Made by a program: the position numbers and the translations under genes. A stretch of DNA of 39,906 nucleotides from Candidatus Poribacteria bacterium (GTDB lineage Bacteria > Abyssobacteria > SURF-5): assembly GCA_016215705.1 (NCBI GenBank), contig JACRIR010000121.1, forward strand, positions 1 through 39,906. The letters run 5' to 3'. Under the pieces are notes generated by a model. The model ran no database searches. It saw only the letters and a program-made list of their open reading frames with translations, and was not told the DNA's origin. Positions 1-39,906 of the stretch are shown here, in pieces. Positions within the stretch are counted from its first letter, which is position 1; the number at the start of each line of letters is the position of its first letter.

Positions 1-1
1 A

Positions 2-1453
2 CTCCAACAAACGCTTGTCCAGGGGACAGTACAGCAGATGATACTGACCCCGAAGATGCAGCAAGCGATTGAGATATTACAGTTATCGACGCTCGAACTC
101 GAGTTGTATATCGAGCAGCAACTCACCGATAACTTTATCCTTGAGGAAGAGCAAGAGCCGACTCAAACGCACGAGATGGAGATTCCATCCGCGCCCGGTC
201 CCCCTCCAAACGTTGAAGTTCCTCCAGAGCGCGACGAACGGCTAGCCAGCGATAATGAGCGCGATATCGAGAGCGAGCTTGAGCATCTCATGGCTTCGTA
301 CAACGATTACTACTACGAGGGGCGTGACCTCAGCGTGCCTGAGGAAGACGGCAAGCGAGGCTTTATCGAGAATACGGCTGCCGAGGGTGAATCGATGACC
401 CAGAGCCTCCAGAGGCAGCTCTCGCTGAGCACCGACAATCCCACGGACTATAAGATCGGCGAATGGATAATCAGCGAAATAGACGAGCGCGGGTATTTCT
501 CCTCCACTGTCGAGTCGGGCGCCGAGAAACTTGGTGTTCCACCCGAAGAGATCGAGCGGATTCTCAAGATTATCCATACGTTCACGCCCGCCGGAATCGG
601 GGCGCGCAACCTGCGCGAGTGTTTGCTGATCCAGATCGAGGCGTCGCATCCCGACAACGTTAATTTAAGAAAGATCGTTCAGGAGCACCTCGAACAACTA
701 GCGAAGAAACAGTTTCCCAAAATTGCGCAGGCATTGAAGATATCCGTCGAGGAAGTACAAGACCTGGCGGCAATCATCGCCTCGCTCGAGCCGATGCCGG
801 GCAGGTACTTCGGGAACCGCGAAGTCATCTATATAGTGCCTGATGTCATCGTGAAAAAAGTGGACAACGATTACATAGTGTATATGAATGATGACGGTTT
901 CCCAAAGCTTCGCATCAGCCCCTTCTACCGCAAGCTCCTAAAAGATCACAGCGACAATCCACAGACCAAAGAATATATCAGAGACAAGTTGCGGGCTGCT
1001 CAATGGCTGGTCAAGAACATACAACAGCGCAAAGAGACGATTCAGAAGGTGGCGCAGAATATCGTGGACGTGCAGAGAGACTTTTTCGACAAGGGGGTCG
1101 CGCATCTCAAGCCGCTGACACTCAAGGAAATCGCCGAAAGAATCGGGATGCACGAGTCCACCATCAGCCGCGTGACGTCGAACAAGTATATGGAAACATC
1201 GCGCGGCATTTTCGAGCTCAAATACTTCTTCTCTTCTGGAATCGAGGGCACGGACGGCGAGGTGGCTTCATCGACGAGCGTCAAGGAAATAATCCGAAAC
1301 CTCATCGAGAACGAGAACAGGCGCAAGCCTCTGAGCGACCAGAAGATTACCGAACTCCTCAACAGACGCGGCCTCAACATCGCGCGCCGCACCGCCGCCA
1401 AATACCGGGAAGAACTCGGCATCCTATCCTCAAAATACCGTCGCGAATACTGA
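2..1453 (+). CDS. rpoN: RNA polymerase sigma-54 factor RpoN (5' end outside window)
   Basis: Sigma-54 directs core RNA polymerase to -24/-12 promoters that need an AAA+ activator. The frame is open from base 2: LQQTLVQGTVQQ precedes the first Met at 38 and matches the Gln-rich activator-contacting region I, which continues as MQQAIEILQLSTLELE. The true start is therefore just upstream of the window and only a few codons are missing. Region I is followed by an acidic stretch (region II), the core-binding domain, a helix-turn-helix around TLKEIAERIGMHESTISRV, and a near-canonical RpoN box ARRTAAKYRE close to the C-terminus. A sigma-54 activator (30088-31605) and a consensus sigma-54 promoter (31932-31947) are also in the window, so the factor has at least one likely local target. 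The next gene is convergent, so rpoN probably ends its operon. Confidence 0.96.
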   Translation, partial: LQQTLVQGTVQQMILTPKMQQAIEILQLSTLELELYIEQQLTDNFILEEEQEPTQTHEMEIPSAPGPPPNVEVPPERDERLASDNERDIESELEHLMASYNDYYYEGRDLSVPEEDGKRGFIENTAAEGESMTQSLQRQLSLSTDNPTDYKIGEWIISEIDERGYFSSTVESGAEKLGVPPEEIERILKIIHTFTPAGIGARNLRECLLIQIEASHPDNVNLRKIVQEHLEQLAKKQFPKIAQALKISVEEVQDLAAIIASLEPMPGRYFGNREVIYIVPDVIVKKVDNDYIVYMNDDGFPKLRISPFYRKLLKDHSDNPQTKEYIRDKLRAAQWLVKNIQQRKETIQKVAQNIVDVQRDFFDKGVAHLKPLTLKEIAERIGMHESTISRVTSNKYMETSRGIFELKYFFSSGIEGTDGEVASSTSVKEIIRNLIENENRRKPLSDQKITELLNRRGLNIARRTAAKYREELGILSSKYRREY

Positions 1454-1507
1454 AAATAGACGGTCTCCTCTACTCCCCGTTCAACCCCATGCAGGCAGGC
1501 TGGATAC

Positions 1508-1678
1508 TCAGAAGAGGGTATATATGAAGGGAGCGAGCGCGGAGCCTTCGCCGAGGATAATGACTAGGCTCATAATGAGTAGTATGATTATTATGGGAAG
1601 AAGCCAGAATTTCTTCCGTTCTTTCAAGAACACCAGAAACTCGGCGAGAATACGGAGTTTCCCCACTGCAGACCTCAC
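1508..1678 (-). CDS. DUF5989-family small membrane protein
   Basis: A 56-residue protein with a short amphipathic N-terminus (AEFLVFLKERKKFW), one membrane segment (LLPIIIILLIMSLVIIL) and the ending GEGSALAPFIYTLF. This pattern is that of DUF5989 proteins, which are commonly encoded next to NodU/CmcH-type carbamoyltransferases. I chose GTG at 1678, four bases after the carbamoyltransferase stop, because no ATG lies in a sensible place. GTG at 1666 is an alternative. The frame stays open far upstream, but that stretch overlaps the carbamoyltransferase C-terminus and does not look coding. The gene appears intact although its partner is a remnant. Function unknown; the protein presumably sits in the inner membrane. 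Confidence 0.75.
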   Translation of the reverse strand: MRSAVGKLRILAEFLVFLKERKKFWLLPIIIILLIMSLVIILGEGSALAPFIYTLF

Positions 1679-1682
1679 CTTC

Positions 1683-2390
1683 CTAATCCGGCTCGAATTC
1701 CTGCTTCCATGAATAGTCGTGGCCTGAAGGCTGCGCCTTCTTATCGAGCACGAAATTCTCCAGCACGAGATAATCCATGTTTGTCCGCATGAAACAGCGA
1801 TAAGCATCAAGGGGAGTGCATACGATAGGCTCTCCTCTCACATTGAACGAAGTATTGACAATCACGGGACATCCCGTCAATTCGTAGAAGTTGAGAATCA
1901 GGTCGTAGAAAAGAGGGTTATCGCTCCGCTTCACGGTTTGCAGTCGCGCGGAGTAGTCCACGTGCGTGACTACCGGGATTGTCGATCTTATCTCGTTGAT
2001 TCGGTGGGTTCCTTTGAGCGTTTTCCGGTCTTCCGGCAGAGCCAGCCTGATTTCATTCCGTACGGGGGCAGTGAACAGCATGTACTGACTTTCGCCCTCG
2101 AAGTCGAAGCACTCCTTCGTCCGTTCAAGCAACACTGAGGGGGCGAACGGCCTGAATGATTCCCTGAATTTGATCTTGAGGTTCAGGAGACTTTGCATGT
2201 TCGGATTGAAGCTTCTTTCGCATGAAGTCGGACATCCACAGCTTATCTTTGAGCCAGAGGGGGAGCGCGGTGACGAATGACCTTATTCCTTTCGGAGCCA
2301 CTTGCAGGTAGGTCTCGATGATACGCTCGAACTTGAGAAAAGGTTTTTCATAGAAGCCGACATCGGATGTCCGTTGTCGGGCGAGGTCCG
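1683..2390 (-). pseudogene. Carbamoyltransferase (NodU/CmcH family), internally deleted remnant
   Basis: NodU-type enzymes are about 550-600 residues and transfer a carbamoyl group to sugars or antibiotics. Here only two pieces remain. The C-terminal piece (about 1683-2210) reads MQSLLNLKIKFRESFRPFAP and later VIVNTSFNVRGEPIV, both typical of the family's C-terminal domain. Immediately upstream but in another frame, about 2200-2365 reads FYEKPFLKFERIIETYL and ALPLWLKDKLWMSDFM, which matches the N-terminal domain. The roughly 300 residues expected between them are absent, so a deletion has joined the two ends out of frame. The product cannot be a working enzyme. Misassembly would give the same picture. 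Confidence 0.8.
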
Positions 2391-2534
2391 GCGAACAAAG
2401 TCCAGCAGCCGCGCCGCGCCTTCCGCAAGCAAAAGGAACGCAACGACCGTGATGAGCGGGAGCACAAACCTCACCATCATCGTGTGTCGCCGGCGCTTAT
2501 CCGGAGTCGCACTCGAAGTATTCGGCATTGCCAT
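2385..2534 (-). pseudogene. N-terminal fragment of a probable SGNH/GDSL hydrolase-like membrane protein
   Basis: Starting at ATG 2534 the frame gives a basic N-terminus (TPDKRRRHTMMVRFVL) followed by one hydrophobic segment ending LLLAEGAARLLDFV. That signal-anchor pattern is common at the start of SGNH hydrolase-like proteins found beside carbamoyltransferase genes. After about 50 residues the similarity stops. The same frame then runs on as an out-of-frame reading of carbamoyltransferase sequence, so this is the 5' end of a gene truncated at a deletion junction near 2365-2390. The family assignment rests only on the N-terminal pattern and on context. Confidence 0.45.
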
Positions 2535-2929
2535 AATCCGACTTTCTTGGACAAATGATCTTCGGACAGATTCATTGGAGTGAACTAACGGGGTGAACGG
2601 CAGCATTCTGATTTGTGCTTTTCGCGACTACTGCCCGGCAAATCGAATTACGCTCGAATCGTATCACATTCGCCAGTTGCTGTCAATGACTTCGGCTTGA
2701 CTTATCGGATGCTGACATATATCATTTTAGAATCCATCCCGCAATCTTGCAGGCACGAATTCATTCGTACGCACAGGGCGAAAAGCAGGCTGGAAATCCC
2801 CCCTCGGCGGGACGTAGTAAATTCGCACTTACAAGAATCTATGCCGATTCTCCAATTGCGGGAGAGATTCTTTACTCGTTTGCCATATCGTGTGGGTTTC
2901 GGGGAAGGGCATCGGGAGACAACTGCTTG
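2535..2929. other. Intergenic region and leader of the glycosyltransferase operon
   Basis: No convincing gene. The frame of the following glycosyltransferase is open back to an ATG at 2747, but residues before 2930 (Gly/Ser/Arg mixtures) do not resemble a GT2 N-terminus. The stretch holds a sigma-70 promoter (2697-2725) and a roughly 200-nt transcribed leader. Within that leader CGCACAGGGC (about 2770) and GGGACG (about 2810) vaguely recall conserved blocks of c-di-GMP-I riboswitches, but the paired architecture could not be built by eye. Confidence 0.4.
2697..2725 (+). promoter_or_regulatory. Sigma-70 type promoter for the glycosyltransferase operon
   Basis: TTGACT at 2697-2702 and TATCAT at 2720-2725 are separated by exactly 17 bp. 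Transcription would begin near 2732, leaving about 200 nt before the chosen GTG start at 2930. Confidence 0.55.
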
Positions 2930-3658
2930 GTGAAAGAAGCCTACAGGCCGGGCATCTCAGTCGTAATGCCCGCTTACAACGAGAAGGATAACATAGAGAG
3001 GGCTGTAGAGTCAGCGCTCAAGGTTCTGAAGGACGCTTCGGACGATTTCGAGATTGTCGTCGTCGACGATGCAAGCACCGACGGAACCGGAGCGATGCTC
3101 GATAGAATGGCGGCGAGCATCCCTGCCCTTAAAGTGGTTCACCACGATAGAAACCGCAAATTCGGAAAAACGATCAGAGACGGTTTCGCGGTCGCGAGCA
3201 AGGAATTGGTTTTCATCACCGATTCAGATAATCCCATAGACATGGAGGATATGAAAAAAGCGATTCCCCTGATGAAGGAGTATGATTTCGTCAGCGGGTC
3301 ACGCCTCACTCGAGAACCGTCGGTCAAGCGAATTGTTTACACAGCGATCTATAATTTCATGATACGAACGGTTTTTAGGCTCAACGTCCGCGACGTGAAT
3401 TTTTCCTACAAGATGGTCAAGCGCGAGCTGTTGCGAAAACTCGACCTTCGATCTGAGGGCTCATTCATTGACGCTGAAATGCTTCTGGAGGCAAAAAGGA
3501 GGGGCGCCCGGATCAAGGAGATAGACATCATGTACTATCCCCGCGCGCTTGGCGAGTCCACCCTCGCGAGTCCGTCGATTATCGCAAAGATTCTGTACGA
3601 GATGTCAAAGTACATGCTCCGACGTTTATTCCAATTTGGCCGCAGTGGGCCGGTGTAA
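2930..3658 (+). CDS. Family 2 glycosyltransferase (dolichyl-phosphate-mannose-synthase-like)
   Basis: A 242-residue GT-A fold transferase that would move a sugar from a nucleotide donor to a polyprenyl phosphate or glycan. The N-terminus ISVVMPAYNEKDNIERAVES is the classic GT2 nucleotide-binding strand. It is followed by IVVVDDASTDGT and the acidic metal-binding ITDSDNPIDM (DxD-like). VSGSRLT and the later SYKMVKRELL complete the family pattern. There are no C-terminal membrane helices, so it is the soluble type. The GTG at 2930 was chosen because it precedes the conserved strand by a normal distance and GGGAG lies upstream; the ATG at 2747 would add 61 unlike residues. A membrane glycosyltransferase follows 54 bp downstream, and the two probably act on the same lipid-linked glycan. 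Confidence 0.88.
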   Translation: MKEAYRPGISVVMPAYNEKDNIERAVESALKVLKDASDDFEIVVVDDASTDGTGAMLDRMAASIPALKVVHHDRNRKFGKTIRDGFAVASKELVFITDSDNPIDMEDMKKAIPLMKEYDFVSGSRLTREPSVKRIVYTAIYNFMIRTVFRLNVRDVNFSYKMVKRELLRKLDLRSEGSFIDAEMLLEAKRRGARIKEIDIMYYPRALGESTLASPSIIAKILYEMSKYMLRRLFQFGRSGPV

Positions 3659-3712
3659 GCGTGCCTAATTGCGGCTCTGCCGCGAGACCCACGCACAGCG
3701 AGGCACGTTCAC

Positions 3713-5194
3713 ATGGAAATTCCCTCCGCCGCTTCGCCCTCACGCGCTGACAGCACGAAAGGCTCCGTTCAGGGCGCAGTTCCCTTTGTAATCGGGATGG
3801 CATACTTCTTCATGGGCCTCTTTTTTGTTCGACCGAACATGGGCGAGCCCGACTCGTACCGCGAAGCGCTTTCAGCGCTCCAGTATATTGATAGCGGAAC
3901 ATACGGTTCCTATTGGGACCACCCGTTAACAATGTATGTGTTCGTGGCCGCCACACGTTGCGCGCACGCCCTCGGCTGGAGCCAGATTGCCACGCTGAAT
4001 ACGCTTGCCATTGTATTAGGCTCAATCAGTGTGTGGCCTTTCTACCACTCCGTCCGAAAACTTGCGAATTGGCAAACCGCTGCGTTCGCGTCGGCGGCGC
4101 TCATTCTATCGCCTGCTTTCATTCGGTTCTCGACCTATCTCTCGCATGAGATCACCGGTTTCGCGCTCGCCTCATGGAGCATTTACTTCCTGCTGAAAAC
4201 GCTCGAGAGTCGGAGCAGGACATGGGCGCTCGCCTTCGGGTTCTGCTTCGCCTCAACGTGGTCGGCGAGACCAAATGGGGCCATATTTCTGGCGCTACCC
4301 CTCTTGATCCTGACGGTCCATGAGTTCGGGAGAAAGGATTTCGCGGTTGCGATGAGGCTTTTCTGTTTTGCGTCGCTGGGTTTCTCAGGTTGCATACTCC
4401 TGGTGTACAGGCCTGCCCTTATCATGCATCTGACCTCGAGGTCCGGACGATTCTTTTTCACATTTTATGAATTCGGGCGGTACGCGGGGAGTACCACGCT
4501 GGCGGCGATGCAATCGGCGACACCCGCGCTTGTCATCTTGTCGACGGCAGGCTGTATCGCGCTCTTTTTGCGGAAAAGACGCCTCATCGCGCTCTTTTCA
4601 GTTGCATGGATCATGGTTGCGTATGTCTTTTACACGGGCATGTATTCCGTGCATCGTTATTTTCTGGTTCTGCTTCCTCCTCTCCTGATGTTGAGTTTTG
4701 CAGGAGCCGACGCGCTCGACGACTTAATGAAGCGGCGGTTCGGCCATTCTGTGAAGACGGCGGTGTTCCTGCTGCTTCTGCTCGTATCTCTGTGGCCCAA
4801 CTTGCCGGATTTGCTTTACCTTAGGAACGTGGACGACGACAGACTGGCCTCCGAAACCACAGGCCAGCTAGTGGGCCGCAATCTTCTGTTTACTACCGCC
4901 GACGGACCTATGATACGTTACTACAACTATGAGAGCCCTCCAGAGATTGTGTATCTGGTGACCGAGTACACACCCGGTCGGCTTACAATGAAAGTGGACG
5001 CGCTGCGCCTGGCGCAAGAGCGACTGCGGATGGGCATGCCGGTGTTTGCAACGGAGGAGATTGTCGAGCAATTAGAACATGCAGGCGTGGAAGCAAGATA
5101 TGATCTCGTTTGGGAATACAAGCGGATGCGTCTGTATCGTCTGTCGAGCCTGCGATTTGACGACCGACAGGCAATCGGGAACGGAACCGTATGA
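3713..5194 (+). CDS. Integral membrane glycosyltransferase (ArnT/PMT-like, GT-C fold)
   Basis: A 493-residue polytopic protein with about ten hydrophobic segments, a large C-terminal soluble part and, in the first periplasmic loop, MGEPDSYREALSAL. This is the acidic loop that GT-C enzymes use to bind a polyprenyl-phosphate sugar. GT-C enzymes transfer sugars from lipid carriers to lipid A, proteins or glycans on the outer face of the inner membrane. The GT2 upstream would plausibly make the polyprenyl-phosphate donor. The stop codon overlaps the next start (ATGA at 5191-5194), so translation is coupled with the deacetylase. The acceptor cannot be predicted. Confidence 0.8.
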   Translation: MEIPSAASPSRADSTKGSVQGAVPFVIGMAYFFMGLFFVRPNMGEPDSYREALSALQYIDSGTYGSYWDHPLTMYVFVAATRCAHALGWSQIATLNTLAIVLGSISVWPFYHSVRKLANWQTAAFASAALILSPAFIRFSTYLSHEITGFALASWSIYFLLKTLESRSRTWALAFGFCFASTWSARPNGAIFLALPLLILTVHEFGRKDFAVAMRLFCFASLGFSGCILLVYRPALIMHLTSRSGRFFFTFYEFGRYAGSTTLAAMQSATPALVILSTAGCIALFLRKRRLIALFSVAWIMVAYVFYTGMYSVHRYFLVLLPPLLMLSFAGADALDDLMKRRFGHSVKTAVFLLLLLVSLWPNLPDLLYLRNVDDDRLASETTGQLVGRNLLFTTADGPMIRYYNYESPPEIVYLVTEYTPGRLTMKVDALRLAQERLRMGMPVFATEEIVEQLEHAGVEARYDLVWEYKRMRLYRLSSLRFDDRQAIGNGTV

Positions 5195-6084
5195 CGGCTC
5201 CCCTAAAAGCATTAATCATAAATGCGGACGACTTCGGCCTCGAAAAGGAGGTCAACTCCGCCATTATCCGGGCTCACAGGCAGGGCATAGTGACCGCCGC
5301 CTCGCTCATCGCAAACGGAACCGCTTTCGAGAATGCTGTCGAACTTGCCCTGGAGCATCCCTCGCTGGACGTTGGCGCTCACCTCGTCTTGACGCGAGGC
5401 CCTTCCCTCACAGGCGGGCCGCTGCTCAATCCCGTCGAGGTTCCTTCACTGATAAAGGGTGACGGCCTGTTTCCTAAGAACCCGGTGACGCTGGCAGGGC
5501 GTATCATGATGGGTTTCATAAGCCATTCGCAGATAGAGAAAGAGCTCCTGGCACAGATGGAGAGGATAAGGCGCGCCGGGATCAGGATCACGCACATCGA
5601 TAGTCATCAGCACATCCACGTATTGCCTTCGGTGTTTCGTATCGTCGCCGCCCTCGCTCTCGAGTTCGGAGTGAAATGGCTGAGGCTTCCCCTACGCTGC
5701 GTATTGCCGGCCGGCGGGCCTTCAGTGGGAGCGCTGCGGCGGTTACAGGCCGGCCTTCTGGAACGGTTGGCGGCGCGAAATGCTTCCGTCATGGCTGCGT
5801 CCGGATTGCGGGCGACTTCTTACTGCCTCGGGTTCCATTTCGCGGGGAGGCTGTTGGAGGATGAGATAGAGCACATCATCTCGAACCTGCCCGAGGGCAC
5901 AATCGAGCTTTCATGCCATCCGGGACACGACGAGGCGCGGCTGGAACAGAACCATCCGTGGGGTTACAAGTGGGAGCGCGAGCTTTCCGCGCTGTGCTCG
6001 GAGCGTGTGCGCACGGCAATCGAAAAGGCGGGCGTGAAACTCACCGGATATTCTGGTCTTGACGCCCGGCAGTGCGATTCCTGA
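5191..6084 (+). CDS. YdjC/ChbG/HpnK-family carbohydrate deacetylase
   Basis: A 297-residue metal-dependent deacetylase of the YdjC-like family, whose members remove N-acetyl groups from chitooligosaccharides or hopanoid-linked GlcNAc. The N-terminal NADDFG (residues 11-16) supplies the catalytic and metal-binding Asp pair. GAHLVLTRGP and DSHQHIHVLP supply the metal His residues, and ELSCHPG near the C-terminus is the last conserved block. The start overlaps the stop of the preceding membrane glycosyltransferase by four bases. In this operon it probably trims an N-acetyl sugar placed by those enzymes. Hopanoid genes are not visible nearby, so the hpnK name is not applied. Confidence 0.88.
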   Translation: MTAPLKALIINADDFGLEKEVNSAIIRAHRQGIVTAASLIANGTAFENAVELALEHPSLDVGAHLVLTRGPSLTGGPLLNPVEVPSLIKGDGLFPKNPVTLAGRIMMGFISHSQIEKELLAQMERIRRAGIRITHIDSHQHIHVLPSVFRIVAALALEFGVKWLRLPLRCVLPAGGPSVGALRRLQAGLLERLAARNASVMAASGLRATSYCLGFHFAGRLLEDEIEHIISNLPEGTIELSCHPGHDEARLEQNHPWGYKWERELSALCSERVRTAIEKAGVKLTGYSGLDARQCDS

Positions 6085-6114
6085 GTTCTATGTGAACGTT
6101 TCAGCGTAGACTCT

Positions 6115-6339
6115 CTATTCCCATCTTATCGTTTCGATCGTCTTCTTGGCCTGATCCCAGTAGTCGATTCTTGTGAGAACATTGTTTATGAATTCAAGGC
6201 GAGCCGCTTGTTCTCCCGTAGTATGGTTGAAAAGGCGGATTTCCACGTTTTCGACTCCGGCAAGCGACATCTTCTCCCTTTCGTACCTGCATTCCAGGCT
6301 TCTGAGAAAACTTTCAACGATTTCGGCTGTGATTTTCAT
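6115..6339 (-). CDS. Hypothetical small protein downstream of a histidine kinase
   Basis: A 74-residue predicted cytoplasmic protein starting MKITAEIVESFLRSLECRYE and ending AKKTIETIRWE. No family recognised. It lies 30 bp after the stop of the histidine kinase on the same strand, has its own ATG with a GGGGAA upstream, and ends 30 bp before the convergent deacetylase stop. Its mix of charged and hydrophobic residues is protein-like. A role with the kinase is inference only. Confidence 0.55.
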   Translation of the reverse strand: MKITAEIVESFLRSLECRYEREKMSLAGVENVEIRLFNHTTGEQAARLEFINNVLTRIDYWDQAKKTIETIRWE

Positions 6340-6369
6340 TTTCGAGATGTTCCCCGTTCATTGGTCAGA

Positions 6370-7089
6370 CTAACAAGGAAGGCATATTTTCACACATGTT
6401 CCGCCTTTCGGGCTATTGCCGACTTCGAGGGTTCCCCCGTGTGCTTCGGCGACCAGCTTTGCCGCCGGAAGGCCCAGCCCTACGCATTGCAGATGCGCTT
6501 TGGTCGTGAAAAACGGTGTAAAGAGACGCGCGCGCGCGTCCTCACTCAAACCCGGACCATCATCCTCAAGCAATGCGACAACGTGTCCGTTCTCATTGAA
6601 GGTTGCAATCGAAAGGCTGCTGCCTTTCTCCTGAAGCGCCTCGAAGGAATTCTGGATTATGTTAAGAAACATTTGTTGGAGAGCGGGCGTGTCAACTTCG
6701 GATGCAGGAATATCCGGCGCATAGTTCTCGATGAGTTGAAGCGATTTCTTTGCGAACAGGTGTCGGACGAGGTCGAGCGAAGATTTCACGATGAGGTTGA
6801 TGTTGTCGAATTCTCTCGTTTCACTGAATCGAGCAAATCGTTTCAGCTCCGAAATGAGCTTCTGGCATTTGGTGGCTGAAGTGTATATTTTGTCAACTTC
6901 CTTCGTGACCGTTTTTGCCTTGTCTTGCGAAAGCAGAAACTGAGCATATCCGCTCACACCGGTCAAATGGTTGTTGATTTCATGGGTAATGCTGGAACAC
7001 AGGCGTCCCACGAGCGCGAGTTTTTGACACGTCACCATTTGATCCGACATTCTATTGAGGGCGTCCATCCCGTGATCCGGCGTGTTCAT
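6370..7089 (-). CDS. Sensorless (soluble) histidine kinase
   Basis: A 239-residue kinase consisting only of a dimerisation/phosphoacceptor segment and a HATPase domain. The H-box is SSITHEINNHLTG with phospho-His about residue 36. The N-box is NIIQNSFEAL, the G1 box DDGPGLSED, the F box FTPFFTTK and the G2 box VGLGLPAAK. No membrane helix, PAS or GAF sensor is present, so input must come from a partner protein. ATG 7089 is preferred to GTG 7098 because GGAG lies 8 bp upstream of it. A CheY-like regulator is encoded nearby (8903-9322, opposite strand) and is a possible partner. Confidence 0.88.
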   Translation of the reverse strand: MNTPDHGMDALNRMSDQMVTCQKLALVGRLCSSITHEINNHLTGVSGYAQFLLSQDKAKTVTKEVDKIYTSATKCQKLISELKRFARFSETREFDNINLIVKSSLDLVRHLFAKKSLQLIENYAPDIPASEVDTPALQQMFLNIIQNSFEALQEKGSSLSIATFNENGHVVALLEDDGPGLSEDARARLFTPFFTTKAHLQCVGLGLPAAKLVAEAHGGTLEVGNSPKGGTCVKICLPC

Positions 7090-7216
7090 ATATTCCACTC
7101 CGTAAGGCCAGCAAACTATGGCGCTTTGTCAACTTTGTTTTGTCGGTTCGTGCAAGGGCGCATGGGTCCTTACAAGAGCATGTATCTACACTTACAAACT
7201 CAACCGTGACATGACT

Positions 7217-8515
7217 CTAGCCGTGGGCCTTGAAATTCTCTTCGTACCAGGTTTTCCATTTCCCGACGTCGGACCCGTAGGGTCTGTGTGTTATCTCTTC
7301 GAGAACCGAGAGCGCGCGTTTGGCCTGGGCCACGTTTGGACTATCGATGACATTTATGAGCGCGTGAACGGATTGCAGCTCGCCCATGTTGACCAATGCC
7401 ACTGCGGCATTGTCAGCAACCGTGCTGTCGGCGTCGCCCAAGGCTTCGACCAATTCATTGATCACGGACGCATCCGCAGCGTTTACAAGGGCCTGTGACG
7501 CTTGACGACGCACGATGGCCGCGCGATCTTTCAACGCGCCCGCCAGCGCGCGGGTCGCAGAGGGGTCTTTGGTCGCTCCGAGCGATGCCGCTGCTTTCGA
7601 GCGGACATTTGCGCTCGGGTCGGACAACAATCCAACCAACGCCTGGACAGCTTCCGGCGTCTTAATCTCGCCGAGCGCTACTGCGATGTCGGTCCGCACG
7701 GATTCAGTTTCGTGCGGAATCGCGTCAACAAGCGCGCTAACCGCGTATTCACTCCCGACTTTCCCGAGGGCTGACGCGATCATGCGGCGGACGTTCTCAT
7801 CGCTTTCACGTTGCATCGCGATTGCAAGCGCCTTACCCGCAGCCGGGTCCTTCACGTTTCCGAGCGCGATAGCCGCGTACTTCCTTGCCTTAGGTTCTTC
7901 GTCATTCAGGCCCTGAACGAAAATATCCCGGCTTGAGGGAGAGCCTATCTCATACAATGCGTATATAACCTCGCCGCGGACGTTCTTGTCCTTGTCGGCA
8001 GCCATGCTTTCGAGACTCTTGACGACACCCCTGTTCTCCTTCGTCCCAAGTCTTCCGAGCACATAGGCCGAATACTCGCGAACACGGGGATTCAAATGAG
8101 TCGTATCCTCAATGAGCGCAGGGAAAATGCTCTCGTCGCCGATTTTTGCCAGGGATTCCGCCGCAGCCTTCTGGACAACCTCTTCGCGGTCTTTCAGCGC
8201 ATTCAAGAGATTAGGGAGTGCTTCCTTGGCTCCGCGTTCGCCGAGCAGCTCGGCGGCGTAACGGCGCTGATATCTAAGCTCGGCGTGCTCAAGCGCGTGC
8301 GCAAGTTGAGAGGTCGAGCATGAGGGGTCCACAAGGACAGGGTCTGCCTTTCCCTGGTTTTGGGCAACAATCACGCGAGCCTCCACGGATTCGGCGACGG
8401 AACAAGAAGCCGGCCGGGGCGCGCCGGCTGACACCAGGAGGACAACCGCACACGCCAGGAAACCTGATTTCCACTCTCTAGCATTCGATGAACTTGCCGG
8501 TTCAGAATTGTTCAT
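7217..8515 (-). CDS. Secreted HEAT/PBS-lyase-like repeat protein
   Basis: A 432-residue protein with an N-terminal signal sequence (SGFLACAVVLLVSAGAP). Most of the rest is HEAT/PBS-type alpha-helical repeats such as ALPNLLNALKDREEVVQKAA, EPKARKYAAIALGNVKD and DPSANVRSKAAASLGATKD, around eight to ten units of about 31 residues. Such solenoids bind proteins. The Cys near the signal cleavage site (RPASC) is not a clean lipobox. Start ATG 8515 was chosen over an upstream ATG because the signal peptide follows directly and AAAAGG lies upstream. A strong promoter sits at 8589-8616. Its partner is unknown. Confidence 0.85.
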   Translation of the reverse strand: MNNSEPASSSNAREWKSGFLACAVVLLVSAGAPRPASCSVAESVEARVIVAQNQGKADPVLVDPSCSTSQLAHALEHAELRYQRRYAAELLGERGAKEALPNLLNALKDREEVVQKAAAESLAKIGDESIFPALIEDTTHLNPRVREYSAYVLGRLGTKENRGVVKSLESMAADKDKNVRGEVIYALYEIGSPSSRDIFVQGLNDEEPKARKYAAIALGNVKDPAAGKALAIAMQRESDENVRRMIASALGKVGSEYAVSALVDAIPHETESVRTDIAVALGEIKTPEAVQALVGLLSDPSANVRSKAAASLGATKDPSATRALAGALKDRAAIVRRQASQALVNAADASVINELVEALGDADSTVADNAAVALVNMGELQSVHALINVIDSPNVAQAKRALSVLEEITHRPYGSDVGKWKTWYEENFKAHG

Positions 8516-8588
8516 GCTTAAGTTGCCTTTTCGGAAAACAGTTTTTTCACTTATCTGTCCGACACGCCTTTGCTCTATTCTTCTTACA

Positions 8589-8616
8589 ATTATACAAGTT
8601 GTCCGCAAAAAATCAA
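8589..8616 (-). promoter_or_regulatory. Sigma-70 type promoter for the HEAT-repeat gene
   Basis: On the minus strand TTGATT (8616-8611) and TATAAT (8594-8589) are 16 bp apart. The -10 matches consensus perfectly. The untranslated leader would be about 65 nt. Confidence 0.65.
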
Positions 8617-8654
8617 GAAGCATCCGGTTCACGAGGAGCGATTTCATTTTGTGC

Positions 8655-8683
8655 TTGAAAAACGAACAAGCTCATGCTAGAAT
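8655..8683 (+). promoter_or_regulatory. Sigma-70 type promoter for the response-regulator gene
   Basis: TTGAAA at 8655-8660 and TAGAAT at 8678-8683 with a 17-bp spacer. It diverges from the HEAT-gene promoter, the two -35 boxes being about 40 bp apart. Confidence 0.6.
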
Positions 8684-8689
8684 GGCGCT

Positions 8690-8902
8690 TGCGGGGAAAG
8701 GGCGCATTTTCCCCATCATAATTGCGCGTTAAGAGCGCGGAATGTTTCACCCATCATTGATTCATAAGCGCGTAGGAAGCACGACGCACGGTCAGTCCCC
8801 ATATCGGACACAGGAATACATCCGAATATTCCCCAGACGCTCGCTTTTATTAATTATGCATGCGAAACCTTGAGTTAGCGTGTTTTCGGGGGGAACGAAG
8901 AT
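8690..8902 (+). other. Long untranslated leader with two hairpins
   Basis: About 210 nt between the predicted transcription start and the regulator's ATG. GGGGAAA (8693-8699) pairs with TTTCCCC (8708-8714), and GCGC arms around TTAAGA form a second small hairpin near 8727-8742. There is no T-run, so neither looks like a terminator. No open frame with a ribosome site was found. Confidence 0.35.
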
Positions 8903-9322
8903 ATGGGGAAGAAGCGAGTCTTGATCGCCGACGACGACCTTGACGTCCTTGAGGTGATCAAGGCAATTCTGGAGCACGAGGGGTTCCAGGTCAGTACGGC
9001 GCGCGACGGCGAACAGGCATTCAAGCTACTCCGCAAACATATGTTCAACGCCGTCATCCTCGATGTCGTCATGCCCAAGGTGACGGGAACCAAGTTGCTC
9101 CATCTCATGCGGAAGAGTTCCAAGTTTCGAGACACACCGGTAATGTTGTTGACCGGCAGGAACGCCGTCGAGGAGGAGAGTTCAGTCAAACTGGCAAACG
9201 ACTTCTTGACCAAACCATTCAATACTCGCGACCTCATAAAGAGGGTCAAAATGCTCGCCGAAGGGCTGCCTGCAAATGTTCAGCAGCCGCCGAATCCGCA
9301 TCCCGTTCCCAGTAGGAAGTAA
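8903..9322 (+). CDS. Single-domain response regulator (CheY-like)
   Basis: A 139-residue receiver domain with no output domain. Acidic pocket D10-D12 (LIADDDLDV), phosphoacceptor D54 in VILDVVMPK, T84 in VMLLTGRN and K104 in FLTKPF are all present, so it should be phosphorylatable. The last 20 residues are a Pro-rich tail (NVQQPPNPHPVPSRK). A sigma-70 promoter at 8655-8683 and a long leader precede it. The soluble histidine kinase at 6370-7089 is the nearest candidate donor, but the two are not co-transcribed. Confidence 0.9.
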   Translation: MGKKRVLIADDDLDVLEVIKAILEHEGFQVSTARDGEQAFKLLRKHMFNAVILDVVMPKVTGTKLLHLMRKSSKFRDTPVMLLTGRNAVEEESSVKLANDFLTKPFNTRDLIKRVKMLAEGLPANVQQPPNPHPVPSRK

Positions 9323-9328
9323 TGGCGG

Positions 9329-9348
9329 AGAAGAGATAGTCCTCTTCT
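9329..9348 (+). terminator. Weak hairpin after the response regulator
   Basis: AGAAGAG (9329-9335) pairs with CTCTTCT (9342-9348) around a 6-nt loop just after the stop codon. No T-tract follows, so termination is uncertain. Confidence 0.25.
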
Positions 9349-9477
9349 ATTGATGCTTATTGGTCTTCGGAAAACACTGAGCGGACATATAGTCAGTTGC
9401 TCCTGCGAGGATGCCCGGCAAGAGTATATTATTGTCTGCACGGTTTCTCTCATCTCCGAACGACGGAGGCGCCAGCC

Positions 9478-9789
9478 ATGAATTCCCAATCCCAAGATGA
9501 ATGGCCGGAACAAGTGGTGTGTGCGCGGTGCGGTGTCGCACTCGGGAATGATTATCGCGCGAATGCTATCGGATTGCGTTTCTGCCCGGATTGCTACAAA
9601 TCGGCCGTCGAGGAGAAAATGCGGGAGCGTTCGGCGCGGGTCTATCTGGAGGGACGCTGCTCAAATTGCGGCGGATCGCTCATCAATGGATACCGGCAGA
9701 ATCAATTCGGCGTCCTATACTGCCCCCCTTGCTACGACAGAATAGCCGAACGGCGCGGCCCCCCCAGCACAGGTGAAGAAGAGGGCTAA
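9478..9789 (+). CDS. Small protein with two zinc ribbons
   Basis: A 103-residue protein with two similar Cys-Cys/Cys-Cys modules: CARC ... CPDC near residues 14-40 and CSNC ... CPPC near residues 60-86. Each is followed by a helix, and both share a GNDYRANAIGLRFC / INGYRQNQFGVLYC core. This is a tandem duplicated treble-clef or zinc-ribbon unit, so it should bind two zinc ions and may touch nucleic acid or protein. ATG 9478 was chosen because GGAGG lies 9 bp upstream. No enzyme domain is visible and the function is unknown. Confidence 0.75.
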   Translation: MNSQSQDEWPEQVVCARCGVALGNDYRANAIGLRFCPDCYKSAVEEKMRERSARVYLEGRCSNCGGSLINGYRQNQFGVLYCPPCYDRIAERRGPPSTGEEEG

Positions 9790-9793
9790 GCTT

Positions 9794-9842
9794 TATCCAT
9801 CCGAGATTTGTCCTGTTTCATTCCCTCGGAGAGGGGTGGATA
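9794..9842. terminator. Interrupted hairpin between convergent genes
   Basis: TATCCA (9794-9799) pairs with TGGATA (9837-9842), and inside it CCGAG (9801-9805) pairs with CTCGG (9825-9829). It lies between two converging genes and may act in both directions. The stem is imperfect and there is no clean T-run. Confidence 0.25.
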
Positions 9843-9874
9843 TCGCCATTTGACCTCAAGTCGAAACTGAGAGG

Positions 9875-10534
9875 TCACCAACCCTTCTTTGCCACAAACA
9901 TATGGTGCGGCCATGGGTATCCGCTGTCCAGCCTTCGATGTTCACGGATGACAAAGTCGTTCGCATCCAGTTGTGACAGGTAGAATTCCACTGATTCGAG
10001 CCGGGGCGAATGGCCTTTCGTATACTTCAGTATTTTCAGGGCAACAGTTTCCTGTGCGAGACAAATGTAATACTTCCACTTCGGCTTCTCCACTGTTTCT
10101 TTGATAATAAGGACTCCGTTTGGCTTCAGGCACCTGTGCGCCAATGAGAAGATCTCGGCCCATCTATGCGGTGGCACACTGTAAAGAACGTCGCTGACCG
10201 TCACGAAGTCAAAAGTCGAGGGCTTCAACTGACCGGCTTCGGTGTTCGCCACAAAAGAAACGTTTACATCTCGAACCGAAGTGACTGCGAGTCTTATCTT
10301 CCTGATGTCATGATCAATGCCCACGCAATTCAGACGCGGGAACCTCCTTTTTGCAAGAAGCAGGAAGAGACCGTGTCCGCAGCCAATATCGAGCACGGAG
10401 CCCGAATCGGAAATCTGGTCGATGATGTCATCCCACGGACAGACAAGGTATCTCACAACCACGAAAAGCCTGGTCCGCAGTGGCAGTCGCTTGTAACAAC
10501 GCAATAGGTAGGCGATTTCGGAAAGTCGTTTCAT
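9875..10534 (-). CDS. Class I SAM-dependent methyltransferase
   Basis: A 219-residue Rossmann-fold methyltransferase. Motif I is SVLDIGCGHGLFLLLAKR, motif II is CVGIDHDIRKIRLA, the post-motif acidic strand is FDFVTVSDVLYSVP, and motif III-like LKPNGVLIIKETV follows. The N-terminal 55 residues (LLRCYKRLPLRTRLFVVV) are basic and amphipathic and may associate with the membrane. The substrate cannot be deduced. It is a lone gene, convergent with the zinc-ribbon gene, with about 500 bp of untranslated DNA upstream. Confidence 0.8.
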   Translation of the reverse strand: MKRLSEIAYLLRCYKRLPLRTRLFVVVRYLVCPWDDIIDQISDSGSVLDIGCGHGLFLLLAKRRFPRLNCVGIDHDIRKIRLAVTSVRDVNVSFVANTEAGQLKPSTFDFVTVSDVLYSVPPHRWAEIFSLAHRCLKPNGVLIIKETVEKPKWKYYICLAQETVALKILKYTKGHSPRLESVEFYLSQLDANDFVIREHRRLDSGYPWPHHMFVAKKGW

Positions 10535-10724
10535 CGAATGGAATCAGGCGTTAGAGATTCCTCTTACTCAACGCCAACGTGTCACTTCAGGACTTCGCAA
10601 TCCGCCTTGACGGAAGCCAACGCTATTATAGGGCAAAGGGTGGTATATTACAAGACTCCCTGAATTTGCATTGCTCAATGTTAGTTTCCCTGGTTCTGTT
10701 GTGATTTCCAAGGCACAGTCATTG

Positions 10725-10765
10725 CTTATTCGCGGAAACCATGCCGCATGGTGTCTACGAATAAG
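10725..10765. repeat. Two-tier perfect dyad symmetry element
   Basis: CTTATTCG (10725-10732) is perfectly inverted at 10758-10765 (CGAATAAG). Inside, CCATGC (10739-10744) is perfectly inverted at 10746-10751 (GCATGG) around a single C. The unpaired stretches on both sides are six bases each, so the element is exactly symmetric about 10745. It may be an operator or an RNA/DNA cruciform. Confidence 0.5.
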
Positions 10766-10821
10766 TTCCGCGGTCTTCCGGCTGCGTCTTTGCTGCGCCG
10801 GGTTGTCCAAGCTGTATGACG

Positions 10822-10850
10822 TTGCTAATCGCTTTCTGCTCGATTATACT
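10822..10850 (+). promoter_or_regulatory. Sigma-70 type promoter for the archease-rtcB operon
   Basis: TTGCTA at 10822-10827 and TATACT at 10845-10850 with a 17-bp spacer, about 190 bp before the archease start. Confidence 0.5.
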
Positions 10851-11040
10851 AAGATGAAGGAATGCAAAAGATGTGTTACATGAGTGCACATTTGCTCTAT
10901 GTCACTGCATGGCGCGAGACTTGTTCGCACGGTTCTTCGGCATGTTCTTGCCATGCGCATGCGGATGAATTTGCACTTGTGGAATTTGGCGACGGTTCTT
11001 AAACGGTTCATCATATTATGCGCAGTTAAGGAGTGGGAGC

Positions 11041-11490
11041 GTGCCGAAAGCAATTGTGGACTCATCGACCATAAGGGGAAAGTATTCCGTTGTAGAGCAC
11101 ACGGCTGATATTGGAATTGTGGTGAAGGCCTCGAGCAAGGAGGAGGTGTTTGCCCTTGCAGCTTGCGCGATGTTTGACCTTATGGTTGATATTTCGAAGG
11201 TAAGGCCGACGCAGAAGGCAGAGATCAGTGTCGAAGCCGGTTCTCTCGAAGAGTTGATGGTCACATGGCTCAACGAATTGGTTTACAGGGCCGAGGTCAG
11301 CGGGATGTTCTTCAGCAGGTTTGAAGTTAACTCCGTCAGTGACAGGTCATTGACGGCGACGGCGAAAGGCGAGCCCTACAACGAAAAGGAGCACCCGCTG
11401 GGCGAGAATGTGAAGGCGGCGACGTATCATCAGCTCGATGTTTCTCGCAGCGGCCCGGAATGGATCGCCAAAATCATATTCGACGTGTGA
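11041..11490 (+). CDS. Archease (RtcB activator)
   Basis: A 149-residue archease. These small acidic proteins bind metal and help the RNA ligase RtcB form its guanylate intermediate and turn over. EHTADIGIVVKA is the signature near residue 19, LEELMVTWLNELVY the central helix and GENVKAATYHQLDV the C-terminal motif, while the ending AKIIFDV is typical. GTG 11041 is preceded by AAGGAG at 7 bp. The rtcB gene follows 20 bp downstream, the usual partner arrangement, so both names support each other. Confidence 0.93.
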   Translation: MPKAIVDSSTIRGKYSVVEHTADIGIVVKASSKEEVFALAACAMFDLMVDISKVRPTQKAEISVEAGSLEELMVTWLNELVYRAEVSGMFFSRFEVNSVSDRSLTATAKGEPYNEKEHPLGENVKAATYHQLDVSRSGPEWIAKIIFDV

Positions 11491-11510
11491 AAAAAGAGGA
11501 TGCTTTCCCA

Positions 11511-12959
11511 ATGATAGAGGTCAAGATTGAAAAGAAAGGTGAATACGTCTACGAGATCAACAAGTCGGGACCGATGCGTGTGCCCGCCCGCATATATGCC
11601 GACGATGAGTTGATGAAGGACATATCGAAAGATAAAAGCCCTGAGCAGGCAGCGAACGTGGCAACGCTTCCCGGGATCGTCAAGTACTCACTGGCCATGC
11701 CTGACATCCATTGGGGCTACGGATTCCCCATCGGCGGAGTCGCCGCCACCGATCCTAATGAAGGCGGAATCATATCGCCTGGCGGGGTGGGCTACGACAT
11801 CAACTGCGGCGTTCGCATGATGCGGACCAATCTAAGAATCCAGGACATAAGGCCAAAACTCCGCGAGCTCGTGATGAATCTGTTCCAGACGATTCCTACG
11901 GGCGTCGGGGCGAAGGGGGCCATCGAGAAGGTGAGCCCTTCGGAGCTTCGCAAATTGGTTGTAAAGGGGTCCGGATGGGCGGTCAATCGAGGATTTGGCT
12001 ACGAAGAAGACGTCGGCCATACAGAGCAACAAGGATGTTTGAGCGGGGCTGACCCCGACAAGGTCAGCGAGCATGCGATTGAACGCGGACTTGCCCAGGT
12101 CGGCACACTTGGCTCGGGCAACCACTTCCTCGAGGTCGGCATGGTGGAGGAGATATATCATCCCGAGGCTGCCCGCTTGTTTGGACTCGAGGAAGGAACC
12201 GTGACGGTGCTGATACATTGCGGTTCCCGTGGGTTTGGATACCAGGTTTGCGACGACTACCTGAAGGTGATGTCGCATGCGGTCGAGAGATACAAGATTG
12301 ATCTGCCCGACAGGCAGTTGGCATGCGCGCCGGCGGACTCAGAGGAAGGCAAAGACTATATCGCAGCAATGGCCGCCGCTGCAAACTACGCCTGGACAAA
12401 CCGGCAGGTAATAATGCATCTGGCCCGTCTTGCGTTTGAGAAGTCGCTCGGGATGAGCCCGCAAGCCATAGGGATGAGACTGATATATGACGTCTGCCAC
12501 AATATTGCGAAATATGAGAAACATTCCGTCAACGGCAAGCAGCTTATGGTGTGGGTGCACCGCAAGGGCGCCACACGCGCGTTTCCGCCCGGTCATCCCG
12601 AAATACCAGCCGAATATCGATCTATCGGGCAGCCGGTTCTCGTTCCGGGCGACATGGGCAGAGCGTCTTACTTGTGTGTGGGCGCTCAAGGCGCGATGGA
12701 GCTTACTTTCGGCTCGACGTGCCACGGGGCGGGCCGAGTGCTCAGTCGCTCAAAGGCCATCAAAGCCGGCAAGGGGCGCTCCATCAAGCGCGAACTTGAG
12801 GACAAGAACATCATTGTGATGGCGCATGGCCGTGAGACTCTGGCCGAGGAGATGCCTGAAGCATACAAGGACGTAAGCCGCGTCGTGAACGTGATGCATG
12901 AGGCAGGCATCGCGCTTCGCGTAGCGCGGCTGAAGCCGGTCGGAGTCATCAAAGGGTGA
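11511..12959 (+). CDS. rtcB: RNA-splicing ligase RtcB
   Basis: A 482-residue GTP- and Mn-dependent ligase that joins RNA 2',3'-cyclic phosphate or 3'-phosphate ends to 5'-OH ends, used in tRNA splicing or RNA repair. GGVGYDINCGVR contains the metal-binding Cys99. GSGNHFLEV, HCGSRGFGYQ and CHNIAKYE give the metal and active-site His residues. TCHGAGRVLSR contains His405, the residue expected to be guanylated (equivalent to H404 of the archaeal enzyme). ATG 11511 starts MIEVKIEKKGEYVYEI as in homologues; earlier in-frame starts overlap archease. Length is normal for the family and there is no intein. Confidence 0.95.
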   Translation: MIEVKIEKKGEYVYEINKSGPMRVPARIYADDELMKDISKDKSPEQAANVATLPGIVKYSLAMPDIHWGYGFPIGGVAATDPNEGGIISPGGVGYDINCGVRMMRTNLRIQDIRPKLRELVMNLFQTIPTGVGAKGAIEKVSPSELRKLVVKGSGWAVNRGFGYEEDVGHTEQQGCLSGADPDKVSEHAIERGLAQVGTLGSGNHFLEVGMVEEIYHPEAARLFGLEEGTVTVLIHCGSRGFGYQVCDDYLKVMSHAVERYKIDLPDRQLACAPADSEEGKDYIAAMAAAANYAWTNRQVIMHLARLAFEKSLGMSPQAIGMRLIYDVCHNIAKYEKHSVNGKQLMVWVHRKGATRAFPPGHPEIPAEYRSIGQPVLVPGDMGRASYLCVGAQGAMELTFGSTCHGAGRVLSRSKAIKAGKGRSIKRELEDKNIIVMAHGRETLAEEMPEAYKDVSRVVNVMHEAGIALRVARLKPVGVIKG

Positions 12960-13007
12960 AGAGAACGTGAAGCGTCTCTTCAATAGCGGCGGAGGGAGTT
13001 GTTCGAA

Positions 13008-13355
13008 ATGACGATTATTAAAGGATATTCCTTCGGCGTTGTGAGCGTCGACGGCACAAAGTATGAAAGAGATATCATAATTTATCCTGATAGGATTCAA
13101 TCCGAATGGTGGCGCAAAGAGGGCCACATGCTCCGACTCGAGGATATCGGCGACGTGCTCGCAAATCCTCCCGAAGTATTTGTGGTGGGCCAGGGGGACC
13201 AGGGGAGGATGCTCATTGAGTCCCGTTTGGTCGACGAGATGAAGAAGATTGGGGTCGAGCTGGTGTCGGCGCCGACCAAGCTTGCATGCGAGAAGTTCAA
13301 TGAGTTTTCGCGACAAGGCAGGCATGTTGTGGCCGCGCTCCATTTGACGTGCTGA
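13008..13355 (+). CDS. Mth938/DUF498-domain protein
   Basis: A 115-residue protein of the Mth938-like (DUF498, NDUFAF3-related) fold. The order of conserved blocks is clear: IIIYPDRIQSEWWRKEGH near residue 25, EDIGDVLANPPEVFVVGQG, a middle GRMLIESRLVDEMKKIGVEL, then ACEKFNEFSRQG and the signature ending AALHLTC. Its biochemical role is not established. ATG 13008 has GGAGGGAG 9 bp upstream, better than TTG 12999. It sits 48 bp after rtcB and before a macro-domain gene, so probably belongs to the same transcription unit. Confidence 0.85.
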   Translation: MTIIKGYSFGVVSVDGTKYERDIIIYPDRIQSEWWRKEGHMLRLEDIGDVLANPPEVFVVGQGDQGRMLIESRLVDEMKKIGVELVSAPTKLACEKFNEFSRQGRHVVAALHLTC

Positions 13356-13431
13356 TTGGAGCGGAAGACACTAGGTCCGTGGAGAATGGAGAAACGCGAA
13401 CGGCCGAATTTCTCTCAGAAGGGAGATGAAC

Positions 13432-13965
13432 ATGAAAGTCAAGGTAGGCAAGGGAGAAATCGAAGTCATACGCGCAGACATAACAACGCTCGAGGTTGGG
13501 GCAATCGTCAATGCCGCCAATAATCATTTGATCCTGGGCTCGGGCGTAGCCGGCGCCATAAGAACGAGGGGAGGCCCGAGCATTCAGGAGGAGTGTAATC
13601 GGATAGGCTCAATCAAAGTGGGCGAGGCCGCGATAACCGGCGGGGGCAGACTTCCGGCAAAGCACGTTATCCACGCCGCGAGCATGGGCGACGAGCCGGT
13701 TTCCGAGAGGTCGCTCCGAGATTCGGTTCGCAACAGCCTCTTGAAGGGTGAAGAGGCCGGCATCGCGTCCATAGCGTTTCCTGCGATCGGCACAGGCGTG
13801 GGCGGTTTTCCCGTGAAGCGCTGCGCAGAAATCATGATATATCTCGCCGAGCAGCATCTTAAGGGAGACTCCCGAAGCATCAGGCACGTCATTTTTGCGC
13901 TATTCGGAGAATCCGACAAGAAAGTCTTCGAGGAGGCGCTATCCTCACGGGCAAAGCAAGTCTGA
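13432..13965 (+). CDS. Macro-domain protein (ADP-ribose binding/hydrolase)
   Basis: A 177-residue single macro domain. IVNAANNHLILGSGVAGAI is the ADP-ribose distal-ribose and diphosphate-binding loop, AITGGGRLPAKHVIHAAS the middle block, and AIGTGVGGFPVKRCAEIM the second phosphate loop. Macro domains bind or hydrolyse ADP-ribose, O-acetyl-ADP-ribose or ADP-ribose 1''-phosphate, the last being a by-product of tRNA splicing in eukaryotes. ATG 13432 was chosen since AGAAGGGAG abuts the earlier ATG 13426. Being downstream of archease and rtcB suggests a link with RNA end processing, but that is inference. Confidence 0.9.
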   Translation: MKVKVGKGEIEVIRADITTLEVGAIVNAANNHLILGSGVAGAIRTRGGPSIQEECNRIGSIKVGEAAITGGGRLPAKHVIHAASMGDEPVSERSLRDSVRNSLLKGEEAGIASIAFPAIGTGVGGFPVKRCAEIMIYLAEQHLKGDSRSIRHVIFALFGESDKKVFEEALSSRAKQV

Positions 13966-14087
13966 CTTTCTTCGTATTTAATCGAAGCTGTGTGGCATTG
14001 ATCGCTTGACAGGTTTTCCTATCTGAATCTGTCCGAGATCGTGTGCGTGACGTTTTGAACTCGAGAAATCCCGGCGGAAGGCACTGC

Positions 14088-17000
14088 ATGCCACCGATCT
14101 TCTTCAAGACATTGAAAGCCTTGCTTCTCATCTTTCTGCTAGTGTGCCTTCCCTCAGACTCCTCGGGGGATACAACAAATTCCCCAAGAGAAATCCATCT
14201 CTGGCATCAATGGACGGGCAGCAGGCGGGAGATTCTTGAATCCATCATCAAGGACTTCAACTGCTCGCACGCGGACGTCCGTGCGCATGCCGAGCTATTT
14301 GGTCCTGCCGGGGGAACCATAGCCGAACGAATGCCGGCGGGGACCGCCTCCACCGAAACACAAGGATTGCCGGATATCGCGCTGGTTGAACGTCAGGCAA
14401 TTCCTCTGCTTGCTGACTCGGACGCCATAGCATCTCTAGACGAGTTCATTGAGTCCTCTGCTGCACTCAAAAAAGAAAGCTTTTTCGACAATGCATTCGC
14501 GTATGGCGCCTTCAACGGCAAACTCTACGGGATACCTGTAACTCTCAACCCATTTGTGCTCATATACAACCCGAATCTTCTTTCGGAATATGGTCTCTCC
14601 GAGCCGCCTGAGGAGTGGGATGCATTAGCCGGCCTCGCAAAAGCGGTCAACGCTCATATGACGGATCACCCCGGGGACAGACAGCGGGTATTGAGCGTGC
14701 GATCGATGGCCATTCTTTTCGACATCCTGTGTCTGCAAAAGGGAATAGACTTGTGTGCTCTGAACAGCAATCCTGAGAATATCGCCGCTATAAGAGACAA
14801 TCTCGGTTTTGTCCGCGAACTAAGACGCAACGGTTCGCTGCCGCCTGCTCAGTACAAGTTCTGGGATCCGAATTTCATGGGGATCGCGGGAGGAGATGTG
14901 TTGTTTCAGATAGATGACGCTGCGATGCTTGCCGATCTAACCGAAGAAACGTCCTTCCCGCTTTCAGTCGGTCCGGTTCCTGACAGCGCATCCATGCGCC
15001 AAACGCTTCTGTCGGAGAGCGCGGTGTTCGTAGTTTCCAAAACCGTCAGTGATTATTCCGCGATATTGGAATTCCTCGAATTCTTCTATTTACCCAGGCA
15101 ATACGCCCGTTTCGCGAGAGAACTTCTGTTCGTTCCACCATTAACGCAAACACTTCCGGCTGTCGAGGTTATGCTTTCAGACAGGCCGCTCTACGGACAG
15201 CTCGCGGGCGCCGCCGTGAGAGCCGGCTCATTTCCGCTCCGCAAAGAAAGCGGACGAGCGCTCTCAGAAATCGCGCGTGCGATAGAGCGACTTGATGCCG
15301 GTCTGATTTCGGAAGAGCAAGCGATCGCGGATATTCAGAATGCGGACGAACATAAAAGCAAGGTAGAGTCAAAGGTCTCAGGCCCACGCATTCGCGTGAC
15401 ATGGGCCGAGAGCACACGCAGGCTCCGGGCCACCGACGCAGGCGGTCCAAAGGATTTCCCGATTGAGATTGCTTGCGCGAGAAACGAGCACGAGACCTTC
15501 CAGTTGGCCCTCAGCGCCGACAGCGCGGTCGACGGATTGACGGTAACGTTGGCGCCTTTCACTTCGTCAGACGGCAGATCCTGCGAGATTAAGGCGTTGA
15601 CCTACCTCGAAGAGGACACACTTATTTCCACTCCTCTGGTTGCAGAGACAAAAGGGCTTTATCCGAATGTTCTGCGGCGCCGGGACGTATTCGACGTAGT
15701 TCCCGGAACGCTGACGCGGATATGGGTCGATGTCTTTGTGCCAAGGGAAGTCGCGCCCACGCGATATCACTCCCGGCTCACAATAGCTCATGAAGGCATG
15801 GACCCTGTCGAAGCGCCGGTTCAACTCGACGCACTGCCGATGACGCTTCCGACAACTCCGTCTCAGCCGGCCGTTGTCGGGCTGAACTATGACCTGACAG
15901 CAAAGCGCTACGACCTGAAGGAAGGAACGGATGAGCGGCTAAGACTGGAGGATTCTTTTTACTGGTTTCTTGTGGAACACAGGTTGTCGCCCTATCAGCC
16001 GCCGGTTCCACTCGATGATGCGCGTATCGCTCGCTACCTGCAAGACGAGCGCGTCTCGTCTTGCAGAATACCTTTTCCCCCGGATGACCCAAGGTTTAAG
16101 AGAGTGATTTCACTGGCAGCGGACGGCGGCTGGCTGGAGAAGCTCTTTGTGTATTTCATCGATGAGCCCACCTATCATCAGTATGAGGCGATAATTAGTA
16201 CGGGGAAGATGATCCGCTCGTTTCCGCTGTCTCCGAAGTTCCTGGTCACATGCTTTCCGGATCAATTCCTGCTTGGCGCAGTCGATATATGGTGCATCCA
16301 CATGCAGTTCCTGCCCGAGGGTATCCCGCGCAGTTTTGTGGACCGGCAAAGGAACTTCGACGCCGTGAACCGCCGCTTAGATGCGGGAGACGAGGTGTGG
16401 TGGTATACTGCGGGCGCAGTGAAGCCGTTCCCTACACTCCAGATAGAGGATGATCCGCCCGCGTTCAGAATCATAGCATGGCTTCAGCAACTTTATGGCA
16501 TCGGAGGTTTTCTTCATTGGGAGACTGCCAATTGGCGCCAGCCGATCGATGAACCCTTTATTCCACAGTTCGGCAACGGCGAAGGTGTGCTCATATATCC
16601 CGGCGATGGTCTGCAACCGGCCCCTTCAATCCGGTTGGAGCTGCTTCGCGAGGGCATGGAGGACATGGAGTTCCTCATGCTGCTCCGCCGCAACGTTCGG
16701 GCCGTTCAAGAAAAATTGGCGGCAGAGAAGTTTGGAGACGTGGCGTCAGGCAGGGTTCGGGAGATGTGTCGGGCGCTGGTCTCAGATGAAGTGTTGCGGG
16801 CTGAACCATTCGACGACTTGTCGGCGCAATCCCATTTCATTCGCGAACCCGGACTCATAGAACGGGTGCGAATGGACGTTGTCAAAGAGATACTTGCGCT
16901 GGAGAAGAAACCCCTGGCTCTGGTGTTGACGCAGCCGGAGGAAAAGAGCTACACTCAAGCGTTGGAGGCGCGCATATACGGCATCGCGGAACGGGGTTCC

Positions 17001-17153
17001 AAGGTCGAGATCAATGGCCGCAGGCTCGCAGTCAGTCAAGCCGGTGAATTCTCGGCGCAGTTTCCGCTTTCAAGGGGAGCCAACGCATTTCGTATTCGCC
17101 TTGAGAAGGGACGAGATATCAAGACCGTCATCAGATATATACAAAGGTTTTGA
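14088..17153 (+). CDS. Secreted fusion: ABC solute-binding protein + GH123/DUF4091-like hydrolase + C-terminal beta domain
   Basis: A 1021-residue protein. A signal peptide (FFKTLKALLLIFLLVCLPS) is followed by a family-1 solute-binding domain (about 33-420: IHLWHQWTGSRREI, GIPVTLNPFVLIYNP, ESAVFVVSKTVSD). After a charged linker, a beta-sandwich from about 434 (RIRVTWAESTRRLRA, ARNEHETFQLAL) leads into a DUF4091/GH123-type barrel. Its VYFIDEPTYHQYE carries the Asp692-Glu693 pair that GH123 beta-N-acetylgalactosaminidases use. GGFLHWETANW, GEGVLIYPG and LREGMEDMEFLMLLRR complete the DUF4091 pattern. The last 80 residues resemble a bacterial Ig/glucodextranase-B-like domain. ATG 14088 has GGAAGG upstream. 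Substrate-binding and hydrolase parts are normally separate proteins, so the fusion is notable. The next gene follows without a gap. Confidence 0.8.
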   Translation: MPPIFFKTLKALLLIFLLVCLPSDSSGDTTNSPREIHLWHQWTGSRREILESIIKDFNCSHADVRAHAELFGPAGGTIAERMPAGTASTETQGLPDIALVERQAIPLLADSDAIASLDEFIESSAALKKESFFDNAFAYGAFNGKLYGIPVTLNPFVLIYNPNLLSEYGLSEPPEEWDALAGLAKAVNAHMTDHPGDRQRVLSVRSMAILFDILCLQKGIDLCALNSNPENIAAIRDNLGFVRELRRNGSLPPAQYKFWDPNFMGIAGGDVLFQIDDAAMLADLTEETSFPLSVGPVPDSASMRQTLLSESAVFVVSKTVSDYSAILEFLEFFYLPRQYARFARELLFVPPLTQTLPAVEVMLSDRPLYGQLAGAAVRAGSFPLRKESGRALSEIARAIERLDAGLISEEQAIADIQNADEHKSKVESKVSGPRIRVTWAESTRRLRATDAGGPKDFPIEIACARNEHETFQLALSADSAVDGLTVTLAPFTSSDGRSCEIKALTYLEEDTLISTPLVAETKGLYPNVLRRRDVFDVVPGTLTRIWVDVFVPREVAPTRYHSRLTIAHEGMDPVEAPVQLDALPMTLPTTPSQPAVVGLNYDLTAKRYDLKEGTDERLRLEDSFYWFLVEHRLSPYQPPVPLDDARIARYLQDERVSSCRIPFPPDDPRFKRVISLAADGGWLEKLFVYFIDEPTYHQYEAIISTGKMIRSFPLSPKFLVTCFPDQFLLGAVDIWCIHMQFLPEGIPRSFVDRQRNFDAVNRRLDAGDEVWWYTAGAVKPFPTLQIEDDPPAFRIIAWLQQLYGIGGFLHWETANWRQPIDEPFIPQFGNGEGVLIYPGDGLQPAPSIRLELLREGMEDMEFLMLLRRNVRAVQEKLAAEKFGDVASGRVREMCRALVSDEVLRAEPFDDLSAQSHFIREPGLIERVRMDVVKEILALEKKPLALVLTQPEEKSYTQALEARIYGIAERGSKVEINGRRLAVSQAGEFSAQFPLSRGANAFRIRLEKGRDIKTVIRYIQRF

Positions 17154-17200
17154 ACTTGATCACGATCAAATCCGGATTTGTCGTCGCCGAAACCGAGAAT

Positions 17201-17755
17201 ATGCGCAGACGGCGCGCGTGGGCATGTGCAGCCGCTATGATGTCGGTTATTCTCCTCTCACTGCCCATAACTCCATTCCTTTGGAGAAAGGCCGTGGAGG
17301 TCTTCGGACCGCAGTTCAACATTTTGGGCTACTTCGTTCTGGTCGTTCTTGCCCTTGTTTTTGCCATCTACGCGGTGCGACGCCGCGATAGGCTCGAGCG
17401 TTCGAGCGTCTTTGTGCTCGGCGGTCTTGCAGTGATTTACTATTGGCTCCTGAGATACCATTGTCGATTTCCGGCCGAGCGCCTTCATCTGTTTGAATAC
17501 GGATTGCTCGCGTATTTGCTGTACCGCGCGCTCAGGTATGATTTTCCGGAAATGAAGGCATACTCATTGGGATTCTCGATCTCATCTCTTTTCGGATTGC
17601 TTGACGAGATTATTCAACATTTCCTCCCAAACAGGGTGTTCGAGTGGAGGGACGTGGCGACAAATGTGATCGCCTCGGCGCTGGGTCTCGTTATTACATG
17701 GCTGCTTTTCAGGGAAACATCTCGGCCGGTCACATCGTCCGAGACAACCATATGA
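17201..17755 (+). CDS. VanZ-like membrane protein
   Basis: A protein of about 184 residues with four to five membrane segments and the VanZ-like signature: RLHLFEYGLLAYLLYRAL, then LLDEIIQHFLPNRVFEWRDV, then a last helix ASALGLVITWLLF. The acidic residues in the helical hairpin are conserved in the family; the activity is undefined (VanZ itself gives low teicoplanin resistance). The start is uncertain. ATG 17201 gives a usual basic N-terminus, but TTG 17150 overlapping the previous stop, or TTG 17156 with AAAGG upstream, would couple it to the fusion gene. The stop overlaps the next ATG (ATGA). Confidence 0.75.
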   Translation: MRRRRAWACAAAMMSVILLSLPITPFLWRKAVEVFGPQFNILGYFVLVVLALVFAIYAVRRRDRLERSSVFVLGGLAVIYYWLLRYHCRFPAERLHLFEYGLLAYLLYRALRYDFPEMKAYSLGFSISSLFGLLDEIIQHFLPNRVFEWRDVATNVIASALGLVITWLLFRETSRPVTSSETTI

Positions 17756-19458
17756 GATTGCGCAGAATCATACGGACTGCCGCCGTAATCATCTTTCTCA
17801 CCTTCGTTCTCCTTCTGAATGCGCCGCCTTTGAAGAGCCGGGCGCCCACCGGCGTCAACGTGATCCTGGTCACGGTTGATTCGCTCAGGGCGGATCACAT
17901 GGGATGTTACGGTTATCATAAGATGACAACTCCCAACATCGACGCCATCGCCGAAAAGGGCGCCTTATTTCGCCGCGCCTACAGCCAATCCGCGTGGACG
18001 TTTCCCGGATTGATGTCGATCTTGACATCGCTTCAGCCGCCCGTCCATCAGGTGGATCAGCGCGGCAGGACGCTTGATCCAAACATCAAGACGATTTTCG
18101 ACTGCTTTCGCGAGGCAGGATACGCGGTCCCGAACATATGTTTCTTGCTCACGCTCCCCGAGTTTTCCACCATTCGGGTCGGGCCGGTCGAGGAGAAGTA
18201 TTTTCATGGGGGTGACGGCGAAGAGATATTTCACTGGCTCGATGAGAATCGTGAGTCTAAGTTCTTCCTCTGGTACCACTACAGAGAGGTCCATCTTCCA
18301 TACAAGCCAAAAGAGGGCTCGCGTTCGATGTATTTTCCGATTCTGCCCGCCGACAGCGAACTCTCGCCCGGCATAAAGGCTGTCCTTTCCGAAACTGCGG
18401 TCGCCCCTGTCGGAACAGTCAAGTTCGAGGAAGCGGACATGCCGATTATTAAGGGTCTTTATGACGCGGAGGTGAGAGAGTTCGATTCCTTCTTCGCCCG
18501 CTTGTACGCGAGGCTGCAGAAATACGGATTGCTCAAAAAGACGCTCATCGTTGTAACCGCTGACCATGGAGAGGAGTTGATGGACCACGGGTTCGTCGGC
18601 CACGCTTCGACGATGCACTCGGCCACATTATATGATGAGGTTATGCGGATTCCGCTCATTATGAGTTGGTCCGATTATCTGCCGCCCTGCGAGATTCGAG
18701 AACAAATCCAACAAGTCGACATCATGCCTACGATTCTCGAAATTGTGGGCATCCCGGTTCCCTCGGGAGTTCAGGGCAGGAGTCTTGCGCCCATGATCTT
18801 TGACACACGAAAACGAAATGAATCCAGCGTGCCGGTCTTTGCAGAGACCATCTACGGCGGCTTTCAGGCGGATGAGGAAATGGCAAAGACGCGGCTGAGA
18901 TGTGTCCGCACCGATGCGTGGAAGCTGATCGAGACCGATACACCGGAGGCGAAAACGTTTCAGTTGTTCGACTTGCTCACCGACCCGAAAGAGATCAGGA
19001 ACGTATTCGACGAGAACACCCAAACATCTGCCGCGCTTCGAACATTGCTCCTGGAGTGGAGGCGTGAGAACATGGCGAGAAAGGGCGCCATCGTGGATGC
19101 GGGCGGAACGGTCCCTCGGGGAGACAGTTTCCCCGCCTGTCCGCAGATGCTTTTTCCGTATGACGGCGTCGTTCTCCGGTATCAGGAGAGGAACGGGACG
19201 ATACGGGCCTCATGGGTCGGAAGTCCCAATTCATCCTACGTCATTGAATATGACATAGGACAAGGAGTCCACCATCTCTCGGGATCATTTGTGACGTTCG
19301 GAAACGAGCGTATCTTCGGGCCGTATTCGCGGGAAATCTGGAGCGCGCTGGCGGCGCGCAATCCGTGGCGCATCAGGGTTTCACCCGACACAAATCCACG
19401 TTGTTGGAGTGAGTGGGTGCAGTTGGAGTTCGAGCACGAGAATGGCAGGACTCATTGA
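17752..19458 (+). CDS. Sulfatase-like (alkaline phosphatase superfamily) membrane-anchored hydrolase
   Basis: A 568-residue protein with an N-terminal signal anchor (AAVIIFLTFVLLLNAP) and a sulfatase-fold domain. ILVTVDSLRADHMGCYGY provides the metal Asp residues (D43, D48). AYSQSAWTFPGLMSIL occupies the nucleophile position: it has T83, not the C/S-x-P-S-R formylglycine motif. VVTADHGEELMDHG gives the second metal site. About 100 C-terminal residues form a beta-rich appendix (GTIRASWVGSPNSSYVIEYD). It could hydrolyse sulfate, phosphate or phosphodiester bonds, and the missing Cys argues against a classical sulfatase. ATG 17752 overlaps the VanZ-like stop by four bases, so translation is coupled. 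Confidence 0.82.
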   Translation: MRLRRIIRTAAVIIFLTFVLLLNAPPLKSRAPTGVNVILVTVDSLRADHMGCYGYHKMTTPNIDAIAEKGALFRRAYSQSAWTFPGLMSILTSLQPPVHQVDQRGRTLDPNIKTIFDCFREAGYAVPNICFLLTLPEFSTIRVGPVEEKYFHGGDGEEIFHWLDENRESKFFLWYHYREVHLPYKPKEGSRSMYFPILPADSELSPGIKAVLSETAVAPVGTVKFEEADMPIIKGLYDAEVREFDSFFARLYARLQKYGLLKKTLIVVTADHGEELMDHGFVGHASTMHSATLYDEVMRIPLIMSWSDYLPPCEIREQIQQVDIMPTILEIVGIPVPSGVQGRSLAPMIFDTRKRNESSVPVFAETIYGGFQADEEMAKTRLRCVRTDAWKLIETDTPEAKTFQLFDLLTDPKEIRNVFDENTQTSAALRTLLLEWRRENMARKGAIVDAGGTVPRGDSFPACPQMLFPYDGVVLRYQERNGTIRASWVGSPNSSYVIEYDIGQGVHHLSGSFVTFGNERIFGPYSREIWSALAARNPWRIRVSPDTNPRCWSEWVQLEFEHENGRTH

Positions 19459-19499
19459 TCGGGCGTCAACCGCATAGAAGATTCACATTCCCCCGTTTT

Positions 19500-20633
19500 T
19501 CACTTGGGTTCTTGGTTGAGTCGCTTGATTTCCGTGAGCGCCGGATCAAAGCCGGGATTGATTGCGAGCGCCTGCTTAAACCATTTTAGGGCTTCCGCAG
19601 GCTGGCCGGTTTCATTGTAGTAGACGCCGAGATTGTAGCATGGAAGGGGGTCCACGGAGAGAAGCTGCACGGCTTTCGTGGTCTCCTCGATAGCGCCGTT
19701 CAGGTCTCCCAGCGCATACAAGCGCGCGCCCAGGCTCAGGCGGGCCTTGCCGAAGCGAGGGGCAATGGCGAGCGCCTTTTTGCAGAACTCCACAGCCGTT
19801 TCCTCGTCGTTGCCGTACCCACCGGCGTACAGATTCAGTTGATACCATGCTTCAGCGTAGAACTCATCCTTCAGAACAGCGCTTTTGTACGTGTCCATGG
19901 CCTTCAAGGGCGCGTTGTAAGCCGCATACACGCGCGCTTCCGCGGCGTGCGGAACCACCAGGTATTTATCGTCAGAAAGCGCATGGGCGTACGCCATCAG
20001 GGCCTCGCTGTATTTCTCCTGGCGCTCGTGCTTCAGACCGGCGCCGAACTCGACGGCCGCCTTGAGTTTCTTGGGTTTGTTCGAGGTGAGCCTGGCAAGT
20101 TCCTCCTTGCTCAGCGTCACTCCCAGAGCGTCGATCAACTGAAACACAAGCTGTCTCTCAAGCTCGAATATTTTGGTCGGTTTTCCCTCCACTCTCGTCT
20201 TCAGAAGGAAATAATGGTTCTTGCAATCGTACGCCTGAAACTCGATGATGAGTTTCTCGGTGTCCCACTTGAGGAATCCGCTCGTTACGATATCGGCCCC
20301 ATGCGTCTCGCCCAGCTTCTCGATGCCTGCTTCTTTCAGGATGAACGGTTTCGTTTGAACGTGGGTATCTCCAGTGGGGACTACGCTGATCTGCTGCGCG
20401 CAAAACAGGTCGCGGCGGATGAGCGGACCGAGGGCCAGCGCGGCGCAGCAGACTTCCTCCACGTCCGACACGCAATCAATCGGGCAAACGAGCACGATGG
20501 GTTCGCGCAGTGGAGATATGCGGGCCGCGTCGGATTGCGGAGGGGCGGCGACCGGCGCGGCGGCGCAGCCGAGAATCGTTAATCCGATAACTATTGCCGC
20601 GACCGGGGGAATGAGAATCGGGCGAAAACCCAT
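19500..20633 (-). CDS. TPR lipoprotein
   Basis: A 377-residue lipoprotein: signal peptide with lipobox LTILGC (lipidated Cys23), an Ala/Pro-rich spacer, then an alpha/beta domain (about 50-170; IVLVCPIDCVSDVEEVCCAA, GADIVTSGFLKWDTEKLIIE) that resembles periplasmic domains of TolB/CsgG-like lipoproteins only loosely. From about 200 onwards there are four to five TPR units, such as AEAWYQLNLYAGGYGNDEE, GKARLSLGARLYALGDLNG and PCYNLGVYYNETGQPAEAL. It lies 40 bp after pssA on the same strand and may be read through from it. No specific function is visible. Confidence 0.82.
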   Translation of the reverse strand: MGFRPILIPPVAAIVIGLTILGCAAAPVAAPPQSDAARISPLREPIVLVCPIDCVSDVEEVCCAALALGPLIRRDLFCAQQISVVPTGDTHVQTKPFILKEAGIEKLGETHGADIVTSGFLKWDTEKLIIEFQAYDCKNHYFLLKTRVEGKPTKIFELERQLVFQLIDALGVTLSKEELARLTSNKPKKLKAAVEFGAGLKHERQEKYSEALMAYAHALSDDKYLVVPHAAEARVYAAYNAPLKAMDTYKSAVLKDEFYAEAWYQLNLYAGGYGNDEETAVEFCKKALAIAPRFGKARLSLGARLYALGDLNGAIEETTKAVQLLSVDPLPCYNLGVYYNETGQPAEALKWFKQALAINPGFDPALTEIKRLNQEPK

Positions 20634-20673
20634 TTTTGTCCCTCTCTGCAGAAATGCGTTCAGAGCATCTCAC

Positions 20674-21447
20674 TCATGAGGCCGGTTCTTCCGTTTCCTG
20701 GGGCGCCTGTTCCAGGCCTTTGCGTGACCTGGTCAGATAATTGACCGGCCCAATCAAGACGTATGTAATGAAGACGATAAAAAGGAAGAGCGTCGGCTTC
20801 ATCAACTTGACGAGACTAAGAAAGACTATCAACATGAAGGTATACTGAAAAGCGCGATTGCGGCGGACGAGGAAAAGCTCCTGCTTGGGATACGTGATCG
20901 TGCTGACCATCAGGAAGGCAAGAACCACGACGAAGGCCGCAATAAAGAATGCGAGATAATCGTAGACAATGGTTTGCCCGTACAGGGGGTCATACTTGAG
21001 CTTCATGAGAACCAGCGAGGCAATCATGCAACCCGCACCCGGTATCGGCAACCCGGTGAAGGATTTCACCGTTCCACTGCTGTAAACATTGTAGCGCGCG
21101 AGCCTGAGCGCCCCGGTGATTGCGTACAACGTGACGAGGAAGACTCCGACGTGCTCGAAGCCGTGCAGAATGCTCCTGTACACGAGCACGGCGGGCGCGA
21201 CGCCGAAGGTTACGACGTCGGCAAGCGAATCCAACTCTTTTCCGAAATTGCTTGTGCTCCTGATAAGCCGGGCCACGTGGCCGTCGCTCCCGTCAAAAAG
21301 GAGGGCGAGCAGAATCATCCACGCGGCAAGTTTGAATTCGCCGTTGATCGTGTAAACAACCGAGAGCAACCCGCAGTACATGTTGCCGATGGTGAGCAGG
21401 CTTGGAAGTATGTTTACGTGCTTACGCCTTTTTCTCGTTCGCCGCAT
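20674..21447 (-). CDS. pssA: CDP-diacylglycerol-serine O-phosphatidyltransferase
   Basis: A 257-residue integral membrane enzyme making phosphatidylserine from CDP-diacylglycerol and serine. The CDP-alcohol phosphotransferase motif is perfect: D55-G56-x2-A59-R60-x8-G69-x3-D73-x3-D77, in DGHVARLIRSTSNFGKELDS. The N-terminal LPSLLTIGNMYCGLLSV is the usual first helix of the type II enzyme, and six to eight membrane segments follow. ATG 21447 lies inside psd, an overlap of 26 bp, so translation of the pair is coupled and the two steps to phosphatidylethanolamine are made together. Confidence 0.94.
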   Translation of the reverse strand: MRRTRKRRKHVNILPSLLTIGNMYCGLLSVVYTINGEFKLAAWMILLALLFDGSDGHVARLIRSTSNFGKELDSLADVVTFGVAPAVLVYRSILHGFEHVGVFLVTLYAITGALRLARYNVYSSGTVKSFTGLPIPGAGCMIASLVLMKLKYDPLYGQTIVYDYLAFFIAAFVVVLAFLMVSTITYPKQELFLVRRNRAFQYTFMLIVFLSLVKLMKPTLFLFIVFITYVLIGPVNYLTRSRKGLEQAPQETEEPAS

Positions 21448-22072
21448 AGTACGCTCCCACGAGGCTTACGCCTCCCTTTACCCTTTGGCCCGCCGACACC
21501 AGTATTTCGCACTCGAGCGGCAGGTACAACTCCGTCCTCGAGCCGAACCTGATCATTCCTATTCGGTCTCCCGTCCGGACTCGCTCGCTCGGACGGCAAT
21601 AGCAGACGATCCGGCGAGCGACCGCGCCGGCAATCTGTCGGACAAGAACCTTGAACTCGTTTCCTTCTATGCCGATCGAGTTGTTCTCGTTGTTGCGAGA
21701 GGCGTCCATGGTATTCGCGAAAGCGAAATTGCCCGGGCGGTAATGCACCATTCCGACGGTTCCACCCACCGGCGCGCGATTTATATGCACGTCGAATATA
21801 GAGAGAAAAATGCTGACCCTCTTGCAGCGCCCGCCCATAAAATCCTTTTCGTCCACTTCGTCGATCGAGAGAACTTTCCCGTCGGCGGGAGCGACTATCT
21901 GACCTGCGGCGGCCATGATTTTGCGTTCGGGGTCGCGAAAGAAGTAGAGGGTGAAGAGGGTCGCCGCCGACCCCGCCAGGAGCACCGCGGGGTGTATCAG
22001 AGCGCCCATTGCGGCCACCAGGGCGCATACGGCCGCAATTCCCAAGCCCTCTTTTGCAATTGGAAAGCGGAT
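21422..22072 (-). CDS. psd: Phosphatidylserine decarboxylase proenzyme (short form); possible ATC start
   Basis: Converts phosphatidylserine to phosphatidylethanolamine with a pyruvoyl group made by self-cleavage. The short-form enzyme is recognised by APADGKVLSI, FLSIFDVHINRAPVGG, YRPGNFAFANTMDASRNNEN and the cleavage site RFGSRTEL. The nearest ordinary start is TTG 22045, which has no well-spaced ribosome site. Upstream codons read IRFPIAKEG, the N-terminus expected for this family. They begin with ATC at 22072, one base after the radC stop and 9 bp after a clean GGAG (22085-22082). I therefore place the start at 22072, giving 216 residues; TTG 22045 gives 207. It overlaps pssA by 26 bp. 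Confidence 0.9.
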   Translation of the reverse strand: MRFPIAKEGLGIAAVCALVAAMGALIHPAVLLAGSAATLFTLYFFRDPERKIMAAAGQIVAPADGKVLSIDEVDEKDFMGGRCKRVSIFLSIFDVHINRAPVGGTVGMVHYRPGNFAFANTMDASRNNENNSIGIEGNEFKVLVRQIAGAVARRIVCYCRPSERVRTGDRIGMIRFGSRTELYLPLECEILVSAGQRVKGGVSLVGAYYAANEKKA

Positions 22073-22073
22073 T

Positions 22074-22769
22074 CTATCTCACTCCTTTATCTACAAGGCT
22101 GACATACCTGCTCCCCGCAATTATAACATGATCCAGCACTTTTATACCAAGCAGATCACCTGCCGCCATCAATCTCCGTGTGAGGCTCACGTCCTCGTTG
22201 CTCGGTTCGACGTCGCCACTGGGGTGATTGTGAACCATAATAATGGCGGCAGCGTGAGCGGCAATGGCTTCTTTGAAGCATTCTCTCGGGTGTACAACGC
22301 TCGCGTTAAGCGACCCGACGGAGACCGTGTAGGTCTTGATCAGATGATTCTTCGTGTTCAGGAGCAGGATTTTGAAGTGCTCGCGATCGAGCGACCGCAT
22401 TTCGGGCGACATCAGTTCGAAGACGTCCTCCGCCGATTTTATGGGCGACCGGTCAGATCCTCTTTCCGCCGCCAGTCTCCGGCCAAGCTCGAATGCCGCT
22501 TGTATCTCGACGGCCTTTGCAAAGCCCACTCCCTCAATCTTCTGCAGCTCCTCGGTGCTTGCTCGAGACAGCTCGGTCAGCGAGCGAAAATCTTGCAGCG
22601 TTTTCTCGGCCAGTTCGACCGCGCTCATCTTTCGGGTTCCCGTCCTAAACAGGATAGCGAGCAACTCTGAAGTCTTGAGCGACCCGGGTCCGCGTTTGGC
22701 CAATCGTTCGCGTGGCCGCTCGCTGGTGGGCATTTCCCGTATCAAAGGAATCCTGTAGTGTTCGCTCAT
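22074..22769 (-). CDS. radC: RadC-family JAB/MPN-domain protein
   Basis: A 231-residue protein with an N-terminal helix-hairpin-helix part (RGPGSLKTSELLAILFRTG, KIEGVGFAKAVEIQAAFEL) and a C-terminal JAB/MPN metalloprotease-like domain. HPRECFKEAI and IMVHNHPSGDVEPSNED provide the JAMM zinc ligands. RadC was named for a supposed DNA-repair role that later work did not support; its activity is undefined. ATG 22769 overlaps the prmC stop (ATGA), placing it in the prfA-prmC operon, and psd follows after one base. Confidence 0.93.
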   Translation of the reverse strand: MSEHYRIPLIREMPTSERPRERLAKRGPGSLKTSELLAILFRTGTRKMSAVELAEKTLQDFRSLTELSRASTEELQKIEGVGFAKAVEIQAAFELGRRLAAERGSDRSPIKSAEDVFELMSPEMRSLDREHFKILLLNTKNHLIKTYTVSVGSLNASVVHPRECFKEAIAAHAAAIIMVHNHPSGDVEPSNEDVSLTRRLMAAGDLLGIKVLDHVIIAGSRYVSLVDKGVR

Positions 22770-23698
22770 TCCGTTTTCCGCCCTGTTATCACTCGATGCC
22801 GACCAGCAAGGTCATGAATGATGCGCATCTCCGTGAAATGTTCGGCGCGGCGCAGAATCTTAAGCGCTTCATCCGCCTGATTCTCTCCGATTTCGACAGC
22901 CAGCAATGCGCCGGCTTTAAGGTATTCACGAGCCACCGCCGTTATTCGGCGGAACAGGTCGAGGCCGTCGGCTCCTCCTTTGAGCGCAACCATGGGTTCA
23001 AACTCCCGGACGCCGCTCTCGAGGGCCGGATATTCCGCATCGGTGACATAAGGCGGATTAGAGACGATGACGTCAATGGAACCTCTCAGAGCGTCGGGCA
23101 AACACGAACAGAGGTCGCCAATGTAGAATGCGACTCTTTCGCTCACGCGGTGTTCGGCGGCATTCAGGCGTGCAAGAGAAATCGCGTTTTCGGAAATGTC
23201 GACGGCGTGAATGGTCGCCCCGGGCAGAAGCAGCGCGAGCGAAATCGCGATACATCCGCTGCCCGCGCCTATGTCGACAATGTATGTGGTCCGGCGTTCC
23301 GACGAGCGAACCTGCTCGACAACATGCTCCACGAGGGTCTCTGTCTCAGGACGCGGAATGAGCGCGCGTCTGTCGATGCGAAAGGTGAACCCCATGAACT
23401 CTTTCCTGCCGGTAATATACGCGACCGGCTCTCCACGCAGACGCCGCGCTATTCGCGAGAGATATTCGGCGCGTTCTTCGGCGCCGAGATAGTCAGTATA
23501 TGAGGCAATCAACTTCGCGTGCGAAACGGCGAGAGTGTCGGCAAGCAACACCTCGGCCTCGAGACGCGATGTGTCGGTGACGCCGGCATTGCGGAGGAGA
23601 ACCTCGGCTTCGACAATCGAATCGATGACTCTCCACCGGGTCGTGACCCCGGCAGACGTCCCGGACGATTTCATCATTCCGCTTTCATAGTTCATCAT
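22766..23698 (-). CDS. prmC: Release factor glutamine methyltransferase PrmC
   Basis: A 310-residue SAM enzyme that methylates the Gln of the GGQ motif of release factors. YIVDIGAGSGCIAISLAL is motif I, IHAVDISENAISLARLNA motif II and DVIVSNPPYV the catalytic NPPY motif; the N-terminal helical domain contains YITGRKEFMGFTFRID. Its substrate gene prfA lies 7 bp upstream. The first 15-20 residues (MMNYESGMMKSSG) fall on low-complexity repeat-like DNA and do not look like a normal PrmC start, so translation may begin at a later codon. Confidence 0.93.
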   Translation of the reverse strand: MMNYESGMMKSSGTSAGVTTRWRVIDSIVEAEVLLRNAGVTDTSRLEAEVLLADTLAVSHAKLIASYTDYLGAEERAEYLSRIARRLRGEPVAYITGRKEFMGFTFRIDRRALIPRPETETLVEHVVEQVRSSERRTTYIVDIGAGSGCIAISLALLLPGATIHAVDISENAISLARLNAAEHRVSERVAFYIGDLCSCLPDALRGSIDVIVSNPPYVTDAEYPALESGVREFEPMVALKGGADGLDLFRRITAVAREYLKAGALLAVEIGENQADEALKILRRAEHFTEMRIIHDLAGRHRVITGRKTE

Positions 23699-23702
23699 TT
23701 TG
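23667..23702. repeat. Low-complexity TTCATCATT-type repeat at the prmC start
   Basis: TTCATCATT occurs twice (about 23670 and 23691) around CCGCTTTCATAG. A related GTTCATCATCCCCCATTCC stands near 25955. These resemble the dispersed repeats of the pseudopilin region and form the first codons of prmC. Confidence 0.35.
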
Positions 23703-23705
23703 GAA

Positions 23706-24773
23706 TCAGACCGCTTTCATCTTTTCCTCTTGTTCGGCAAGTTGAAGCTCCTCGACAATTTCTTCGAGCTCGCCGTCAAGAATCGTTTCGAGTTTGTGGA
23801 GTGTCAGTCCTATCCGATGGTCCGTCACCCTGTTCTGGGGAAAATTGTAGGTGCGAATGCGCTCGCTGCGTTCGCCCGTGCCCACCTGGCTGCGGCGTGT
23901 CTCCGAGATTTCCCGGGCTTGCTGTTCCTCTTTTTGGGCAAGCAACCGCGAGCGAAGCACGCGAAGGGCGCGCGCTTTGTTCTTATGTTGCGATTTCTCA
24001 TCCTGGCAAGTAACGACCATTCCCGTCGGCAGGTGGGTTATGCGAACGGCCGAATCGGTGGTATTGACGCTTTGGCCTCCCGGTCCCGAAGAGCGGAAGA
24101 CGTCGACCTTGAGGTCTTTGGGATCAATGGATATCTCGACTTCCTCGGCTTCCGGCAACACGGCGACGGTGACCGTGGAGGTGTGGATTCTCCCGCTGGC
24201 CTCGGTTACCGGCACGCGCTGCACGCGATGCACTCCGCTTTCATACTTGAGCGTTCCGAAGGCGCCTTTGCCGGAAATCGAGAATATTATCTCTTTGAGC
24301 CCGCCTATGCCGGTCGGGTTGCTGCTGAGAACCTCGTAGCGCCACCGTTTGCCGTCTGCATAGTGGGTGTACATTCTAAAAAGATCGGCAGCGAAAAGGG
24401 CGGCCTCGTCACCGCCGGTTGCGCCGCGAATTTCCATGATAACGTCTTTCTCATCGCGTTCGTCGCGAGGAGTCATCAGAAGTTTCAATTCGCGCTCGAG
24501 CGAGGCAAGCAACTCCCCGGCCTGGTCCTTTTCTTCCTTCGCGAGTTTTCGCAAGTCTTCATCAGTCTCGTTCAGGAGAATCTCCTCGGCGGCTCGCTGG
24601 TCTTTCAGCGTCTTCTGATAGGTCTGCGTCTTCTCAATAAGAATCGAGAGGTCCGCATGCTCCGCCGCGAGCTTTTGATACTTGTCGCGGTCGGCGAGAA
24701 CCGACGGCTCGCTCATGAGCCTGTTCAGCTCTTCATATCGTTCCCTGATTTTTTGAAGTTTCTCGAGAAACAT
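23706..24773 (-). CDS. prfA: Peptide chain release factor 1
   Basis: A 355-residue class I release factor reading UAA and UAG. The long coiled-coil N-terminal domain is followed by [18 protein letters not shown], the anticodon-like [19 protein letters not shown] with the RF1 tripeptide P-V-T, and [18 protein letters not shown] with the universal GGQ. The C-terminal [19 protein letters not shown] is typical. Length is normal. It is followed at 7 bp by prmC, which modifies it. Confidence 0.97.
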
Positions 24774-24833
24774 TCCAGCGCCTTCTCACCCTTGTTTTTG
24801 GCGGTTCTCGTAAGGGTCAACCATGTTGCGCCC

Positions 24834-25583
24834 TCATTCCCGCGTAATCGGGTGTTTGGACCTCCGAGCTTTGATTCGAGCGTGTGGCTTCTCGCCTTTG
24901 CCGGATTTTGAGGTCACGCGCCCGCAACTCATGTCTCCCTCGGGACAAAAGCCGCTTACACACAGCGGGCCACAGTCGGCGAAGAGGGTCGGCGCAACCT
25001 CGCGCACGCGCTCGAGCATCAGCTCGGCCATTTTCCTGATCTCCCATTGTGCGCGCGTGCAGCAGCGCTGCTGAAAAAAATGCCTGAGCTCACGCGCATT
25101 CATCGTGACCACCATCTTCGTCTCCGCCGCGTTCGGGAGAACGTAGCGAGCATCCTCGGCGGCGATGCCGGCTTCGGCAAACTGTCGGTAGGTGTCCTGC
25201 AGTTCCGCCATGACGCGCCCGTATTGCGCCTTCAGGACGCCGTTTCCTGCAATCGACGGGGGAATGACGTATTCGAGGCCGCCCGTCTTTTTCACGTATC
25301 TCTGGCTCTGCTGCGAATAAGAGGCGATGCGATGGCGGACCAACTGGTGGCTCGTAACTCGTGAAATACCCTCGACCCCGAACGTGAAACTTGCATGCTC
25401 GAAGGGCGACAAATGCCTCATCTCCAACAGGCGCTTGAGAAACTCCCGGACTTCGCCCTTCTCAATCTTTTCTGAAAGTTTGTCTATCCCGACTGCCGAG
25501 TAACAGAGCTTGGCTGCAAGCGCAACAGCGCGTTCCGGGTCACCCGTATGACGCAGAAGTCTCACCCGTGCGGTCACTTCCAT
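24834..25583 (-). CDS. thyX: FAD-dependent thymidylate synthase ThyX
   Basis: A 249-residue flavin-dependent enzyme making dTMP from dUMP with methylenetetrahydrofolate. The diagnostic ThyX motif RHRxxS is present as RHRIASYSQQSQRY. FEHASFTFGVEGISRVTSHQ and NARELRHFFQQRCCTRAQWE are further conserved blocks. The C-terminus adds a Cys-rich and basic tail (CGPLCVSGFCPEGDMSCG, then KPHARIKARRSK), seen in some ThyX proteins. ATG 25583 (MEVTARVRLL) is preferred to the TTG at 25607, which lies in the terminator stem region. It is followed by prfA about 60 bp downstream. Confidence 0.94.
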   Translation of the reverse strand: MEVTARVRLLRHTGDPERAVALAAKLCYSAVGIDKLSEKIEKGEVREFLKRLLEMRHLSPFEHASFTFGVEGISRVTSHQLVRHRIASYSQQSQRYVKKTGGLEYVIPPSIAGNGVLKAQYGRVMAELQDTYRQFAEAGIAAEDARYVLPNAAETKMVVTMNARELRHFFQQRCCTRAQWEIRKMAELMLERVREVAPTLFADCGPLCVSGFCPEGDMSCGRVTSKSGKGEKPHARIKARRSKHPITRE

Positions 25584-25600
25584 AAACGCAGTCCCCACGC

Positions 25601-25646
25601 AAAACAAAAAGGGCCAGGCAGCTTCCTTTCCGAAATCTGCCCGGCC
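25601..25646 (-). terminator. Rho-independent terminator after rpmE
   Basis: On the minus strand GGCCGGGCAG (25646-25637) pairs with CTGCCTGGCC (25621-25612), ten pairs with one G-U, around a 15-nt loop. A T-rich CTTTTTGTTTT follows. It lies just after rpmE and before thyX, so most rpmE transcripts should stop here, with thyX served by read-through or its own promoter. Confidence 0.8.
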
Positions 25647-25655
25647 TTGTGCCCG

Positions 25656-25859
25656 CTAATCCTTAATATTGTAACGGCGGCGGAACCTCTGGACACGTCC
25701 TTCCGAGTCAACCAGTTTCTGTTTGCCGGTAAAAAACGGATGACAATTAGAACAGATGTCAATGTTTATTTCCTTCTTCGTGGAGCGGGTCTCTATCTTA
25801 TTGCCGCATGCGCACGTTACTGTGACATTATGATATTCTGGGTGGATATCGCTCTTCAC
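25656..25859 (-). CDS. rpmE: Large ribosomal subunit protein bL31
   Basis: A 67-residue bL31 of the zinc-binding (C+) type. [21 protein letters not shown] and [18 protein letters not shown] carry the four Cys ligands, and [14 protein letters not shown] is the standard C-terminus. GTG 25859 has GGAGG 8 bp upstream. It has its own strong promoter (25912-25941) and terminator (25601-25646). Confidence 0.96.
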
Positions 25860-25911
25860 CTATTTCACCTCCATAGTCAGAATTGTGGCTTCTGCCATCC
25901 TACTCCGAAAC

Positions 25912-25941
25912 ATTATAGCATGAGGGCGCATTTTTCTGCAA
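25912..25941 (-). promoter_or_regulatory. Extended -10 promoter for rpmE
   Basis: On the minus strand TTGCAG (25941-25936), an 18-bp spacer ending in TGC, and a perfect TATAAT (25917-25912). The TGC directly before the -10 makes it an extended -10 promoter. The leader is about 45 nt. Confidence 0.7.
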
Positions 25942-25993
25942 CTTGCGGCTCCCGTTCATCATCCCCCATTCCTCGTCGGTTCCGTTTCGCCTT

Positions 25994-26821
25994 TCACTCC
26001 TGCTGAATCTTCTCGCAGAAATAGTTGACGATAAGCTCGGTGGCGCGCCGACCCAATTCGGCATCGACAATGATTTTTCGGCGGCGCTTGAAATCCTCGA
26101 GCGCGGCGACGAGCCCCTCGATCTGTCTGAGTGGATCGTACTCGGGGCCGCCAAACTCGATGTAGCCGCCGAGACCGGCAATAGCAGGCCAGCGCCTAAG
26201 CGCCTCGAGTGGGTCTCTTGCGGCGACTTCATTCAGGACGTTAAGCTTGCCGAAGTCGAAATGGCCTAAGTGCGCGATGAGCGAGTACTCGAGAATATAG
26301 GCGTGTTCGCCGCCTTTCGCGACAATATCGTACACCGTGTCGAGGGCTTCGAATTCAGGATAGATGAGGGCCTCTGACACGCCAGCCGACAGACACTGCA
26401 CCGGAAGACCGAGAGATTTGCTCAAGTCTCCGTCTCGCTCCGGTAGTTCACGGTTGCCGCCGTGCCCTATGATGATCGCCGCCTTGGAGGGAACGAAGCT
26501 CATACGCTCGATATGCCATTTCACAAAATCCCTGAGTCTTGCATAGAACTCATCGAAAGGCATGTAAATGGGACACCAATTGAGAGCAACCGCGCCTGTG
26601 GTGTCGGTTGTGTAGGGAATGTGCGCGACATAAGAGGCCCCGATCTGCCGTGTGATCAAGTGACACCAATCCTGCGCCAGAAGCGTGTCGGTGTGCGGCG
26701 GCATCGGAAACCCGTGCGCCTCGAAGTCGTTGGCGACGCTGAACAGAGCCACCCGGCGCATCTCGGGATCATAGGGCCCATAGCTTTCCAGTTCGTTCGT
26801 CTGAATCTTCAGATCAACCAT
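25994..26821 (-). CDS. Creatininase-family amidohydrolase
   Basis: A 275-residue member of the creatininase fold, which includes creatininase and formamidase-type enzymes for riboflavin/F420 and mycofactocin maturation. ANDFEAHGFPMPPHTDTLLA supplies metal ligands (E, H and D), AAIIIGHGGNRELP corresponds to the conserved NGHGGN block, and KGGEHAYILEYSLI to the GGHAGE block. The N-terminal motif deviates from the usual G-S-x-E-x-H (here N-D-F-E-A-H), so the substrate may differ. It is a single gene with its own promoter at 26930-26958. Confidence 0.82.
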   Translation of the reverse strand: MVDLKIQTNELESYGPYDPEMRRVALFSVANDFEAHGFPMPPHTDTLLAQDWCHLITRQIGASYVAHIPYTTDTTGAVALNWCPIYMPFDEFYARLRDFVKWHIERMSFVPSKAAIIIGHGGNRELPERDGDLSKSLGLPVQCLSAGVSEALIYPEFEALDTVYDIVAKGGEHAYILEYSLIAHLGHFDFGKLNVLNEVAARDPLEALRRWPAIAGLGGYIEFGGPEYDPLRQIEGLVAALEDFKRRRKIIVDAELGRRATELIVNYFCEKIQQE

Positions 26822-26929
26822 ACTCTCCTCGCTTTCTCAATCCGGGCGCCGCAAGGGAATTCGGAGACCGTCCCATAATCGGCAAACCAGGGTGGGGTTC
26901 CGTAGCGGGACAGTCTCTTTGTGGGCCTT

Positions 26930-26958
26930 ATTCTATCCCTTCTTATCTGCCGGGTCAA
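26930..26958 (-). promoter_or_regulatory. Sigma-70 type promoter for the creatininase-family gene
   Basis: On the minus strand TTGACC (26958-26953) and TAGAAT (26935-26930) with an exact 17-bp spacer. The leader would be about 100 nt. In the forward direction a weaker TATGAT at 27051-27056, preceded by TGC, may serve the TerB-like gene. Nothing else is seen in 26822-27130. Confidence 0.65.
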
Positions 26959-27130
26959 ACGCGAGCGCGAGGGATGCGCAACATGAGTTGAGCTCACACC
27001 TGTGTGTACGTCCCTGCCCCCTCTGGTTCTGTTTTAGGCCCCCGGTGTGCTATGATTAAAGAGATGTCTGTACAGTCGGCGTCTTTGCGGACGTTATCTT
27101 CTTATTTTGTGGGAAGGGGAGAGAATCGCG

Positions 27131-27589
27131 TTGATAAGAAAGATATTGGAACTGGTTGCCGGCGTCGGACCCGCTCGCTCGGCGGACAACGAAAAGAGTC
27201 TGACAGATCGAGTGCAGGTAGCTACATGCGTGTTATTGCTCGAGATCGCCCATTCCGACGACCGCTTCACCGAGGCGGAGCGGAGCAAGGTTCTTGAGAT
27301 ATTGAAGAAACGCTTTCAATTGGCTGATGACCAGGTAGCCGAGCTCCTTGATCTCGGTCAGGTTGAGCGGAAGCAGAGCTCCGACCTGTGGCGGTTCACA
27401 AACATGATCGATAACAATTATTCCCGCGAAGAGAAGGAACGTGTTGTCGAATGTCTGTGGAAGGTTGTTTACGCCGATGGGCGGCTCGACGTGCACGAGG
27501 ATCACCTGATCCACAGGCTCTCGAAGTTGCTGAATCTCTCGCACCGGCAGCTTATCGACGCGAAAAAGAGGGTTATGGGATGGGACTAG
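27131..27589 (+). CDS. TerB-like domain protein
   Basis: A 152-residue all-helical TerB-like protein. Two similar acidic helix turns are visible, EIAHSDDRFTEAERSKVLEI and VYADGRLDVHEDHLIHRLSK, the second being the typical A-D-G-x-x-D-x-x-E signature of the TerB family. TerB-like domains bind metals and occur in tellurite-resistance and co-chaperone proteins. TTG 27131 is preferred over TTG 27107 because GGGGAGAG lies 8 bp upstream. No ter operon genes are adjacent, so resistance is not implied. Confidence 0.78.
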   Translation: MIRKILELVAGVGPARSADNEKSLTDRVQVATCVLLLEIAHSDDRFTEAERSKVLEILKKRFQLADDQVAELLDLGQVERKQSSDLWRFTNMIDNNYSREEKERVVECLWKVVYADGRLDVHEDHLIHRLSKLLNLSHRQLIDAKKRVMGWD

Positions 27590-27695
27590 CGGCGTTCTTG
27601 AAATGCGTTGGAGGATATGATATATTGGTTTTTTGGGATGGAGGCGCGGCGCCAACAGAAGAGAGGGTCGGAAAAGTCCGGCCTGAGGGGCCTCC

Positions 27696-28751
27696 GTGAC
27701 CAGAAGGATCGGCATCACAAGCACGATTCCCGTTGAGGTCGTCCTTGCGGCGGGCGACGTCGCGGTAGACCTCAACAATGTTTTCATCGCTGATCCGGAC
27801 CCTGCGCGCTTGATTCGCTACGCCGAAGAAGCTGGTTATCCGCGCAACATCTGCGGATGGATCAAGGGATTATTCGGGGTTGTGATGAAGACGCGATGCG
27901 TCGACGCGGTCATCGCATTGACGCAGGGTGATTGCAGCAACACGCTGGCGCTCGTTGAAACCTTGATGATAAACGATGTGCCGGTGATTCCGTTCGAGTA
28001 TCCGTTCGGGCGAGATCGAGACTTGCTGCGCCTTCAGATCGAGAAGCTTGCGCATGTTTTGGGCACGGATATGGCAGCGGCGCAGGAATGGGCGCAGCAG
28101 CTCCGCCCTGTGAGGAGCAATCTCGTCGCAATCGATTCGCTCACGTGGCGGGACGGGCTTGTGAGCGGGCATGAAAACCACAGGTTTCTCGTGGCAGCCA
28201 GCGATTTCGGCTCGGATATCGAAGTTTTCGGGCGTAAACTCGATGAGTTCCTGGACGCGGCGCGCATGAGGGCGCCTCTTGCAGGCGACGTCAGGCTCGG
28301 ATACATCGGCGTGCCGCCGATATGGAGCGATTTGTACGAGTTTCTGGAGACACAGGGCGCGCGCGTTGTTTTCAATGAGATGCAGCGCCAGTTCTCGATG
28401 CCTTTTGAATGTGACGACATCGTCGAGCAATACAGGACGTACACGTATCCGTACGGTGTCTTCGCTCGCCTCGAGGATATAGGCGCCGCCGTTTCCGAGC
28501 GCTCGCTCGACGGGATTGTGCACTACACGCAGAGTTTTTGTTTTCGGCAGATAGAGGATATGATTTTCAGAAGGAAGCTGGCTGTCCCTATCCTCACGCT
28601 CGAGGGTGACCAGCCTGCCGCGCTCGACGGCCGCGCGAAGCTTCGCATCAGCGCGTTCATCGAGATGCTGCGAAAAAAGAAAAGCAGTTTCCCTCAGGGT
28701 TGCGGCGTCCGGGAAGGACGCCACTCGATTGATTTCGGAAAGGACTCATAA
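27696..28751 (+). CDS. 2-hydroxyacyl-CoA dehydratase-like (HgdB/HgdA family) iron-sulfur protein
   Basis: A 351-residue relative of the 2-hydroxyacyl-CoA dehydratase and benzoyl-CoA reductase subunits that carry a [4Fe-4S] cluster. The three expected Cys ligands stand at C53 (RNICGWIKG), C80 (TQGDCSNTLALVETL) and C282 (TQSFCFRQIEDMIF), and ILTLEGDQPA matches the family's late substrate-pocket strand. The usual partners, a second homologous subunit and a BadF/HgdC-type ATPase activator, are not adjacent. It may be one of the solitary family members of unknown reaction. GTG 27696 is the start; the stop is two bases before the next gene, so the two are co-transcribed. Confidence 0.78.
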   Translation: MTRRIGITSTIPVEVVLAAGDVAVDLNNVFIADPDPARLIRYAEEAGYPRNICGWIKGLFGVVMKTRCVDAVIALTQGDCSNTLALVETLMINDVPVIPFEYPFGRDRDLLRLQIEKLAHVLGTDMAAAQEWAQQLRPVRSNLVAIDSLTWRDGLVSGHENHRFLVAASDFGSDIEVFGRKLDEFLDAARMRAPLAGDVRLGYIGVPPIWSDLYEFLETQGARVVFNEMQRQFSMPFECDDIVEQYRTYTYPYGVFARLEDIGAAVSERSLDGIVHYTQSFCFRQIEDMIFRRKLAVPILTLEGDQPAALDGRAKLRISAFIEMLRKKKSSFPQGCGVREGRHSIDFGKDS

Positions 28752-28753
28752 AA

Positions 28754-29833
28754 GTGTCATCGCGCAAAGTGGCGGCATTCTTTATCCTGGTAATCGGATT
28801 GTGGCTGGTTGGTTGCGGCGGCCCCATGGACCGCATGATATTGAAGGAAGCAAAGAACAACCTTAAAGCGGGTAACACCCAAGGAGCGATCAACAACGTT
28901 CAGGAAGTGTTGCGATTGAGCCCGAACAACTTCATGGCGAAGCGTCTCCTGAAAAAAATAAAGGCCCAGCTTCTCAAAGAGGCAAAAAAGAGCATCGAGG
29001 CCGGGAACTACAAGGAGGCTGTCGATAAACTCGACGCGCTGCAGAAACTCGATCCTCAGAACGAGGAAGCCACGGCCATGTATGCTGACGCCAAGAAGCA
29101 GATATTGCTCGGTGACGCAAAGGGGGCTCTCGCGAAGGATAATCCCATGGCAGCCTTGAATATGCTCAATGAGGCGCTTCGGCTGGACCCGAAATTTCAG
29201 GAGGCCAAGACCCTTCAGTCCGAGGCAAGCAAGAAAGCCGAGGCAAAGATCGCAAATCTCGTAACGACCGCGAACGAACTCGTCGAGCAGAAGGAGTTCG
29301 AGAAACTGAGGGCGCTCGCCCAGGATATCCTGACGATAGACCCACAAAACACGCAGGCCGCCGACTTGCTCCGTGAGGCGCAGGCACAGATACTTTCCCG
29401 CGACAAAGAACAGAACCTCTCAAATGCAAACAAGTTCTTTGAAGAGGGCATATATGAGTCCGCCCTTTCAATGGCCGAGGAAGTCCTTAAGATCGATCCG
29501 AACAATGATGAAGCTAAGAAATTGGTCGAAAGGTCCAAGGCTGAGATATCCAAACCCCAGCTCCGGCTTACGGGCCTCACCAAGATAAAGGGTATGCAAT
29601 TCGCCAACATAACAATACCTTCCACCGGCGAGAAGTTCAAGGTCAAGCAGGGTGAAACATTCGGCGACTTCAAGGTTTCGGCCATTGACATGGACCTCAA
29701 GGCCGTAGTCGTTACATACGTGAAGACCGGCAGCCAGCAAACCATAACAACGACACCGGAAGAACTTGAGGAGCCCGCTCCCGCGCCGCCGGAAGGCGCA
29801 GCCGCACCGGGCGGTACAGCCGCGGCAAAATGA
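28754..29833 (+). CDS. TPR lipoprotein with a PilP/GspC-like C-terminal region
   Basis: A 359-residue lipoprotein: signal peptide with lipobox WLVGC (Cys21), then about six TPR-like helix pairs (LKAGNTQGAINNVQEVL, IEAGNYKEAVDKLDALQKLD, FEEGIYESALSMAEEVLKID). A small beta domain follows at about 275-335 (LTGLTKIKGMQFANITIP, VKQGETFGDFKVSAIDMD, AVVVTYV), and the tail is Pro/Ala-rich. The beta domain recalls the periplasmic homology region of GspC and PilP, which contacts the secretin. GTG 28754 follows the previous stop directly. Its closeness to the pseudopilin genes supports a link with secretion or pilus assembly, but that is inference. Confidence 0.8.
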   Translation: MSSRKVAAFFILVIGLWLVGCGGPMDRMILKEAKNNLKAGNTQGAINNVQEVLRLSPNNFMAKRLLKKIKAQLLKEAKKSIEAGNYKEAVDKLDALQKLDPQNEEATAMYADAKKQILLGDAKGALAKDNPMAALNMLNEALRLDPKFQEAKTLQSEASKKAEAKIANLVTTANELVEQKEFEKLRALAQDILTIDPQNTQAADLLREAQAQILSRDKEQNLSNANKFFEEGIYESALSMAEEVLKIDPNNDEAKKLVERSKAEISKPQLRLTGLTKIKGMQFANITIPSTGEKFKVKQGETFGDFKVSAIDMDLKAVVVTYVKTGSQQTITTTPEELEEPAPAPPEGAAAPGGTAAAK

Positions 29834-29858
29834 CGAAGCCGTCTTCTCTTGTCCGCAG

Positions 29859-30026
29859 ATTACGCGGATGGGATTCGCAGGAATCGGCATGTCTTTCGCG
29901 CTTTCTTGAGTTCCATTCGTCCCCCGTCTTGACCCTTTAGTCTCCACGTGCCTTAGACTCTTTGCGCCTTTGCGGTTTGCTTCTTCATTCCCGACCCAAA
30001 ATCCGGAATTCGGAATCCAAAATCGC
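29859..30026. repeat. Dispersed-repeat cluster between lipoprotein and activator genes
   Basis: Three repeat types stand side by side: a CGCAGATTACGCGGAT unit (about 29861-29876), CTTTGCGCCTTTGCGGTTTGC in part (29960-29980), the inverse of the ACCGCAAAGG type, and an AATCCAAAATC unit (about 29996-30026). All recur between the pseudopilin genes downstream. There is no gene in 29834-30087. Confidence 0.6.
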
Positions 30027-30035
30027 TTGACTCTC

Positions 30036-30064
30036 TTGACTTTGTGGCGTTGTTGCTATAGTAT
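30036..30064 (+). promoter_or_regulatory. Sigma-70 type promoter for the sigma-54 activator gene
   Basis: TTGACT at 30036-30041 and TAGTAT at 30059-30064 with 17 bp between them (the overlapping TATAGT gives 15). The leader would be about 20 nt. Confidence 0.5.
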
Positions 30065-30087
30065 TGTGCTAATGCACGAGGCAAATT

Positions 30088-31605
30088 GTGAATGTCCATC
30101 CGAGAAAGAAAATGGGCTTGCCAACCCAGTCTGAACGCTACCGAAAACTCATAGAAATCAGCAAGATTGTCAATTCCACCCTAGAAATCGATAGTCTCCT
30201 CGACCTCGTAATCGAAACCATCCTGTCCGCTTTCGAGGCGGAGGGCTGCTCGCTCGTGCTAAGACAGCCCGGCACAGACGAACTTTATTTCCGCAGCACT
30301 GCCGGTCCGGCCAAGGAAAAAATCAAGAAATTCAGGCTTAAACTCGGGGAAGGCGTGGCGGGGAAAGTCGCCCTTGACGGCAAACCGCTGCTCATAGCCG
30401 ACGCTCGTTCGGACGGGCGCGTGCGGCACGACATCTCGAATGACGTCGGGGTGCCGGCCCGAAGCATTGTGTGCACACCCCTCTCGGTCGATGGTAAACT
30501 GGTCGGTTCAATCGAGGTCATAAACCCCAGGAGCAGGGCTGGCTTCGATGGGGATGATCTGGAATTCCTGTGTGCGGTGAGCGATTCGATAGCGCTGGCT
30601 GTCCGGAACGCGAGGCTCTTCACGCAGGTGATCTCCGAGAAAGAAACGCTTAGCCGGCTGCTAAAGCTCCAACCGACCATTGTCGGCAACAGCGAAACGA
30701 TGAAGAACATATTTTCGCTCGTGAACCGCATCGTGAAGACGGACGTTACCGTGCTTATCACCGGCGAGACCGGCACGGGCAAGAACCTGCTCGCGCGGTT
30801 CATTCATGAAACCAGTCATCGGCAGCACCAGTTGTTCGTCGAGGTCAATTGCGCCGCCATTCCCGACACTCTCATAGAATCGGAACTGTTCGGGCATGAG
30901 AAAGGCGCCTTCACGGGGGCCAGCTACCTGCGCAAGGGGAAGTTCGAGCTTGCAGATAACGGCACTCTTTGCCTCGACGAAATCGGCGACCTCACTCCCC
31001 GGGCTCAGGCCAAGCTGTTGCGTGCAATCGAGGAGCAGCGCTTCGAGAGAATCGGGAGCAACACCACTCTCACTACCGACGTGCGGATTCTGGTCACAAC
31101 CAATCGCGACCTCTCTCAGTGCGTTAGAGAAGGCCAATTCCGCGACGATCTCTACTATCGGCTCAATCAGATTCAGTTGCATTTGCCGCCGCTGAGGACC
31201 AGGCGCGAAGATATCATGCAGCTCATCGAACATTACCTCGATAAGTACAACCAGGAATTCGAGAAGAGCGTTAAAGCCATCTCGACGCCGGCCAAGAATT
31301 TTCTTCTGGATTACGATTGGCCGGGTAACGTTCGCGAGCTTAAGAACATGATTAAACGAGCTGTCCTCTTATGTGACGATGATGAGATAAAATGCGAGCA
31401 TTTGCCTTTGCTCACTCGACCGGGAAGGGAAAAGGAAACCGTTGCCGGACCGGAGAAATTTCCGAGTCTCGATGAGCTTGAGAAATTGCATATAATATCA
31501 GCGTTGCAGCGCGCGGAGGGCATGAAAAAGAAGGCGGCGGAGTTATTGGGCATTTCACGCTCCACACTTGACAGGAAAATAGAAGTCCATAAAATCGCCC
31601 TATGA
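30088..31605 (+). CDS. Sigma-54-dependent transcriptional activator (GAF-AAA+-Fis)
   Basis: A 505-residue bacterial enhancer-binding protein. The N-terminal GAF domain (about 18-180; LIEISKIVNSTLEIDSLLDL, KLGEGVAGKVALDGKPLLI) would sense a small molecule. A short helix then leads into the AAA+ domain: Walker A GETGTGKN (from about 226), an intact GAFTGA loop (273-278) for contacting sigma-54, Walker B GTLCLDEIGDL, and DWPGNVRELKN. The C-terminal Fis-type helix-turn-helix is KKAAELLGISRSTLDRKIEV. With no receiver domain it is not directly controlled by a histidine kinase. GTG 30088 has GAGG at 6 bp. The consensus sigma-54 promoter 330 bp downstream of its stop is the obvious target. Confidence 0.95.
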   Translation: MNVHPRKKMGLPTQSERYRKLIEISKIVNSTLEIDSLLDLVIETILSAFEAEGCSLVLRQPGTDELYFRSTAGPAKEKIKKFRLKLGEGVAGKVALDGKPLLIADARSDGRVRHDISNDVGVPARSIVCTPLSVDGKLVGSIEVINPRSRAGFDGDDLEFLCAVSDSIALAVRNARLFTQVISEKETLSRLLKLQPTIVGNSETMKNIFSLVNRIVKTDVTVLITGETGTGKNLLARFIHETSHRQHQLFVEVNCAAIPDTLIESELFGHEKGAFTGASYLRKGKFELADNGTLCLDEIGDLTPRAQAKLLRAIEEQRFERIGSNTTLTTDVRILVTTNRDLSQCVREGQFRDDLYYRLNQIQLHLPPLRTRREDIMQLIEHYLDKYNQEFEKSVKAISTPAKNFLLDYDWPGNVRELKNMIKRAVLLCDDDEIKCEHLPLLTRPGREKETVAGPEKFPSLDELEKLHIISALQRAEGMKKKAAELLGISRSTLDRKIEVHKIAL

Positions 31606-31636
31606 GAATGGCCCTCAGCAGCAAGATGTCTGAGCG

Positions 31637-31680
31637 CTCCCCAAGGCCGAACCCCGGCCTTTGTGGGAGTGTTTTCTTTT
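31637..31680 (+). terminator. Rho-independent terminator after the activator gene
   Basis: CTCCC and AAGGCCG pair with CGGCCTT and GGGAG in a long hairpin (31637-31669) around a short A/C-rich loop. TTTTCTTTT (31672-31680) follows. This isolates the activator gene from the pseudopilin operon. Confidence 0.75.
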
Positions 31681-31699
31681 GACCAGGAGAGACCTCTTC

Positions 31700-31728
31700 A
31701 CCGCAAATGCGCAAGGTGCGCAAGGAGG
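31700..31728 (+). repeat. ACCGCAAATGCGCAAGG-type dispersed repeat
   Basis: ACCGCAAATGCGCAAGG followed by TGCGCAAGGAGG. Relatives stand at 29960-29980 (inverse orientation) and 33690-33709. Confidence 0.5.
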
Positions 31729-31760
31729 CCTCACTTTTCGTAATTATCACGAAAGACAAT

Positions 31761-31876
31761 GGTTATAACCAGAACAGTACAAGAAACTCCTCAGAATAGT
31801 ACATGAATTCCCGGAGGATGCGAGAAATCGAAAGAATCAACTCTCTCATAAAGGTTTTGATAGAAGTATAACTTCT
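31761..31876 (+). promoter_or_regulatory. Putative enhancer (upstream activating) sites of the sigma-54 promoter
   Basis: CAGAACAGTACAAGAA (31770-31785) and CAGAATAGTACATGAA (31792-31807) match at 14 of 16 positions. They are exactly 22 bp apart, two helical turns. A perfect palindrome GGTTATAACC (31761-31770) abuts them, and AGAAGT-ATA-ACTTCT stands at 31862-31876. They lie about 60-170 bp upstream of the sigma-54 promoter, where enhancer-binding proteins usually bind. Confidence 0.5.
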
Positions 31877-31931
31877 TCTATGACAAATAGTTACAACCTC
31901 AAATTCCGTTGTTTGATTCAAGGTTTCATTG

Positions 31932-31947
31932 TGGCACACTATTTGCT
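31932..31947 (+). promoter_or_regulatory. Sigma-54 (-24/-12) promoter of the pseudopilin operon
   Basis: TGGCACACTATTTGCT: the GG (31933-31934) and GC (31945-31946) are separated by exactly 10 bp, and TGGCAC and TTGCT match the consensus. Transcription would start near 31958, about 430 nt before the first pseudopilin ATG. No better candidate serves the operon. The gene-free span 31606-32387 contains otherwise only repeats and the terminator. Confidence 0.8.
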
Positions 31948-32197
31948 CGGAGAGATAGTTGGTAAATGAAACTTTAGATGTCTCTGCCAGGTTTCCGAAC
32001 TGGTTGCGGCGACGGCGCGGCAGACATAAGCTGGTTCATAACAAGGAGATGTAAGGGACACAGAGAGCAGCGAACTTCTGTATGCTCATCCACTATTGGC
32101 GCCGTTCTGGTTGGTGGTGTGGGGGAATGATTTTGCTGACAATTCCCCAAAAGGGATAATTTTGTCTCAAAAGAGATTGAAAAGAAGAGGCTTTGGA

Positions 32198-32247
32198 ACC
32201 ACGGAGGGCACGGGGAGCCGTCGCGTTCTCCATGCTTTCCGTGGTTG
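32198..32247. repeat. Solo inverted-repeat element (AACCACGGA arms)
   Basis: AACCACGGA (32198-32206) is perfectly inverted as TCCGTGGTT (32239-32247) around a 32-nt loop. The arms carry the same ACCACGGA core as the repeats that flank the second GxxExxY gene. Confidence 0.55.
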
Positions 32248-32271
32248 ACAAAGGTTTCCGGTTTCTTGAAA

Positions 32272-32355
32272 TTCGTGTAATTAGTGTAATTCGTGTTCCA
32301 AAGAGAAGTCTTTATTCGTGTAATTTGGTTGTTGATTCGTGACATTCGTGTTCCG
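32272..32355 (-). repeat. ATTCGTG-type dispersed repeat array in the operon leader
   Basis: ATTCGTG occurs at 32272, about 32290, 32314, 32335 and 32345, linked by TAATT, ACATT and TTCC, within about 85 bp just upstream of the first pseudopilin's ribosome site. It is the same type, in the same orientation, as the right flank of the first GxxExxY gene. Confidence 0.65.
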
Positions 32356-32387
32356 AGATTTGAGGTTTCTTGAAAGGAGAGTCTAAG

Positions 32388-33638
32388 ATGCCGCGCGTGC
32401 TCGGGGATAAGCGTGGGTTCACCCTAACTGAACTTCTGGTGGTGGTCGCAATCATAGTCCTTTTAGTATCGATAGTTGTCCCGAACATAGCGGGCCGCCT
32501 GACCACGGCGCGCATGCACTCGGTCGAGGATCAGATTGCCGAGATTGAGGCCGCTCTTGCGGCATATCATGCCGACTTCGGGACGTATCCGGGCGACGTG
32601 TGGCCCACGGAGGACAAGAATAACGATGGTGTGTTGACGAATGAGGACGTCGATGATGACGATGTTCTGGACGCGACCGAAGACCTCAACAACAATGGCG
32701 CGCTGGACAACGAAGATATCGGCGTTGACGTGGACAGAGATGGCATTTCCGACTACGCCTGCAGCAGCACCGGCGGGCATGCGCACAACGGTCGGCTTGA
32801 CCACGGCGACGGCGTCATAAACATTCTCGACCTCGAGTGGGCTCTGAAAACCACCGCGAAAAACGGCCCTTATATGGAAGATATCCCCCTTGATGCGTGG
32901 GATAATAAATACGTCTATTATGCCCCGATGGACAGACCGCAGGGAACAGCGGCAGACCAGGATTTCCTTTGGATAAATCCGTCCGAAGTCGGCGACCTCA
33001 TTACCACGGAGGACGCAAACGGTAATGGCCGCCTGGACACCGGAGAGGATACGGGAATTGCCGACTACGATGTCAATACCGCCCTGAATCCTAACGTTCG
33101 CACCAACGCCACGAGCTTCCTCGATATGAGTGCCGGCGCCGGTAACGGAGTGCTTGACCGCGGCGATGATGACAATGGGAATGGAACTATCGAGAGGTAT
33201 AACATAACGACTGCCTCGCCGGTAGTGCTTGAGTACGGCAACAAGGACGTTTCGCCTGACGGCCTCGCTCGGAATGCCGGCTACTACGTTTACTCGGTCG
33301 GCAGAAACAGGAAAGACGAGACGGCCATCGGCTATGAAGATATCAACAGGAACGATCAACTCGATGGATCAATCACGACCGACAGCGGCGCATTTGATGA
33401 AGACAGCATCAGCAATGACGACACGCTTGACACCGGCTACGAGGACACCGGACTCGACGGAATTCCCGGCACCAAGGATAACGGCGAGGATGACGGCAAA
33501 CTCACAATAGGCACTGACTCGCCACCGGTCTCGTCTGAGGACTTTGACGGCGATAATGAACTTGATATCGGCGGCGACGACATGAATAGCTGGAACAAGA
33601 AGCAGCCGTGGCGCGAACACAAGAGCTATGGAGGATAA
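32388..33638 (+). CDS. GspG-like major pseudopilin, enlarged with Ca-binding-like loops
   Basis: A 416-residue prepilin-like protein; GspG is normally about 140-150 residues. The leader MPRVLGDKR ends at RG|FTLTELLVVVAI, with Glu5 present. The helix and NIAGRLTTARMHSVEDQIAE followed by ALAAYHADFGTYPGD are typical GspG. The rest is spread out by acidic 12-residue loops of EF-hand or dockerin pattern (DxNxDGxLxxxD): DKNNDGVLTNED (from about 76), DLNNNGALDNED (about 99), DANGNGRLDTGE (about 209), DINRNDQLDG (about 318). ATG 32388 has AAAGGAG 7 bp upstream. It is the first gene after the sigma-54 promoter and should be cleaved by a prepilin peptidase and act in a secretion pseudopilus. Confidence 0.88.
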   Translation: MPRVLGDKRGFTLTELLVVVAIIVLLVSIVVPNIAGRLTTARMHSVEDQIAEIEAALAAYHADFGTYPGDVWPTEDKNNDGVLTNEDVDDDDVLDATEDLNNNGALDNEDIGVDVDRDGISDYACSSTGGHAHNGRLDHGDGVINILDLEWALKTTAKNGPYMEDIPLDAWDNKYVYYAPMDRPQGTAADQDFLWINPSEVGDLITTEDANGNGRLDTGEDTGIADYDVNTALNPNVRTNATSFLDMSAGAGNGVLDRGDDDNGNGTIERYNITTASPVVLEYGNKDVSPDGLARNAGYYVYSVGRNRKDETAIGYEDINRNDQLDGSITTDSGAFDEDSISNDDTLDTGYEDTGLDGIPGTKDNGEDDGKLTIGTDSPPVSSEDFDGDNELDIGGDDMNSWNKKQPWREHKSYGG

Positions 33639-33642
33639 TTCC

Positions 33643-33733
33643 GATTTTGGATTGCGGATTGCGGATCTTGGATTGAGAAGAAGAGACAAACCGCAGGAAC
33701 GCAAAGGAGAATAGACCACAAAGGTCACGGATT
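33643..33733 (+). repeat. Mixed dispersed repeats after the first pseudopilin
   Basis: A GGATTG/TTGGATTG array (33643-33680), ACCGCAGGAACGCAAAGGAG (33690-33709) and GGTCACGGATTTGGG (about 33723-33737), separated by purine-rich stretches. The 33639-34159 gap holds only repeats and a hairpin. Confidence 0.5.
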
Positions 33734-33761
33734 TGGGAAAAGAAAGAGAAAAGGATCGGGG

Positions 33762-33830
33762 AGCCACAGAGGTCACTGAGAAGAAATAGCAGAATCGGTA
33801 TTCTATGTGCGCTCCGTGCTCTTTGTGGCT
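33762..33830. repeat. Solo inverted-repeat element (AGCCACA arms)
   Basis: The 19-nt arm at 33762-33780 (AGCCACAGAGGTCACTGAG) is inverted at 33812-33830 with 15 of 19 matches, around a 31-nt loop. Confidence 0.55.
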
Positions 33831-33842
33831 AGCGGATTGAGG

Positions 33843-33875
33843 AATCCAAAATCTAAAATCTAAAATCCAAAATCC
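33843..33875 (+). repeat. Seven-base tandem repeat (AATCCAA-like)
   Basis: Units AATCCAA / AATCTAA repeat with a 7-base period about 4.7 times. The same unit forms the leader codons of the last pseudopilin (36913-36944). Confidence 0.7.
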
Positions 33876-33897
33876 CAAGAGCCCTTTCCCCGGGTAA

Positions 33898-33955
33898 CAC
33901 CGGGTCCGGGCGACTTGAGCGGTCTGAAAAGGCTGCTCCCGCGCCAGACCCGGTG
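33898..33955 (+). repeat. Long GC-rich hairpin between pseudopilin genes
   Basis: CACCGGGTC (33898-33906) pairs perfectly with GACCCGGTG (33947-33955). Inside, GGCG pairs with CGCC and GAGC with GCTC. TATTATTAAG follows. It could be an attenuator or RNA-processing stem that sets different expression before and after it; the following run is A/T-mixed, not a T-tract. Confidence 0.5.
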
Positions 33956-33975
33956 TATTATTAAGCAAAAGACCG

Positions 33976-34000
33976 GAATCCGCAGATTTGCGCGGATTGG
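33976..34000 (+). repeat. CGCAGATTTGCGCGGATT dispersed repeat
   Basis: AATCCGCAGATTTGCGCGG followed by ATTGG. A close relative stands at 36672-36703 and a shorter one near 29861. Confidence 0.5.
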
Positions 34001-34037
34001 ACTACACCACGAAGACATCACGGAAAAAAAAGAGATG

Positions 34038-34107
34038 AACCACCAAGGTACGAAGACACAAAGTAAAGCAAAAGAAAAAGGAAAGTCTCTTTGATGCCTT
34101 GGTGGTT
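34038..34107. repeat. Solo inverted-repeat element (AACCACCAAGG arms)
   Basis: AACCACCAAGG (34038-34048) is perfectly inverted as CCTTGGTGGTT (34097-34107) around a 48-nt loop that is purine-rich on the left. ACCACGAAGACATCACGG (about 34005) abuts it on the left. Confidence 0.65.
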
Positions 34108-34120
34108 GAAATGCTTTTTG

Positions 34121-34156
34121 ATCAGTGAAAATCAGCGAAATCTGCGGATAAAAGAG
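34121..34156 (+). repeat. ATCAGTGAAAATCAGCG ... GCGGATAAAAG repeat before the second pseudopilin
   Basis: Ends three bases before the ATG at 34160. The near-identical 36868-36903 ends directly before the ATG at 36905. Its AAAAGAG may also act as ribosome site. Confidence 0.6.
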
Positions 34157-34159
34157 CCT

Positions 34160-34987
34160 ATGAAGAAACGCGGTTATACAATTGTCGAGATGATGGTGGT
34201 GCTGGCTATCATAGCGCTCATGATGGCCATAGTCGTCCCGCGTTTCGCAGTATCTCAAAAGGGCGTGGCGCTTAAGGGCGCTTCTCAGGAGGTGATGTCG
34301 GCGCTCCGCACCGCGCGCCGGCTGGCGATACTCGGCATAAGGGATATCAGCCAGGCGACCCAGATGTACGCGGTCGCGTTCGATATATATTCCGTTCCCG
34401 CCCGGTTCGCCGTCATTCGCAAGACGGGCTCGGCGAGCGATTGGAATTCGTGGCAGATTACTTATGATTTCAAGGACTTGCCGGAGAACATCGCGATCGC
34501 GGCGATCAACCAGCCCGGCTATACCGCGTTCAACGTGACCAGAACCGATGACAATACTCTTGATGGCGTCGAGGATTCTCTATCAAGCGACCTGATATGG
34601 AACCCACAGGCGCCTTCGGCCGGGAACGGGATCACGAATATTGTGTACCGGCTCGTAAAGTTCCGGCCCACGGGAACGGCAGACCCCGTCATAATCTATC
34701 TCTGGAACACAAAAGAGGGGAGACAGGAGATTCCGAATCCGACAGTCGGCATGACGCTCTCCAACTTGCACACACTCGGCGTGCCACCCGGCCTGCAACT
34801 CGACGATCTGAATGATCAACAAAGCTTCTTGCGGCTGCCGAGCGAGGTATCGACATTCGATTCGTACTACTACACGATCGTCGTCAGCTCGATAACCGGC
34901 AGCGTTACCGTCTACGATTATGCATGGGGTGAGGGCGGTGGAACAACGCCGAACATGAGATGGGACCGCAAGAAAGACGGATCGTAA
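34160..34987 (+). CDS. GspH/FimT-like minor pseudopilin
   Basis: A 275-residue prepilin-like protein with a short leader MKKRG|YTIVEMMVVLAIIALM, Glu5 present, and the GspH/FimT-type continuation QEVMSALRTARRLAILG, longer than the usual 170-200 residues. The body is predicted beta-rich and lacks the acidic loops seen in the other three. ATG 34160 is the only start with a normal leader. It is second in the operon, as H follows G in standard type II secretion loci. Repeat 34121-34156 directly precedes it. Confidence 0.85.
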   Translation: MKKRGYTIVEMMVVLAIIALMMAIVVPRFAVSQKGVALKGASQEVMSALRTARRLAILGIRDISQATQMYAVAFDIYSVPARFAVIRKTGSASDWNSWQITYDFKDLPENIAIAAINQPGYTAFNVTRTDDNTLDGVEDSLSSDLIWNPQAPSAGNGITNIVYRLVKFRPTGTADPVIIYLWNTKEGRQEIPNPTVGMTLSNLHTLGVPPGLQLDDLNDQQSFLRLPSEVSTFDSYYYTIVVSSITGSVTVYDYAWGEGGGTTPNMRWDRKKDGS

Positions 34988-35000
34988 GAAGAGGTTCGAA

Positions 35001-35592
35001 CACGAATGTCACCAATGGAACACGGATAGCATGAATGAATCAAGAAGAGGATTTGGATCACAAATATCACAAATGGAACGGATGACACGAATGGAAGTGA
35101 AATCTGAAAAAGAACTCCTCTGTGGAGATCTCTCATACGAAATTATTGGCGCGGCGATGGAAGTTCACAACGCTCTTGGGCCGGGATTTACTGAGAACAT
35201 TTATGAAGAAGCGCTTTGTGTTGAACTGGGAAACAGAAGGATCAAGCTCGATCGTCAGAAAGCCATCATGGTAAATTACAAAGGCGTTAATGTGGGCGAC
35301 TACGTTCTGGATATGATAGTCGAAGGCAGGATCATATTGGAACTCAAAGCTACCACAGAACATAGTCCCATCTTTGACGCACAGATTTACTCGTATTTGA
35401 GGGCCACTGGACTCAAGCTTGGGCTCTTGATAAATTTTGGAGCCCAAAAGCTGTCGCACAAGAGGATCGTGAATTGAATCCTTCTATTTCACATATTGGT
35501 TTTTCTCAAGACGAAGTTATTCGTGATATTCGTTCCATTCGTGTGATTCGTGATCCCTTTTCTTCTTCTTCCATTCGTGCGATTCGTGATCC
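35001..35592. mobile_element. Putative GxxExxY element 1 with nested inverted repeats
   Basis: The GxxExxY gene (35091-35477) lies between two tiers of inverted repeats. Inner arms 35055-35094 and 35517-35556 match at 31 of 40 positions when inverted (core AATGGAACG). Outer arms start CACGAATGTCACCAATGGAA (35001-35020) and are inverted within about 35563-35582 (17 of 20). Between the tiers the left side has a purine tract (AAGAAGAGG) and the right side its complement (CTTTTCTTCTTCTTCC). The gene's ATG lies in the left inner arm, and the right arms are read through as the leader of the next pseudopilin. Target duplications were not identified. Confidence 0.55.
35091..35477 (+). CDS. GxxExxY protein (PD-(D/E)XK nuclease-like), copy 1
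   Basis: A 128-residue protein of the GxxExxY family (Pfam PDDEXK_3-like). The name motif is G32-F-T-E35-N-I-Y38 in LGPGFTENIYEEAL, preceded by IGAAMEVHNALG. A nuclease-type triad is visible as D74 (YVLDMIV), E84 and K86 (IILELKAT), with the C-terminal YLRATGLKLGLLINFG. No substrate is established for the family. Base use is more A/T-rich than in the neighbours. It interrupts the pseudopilin operon, starts inside an inverted repeat, and its TGA overlaps the TTG opening the next frame. The second copy (39123-39494) is clearly diverged, so this is not a recent duplication. Confidence 0.85.
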   Translation: MEVKSEKELLCGDLSYEIIGAAMEVHNALGPGFTENIYEEALCVELGNRRIKLDRQKAIMVNYKGVNVGDYVLDMIVEGRIILELKATTEHSPIFDAQIYSYLRATGLKLGLLINFGAQKLSHKRIVN

Positions 35593-36661
35593 CGGTTTCA
35601 CCCTTCTGGAAGTTCTGATCTCGATGGCGATCATCGGGGTGGGCCTGATTGCGCTCGTGTCGTTGTTCCCGGTCGGGCTGCGCTCCTCGAGGCTCGCGGG
35701 CGACTTTACGACCGCTGCGCTCATCGGCCAGCAGGCGCTCGACAACATACGCGCCACGGCGCAGGTGTATGATCCGGCGGATATGTTCGACGAGGATAAC
35801 GACGGCGACCGATTCGACGATCCCAATGGCGACGGTCTCGGTTACTATGACCTTCCGATTTCCGCTGTGAAAGGCTTTCTCTCCCCTCTCCGGTTCCCCA
35901 CGGAGCCCACACAGTCGCAAACGTTGACAATAGAAATCACAGGCGTCGGCCCTCCTGCAACATTTTCGGTGACGAGTTCCATTTCGGGCGCTGTAGGCAC
36001 AGGATCGGCTGGCTCGCTTTTCACCTCGAGTGACAACGCAGTTGCATTCATCCTCTCTGACAACGTGGACGGTCCTGCTTTGACAGTGACCCCCGCCTAT
36101 TCGTCCCCGACGGACAGAAATTATGAAGAATTCGCCGTCGGCGACAAGATCGTTGTCAGCCTCGAGATGCGCGGAGGCAATCCCTATTATTGGTACGCGA
36201 TGCGCGCGCCAGTGACGGAGGATTTGGACCTCGATGGGATTCTCGACGGACGCCTCAATGACGGAACTGCGAACGGGACGCTCCGAAGCGCTCCACACAA
36301 TCAGGTGCAAGAGGACACCGGGCTTGATCTTCTGCCGGATTTCTGGGACCGGAACAACAACGGCTCATATCAGGCCGGGATCGATCAGCGGGGCGAATGG
36401 ACGCAGTCAGCGGCGCTTCCGGCTCCTCCCGCGGTCGAGATTGACTTACACGGCGACAACCGATATGCGTATGACACGACCACGGGATGGTGGCTAAGCC
36501 CCTTGGCCGAAGTTAATGCTGCCGGAACGGAAGGCAATGAGCAGATTGACGCATGGGACGACGATTCGATGCAGAAGGTGACGGTCACGGTTGGTTGGCG
36601 CGAGGGCAGCCAGGACCGCGCGGCCGTATTCAGCGCGTCGATAGCGAATCAGTACAGGTAA
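35474..36661 (+). CDS. GspI/PilV-like minor pseudopilin with a repeat-encoded leader
   Basis: Up to 395 residues; GspI is usually about 120-130. The mature part starts PG|FTLLEVLISMAIIGVGL with Glu5 and continues ALVSLFPVGLRSSRLAGDFT and ALIGQQALDNIRA. Acidic loops follow: DEDNDGDRFDD (about 106), DLDLDGILDG (about 252) and DRNNNGSYQAGID. The leader is written by ATTCGTGAT-type repeats and reads as IRDIRS, IRVIRDPF and IRAIRDP. The start may be TTG 35474, overlapping the GxxExxY stop, or GTG 35543, giving a 17-residue leader; neither has a clear ribosome site. The third of four pseudopilins, it is probably translated by coupling to the GxxExxY gene. Confidence 0.82.
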   Translation: MNPSISHIGFSQDEVIRDIRSIRVIRDPFSSSSIRAIRDPGFTLLEVLISMAIIGVGLIALVSLFPVGLRSSRLAGDFTTAALIGQQALDNIRATAQVYDPADMFDEDNDGDRFDDPNGDGLGYYDLPISAVKGFLSPLRFPTEPTQSQTLTIEITGVGPPATFSVTSSISGAVGTGSAGSLFTSSDNAVAFILSDNVDGPALTVTPAYSSPTDRNYEEFAVGDKIVVSLEMRGGNPYYWYAMRAPVTEDLDLDGILDGRLNDGTANGTLRSAPHNQVQEDTGLDLLPDFWDRNNNGSYQAGIDQRGEWTQSAALPAPPAVEIDLHGDNRYAYDTTTGWWLSPLAEVNAAGTEGNEQIDAWDDDSMQKVTVTVGWREGSQDRAAVFSASIANQYR

Positions 36662-36671
36662 GAAGAAGATG

Positions 36672-36903
36672 AATCCGCAGATTGCGCAGATTTACGCGGA
36701 TTTCGAGAATGAAGAAAGAGAAAGAAAAGAGGGATTTGGAATCACGGACTACACTGATTACAGGGATTCTGGGAAACGAGAAGAAGAAAAGGAAAAAAGT
36801 CATTAACCACGGATTCACACGGATTTTCACGGATTCTTGGGGAAGAAGGAAGAGAAAAGGTCTTGCTTGATCTGTGAGAATCAGCGTAATCAGCGGATAA
36901 AAG
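36672..36903 (+). repeat. Four-unit dispersed-repeat block between the third and fourth pseudopilins
   Basis: CGCAGATTGCGCAGATT (about 36676), AATCACGGACTACACTGATT (36740-36759), a triple ACACGGATT-like array starting TTAACCACGGATT (36803-36836), and GAGAATCAGCGTAATCAGCG then GATAAAAG (36868-36903). Each unit is followed by a purine-rich spacer such as GAGAAGAAGAAAAGG. There is no gene. Confidence 0.65.
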
Positions 36904-36904
36904 T

Positions 36905-38971
36905 ATGTATTTAATCCAAAATCCAAAATCCAAAATCCAAAATCAGAAGGGCTTTACACTTGTCGAGTTGCTGGTGGCCCTGGCCATAGCGTCCATACTC
37001 ATGCTCGGGCTCATCGCAGCGTTTCAGACGACCCAGCGCACGGCTGCCGTCGGAGAAGCGCGCGAGCAGATTTACCAGAACGCCCGCGTTGCGCTCGACC
37101 TTATGGCGCGGGAGATCAAGGGCGCCTATATCGACAACCGCAACCGCGACCTCGTTTTTGTGAGCGCCGACGGATTGGGGGGACGGGGGAACAGCATCCT
37201 TCAATATGACCCGGCCAATCCTACCAACTCCGCTTCATGGGTACTCGGCCTGGGCAATGCACAGACTCCGCACGGAATTGACCCGACAGGGCCATTAGTA
37301 TTTTACCTCTACGCTGACAGAACTTTTGGAAGTCCGATATTCACGGACCGCACGGTCAAAGCGCTAGGCGCTAATGGATTCCCGGCGCCTGACCTTCGGC
37401 CCGGCCCGCCGGACCGACTCGATTTTGCATGTCTCACGGCCAATTACCCGGGCAATACCGGGAACGAATCCCGCCTGGCTGAAGTGCGGTACATCGTCAC
37501 GACGGAGACTTTCGTTGATGACGTTGACAATGACCGCGCTGACGGTGCGGATAGCGCCGACAACGATCCCCCTGGCTCAGGCGCTATGGGTCTCGGCGAC
37601 ATGATAGCCATGAATCCGCAGTACCGAACCGAGGATTTTAACGAGACCACAGGAAAGATAAAAGGGCTCTCACTGTTCCAAATTCGGCGCGCCCTCGATA
37701 TCTCTCCGGATAAGAATCCGTTTTCGGTTTCCGATATTCCGATCTGTAGTTCTCCTCCTTGTCCTCCGGGAGCATTTACTCCTGTGGATCCGAATGGCCG
37801 CTATCCGGACCGCAATCTAGCAGATTTCGAGACCACGAACAACGGCGAAAACATCGGTTCTTATATTTATGACTTGCAGTTGGAGTTCTACGGAAGAATC
37901 GCCATTGCGCTCGATGCCGGCGGCGCACCCGAAGTTTGGGGTGTTGGGTGGGACTATCAGGATGTGAGAGGAGAAGACGTAGGAACCGACTGCGGCGGGA
38001 CATTGGGAGCGGGCGACCAGGGGGCGCAGGCTGTAAACGTAGGAACCGTACAAGTGACGCGGGGCAGCACTTCCGTGACCGGCACTGGCACGGCATGGGT
38101 AGCCGGCCTCGCCGGAGGCGTCTTTTTCATTTGGCCGACGAGCGCAACTGAGTTTGACGTTACGGACCCGGACAATAAGGTATATACAATCGCGTCGGTC
38201 GCCGGCGCCACCTCTCTGACTCTGGATAGACCGTACGAGGAAGCTGACGCCACTGGTCTGGCATACCGCATCATCGAGCCGACACAGGCGAATGGCATTC
38301 TGGATGGAGTAGGCACAGCGAACTCGGAAGACCGTGGCGCTGACGGGCTTGGTGACGGACTTCCAGGCGCGCCTTTGGATGACGAGCTCGACGACGGAAG
38401 CGGCATCCCGAATAACGTGAGCGATAATGATGGCGTAACTGACGAACCAAGCGTAGGACAAGGCAATGGCAGACTCGATAGCCGCGTGATGGGTATATGG
38501 GATAGCCGCTCGCCCGACCCGAGGAATCCAAGGAGAGCGGCGGAACTTGACGGGGTAGATAATGACAGTGATTCAGGCATGGTGGCAGGAGGCGGCCTTG
38601 GCAATGACACTGTCGACAATGACAGTGATGGTGTTGTTGATGATCGAACGGCCGCTTTCGTCGATGGCGCAAACAATGTCGCATATGCTTCTCCCGAAGC
38701 TAATGATCCTGCCACAACCGGTACCGACGAGACAAATGATCTTGTCGATGATGATGACTTGAACGGTACGCCGGGTGACGACGGCATAGCGGACGACCGG
38801 TTCTATGAGCCTGCGGGCAAGCCGGAGGGGATTGACGAACCGGACGAGGCGAGCCCGAATGACGATACTCTGCCGAAGGCGGTGCGGATAACCATAGCGG
38901 TATCGGACTCGCAGCAGTCGCTTGAGCCGGTGGTGCTGAGCACCACGGTGTGGCTCTCAACGGCCAAGTAA
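36905..38971 (+). CDS. GspJ/PilW-like minor pseudopilin, very large, repeat-encoded leader
   Basis: 688 residues; GspJ is usually about 200. The mature start is KG|FTLVELLVALAIASILM, followed by AREQIYQNARVALDLMAREI, which is typical of GspJ/PilW. The leader MYLIQNPKSKIQNQK is encoded by a seven-base tandem repeat (36913-36944). Acidic Asp/Asn/Gly-rich loops dominate about 195-225 and 480-670 (VDNDSDSG, VDNDSDGVVDD, DLNGTPGDDGIADD). At about 380-450 there is an inserted beta module, VGTVQVTRGSTSVTGTGTAW then SVAGATSLTLDRPY, like that of phage tail or baseplate proteins. The stop codon overlaps an AACCACGGATT repeat. It is probably the operon's fourth component; no GspK-like gene is seen within the window. 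Confidence 0.85.
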   Translation: MYLIQNPKSKIQNQKGFTLVELLVALAIASILMLGLIAAFQTTQRTAAVGEAREQIYQNARVALDLMAREIKGAYIDNRNRDLVFVSADGLGGRGNSILQYDPANPTNSASWVLGLGNAQTPHGIDPTGPLVFYLYADRTFGSPIFTDRTVKALGANGFPAPDLRPGPPDRLDFACLTANYPGNTGNESRLAEVRYIVTTETFVDDVDNDRADGADSADNDPPGSGAMGLGDMIAMNPQYRTEDFNETTGKIKGLSLFQIRRALDISPDKNPFSVSDIPICSSPPCPPGAFTPVDPNGRYPDRNLADFETTNNGENIGSYIYDLQLEFYGRIAIALDAGGAPEVWGVGWDYQDVRGEDVGTDCGGTLGAGDQGAQAVNVGTVQVTRGSTSVTGTGTAWVAGLAGGVFFIWPTSATEFDVTDPDNKVYTIASVAGATSLTLDRPYEEADATGLAYRIIEPTQANGILDGVGTANSEDRGADGLGDGLPGAPLDDELDDGSGIPNNVSDNDGVTDEPSVGQGNGRLDSRVMGIWDSRSPDPRNPRRAAELDGVDNDSDSGMVAGGGLGNDTVDNDSDGVVDDRTAAFVDGANNVAYASPEANDPATTGTDETNDLVDDDDLNGTPGDDGIADDRFYEPAGKPEGIDEPDEASPNDDTLPKAVRITIAVSDSQQSLEPVVLSTTVWLSTAK
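36913..36944 (+). repeat. Seven-base tandem repeat inside a prepilin leader
   Basis: AATCCAA repeats about 4.5 times with a 7-base period inside the coding sequence, writing QNPKSKIQN. Because seven is not a multiple of three, gain or loss of one unit would shift the frame. Confidence 0.75.
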
Positions 38972-39022
38972 ACCACGGATTCAATATGGGCTTGGGGTAA
39001 AGAAGAAGAAAAGAAGAAGAGT

Positions 39023-39743
39023 TATTAACCACGGATTTTCACGGATTTCAGAAAGAAGAAAAAGAAGAGAACATAAGACTGCGGATTCAGGAAAAGAGTA
39101 ATTCACAGATAAGGGGATATGATTGAGTAAATTGCTGTATGAAGACCTCAGTGGAAAAGTGATTGGCGCGGCGATGGAGGTTCATTCGACTCTGGGTCCG
39201 GGCTTCTTGGAGAGTGTATATGAAGAAGCCCTTGCTTATGAGATGCAATTGCAGCGCGTTGCTTTCGAGCGTCAAAAAGCGCTGCCTGTTTATTACAAGG
39301 ATAGACAAGTCAAAGAGTTCTTCTGCGATTTCTGGATTGACGGGAAGATCATGGTTGAAATAAAGGCATTGAAAACGCTGACGACATCTGAAGAAGCTCA
39401 ACTAATGAACTATTTGAAAGCAACTGGCGTGAAACTTGGTATGCTCCTGAATTTCGGAGAAGCGTCACTCAAGTTCAAAAGGCTCATTGTTTAATCCATG
39501 CTTTGCTTTGGAAGAATCCGTGGTTAATAAGTGGTTTCTTGATTTCTTTTTCTTCTTGTTTTTTCGGTAGACAAAGGGCTTTTGATCCGTGAGAATCCGT
39601 GGTTGAGAAAAGATTCTTTTTTGACCTTGTTTATGAGAAATATCCGTGTGAATCCGTGGTTAATAAATCAGTTTCCGTTTCTCTTTCTTCTTGCTTTTTC
39701 GGTAAACGAGAGGTCTTTAATCCGTGAAAATCCGTGGTTAATA
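39023..39743. mobile_element. Putative GxxExxY element 2 with perfect 25-bp inverted repeats
   Basis: TATTAACCACGGATTTTCAC and the next five bases (39023-39047) are perfectly inverted at 39719-39743. The GxxExxY gene 39123-39494 lies between them. Purine tracts stand on the left (AAGAAGAAAAGAAGAAGAG) and pyrimidine tracts on the right (TTTCTTTTTCTTCTTG). The arms are of the CACGGATT type, whereas element 1 uses the CACGAAT type. Further copies lie inside the right flank, so the true boundary is unsure. Confidence 0.5.
39123..39494 (+). CDS. GxxExxY protein (PD-(D/E)XK nuclease-like), copy 2
   Basis: A 123-residue GxxExxY protein. The motif is G27-F-L-E30-S-V-Y33 in LGPGFLESVYEEAL after VIGAAMEVHSTLG. 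The nuclease-like triad D69 (FFCDFWI), E79 and K81 (MVEIKAL) has the same ten-residue D-to-E spacing as copy 1, and YLKATGVKLGMLLNFG is the shared C-terminal block. Elsewhere the two differ at roughly half of positions. The start is TTG 39123 with AAGGGGA upstream; ATG 39119 is out of frame. It is more A/T-rich than the pseudopilins before it and sits between inverted CACGGATT-type repeats. Confidence 0.85.
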   Translation: MSKLLYEDLSGKVIGAAMEVHSTLGPGFLESVYEEALAYEMQLQRVAFERQKALPVYYKDRQVKEFFCDFWIDGKIMVEIKALKTLTTSEEAQLMNYLKATGVKLGMLLNFGEASLKFKRLIV

Positions 39744-39775
39744 GGTCAGTTTCCGTTTCTTTTTCTTATAGCGGA
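39515..39775 (-). repeat. Array of ATCCGTGGTTAATA-type repeats
   Basis: Four copies of the AATCCGTGGTT core in one orientation (39515, 39594, 39651 and 39729), spaced 57-79 bp. A roughly 60-bp direct repeat is visible, 39549-39608 against 39684-39743 (TTTCTTCTTG, TTTTTCGGTA, ATCCGTGA and AATCCGTGG blocks shared). TCAGTTTCCGTTTCT also occurs twice (39668 and 39746). Nothing else is seen in 39495-39832. Confidence 0.7.
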
Positions 39776-39832
39776 CCCGATTTACTTGGACAGGGAGAAT
39801 AGTGTAGGCTGAATGTCCAAGGAGGTAAGCGG

Positions 39833-39906
39833 ATGAGCAAGGGAGAGCAGCAAGAAGGGGGCGCGCTGGCTGGAACGGAAGGAGGCCGTAGGCCGACTGG
39901 AGTTCC
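39833..39906 (+). CDS. Start of an unidentified gene cut by the window edge, possibly frameshifted
   Basis: ATG 39833 follows a very strong AAGGAGG at 7 bp, so a gene starts here. Its frame gives MSKGEQQEGGALAGTEGG. If one G of the GGGGG run is dropped, the frame becomes MSKGEQQEGARWLERKEAVG, which reads more like a real N-terminus and faintly recalls transposase helix-turn-helix starts. Only 74 bases are visible, so no product is named. Confidence 0.4.
   Translation, partial: MSKGEQQEGGALAGTEGGRRPTGV

Follow-up and report, generated by a model that had tools for sequence, protein, structure and literature searches.

What does a sugar-binding protein of the ABC-transporter type do when it forms a single chain with a glycoside hydrolase? 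The question is raised by one gene in a 39,906-nucleotide stretch of DNA from Candidatus Poribacteria bacterium (hereafter the window), whose product joins a solute-binding protein (SBP) to a GH123-type hydrolase.

Layout and conservation of the fusion

The first-pass annotation of this DNA had described one continuous frame with an SBP domain, a beta-sandwich, a barrel and a C-terminal beta domain, and this layout and its coordinates were borne out (Table 1). The ORF listing gives a longer frame with a GTG start (14043-17153). The ATG at 14088 yields a protein of 1,021 amino acids, and this codon is preceded at a distance of six bases by GGAAGG. The N-terminus is hydrophobic in all three orthologues, which makes a secretion signal and export of the protein plausible; a canonical lipobox was not seen when the N-terminus of the fusion was read by eye.

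Table 1. Features of the fusion gene and its neighbours in the window
Feature	Position	Strand	Basis
Archease and RtcB RNA ligase genes, conserved upstream neighbours	11041..12959	+	Pfam; gene order in relatives
Macro-domain protein upstream of the fusion	13426..13965	+	Pfam; similar-looking ORF there in G002, by eye
GGAAGG, probable ribosome-binding site, 6 bases 5' of ATG	14076..14081	+	Read from sequence
SBP-GH123 fusion gene, 1,021 aa	14088..17153	+	Frame, Pfam, orthologues
N-terminal hydrophobic segment (residues 1-31), probable secretion signal	14088..14180	+	Sequence; hydrophobic in 3/3 orthologues
Solute-binding domain (residues ~32-425), including SBP-like helical C-terminal end	14181..15362	+	SBP_bac_8/SBP_bac_1; 4r9f alignment
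GH123-type N-terminal beta-sandwich (residues ~437-590), bearing N527 and W546	15396..15857	+	Profile alignments
GH123-type barrel and DUF4091 region (residues ~591-870)	15858..16697	+	GH123_cat
Catalytic pair D692-E693	16161..16166	+	Orthologue and PDB alignments
C-terminal beta domain, Glucodextran_B-like	16908..17150	+	Sub-cut-off Pfam match in window protein; 3/3 orthologues E <= 0.01
VanZ-family membrane protein; TTG start overlaps fusion stop; alternative in-frame ATG 17201	17150..17755	+	PF04892, NF037970 above cut-off
Sulfatase-like protein of the alkaline-phosphatase superfamily; start at ATGA overlap with VanZ stop	17752..19458	+	PF00884, PDB alignments

Both halves are recognised by Pfam. 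SBP_bac_8 (residues 85-355, 63 bits) and SBP_bac_1 (residues 75-188) score above their cut-offs, as does GH123_cat (PF13320; residues 679-866, 57 bits against a cut-off of 23.1). Both Pfam models of the GH123 N-terminal sandwich gave weak scores, and Glucodextran_B (residues 945-1003) reached 24.4 bits in the window protein, below its cut-off of 27. SBP_bac_8, GH123_cat and Glucodextran_B each match all three orthologues with E <= 0.01. A single-sequence AlphaFold2 run on the fusion yielded no usable model (mean pLDDT 36, pTM 0.24).

Full-length orthologues without stops are present in the other two genomes of the family (G001 and G002; the window genome is G000), each of the three representing a different genus, and their identity to the window protein over the full chain is 50% and 46%. 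Homologues split near residue 425 had been named beforehand as the finding that would speak against a true fusion; both relatives encode the whole chain. That a frame error or an assembly join artificially fused two genes is thus practically ruled out, as the assemblies of three genera carry the identical stop-free, full-length architecture and the G+C content is flat across the junction of the two halves. Conservation differs between the parts: the orthologues are 59-64% identical to one another in the barrel, 43-51% in the C-terminal domain, 35-46% in the sandwich and 36-42% in the SBP domain, and the catalytic region is the best conserved part of all (66-69%). Since the SBP half is about as conserved as the sandwich, it appears to be retained and not decaying.

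The solute-binding half and the permeases of the three genomes

The profile of the three orthologues aligns with the solved SBP 4r9f almost end to end (profile positions 4-419). With SBP_bac_1/8 above cut-off and most of a solved SBP aligned, the domain can be placed among the cluster-1-type SBPs (4r9f, 7bvt), nearly the whole length of which is covered. Such proteins usually have a permease nearby, whereas the SBP studied here is tied to a hydrolase and its cognate permease was not found.

The first-pass annotation had noted the absence of permease genes, and this agrees with our search: no ABC permease occurs in the fusion operon in G000, G001 or G002. The three genomes contain 10, 13 and 13 matches to BPD_transp_1 (PF00528) respectively; none of them adjoins the fusion, and none of the ten in the window genome lies on the contig of the window. 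NCBIfam assigns all ten, i.e. one MalFG/UgpAE-type pair, which has its own SBP fused to the permease, and eight of Pst, Opp and polar-amino-acid type. Of the 26 permeases of the two relatives (G001, G002), NCBIfam assigned seven to the Opp, amino-acid, molybdate or tungstate type and found no match for L099. The remainder were judged by eye on the beginning of the sequence and the genes alongside; each genome has two sugar-type pairs, and every pair adjoins an SBP. The SBPs themselves were searched with PF13416 only, which matched two proteins in G000 (the fusion and the permease-fused SBP) and three each in G001 and G002. In other words, no orphan cluster-1-type sugar permease was found among the PF00528 matches of the three genomes, which are 91-98% complete, so that one could have escaped detection.

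These data bear on the idea that hydrolysis is coupled to import, i.e. that the SBP half docks on a distant cluster-1-type permease, receives the released oligosaccharide in its cleft and hands it over. The full-length, retained SBP domain and the second sugar permease pair of G001 and G002 speak for it, although this pair comes with an SBP of its own, and SBP-permease fusions in the lineage reveal a tendency to tie SBPs to their partners. We nevertheless consider import coupling unlikely: the operon is devoid of a permease in all three genomes, no orphan sugar permease is among the PF00528 matches, and the single MalFG/UgpAE-type pair of G000 looks like a peptidoglycan-sugar importer, because it has a fused SBP and shares its cluster with NagZ and AnmK.

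The SBP-permease fusions deserve a note of their own. In G000, import systems for oligopeptides, polar amino acids and sugars each have the SBP and the permease in one chain (C211, L095; C262, L092; C59, L090), and such fusions are likewise present in G001 (C45, L107) and G002 (C138, L113). With three such systems in the window genome, the fusion of SBPs seems to be a habit of the lineage. As in the SBP-GH123 protein, the SBP is covalently joined to a partner, but there the partner is a membrane permease and here it is a glycoside hydrolase. The sugar system (G000 C59:1-10000; L090, L117) consists of the SBP-MalF/UgpA-type permease and a second permease, followed by a NagZ-type beta-N-acetylhexosaminidase and an anhydro-MurNAc kinase (AnmK); an ORF between them appears to resemble DUF1343. 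The cluster looks like one for the import and recycling of muropeptide sugars, and a similar one is found in G001 (C101, L109).

The hydrolase half

The GH123 family was enlarged in 2024 (Sumida et al. 2024, PMC11087588), and we assigned PDB entries to the groups of that paper by the specificities described there. The three-orthologue profile matched NgaAt (Group 2) with E = 9.8e-25, NgaCa (Group 1) with 2.3e-23 and NgaDssm (Group 3) with 1.5e-20; the window sequence alone prefers NgaDssm, whereas the profile prefers NgaAt and NgaCa. Enzymes of Groups 1-3 (NgaCa 8k2f, NgaAt 8k2h, NgaDssm 8k2j) share with the fusion the beta-sandwich, the DUF4091 barrel, the Asp-Glu pair and eight of nine family-wide residues, and only the fusion has an N-terminal SBP and an Asn in place of a structural Asp. 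The classical GH123 exo-beta-N-acetylgalactosaminidases (CpNga123 5fqe, BvGH123 5l7r) have the clan and the Asp-Glu pair in common with it, but the profile match to BvGH123 (2.7e-9) is much weaker than that to NgaAt; chain 8k2l gave 5.4e-6. Judged by these comparisons, the hydrolase is closest to the beta-N-acetylgalactosaminidases and hexosaminidases of Groups 1-3, not to classical GH123.

The half had been labelled a GH123 beta-N-acetylgalactosaminidase. As far as the catalytic pair is concerned the label holds: D692-E693 is invariant in the three orthologues and aligns with the Asp-Glu of the solved enzymes, and the enzymes of the enlarged family use such a pair for substrate-assisted catalysis (PMC11087588). 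As a statement of specificity it is too narrow, because the nearest solved groups, 1-3, include oligosaccharide-releasing enzymes and a beta-hexosaminidase (PMC11087588). Specific contacts of Group 3 (NgaDssm-like) are W204, H479 and L485 (PMC11087588).

Nine residues are common to all GH123 groups (PMC11087588). Mapped by alignment and spacing, they correspond to N527 (for D95 of NgaLy), W546, D692, E693, Y773, G807, W811, Y837 and R849. All nine positions are invariant in the three orthologues and eight keep the universal residue; the exception is the position of D95, which is Asn in all three. Among other GH123 relatives this position is Asp in 29 of 35 aligned rows and Glu in one, five rows having no residue there. 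Four genes were counted twice in these rows (L040/L066, L042/L068, L056/L069, L060/L070); per gene, 25 Asp and one Glu are found among the 26 that have a residue. In NgaLy, D95 is a structural Asp whose Ala mutant precipitated, and it bonds to the universal Tyr and Arg (PMC11087588). As both partners are kept in the fusion (Y837 and R849), Asn527 may still bond to them.

The presence of N527 where nearly all examined relatives have Asp would fit a protein whose hydrolase activity has been lost or changed and which now serves as a glycan sensor or scaffold on the surface or in the periplasm. We regard this as improbable, given that the Asp-Glu pair, Y773, G807, W811, Y837 and R849 are all retained, that the 66-69% identity noted above falls precisely in the catalytic region, and that the fusion lacks a receptor or signalling domain.

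Neighbouring genes, distribution and proposed role

The order fusion, VanZ, sulfatase-like gene is the same in the three genomes, a conserved operon that the first-pass annotation had overlooked. The VanZ proteins of the relatives are 42-46% identical to that of the window and the sulfatase-like proteins 63-66%. ORFs resembling RtcB and archease precede the fusion in all three; the Pfam confirmation of both applies to the window alone. We know of no link of VanZ or sulfatase-like genes to GH123.

Formylglycine sulfatases carry the activation motif C/S-x-P-S-R, and Thr at the nucleophile position of the superfamily is found in phosphotransferases and phosphodiesterases. The sulfatase-like protein has Thr at this position (SAWTFPGL), all three orthologues reading T-x-P-G-L/I, whereas its solved relatives have there the S/C of S/C-x-P-S-R. 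Given the Thr and the Gly-Leu (or Ile) that replaces Ser-Arg after the Pro, the protein is probably not a formylglycine sulfatase. A Thr nucleophile would be expected to favour phospho- over sulfo-chemistry. At its C-terminus the protein is extended by a further conserved stretch of roughly 100 residues.

This Thr-type enzyme and VanZ suggest envelope chemistry, which would suit an SBP half that binds a non-sugar ligand, e.g. a glycerol-phosphate-type head group, in an operon that acts on an envelope glycan carrying lipid or phosphate and remodels it. Among NCBIfam models, UgpB fits the SBP half best, though far below its cut-off; the best PDB relatives that are named by their ligand are sugar binders, and we find this explanation hardly probable.

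Further features of the window are recorded here in passing. Archease, RtcB and the macro-domain protein stand in a row (11041-13965) and form an apparent RNA-repair cluster; at 32370-38971 there are four proteins whose N-termini bear pilin-type methylation motifs, with a PDDEXK_3 protein between them (35031-35477); and the protein at 7217-8647 on the minus strand consists mostly of HEAT repeats.

Full-length matches to the fusion profile were found in 3 of 649 distinct genomes (G000-G002), a search in which very different SBP fusions could be missed. The genomes came from sets of 386, 68, 195 and 7, the phyla outside that of the window being chosen because they hold GH123, and 2 to 12 candidates per genome were scored at cut-offs of 1e-10 to 1e-16 or 1e-20. 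GH123 alone is common in certain phyla, with 50 of 68 genomes in the phylum of G278 (at 1e-20) and 30 of 195 in that of G029 (at 1e-16). Scans with the window protein found no fusion in viral contigs, and none of the 66 plasmid records matched covered 80% of the query. The same scan of genome contigs gave a single locus with a match of 16 residues, which we judged spurious. A possible partner pathway, galacto-N-biose phosphorylase, was matched in none of the three family genomes, but in no control genome either, so that this negative carries no weight.

Other GH123 proteins do carry N-terminal additions. Pfam detected no SBP in eight long ones; Laminin_G_3 is present in two of them, CBM_4_9 in two (one protein has both) and GDSL in one. 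Seven N-termini, five from the phylum of G278 (G141 belongs to it) and two others, looked beta-rich and not SBP-like by eye. With local profiles, SBP and GH123 occurred together solely in the three orthologues among the fetched frames, and no SBP adjoined GH123 in 18 regions, a weak test made with one narrow profile. The laminin-G, CBM_4_9 and beta-rich modules precede the sandwich just as the SBP does in the fusion, but they have non-SBP folds. We note that the beta-rich N-terminal regions of L067, L069, L102, L103 and L106 (417-452 residues) look conserved among these proteins, and that the two scanned (L067, L069) had no Pfam match; this region of about 400 residues is possibly an undescribed accessory module.

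An SBP-glycoside hydrolase fusion was not found in the titles and abstract openings of the open-access literature searched, nor in passages of PMC8812541 and PMC11212667. Both parts are known; their pairing appears to be new, as it was found neither in that literature nor in the other genomes searched.

We give a probability of about one half to the reading that the protein is an exported GH123-clan hydrolase, likely GalNAc-directed, which acts at the envelope or in the periplasm and in which a flytrap SBP serves as a glycan-capturing module. In a single exported chain, a Venus-flytrap sugar-binding domain would stand ahead of a hydrolase that cuts a beta-linked N-acetylhexosamine, GalNAc being the likeliest. 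Catalysis would be substrate-assisted, with the 2-acetamido group held by D692 and E693 acting as acid/base. The SBP half would no longer feed an ABC permease; it would be an accessory glycan-binding module that catches the glycan, or else the oligosaccharide set free by cleavage, and keeps it near the barrel. With co-expression and a shared function presumed for the VanZ-type membrane protein and the Thr-type sulfatase-like enzyme, the substrate would probably be a glycan that carries decorations and is located in the periplasm or the cell envelope. We prefer the binding-module reading because unrelated beta-rich or lectin-like modules fill the same N-terminal slot in other GH123 proteins, and the most economical reading is that the SBP took the place of such modules.

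A bolder version is only tentative and, in our opinion, somewhat unlikely: that in one deep-branching lineage a flytrap taken from ABC transport became a closing, ligand-gated capture module for the attached beta-N-acetylhexosaminidase. If this were true, the flytrap, by binding its ligand and closing, would choose or retain the oligosaccharide and set the release pattern, within an envelope operon of the VanZ/phosphohydrolase type that is restricted to this lineage.

SBPs are regarded almost solely as feeders of importers or as inputs of sensors. A conserved pairing of an SBP with a glycosidase, lacking a permease of its own, offers a direct test of the flytrap fold as a carbohydrate-binding module, in a protein whose capture and cleavage can be measured apart and jointly. 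With the fusion, the recently enlarged GH123 family also gains a branch that is unusual in one interface residue.

Follow-up and report, generated by a model that had tools for sequence, protein, structure and literature searches.

A GxxExxY gene between inverted arrays of a short repeat: a candidate single-gene mobile hairpin element

GxxExxY proteins are a widespread family without an assigned role, named in no more than two papers of the open-access literature that we searched. One gene of this family lies between inverted repeats in the window, i.e., the whole stretch of 39,906 nucleotides that was analyzed. The question raised by this locus is whether the gene and its repeats form one unit and, if they do, whether this unit is a mobile element or an RNA-structured cassette; both had been proposed in a preliminary description made from the sequence alone, which also suggested that the encoded protein may recognize or cut the repeat.

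The focal gene and related repeats in the window

The GxxExxY nuclease-like identity given in the preliminary description held. In profile searches, the focal ORF scored far above the curated cut-offs of TIGR04256 (145 bits, E 1e-42; cut-off 35) and Pfam PDDEXK_3 (135 bits; cut-off 22), which were the sole families found, and both the GxxExxY motif and a D...ExK active site are present in the protein.

The inverted arms described around the gene were confirmed by a repeat search, with inverted matches between (i) 35055-35092 and 35519-35556 (38 nt, 82%, 31/38), (ii) 35078-35097 and 35568-35587 (20 nt, 85%, 17/20), and (iii) 35000-35016 and 35528-35544 (17 nt, 82%). Their interpretation as two nested tiers failed insofar as two distinct structures were meant. 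The tiers are tandem copies of one repeat: the right arms, at 35533-35557 and 35569-35593, repeat each other directly with 96% identity, and all four focal arms are versions of a single sequence built of C-R-C-N-R-A-(T/G) units, e.g., CACGAAT. The placement of the gene's ATG inside the left inner arm held in part, as the in-frame ATGs at 35073, 35082, and 35091 lie inside this arm and the one at 35031 just outside it; the conserved domain begins near position 35127.

The local inverted-alignment score of the focal locus was 37 (mean 19 and maximum 32 in 100 shuffles). With purine tracts masked it was 35, a level attained by fewer than 0.5% of control intervals, and the inverted-repeat signal of this locus on its own is thus moderate. 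Single-strand folds of either side alone were no better than those of shuffled sequences; therefore, the palindrome at this locus requires both sides.

Table 1. Positions of the focal element, the second element and the gene-less repeats in the window
Feature	Position	Strand	Description
Left outer arm	35001..35027	+	CACGAATGT-CACCAATGGAA-CACGGAT, three CRCNRA units
Left inner arm	35055..35097	+	holds three in-frame ATGs of the GxxExxY gene
GxxExxY gene (TIGR04256 / PDDEXK_3)	35031..35477	+	148-aa ORF; conserved domain ~35127-35474
Right inner arm	35519..35557	-	complement of the left arms
Right outer arm	35568..35593	-	96% identical direct copy of the right inner arm
Gene-less hairpin, same family	32196..32247		ACCACGGAGGGCACGGGGAG ... 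CTCCATGCTTTCCGTGGT; DNA fold z -3.05
Gene-less repeat	33717 (within 33717..33827)		CACAAAGGTCACGGAT
Gene-less facing arms	33765 / 33812-33827		CACAGAGGTCACTGAG / complement of CACAAAGAGCACGGAG
Gene-less hairpin	34038..34109		ACCACCAAGG ... CCTTGGTGGT; DNA fold z -3.1
Gene-less facing arms	36808..36895		CACGGATTCACACGGATTTTCACGGAT / complement of CGCTGATTACGCTGATTCTCACAGAT
Left arm of second element	39030..39046	+	CACGGATTTTCACGGAT
Second GxxExxY gene	39123..39494	+	49% identical, T-type clade
Three right arms of second element	39585-39601, 39642-39658, 39720-39736	-	span 39585..39736

The extent originally assigned to the feature, 35001-35592, was too narrow, since a second GxxExxY gene lies elsewhere on the contig, as do hairpins of this family that enclose no gene (Table 1). 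The arms of the second element are of the CACGGATT flavor, and the nearest named relative of its gene is found in Candidatus Abyssobacteria SURF_17 (82%), which makes an origin of the window in this group probable. Gene-less hairpins occupy nearly every gap of the surrounding pilin cluster (~32.2, 33.8, 34.0, 36.8, and 39.5-39.8 kb). Six GxxExxY copies are carried by the genome from which the window was taken (G000; 5.47 Mb, 270 contigs), every one of them with inverted flanks of its own flavor, e.g., AACCACGGGGAACACGGGG or AACCGCCGATGAACGCCGAT.

The focal gene lies between prepilin-like genes: one at 34163-34987, a PilV-like ORF starting at 35474, and a third at 36905-38971. In the region 35474-35603, the right outer arm reads in frame as ...IRDPFSSSSIRAIRDP ahead of the prepilin start GFTLLEVL, and a heptamer array at 36905-36950 as IQNPKSKIQNQK ahead of GFTLVELL, so these repeats seemingly encode prepilin leaders. 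The prepilin-like proteins at 32370-33638 and 36905-38971 contain many Asp/Asn-rich DxDxDG calcium-type motifs. Near-perfect palindromes at 10725-10765 (~40 bp) and 16038-16066 (~29 bp) are unrelated to the repeat family. The contig end (39767-39906) is 91% identical to G002:C21:38153-38292 and resembles the beginning of a further dispersed element.

The gene and its arms across genomes

For each gene, an IR score was calculated by aligning the 250 bp upstream to the reverse complement of the 250 bp downstream, with purine/pyrimidine runs masked, and a score of ≥30 was taken as an inverted repeat pair. In the first set (110 genes from ~60 genomes; controls were same-size intervals in the same loci), this threshold was reached by 80 genes (73%) compared to 1.0% of 4310 control intervals (p 2e-58), with median scores of 37 and 18, respectively. 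An independent set spanning more than 15 phyla, including archaea (Methanophagales, Aenigmatarchaeota), gave 49 of 80 named loci (61%) versus 0.85% of control intervals. The comparison suggested in the preliminary description, with other genes of equal size, had the predicted outcome: 70% of 183 GxxExxY genes with full flanks versus 2.6% of 425 same-size ORFs from the same loci. Each arm matches the arm on the other side of its own gene (median 36), while partners taken from other loci gave a median of 18, with 4% at ≥30.

The few control ORFs scoring ≥30 include several S23 or RAYT genes; a RAYT-like gene with REP-like arms, caught by the same ORF scan, serves as a positive control. The pairing of GxxExxY genes with inverted arms is therefore real and general. 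Genes without flanking repeats, which would have spoken against a unit, were not found in the sense originally envisaged; at ~30% of GxxExxY genes the arm pair was undetected by this method, and most of the genomes sampled are MAGs.

The arms are all built alike, each from two or three C-R-C-N-R-A-(G/T) units in a fixed orientation, spaced 8-10 bp apart (mode 9). Chains of at least three units were found upstream on the coding strand at 53/110 genes and downstream on the template strand at 54/110, compared to 9-11/110 for chains placed the wrong way round and a background of 0.7%. Genome-wide counts were based on pattern searches and fetched stretches. GxxExxY was present in 72 of the 386 sampled genomes at the strict cut-off, and the strict three-unit pattern CCACNGAN{2,4}CACNGAN{2,4}CACNGA occurred in 51 of these 72 versus 23 of the 314 genomes without the gene (odds ratio 31, p 8e-29; 1371 versus 116 sites). 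The mirror control of this pattern was almost absent. Nine of the 23 pattern-bearing genomes scored as gene-less, including one with 62 sites, contain broken or partial (decayed) GxxExxY copies. Repeats equally dense elsewhere, the other outcome that would have told against the unit, were not seen: few other genes are flanked by such pairs, and genomes lacking the gene seldom contain the repeats.

Gene-less arm pairs less than 300 bp apart were oriented in the gene-flanking sense in 47 cases and in the opposite sense in 13 (fetched loci); in the first set the counts were 17 and 0. When facing arms were 300-800 bp apart, a GxxExxY gene lay inside in 51 of 53 cases and a GxxExxY fragment in one of the remaining two, a ratio obtained from loci picked around the gene and not a genome-wide estimate. 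In genome G142, six GxxExxY copies, tandem and clustered, lie within ~41 kb (L093:15690-16500; L116). Harmless cultured organisms with GxxExxY genes include Longilinea arvoryzae, Marinilabilia salmonicolor, and Pelagicoccus mobilis. A RAYT-like gene with inverted AAATAGGGACAGCCCC arms (L067:2877-3542) adjoins two GxxExxY elements.

Arms differ in flavor by the final base of the unit (G versus T or A), and this flavor tracks the protein. On a tree of 110 proteins it changed 7 times, compared to 25 times in shuffles; for 187 proteins, the tree showed 5 changes (shuffle mean 33, minimum 23). For pairs from different bacterial families, the last base was shared by 22% at 35-40% protein identity, 58% at 45-50%, 86% at 50-55%, and 98% at 60-65%, while other unit positions are almost free (A/G at position 2). 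Because neutral flanking DNA would not remain alike at such protein distances, the arms appear to be read by something. The simplest reader is the resident GxxExxY protein, which is an inference made without binding data, and co-inheritance of linked DNA may account for part of the tracking. Positions L/F53 and T/N121 emerged from mutual information as candidate specificity determinants and were rejected, being inseparable from phylogeny; no residue linked to flavor beyond phylogeny was identified.

The putative active site of the protein comprises E55, D94, E104-x-K106, Q118, and Y122 (numbering of the 148-aa ORF). Of 187 relatives, 184 retain all four of E55, D94, E104, and K106, and Q118, Y122, and N135 are nearly invariant. 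The dN/dS ratio between copies was 0.05-0.57 where measurable. From the intact active site and low dN/dS it can be inferred, in the absence of biochemistry, that an active nuclease is maintained. An AF2 model built from the window protein and 32 relatives (pLDDT 87.7, core >93) predicts a Cas4/RecB-like PD-(D/E)XK fold, the best solved-structure match being the Cas4 protein SSO0001 (4ic1; Foldseek E 4e-4, Z 10.3, 99 residues aligned). Later structural matches, to restriction, lambda-type exonuclease, and Hjc folds (Z 7-8), were not distinctive. The window protein had no match in a PDB sequence search, nor in viral contigs, phage records, or PHROGs; with a wider alignment, three viral contigs were matched. 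An Rfam search of 31900-39906 gave no match.

In the same genomes, a second gene family shows this layout. S23/IVP four-helix-bundle genes (TIGR02436) lie within inverted repeats scoring ≥30 in 24 of 28 cases, versus 3%. Their arms consist of 7-bp units (periods 7/14) compared to periods of 8-10 for GxxExxY arms, and the CRCNRA doublet occurs in 1 of 24 S23 arms versus 92 of 138 GxxExxY arms. S23 genes in heptamer arms form a second class of single-gene hairpin elements, in parallel to that of GxxExxY. The ORF carried by rRNA intervening sequences (IVS) is S23p, and IVS have been termed selfish elements bounded by terminal inverted repeats (PMC4990558); heptamer repeats have been reported without a gene partner (PMC4679880). 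S23 genes in inverted 7-bp arrays were observed at L176-L205, with L185 and L201 as examples from the window's genome. The window itself has gene-less heptamer (S23-type) repeats at 33640-33680, 33841-33885, and 36913-36948, the inverted pair GGATTGC.../CCAAAAT... among them.

Evidence for movement

The search for empty sites and target duplications in related genomes, also suggested in the preliminary description, was successful at other copies. The clean case is L107, from a complete genome, whose flanks share 80% and 76% identity with those of two congeneric species (G240 and G368). In both species the site is contiguous and the ~640 bp comprising the arms and gene of L107 are absent; the 7-bp sequence GGGGGTA stands at both ends of the L107 element and once in each empty site. 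At L076 the flanks are 99% and 98% identical to G362, in which 478 bp with arms and gene are replaced by an 18-bp filler. No clean duplication was found at this site, and the difference may represent a deletion (loss) instead of an insertion.

Homology between copies at unrelated sites stops at the edges of the arms: this was the case for L122 and L124 within one genome, and for the G000 copy L003, whose similarity to the G001 and G002 copies is confined to the stretch bounded by the two arm edges. L124 (reverse strand, about 7900-8600) lies directly after the start codon of a host gene, which we take to be hisG-like, with a 24-bp duplication, TTTTTTTATCAGGGTGAAAATATGAA, on both sides. The host RBS and ATG have therefore been duplicated, and the ORF of the element begins on the host ATG. 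Duplications reach up to the arm edges at L276 (40 bp) and L103 (at least 60 bp). Direct repeats between the two flanks reached a score of 20 at 48 of 186 loci (26%) versus 0.16% of shuffled pairs; some consist of host 3' ends plus an arm, others of whole hairpins on both sides. Duplication lengths thus vary from 7 to >60 bp, and the insertion chemistry cannot be deduced from them.

For the focal copy no readable empty site was obtained, as the contigs of the nearest relatives, G001 and G002, stop in repeats. These contigs (G001:C24 and G002:C78; L316, L317) end inside the repeat-rich pilin cluster, and repeats probably limit these MAGs. Among other candidate sites, synteny was absent between L073 and G202, the comparison of L087 with G362 was rejected as a larger rearrangement, and L144 aligned with G314 on one side only.

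Taken together, the gene and its arms appear to move as a unit, and an empty site with continuous flanks, as required of an autonomous element, was found for L107 and L076; catalysis by the encoded protein is inferred. There is strong support, from the controls, the independent replication, and the presence/absence between sister genomes, for regarding gene and repeats as a single unit, as proposed. Of the two natures proposed for that unit, the mobile element is favored by the empty sites, flanking duplications, and gene-less copies.

Interpretation and comparison with known systems

In our best reading, which we consider more likely than not, the focal gene with its arms represents one copy of a small mobile hairpin element that has a single gene and whose nuclease would recognize and cut its own arms. 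Because the arms are inverted, either strand can form a long hairpin that carries the gene in its loop; copies without a gene form short hairpins. The nuclease would most likely bind arms of its own flavor in a hairpin, in a cruciform, or as a single strand at a replication fork, and cut at the arm (hairpin, fork) or at the target. Host replication or repair would then copy the element, and gene-less hairpins in trans, to new intergenic sites, and the variable duplications of 7 to >60 bp would arise from this repair or copying. Unit structure, orientation, flavor tracking, gene-less copies, presence/absence, duplications, and an active site under purifying selection are shown. The suggested recognition of the repeat by the protein has only indirect support, from flavor tracking the protein tree across bacterial families; for cutting there is no evidence either way, and both cutting and the copying route remain inferred, without biochemistry.

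The most serious alternative, and a possible one, is that GxxExxY is a passenger: the hairpins would be moved by other machinery (reverse transcriptase, transposase, or template switching), with the protein as cargo or as an accessory protecting or resolving hairpins. In its favor, S23 genes, which do not encode nucleases, share the architecture with 7-bp repeats, so the layout needs no nuclease, and variable, partly long duplications are unlike those of a dedicated transposase. Against it, the grammar differs by gene family (periods 8-10 versus 7/14) and flavor tracks GxxExxY, an indication that the resident protein is what recognizes the arms; moreover, the repeats are concentrated in genomes with a GxxExxY gene, and few other genes were found inside arms of this type.

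An unlikely alternative is homing, in which the nuclease would cut pre-existing hairpins and the gene would be copied in by recombination, the hairpin being the target and not the end of the element. This agrees with several copies lying between two complete hairpins (L266, L155, L125, L089, L144) or beside a second arm (L080, L084, L106), and with the fold, that of a site-capable PD-(D/E)XK nuclease. However, the clean insertion relative to sister sites without any hairpin (L107) shows that arms can arrive with the gene. As possibilities, neither a passenger role nor homing into hairpins is excluded.

We consider very unlikely an RNA cassette resembling a toxin-antitoxin system, in which the arms would act in the transcript, as a hairpin affecting translation or stability or as an RNA neutralizing a nuclease toxin, and would serve retention and not movement. 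Start codons in or adjoining the left arm are compatible with it, and a repeat RNA with a small nuclease recalls type III toxin-antitoxin layouts. It is opposed by the existence of the arms as gene-less hairpins, their inverted and not tandem arrangement on both sides, the empty sites in sister genomes, and the lack of PHROGs, phage-record, or Rfam matches. Finally, the chance flanking of the gene by common intergenic repeats, suggested by a pilin cluster full of such repeats and a focal locus only moderately above shuffles, is all but excluded, being refuted by the comparison of 190 genes from more than 60 genomes with same-loci controls and by the orientation and flavor statistics.

The favored mobile-element reading can be extended to a bolder one, against which the balance still tips slightly: a new class of prokaryotic mobile elements, in bacteria and archaea, whose sole gene encodes a Cas4/RecB-like nuclease that would recognize and spread arrays of ~9-bp units and gene-less hairpins by nuclease-plus-repair, leaving target duplications of varying length. 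This class and the S23/heptamer elements would then belong to a wider class of single-gene hairpin elements in which the protein family determines the arm period, and a large part of the short repeats scattered through the intergenic DNA of environmental genomes would be accounted for. If so, abundant intergenic repeats that are usually unexplained and translated as spurious ORFs would have an origin, a non-HUH, non-DDE enzyme would join small mobile DNA, and IVS/S23, for which the question of mobility has stood open since the 1990s (PMC4990558), would have a parallel. The protein-specific repeat flavor makes GxxExxY function directly testable.

The association of GxxExxY with repeats was absent from the REP/RAYT, IVS, and heptamer-repeat papers searched, which does not prove that it is unpublished. 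With Cas4, RecB, and lambda exonuclease the protein shares the predicted fold and the motifs D...ExK...QxxxY, i.e., a RecB-type PD-(D/E)XK core. Unlike Cas4, its domain is only ~115 residues long, it is not encoded in a cas operon but by a lone gene within inverted repeats, and no cysteine occurs in its invariant or nearly invariant columns, as an Fe-S cluster would require. Like MITEs and DDE insertion sequences, the elements have terminal inverted repeats, short gene-less derivatives, and a target duplication at one site; unlike these, they have no DDE transposase, their arms are unit arrays, and the duplication length is not fixed.

The IVS of 23S rRNA genes (PMC4990558) are likewise ~450-650 bp long with one small ORF looped by a stem of terminal inverted repeats, and they are proposed selfish or mobile elements of unknown mechanism. 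However, an IVS sits in 23S rRNA and is cut out of the RNA by RNase III, whereas GxxExxY elements occupy intergenic DNA, the focal copy lying between prepilin genes and not in a 23S rRNA gene. The IVS ORF encodes an S23p four-helix bundle, the focal protein being PDDEXK_3 instead; the dispersed S23 genes with heptamer arms bridge the two.

The closest likeness is to the REP/REPIN/RAYT system (PMC2817692, PMC3116915). In both, (i) one small gene always lies between two inverted repeats, (ii) the repeats are also dispersed as gene-less inverted doublets making hairpins, and (iii) several flavors occur per genome, with concordant repeat and protein trees and lateral transfer. RAYTs, however, are Y1 enzymes (IS200/IS605-like, Transposase_17/Y1_Tnp) and not Cas4/RecB-like PD-(D/E)XK proteins. 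REP is a single GC-rich palindrome with a GT(A/G)G head, which the GxxExxY arm lacks, being an array of ~9-bp CRCNRA(G/T) units that is palindromic only as a pair. Fixed duplications are absent or few in both, and GxxExxY elements differ in having flanking duplications of up to >60 bp. By analogy, the GxxExxY element may thus work like REP/RAYT without being a member of that system, as its enzyme and its repeat are different.
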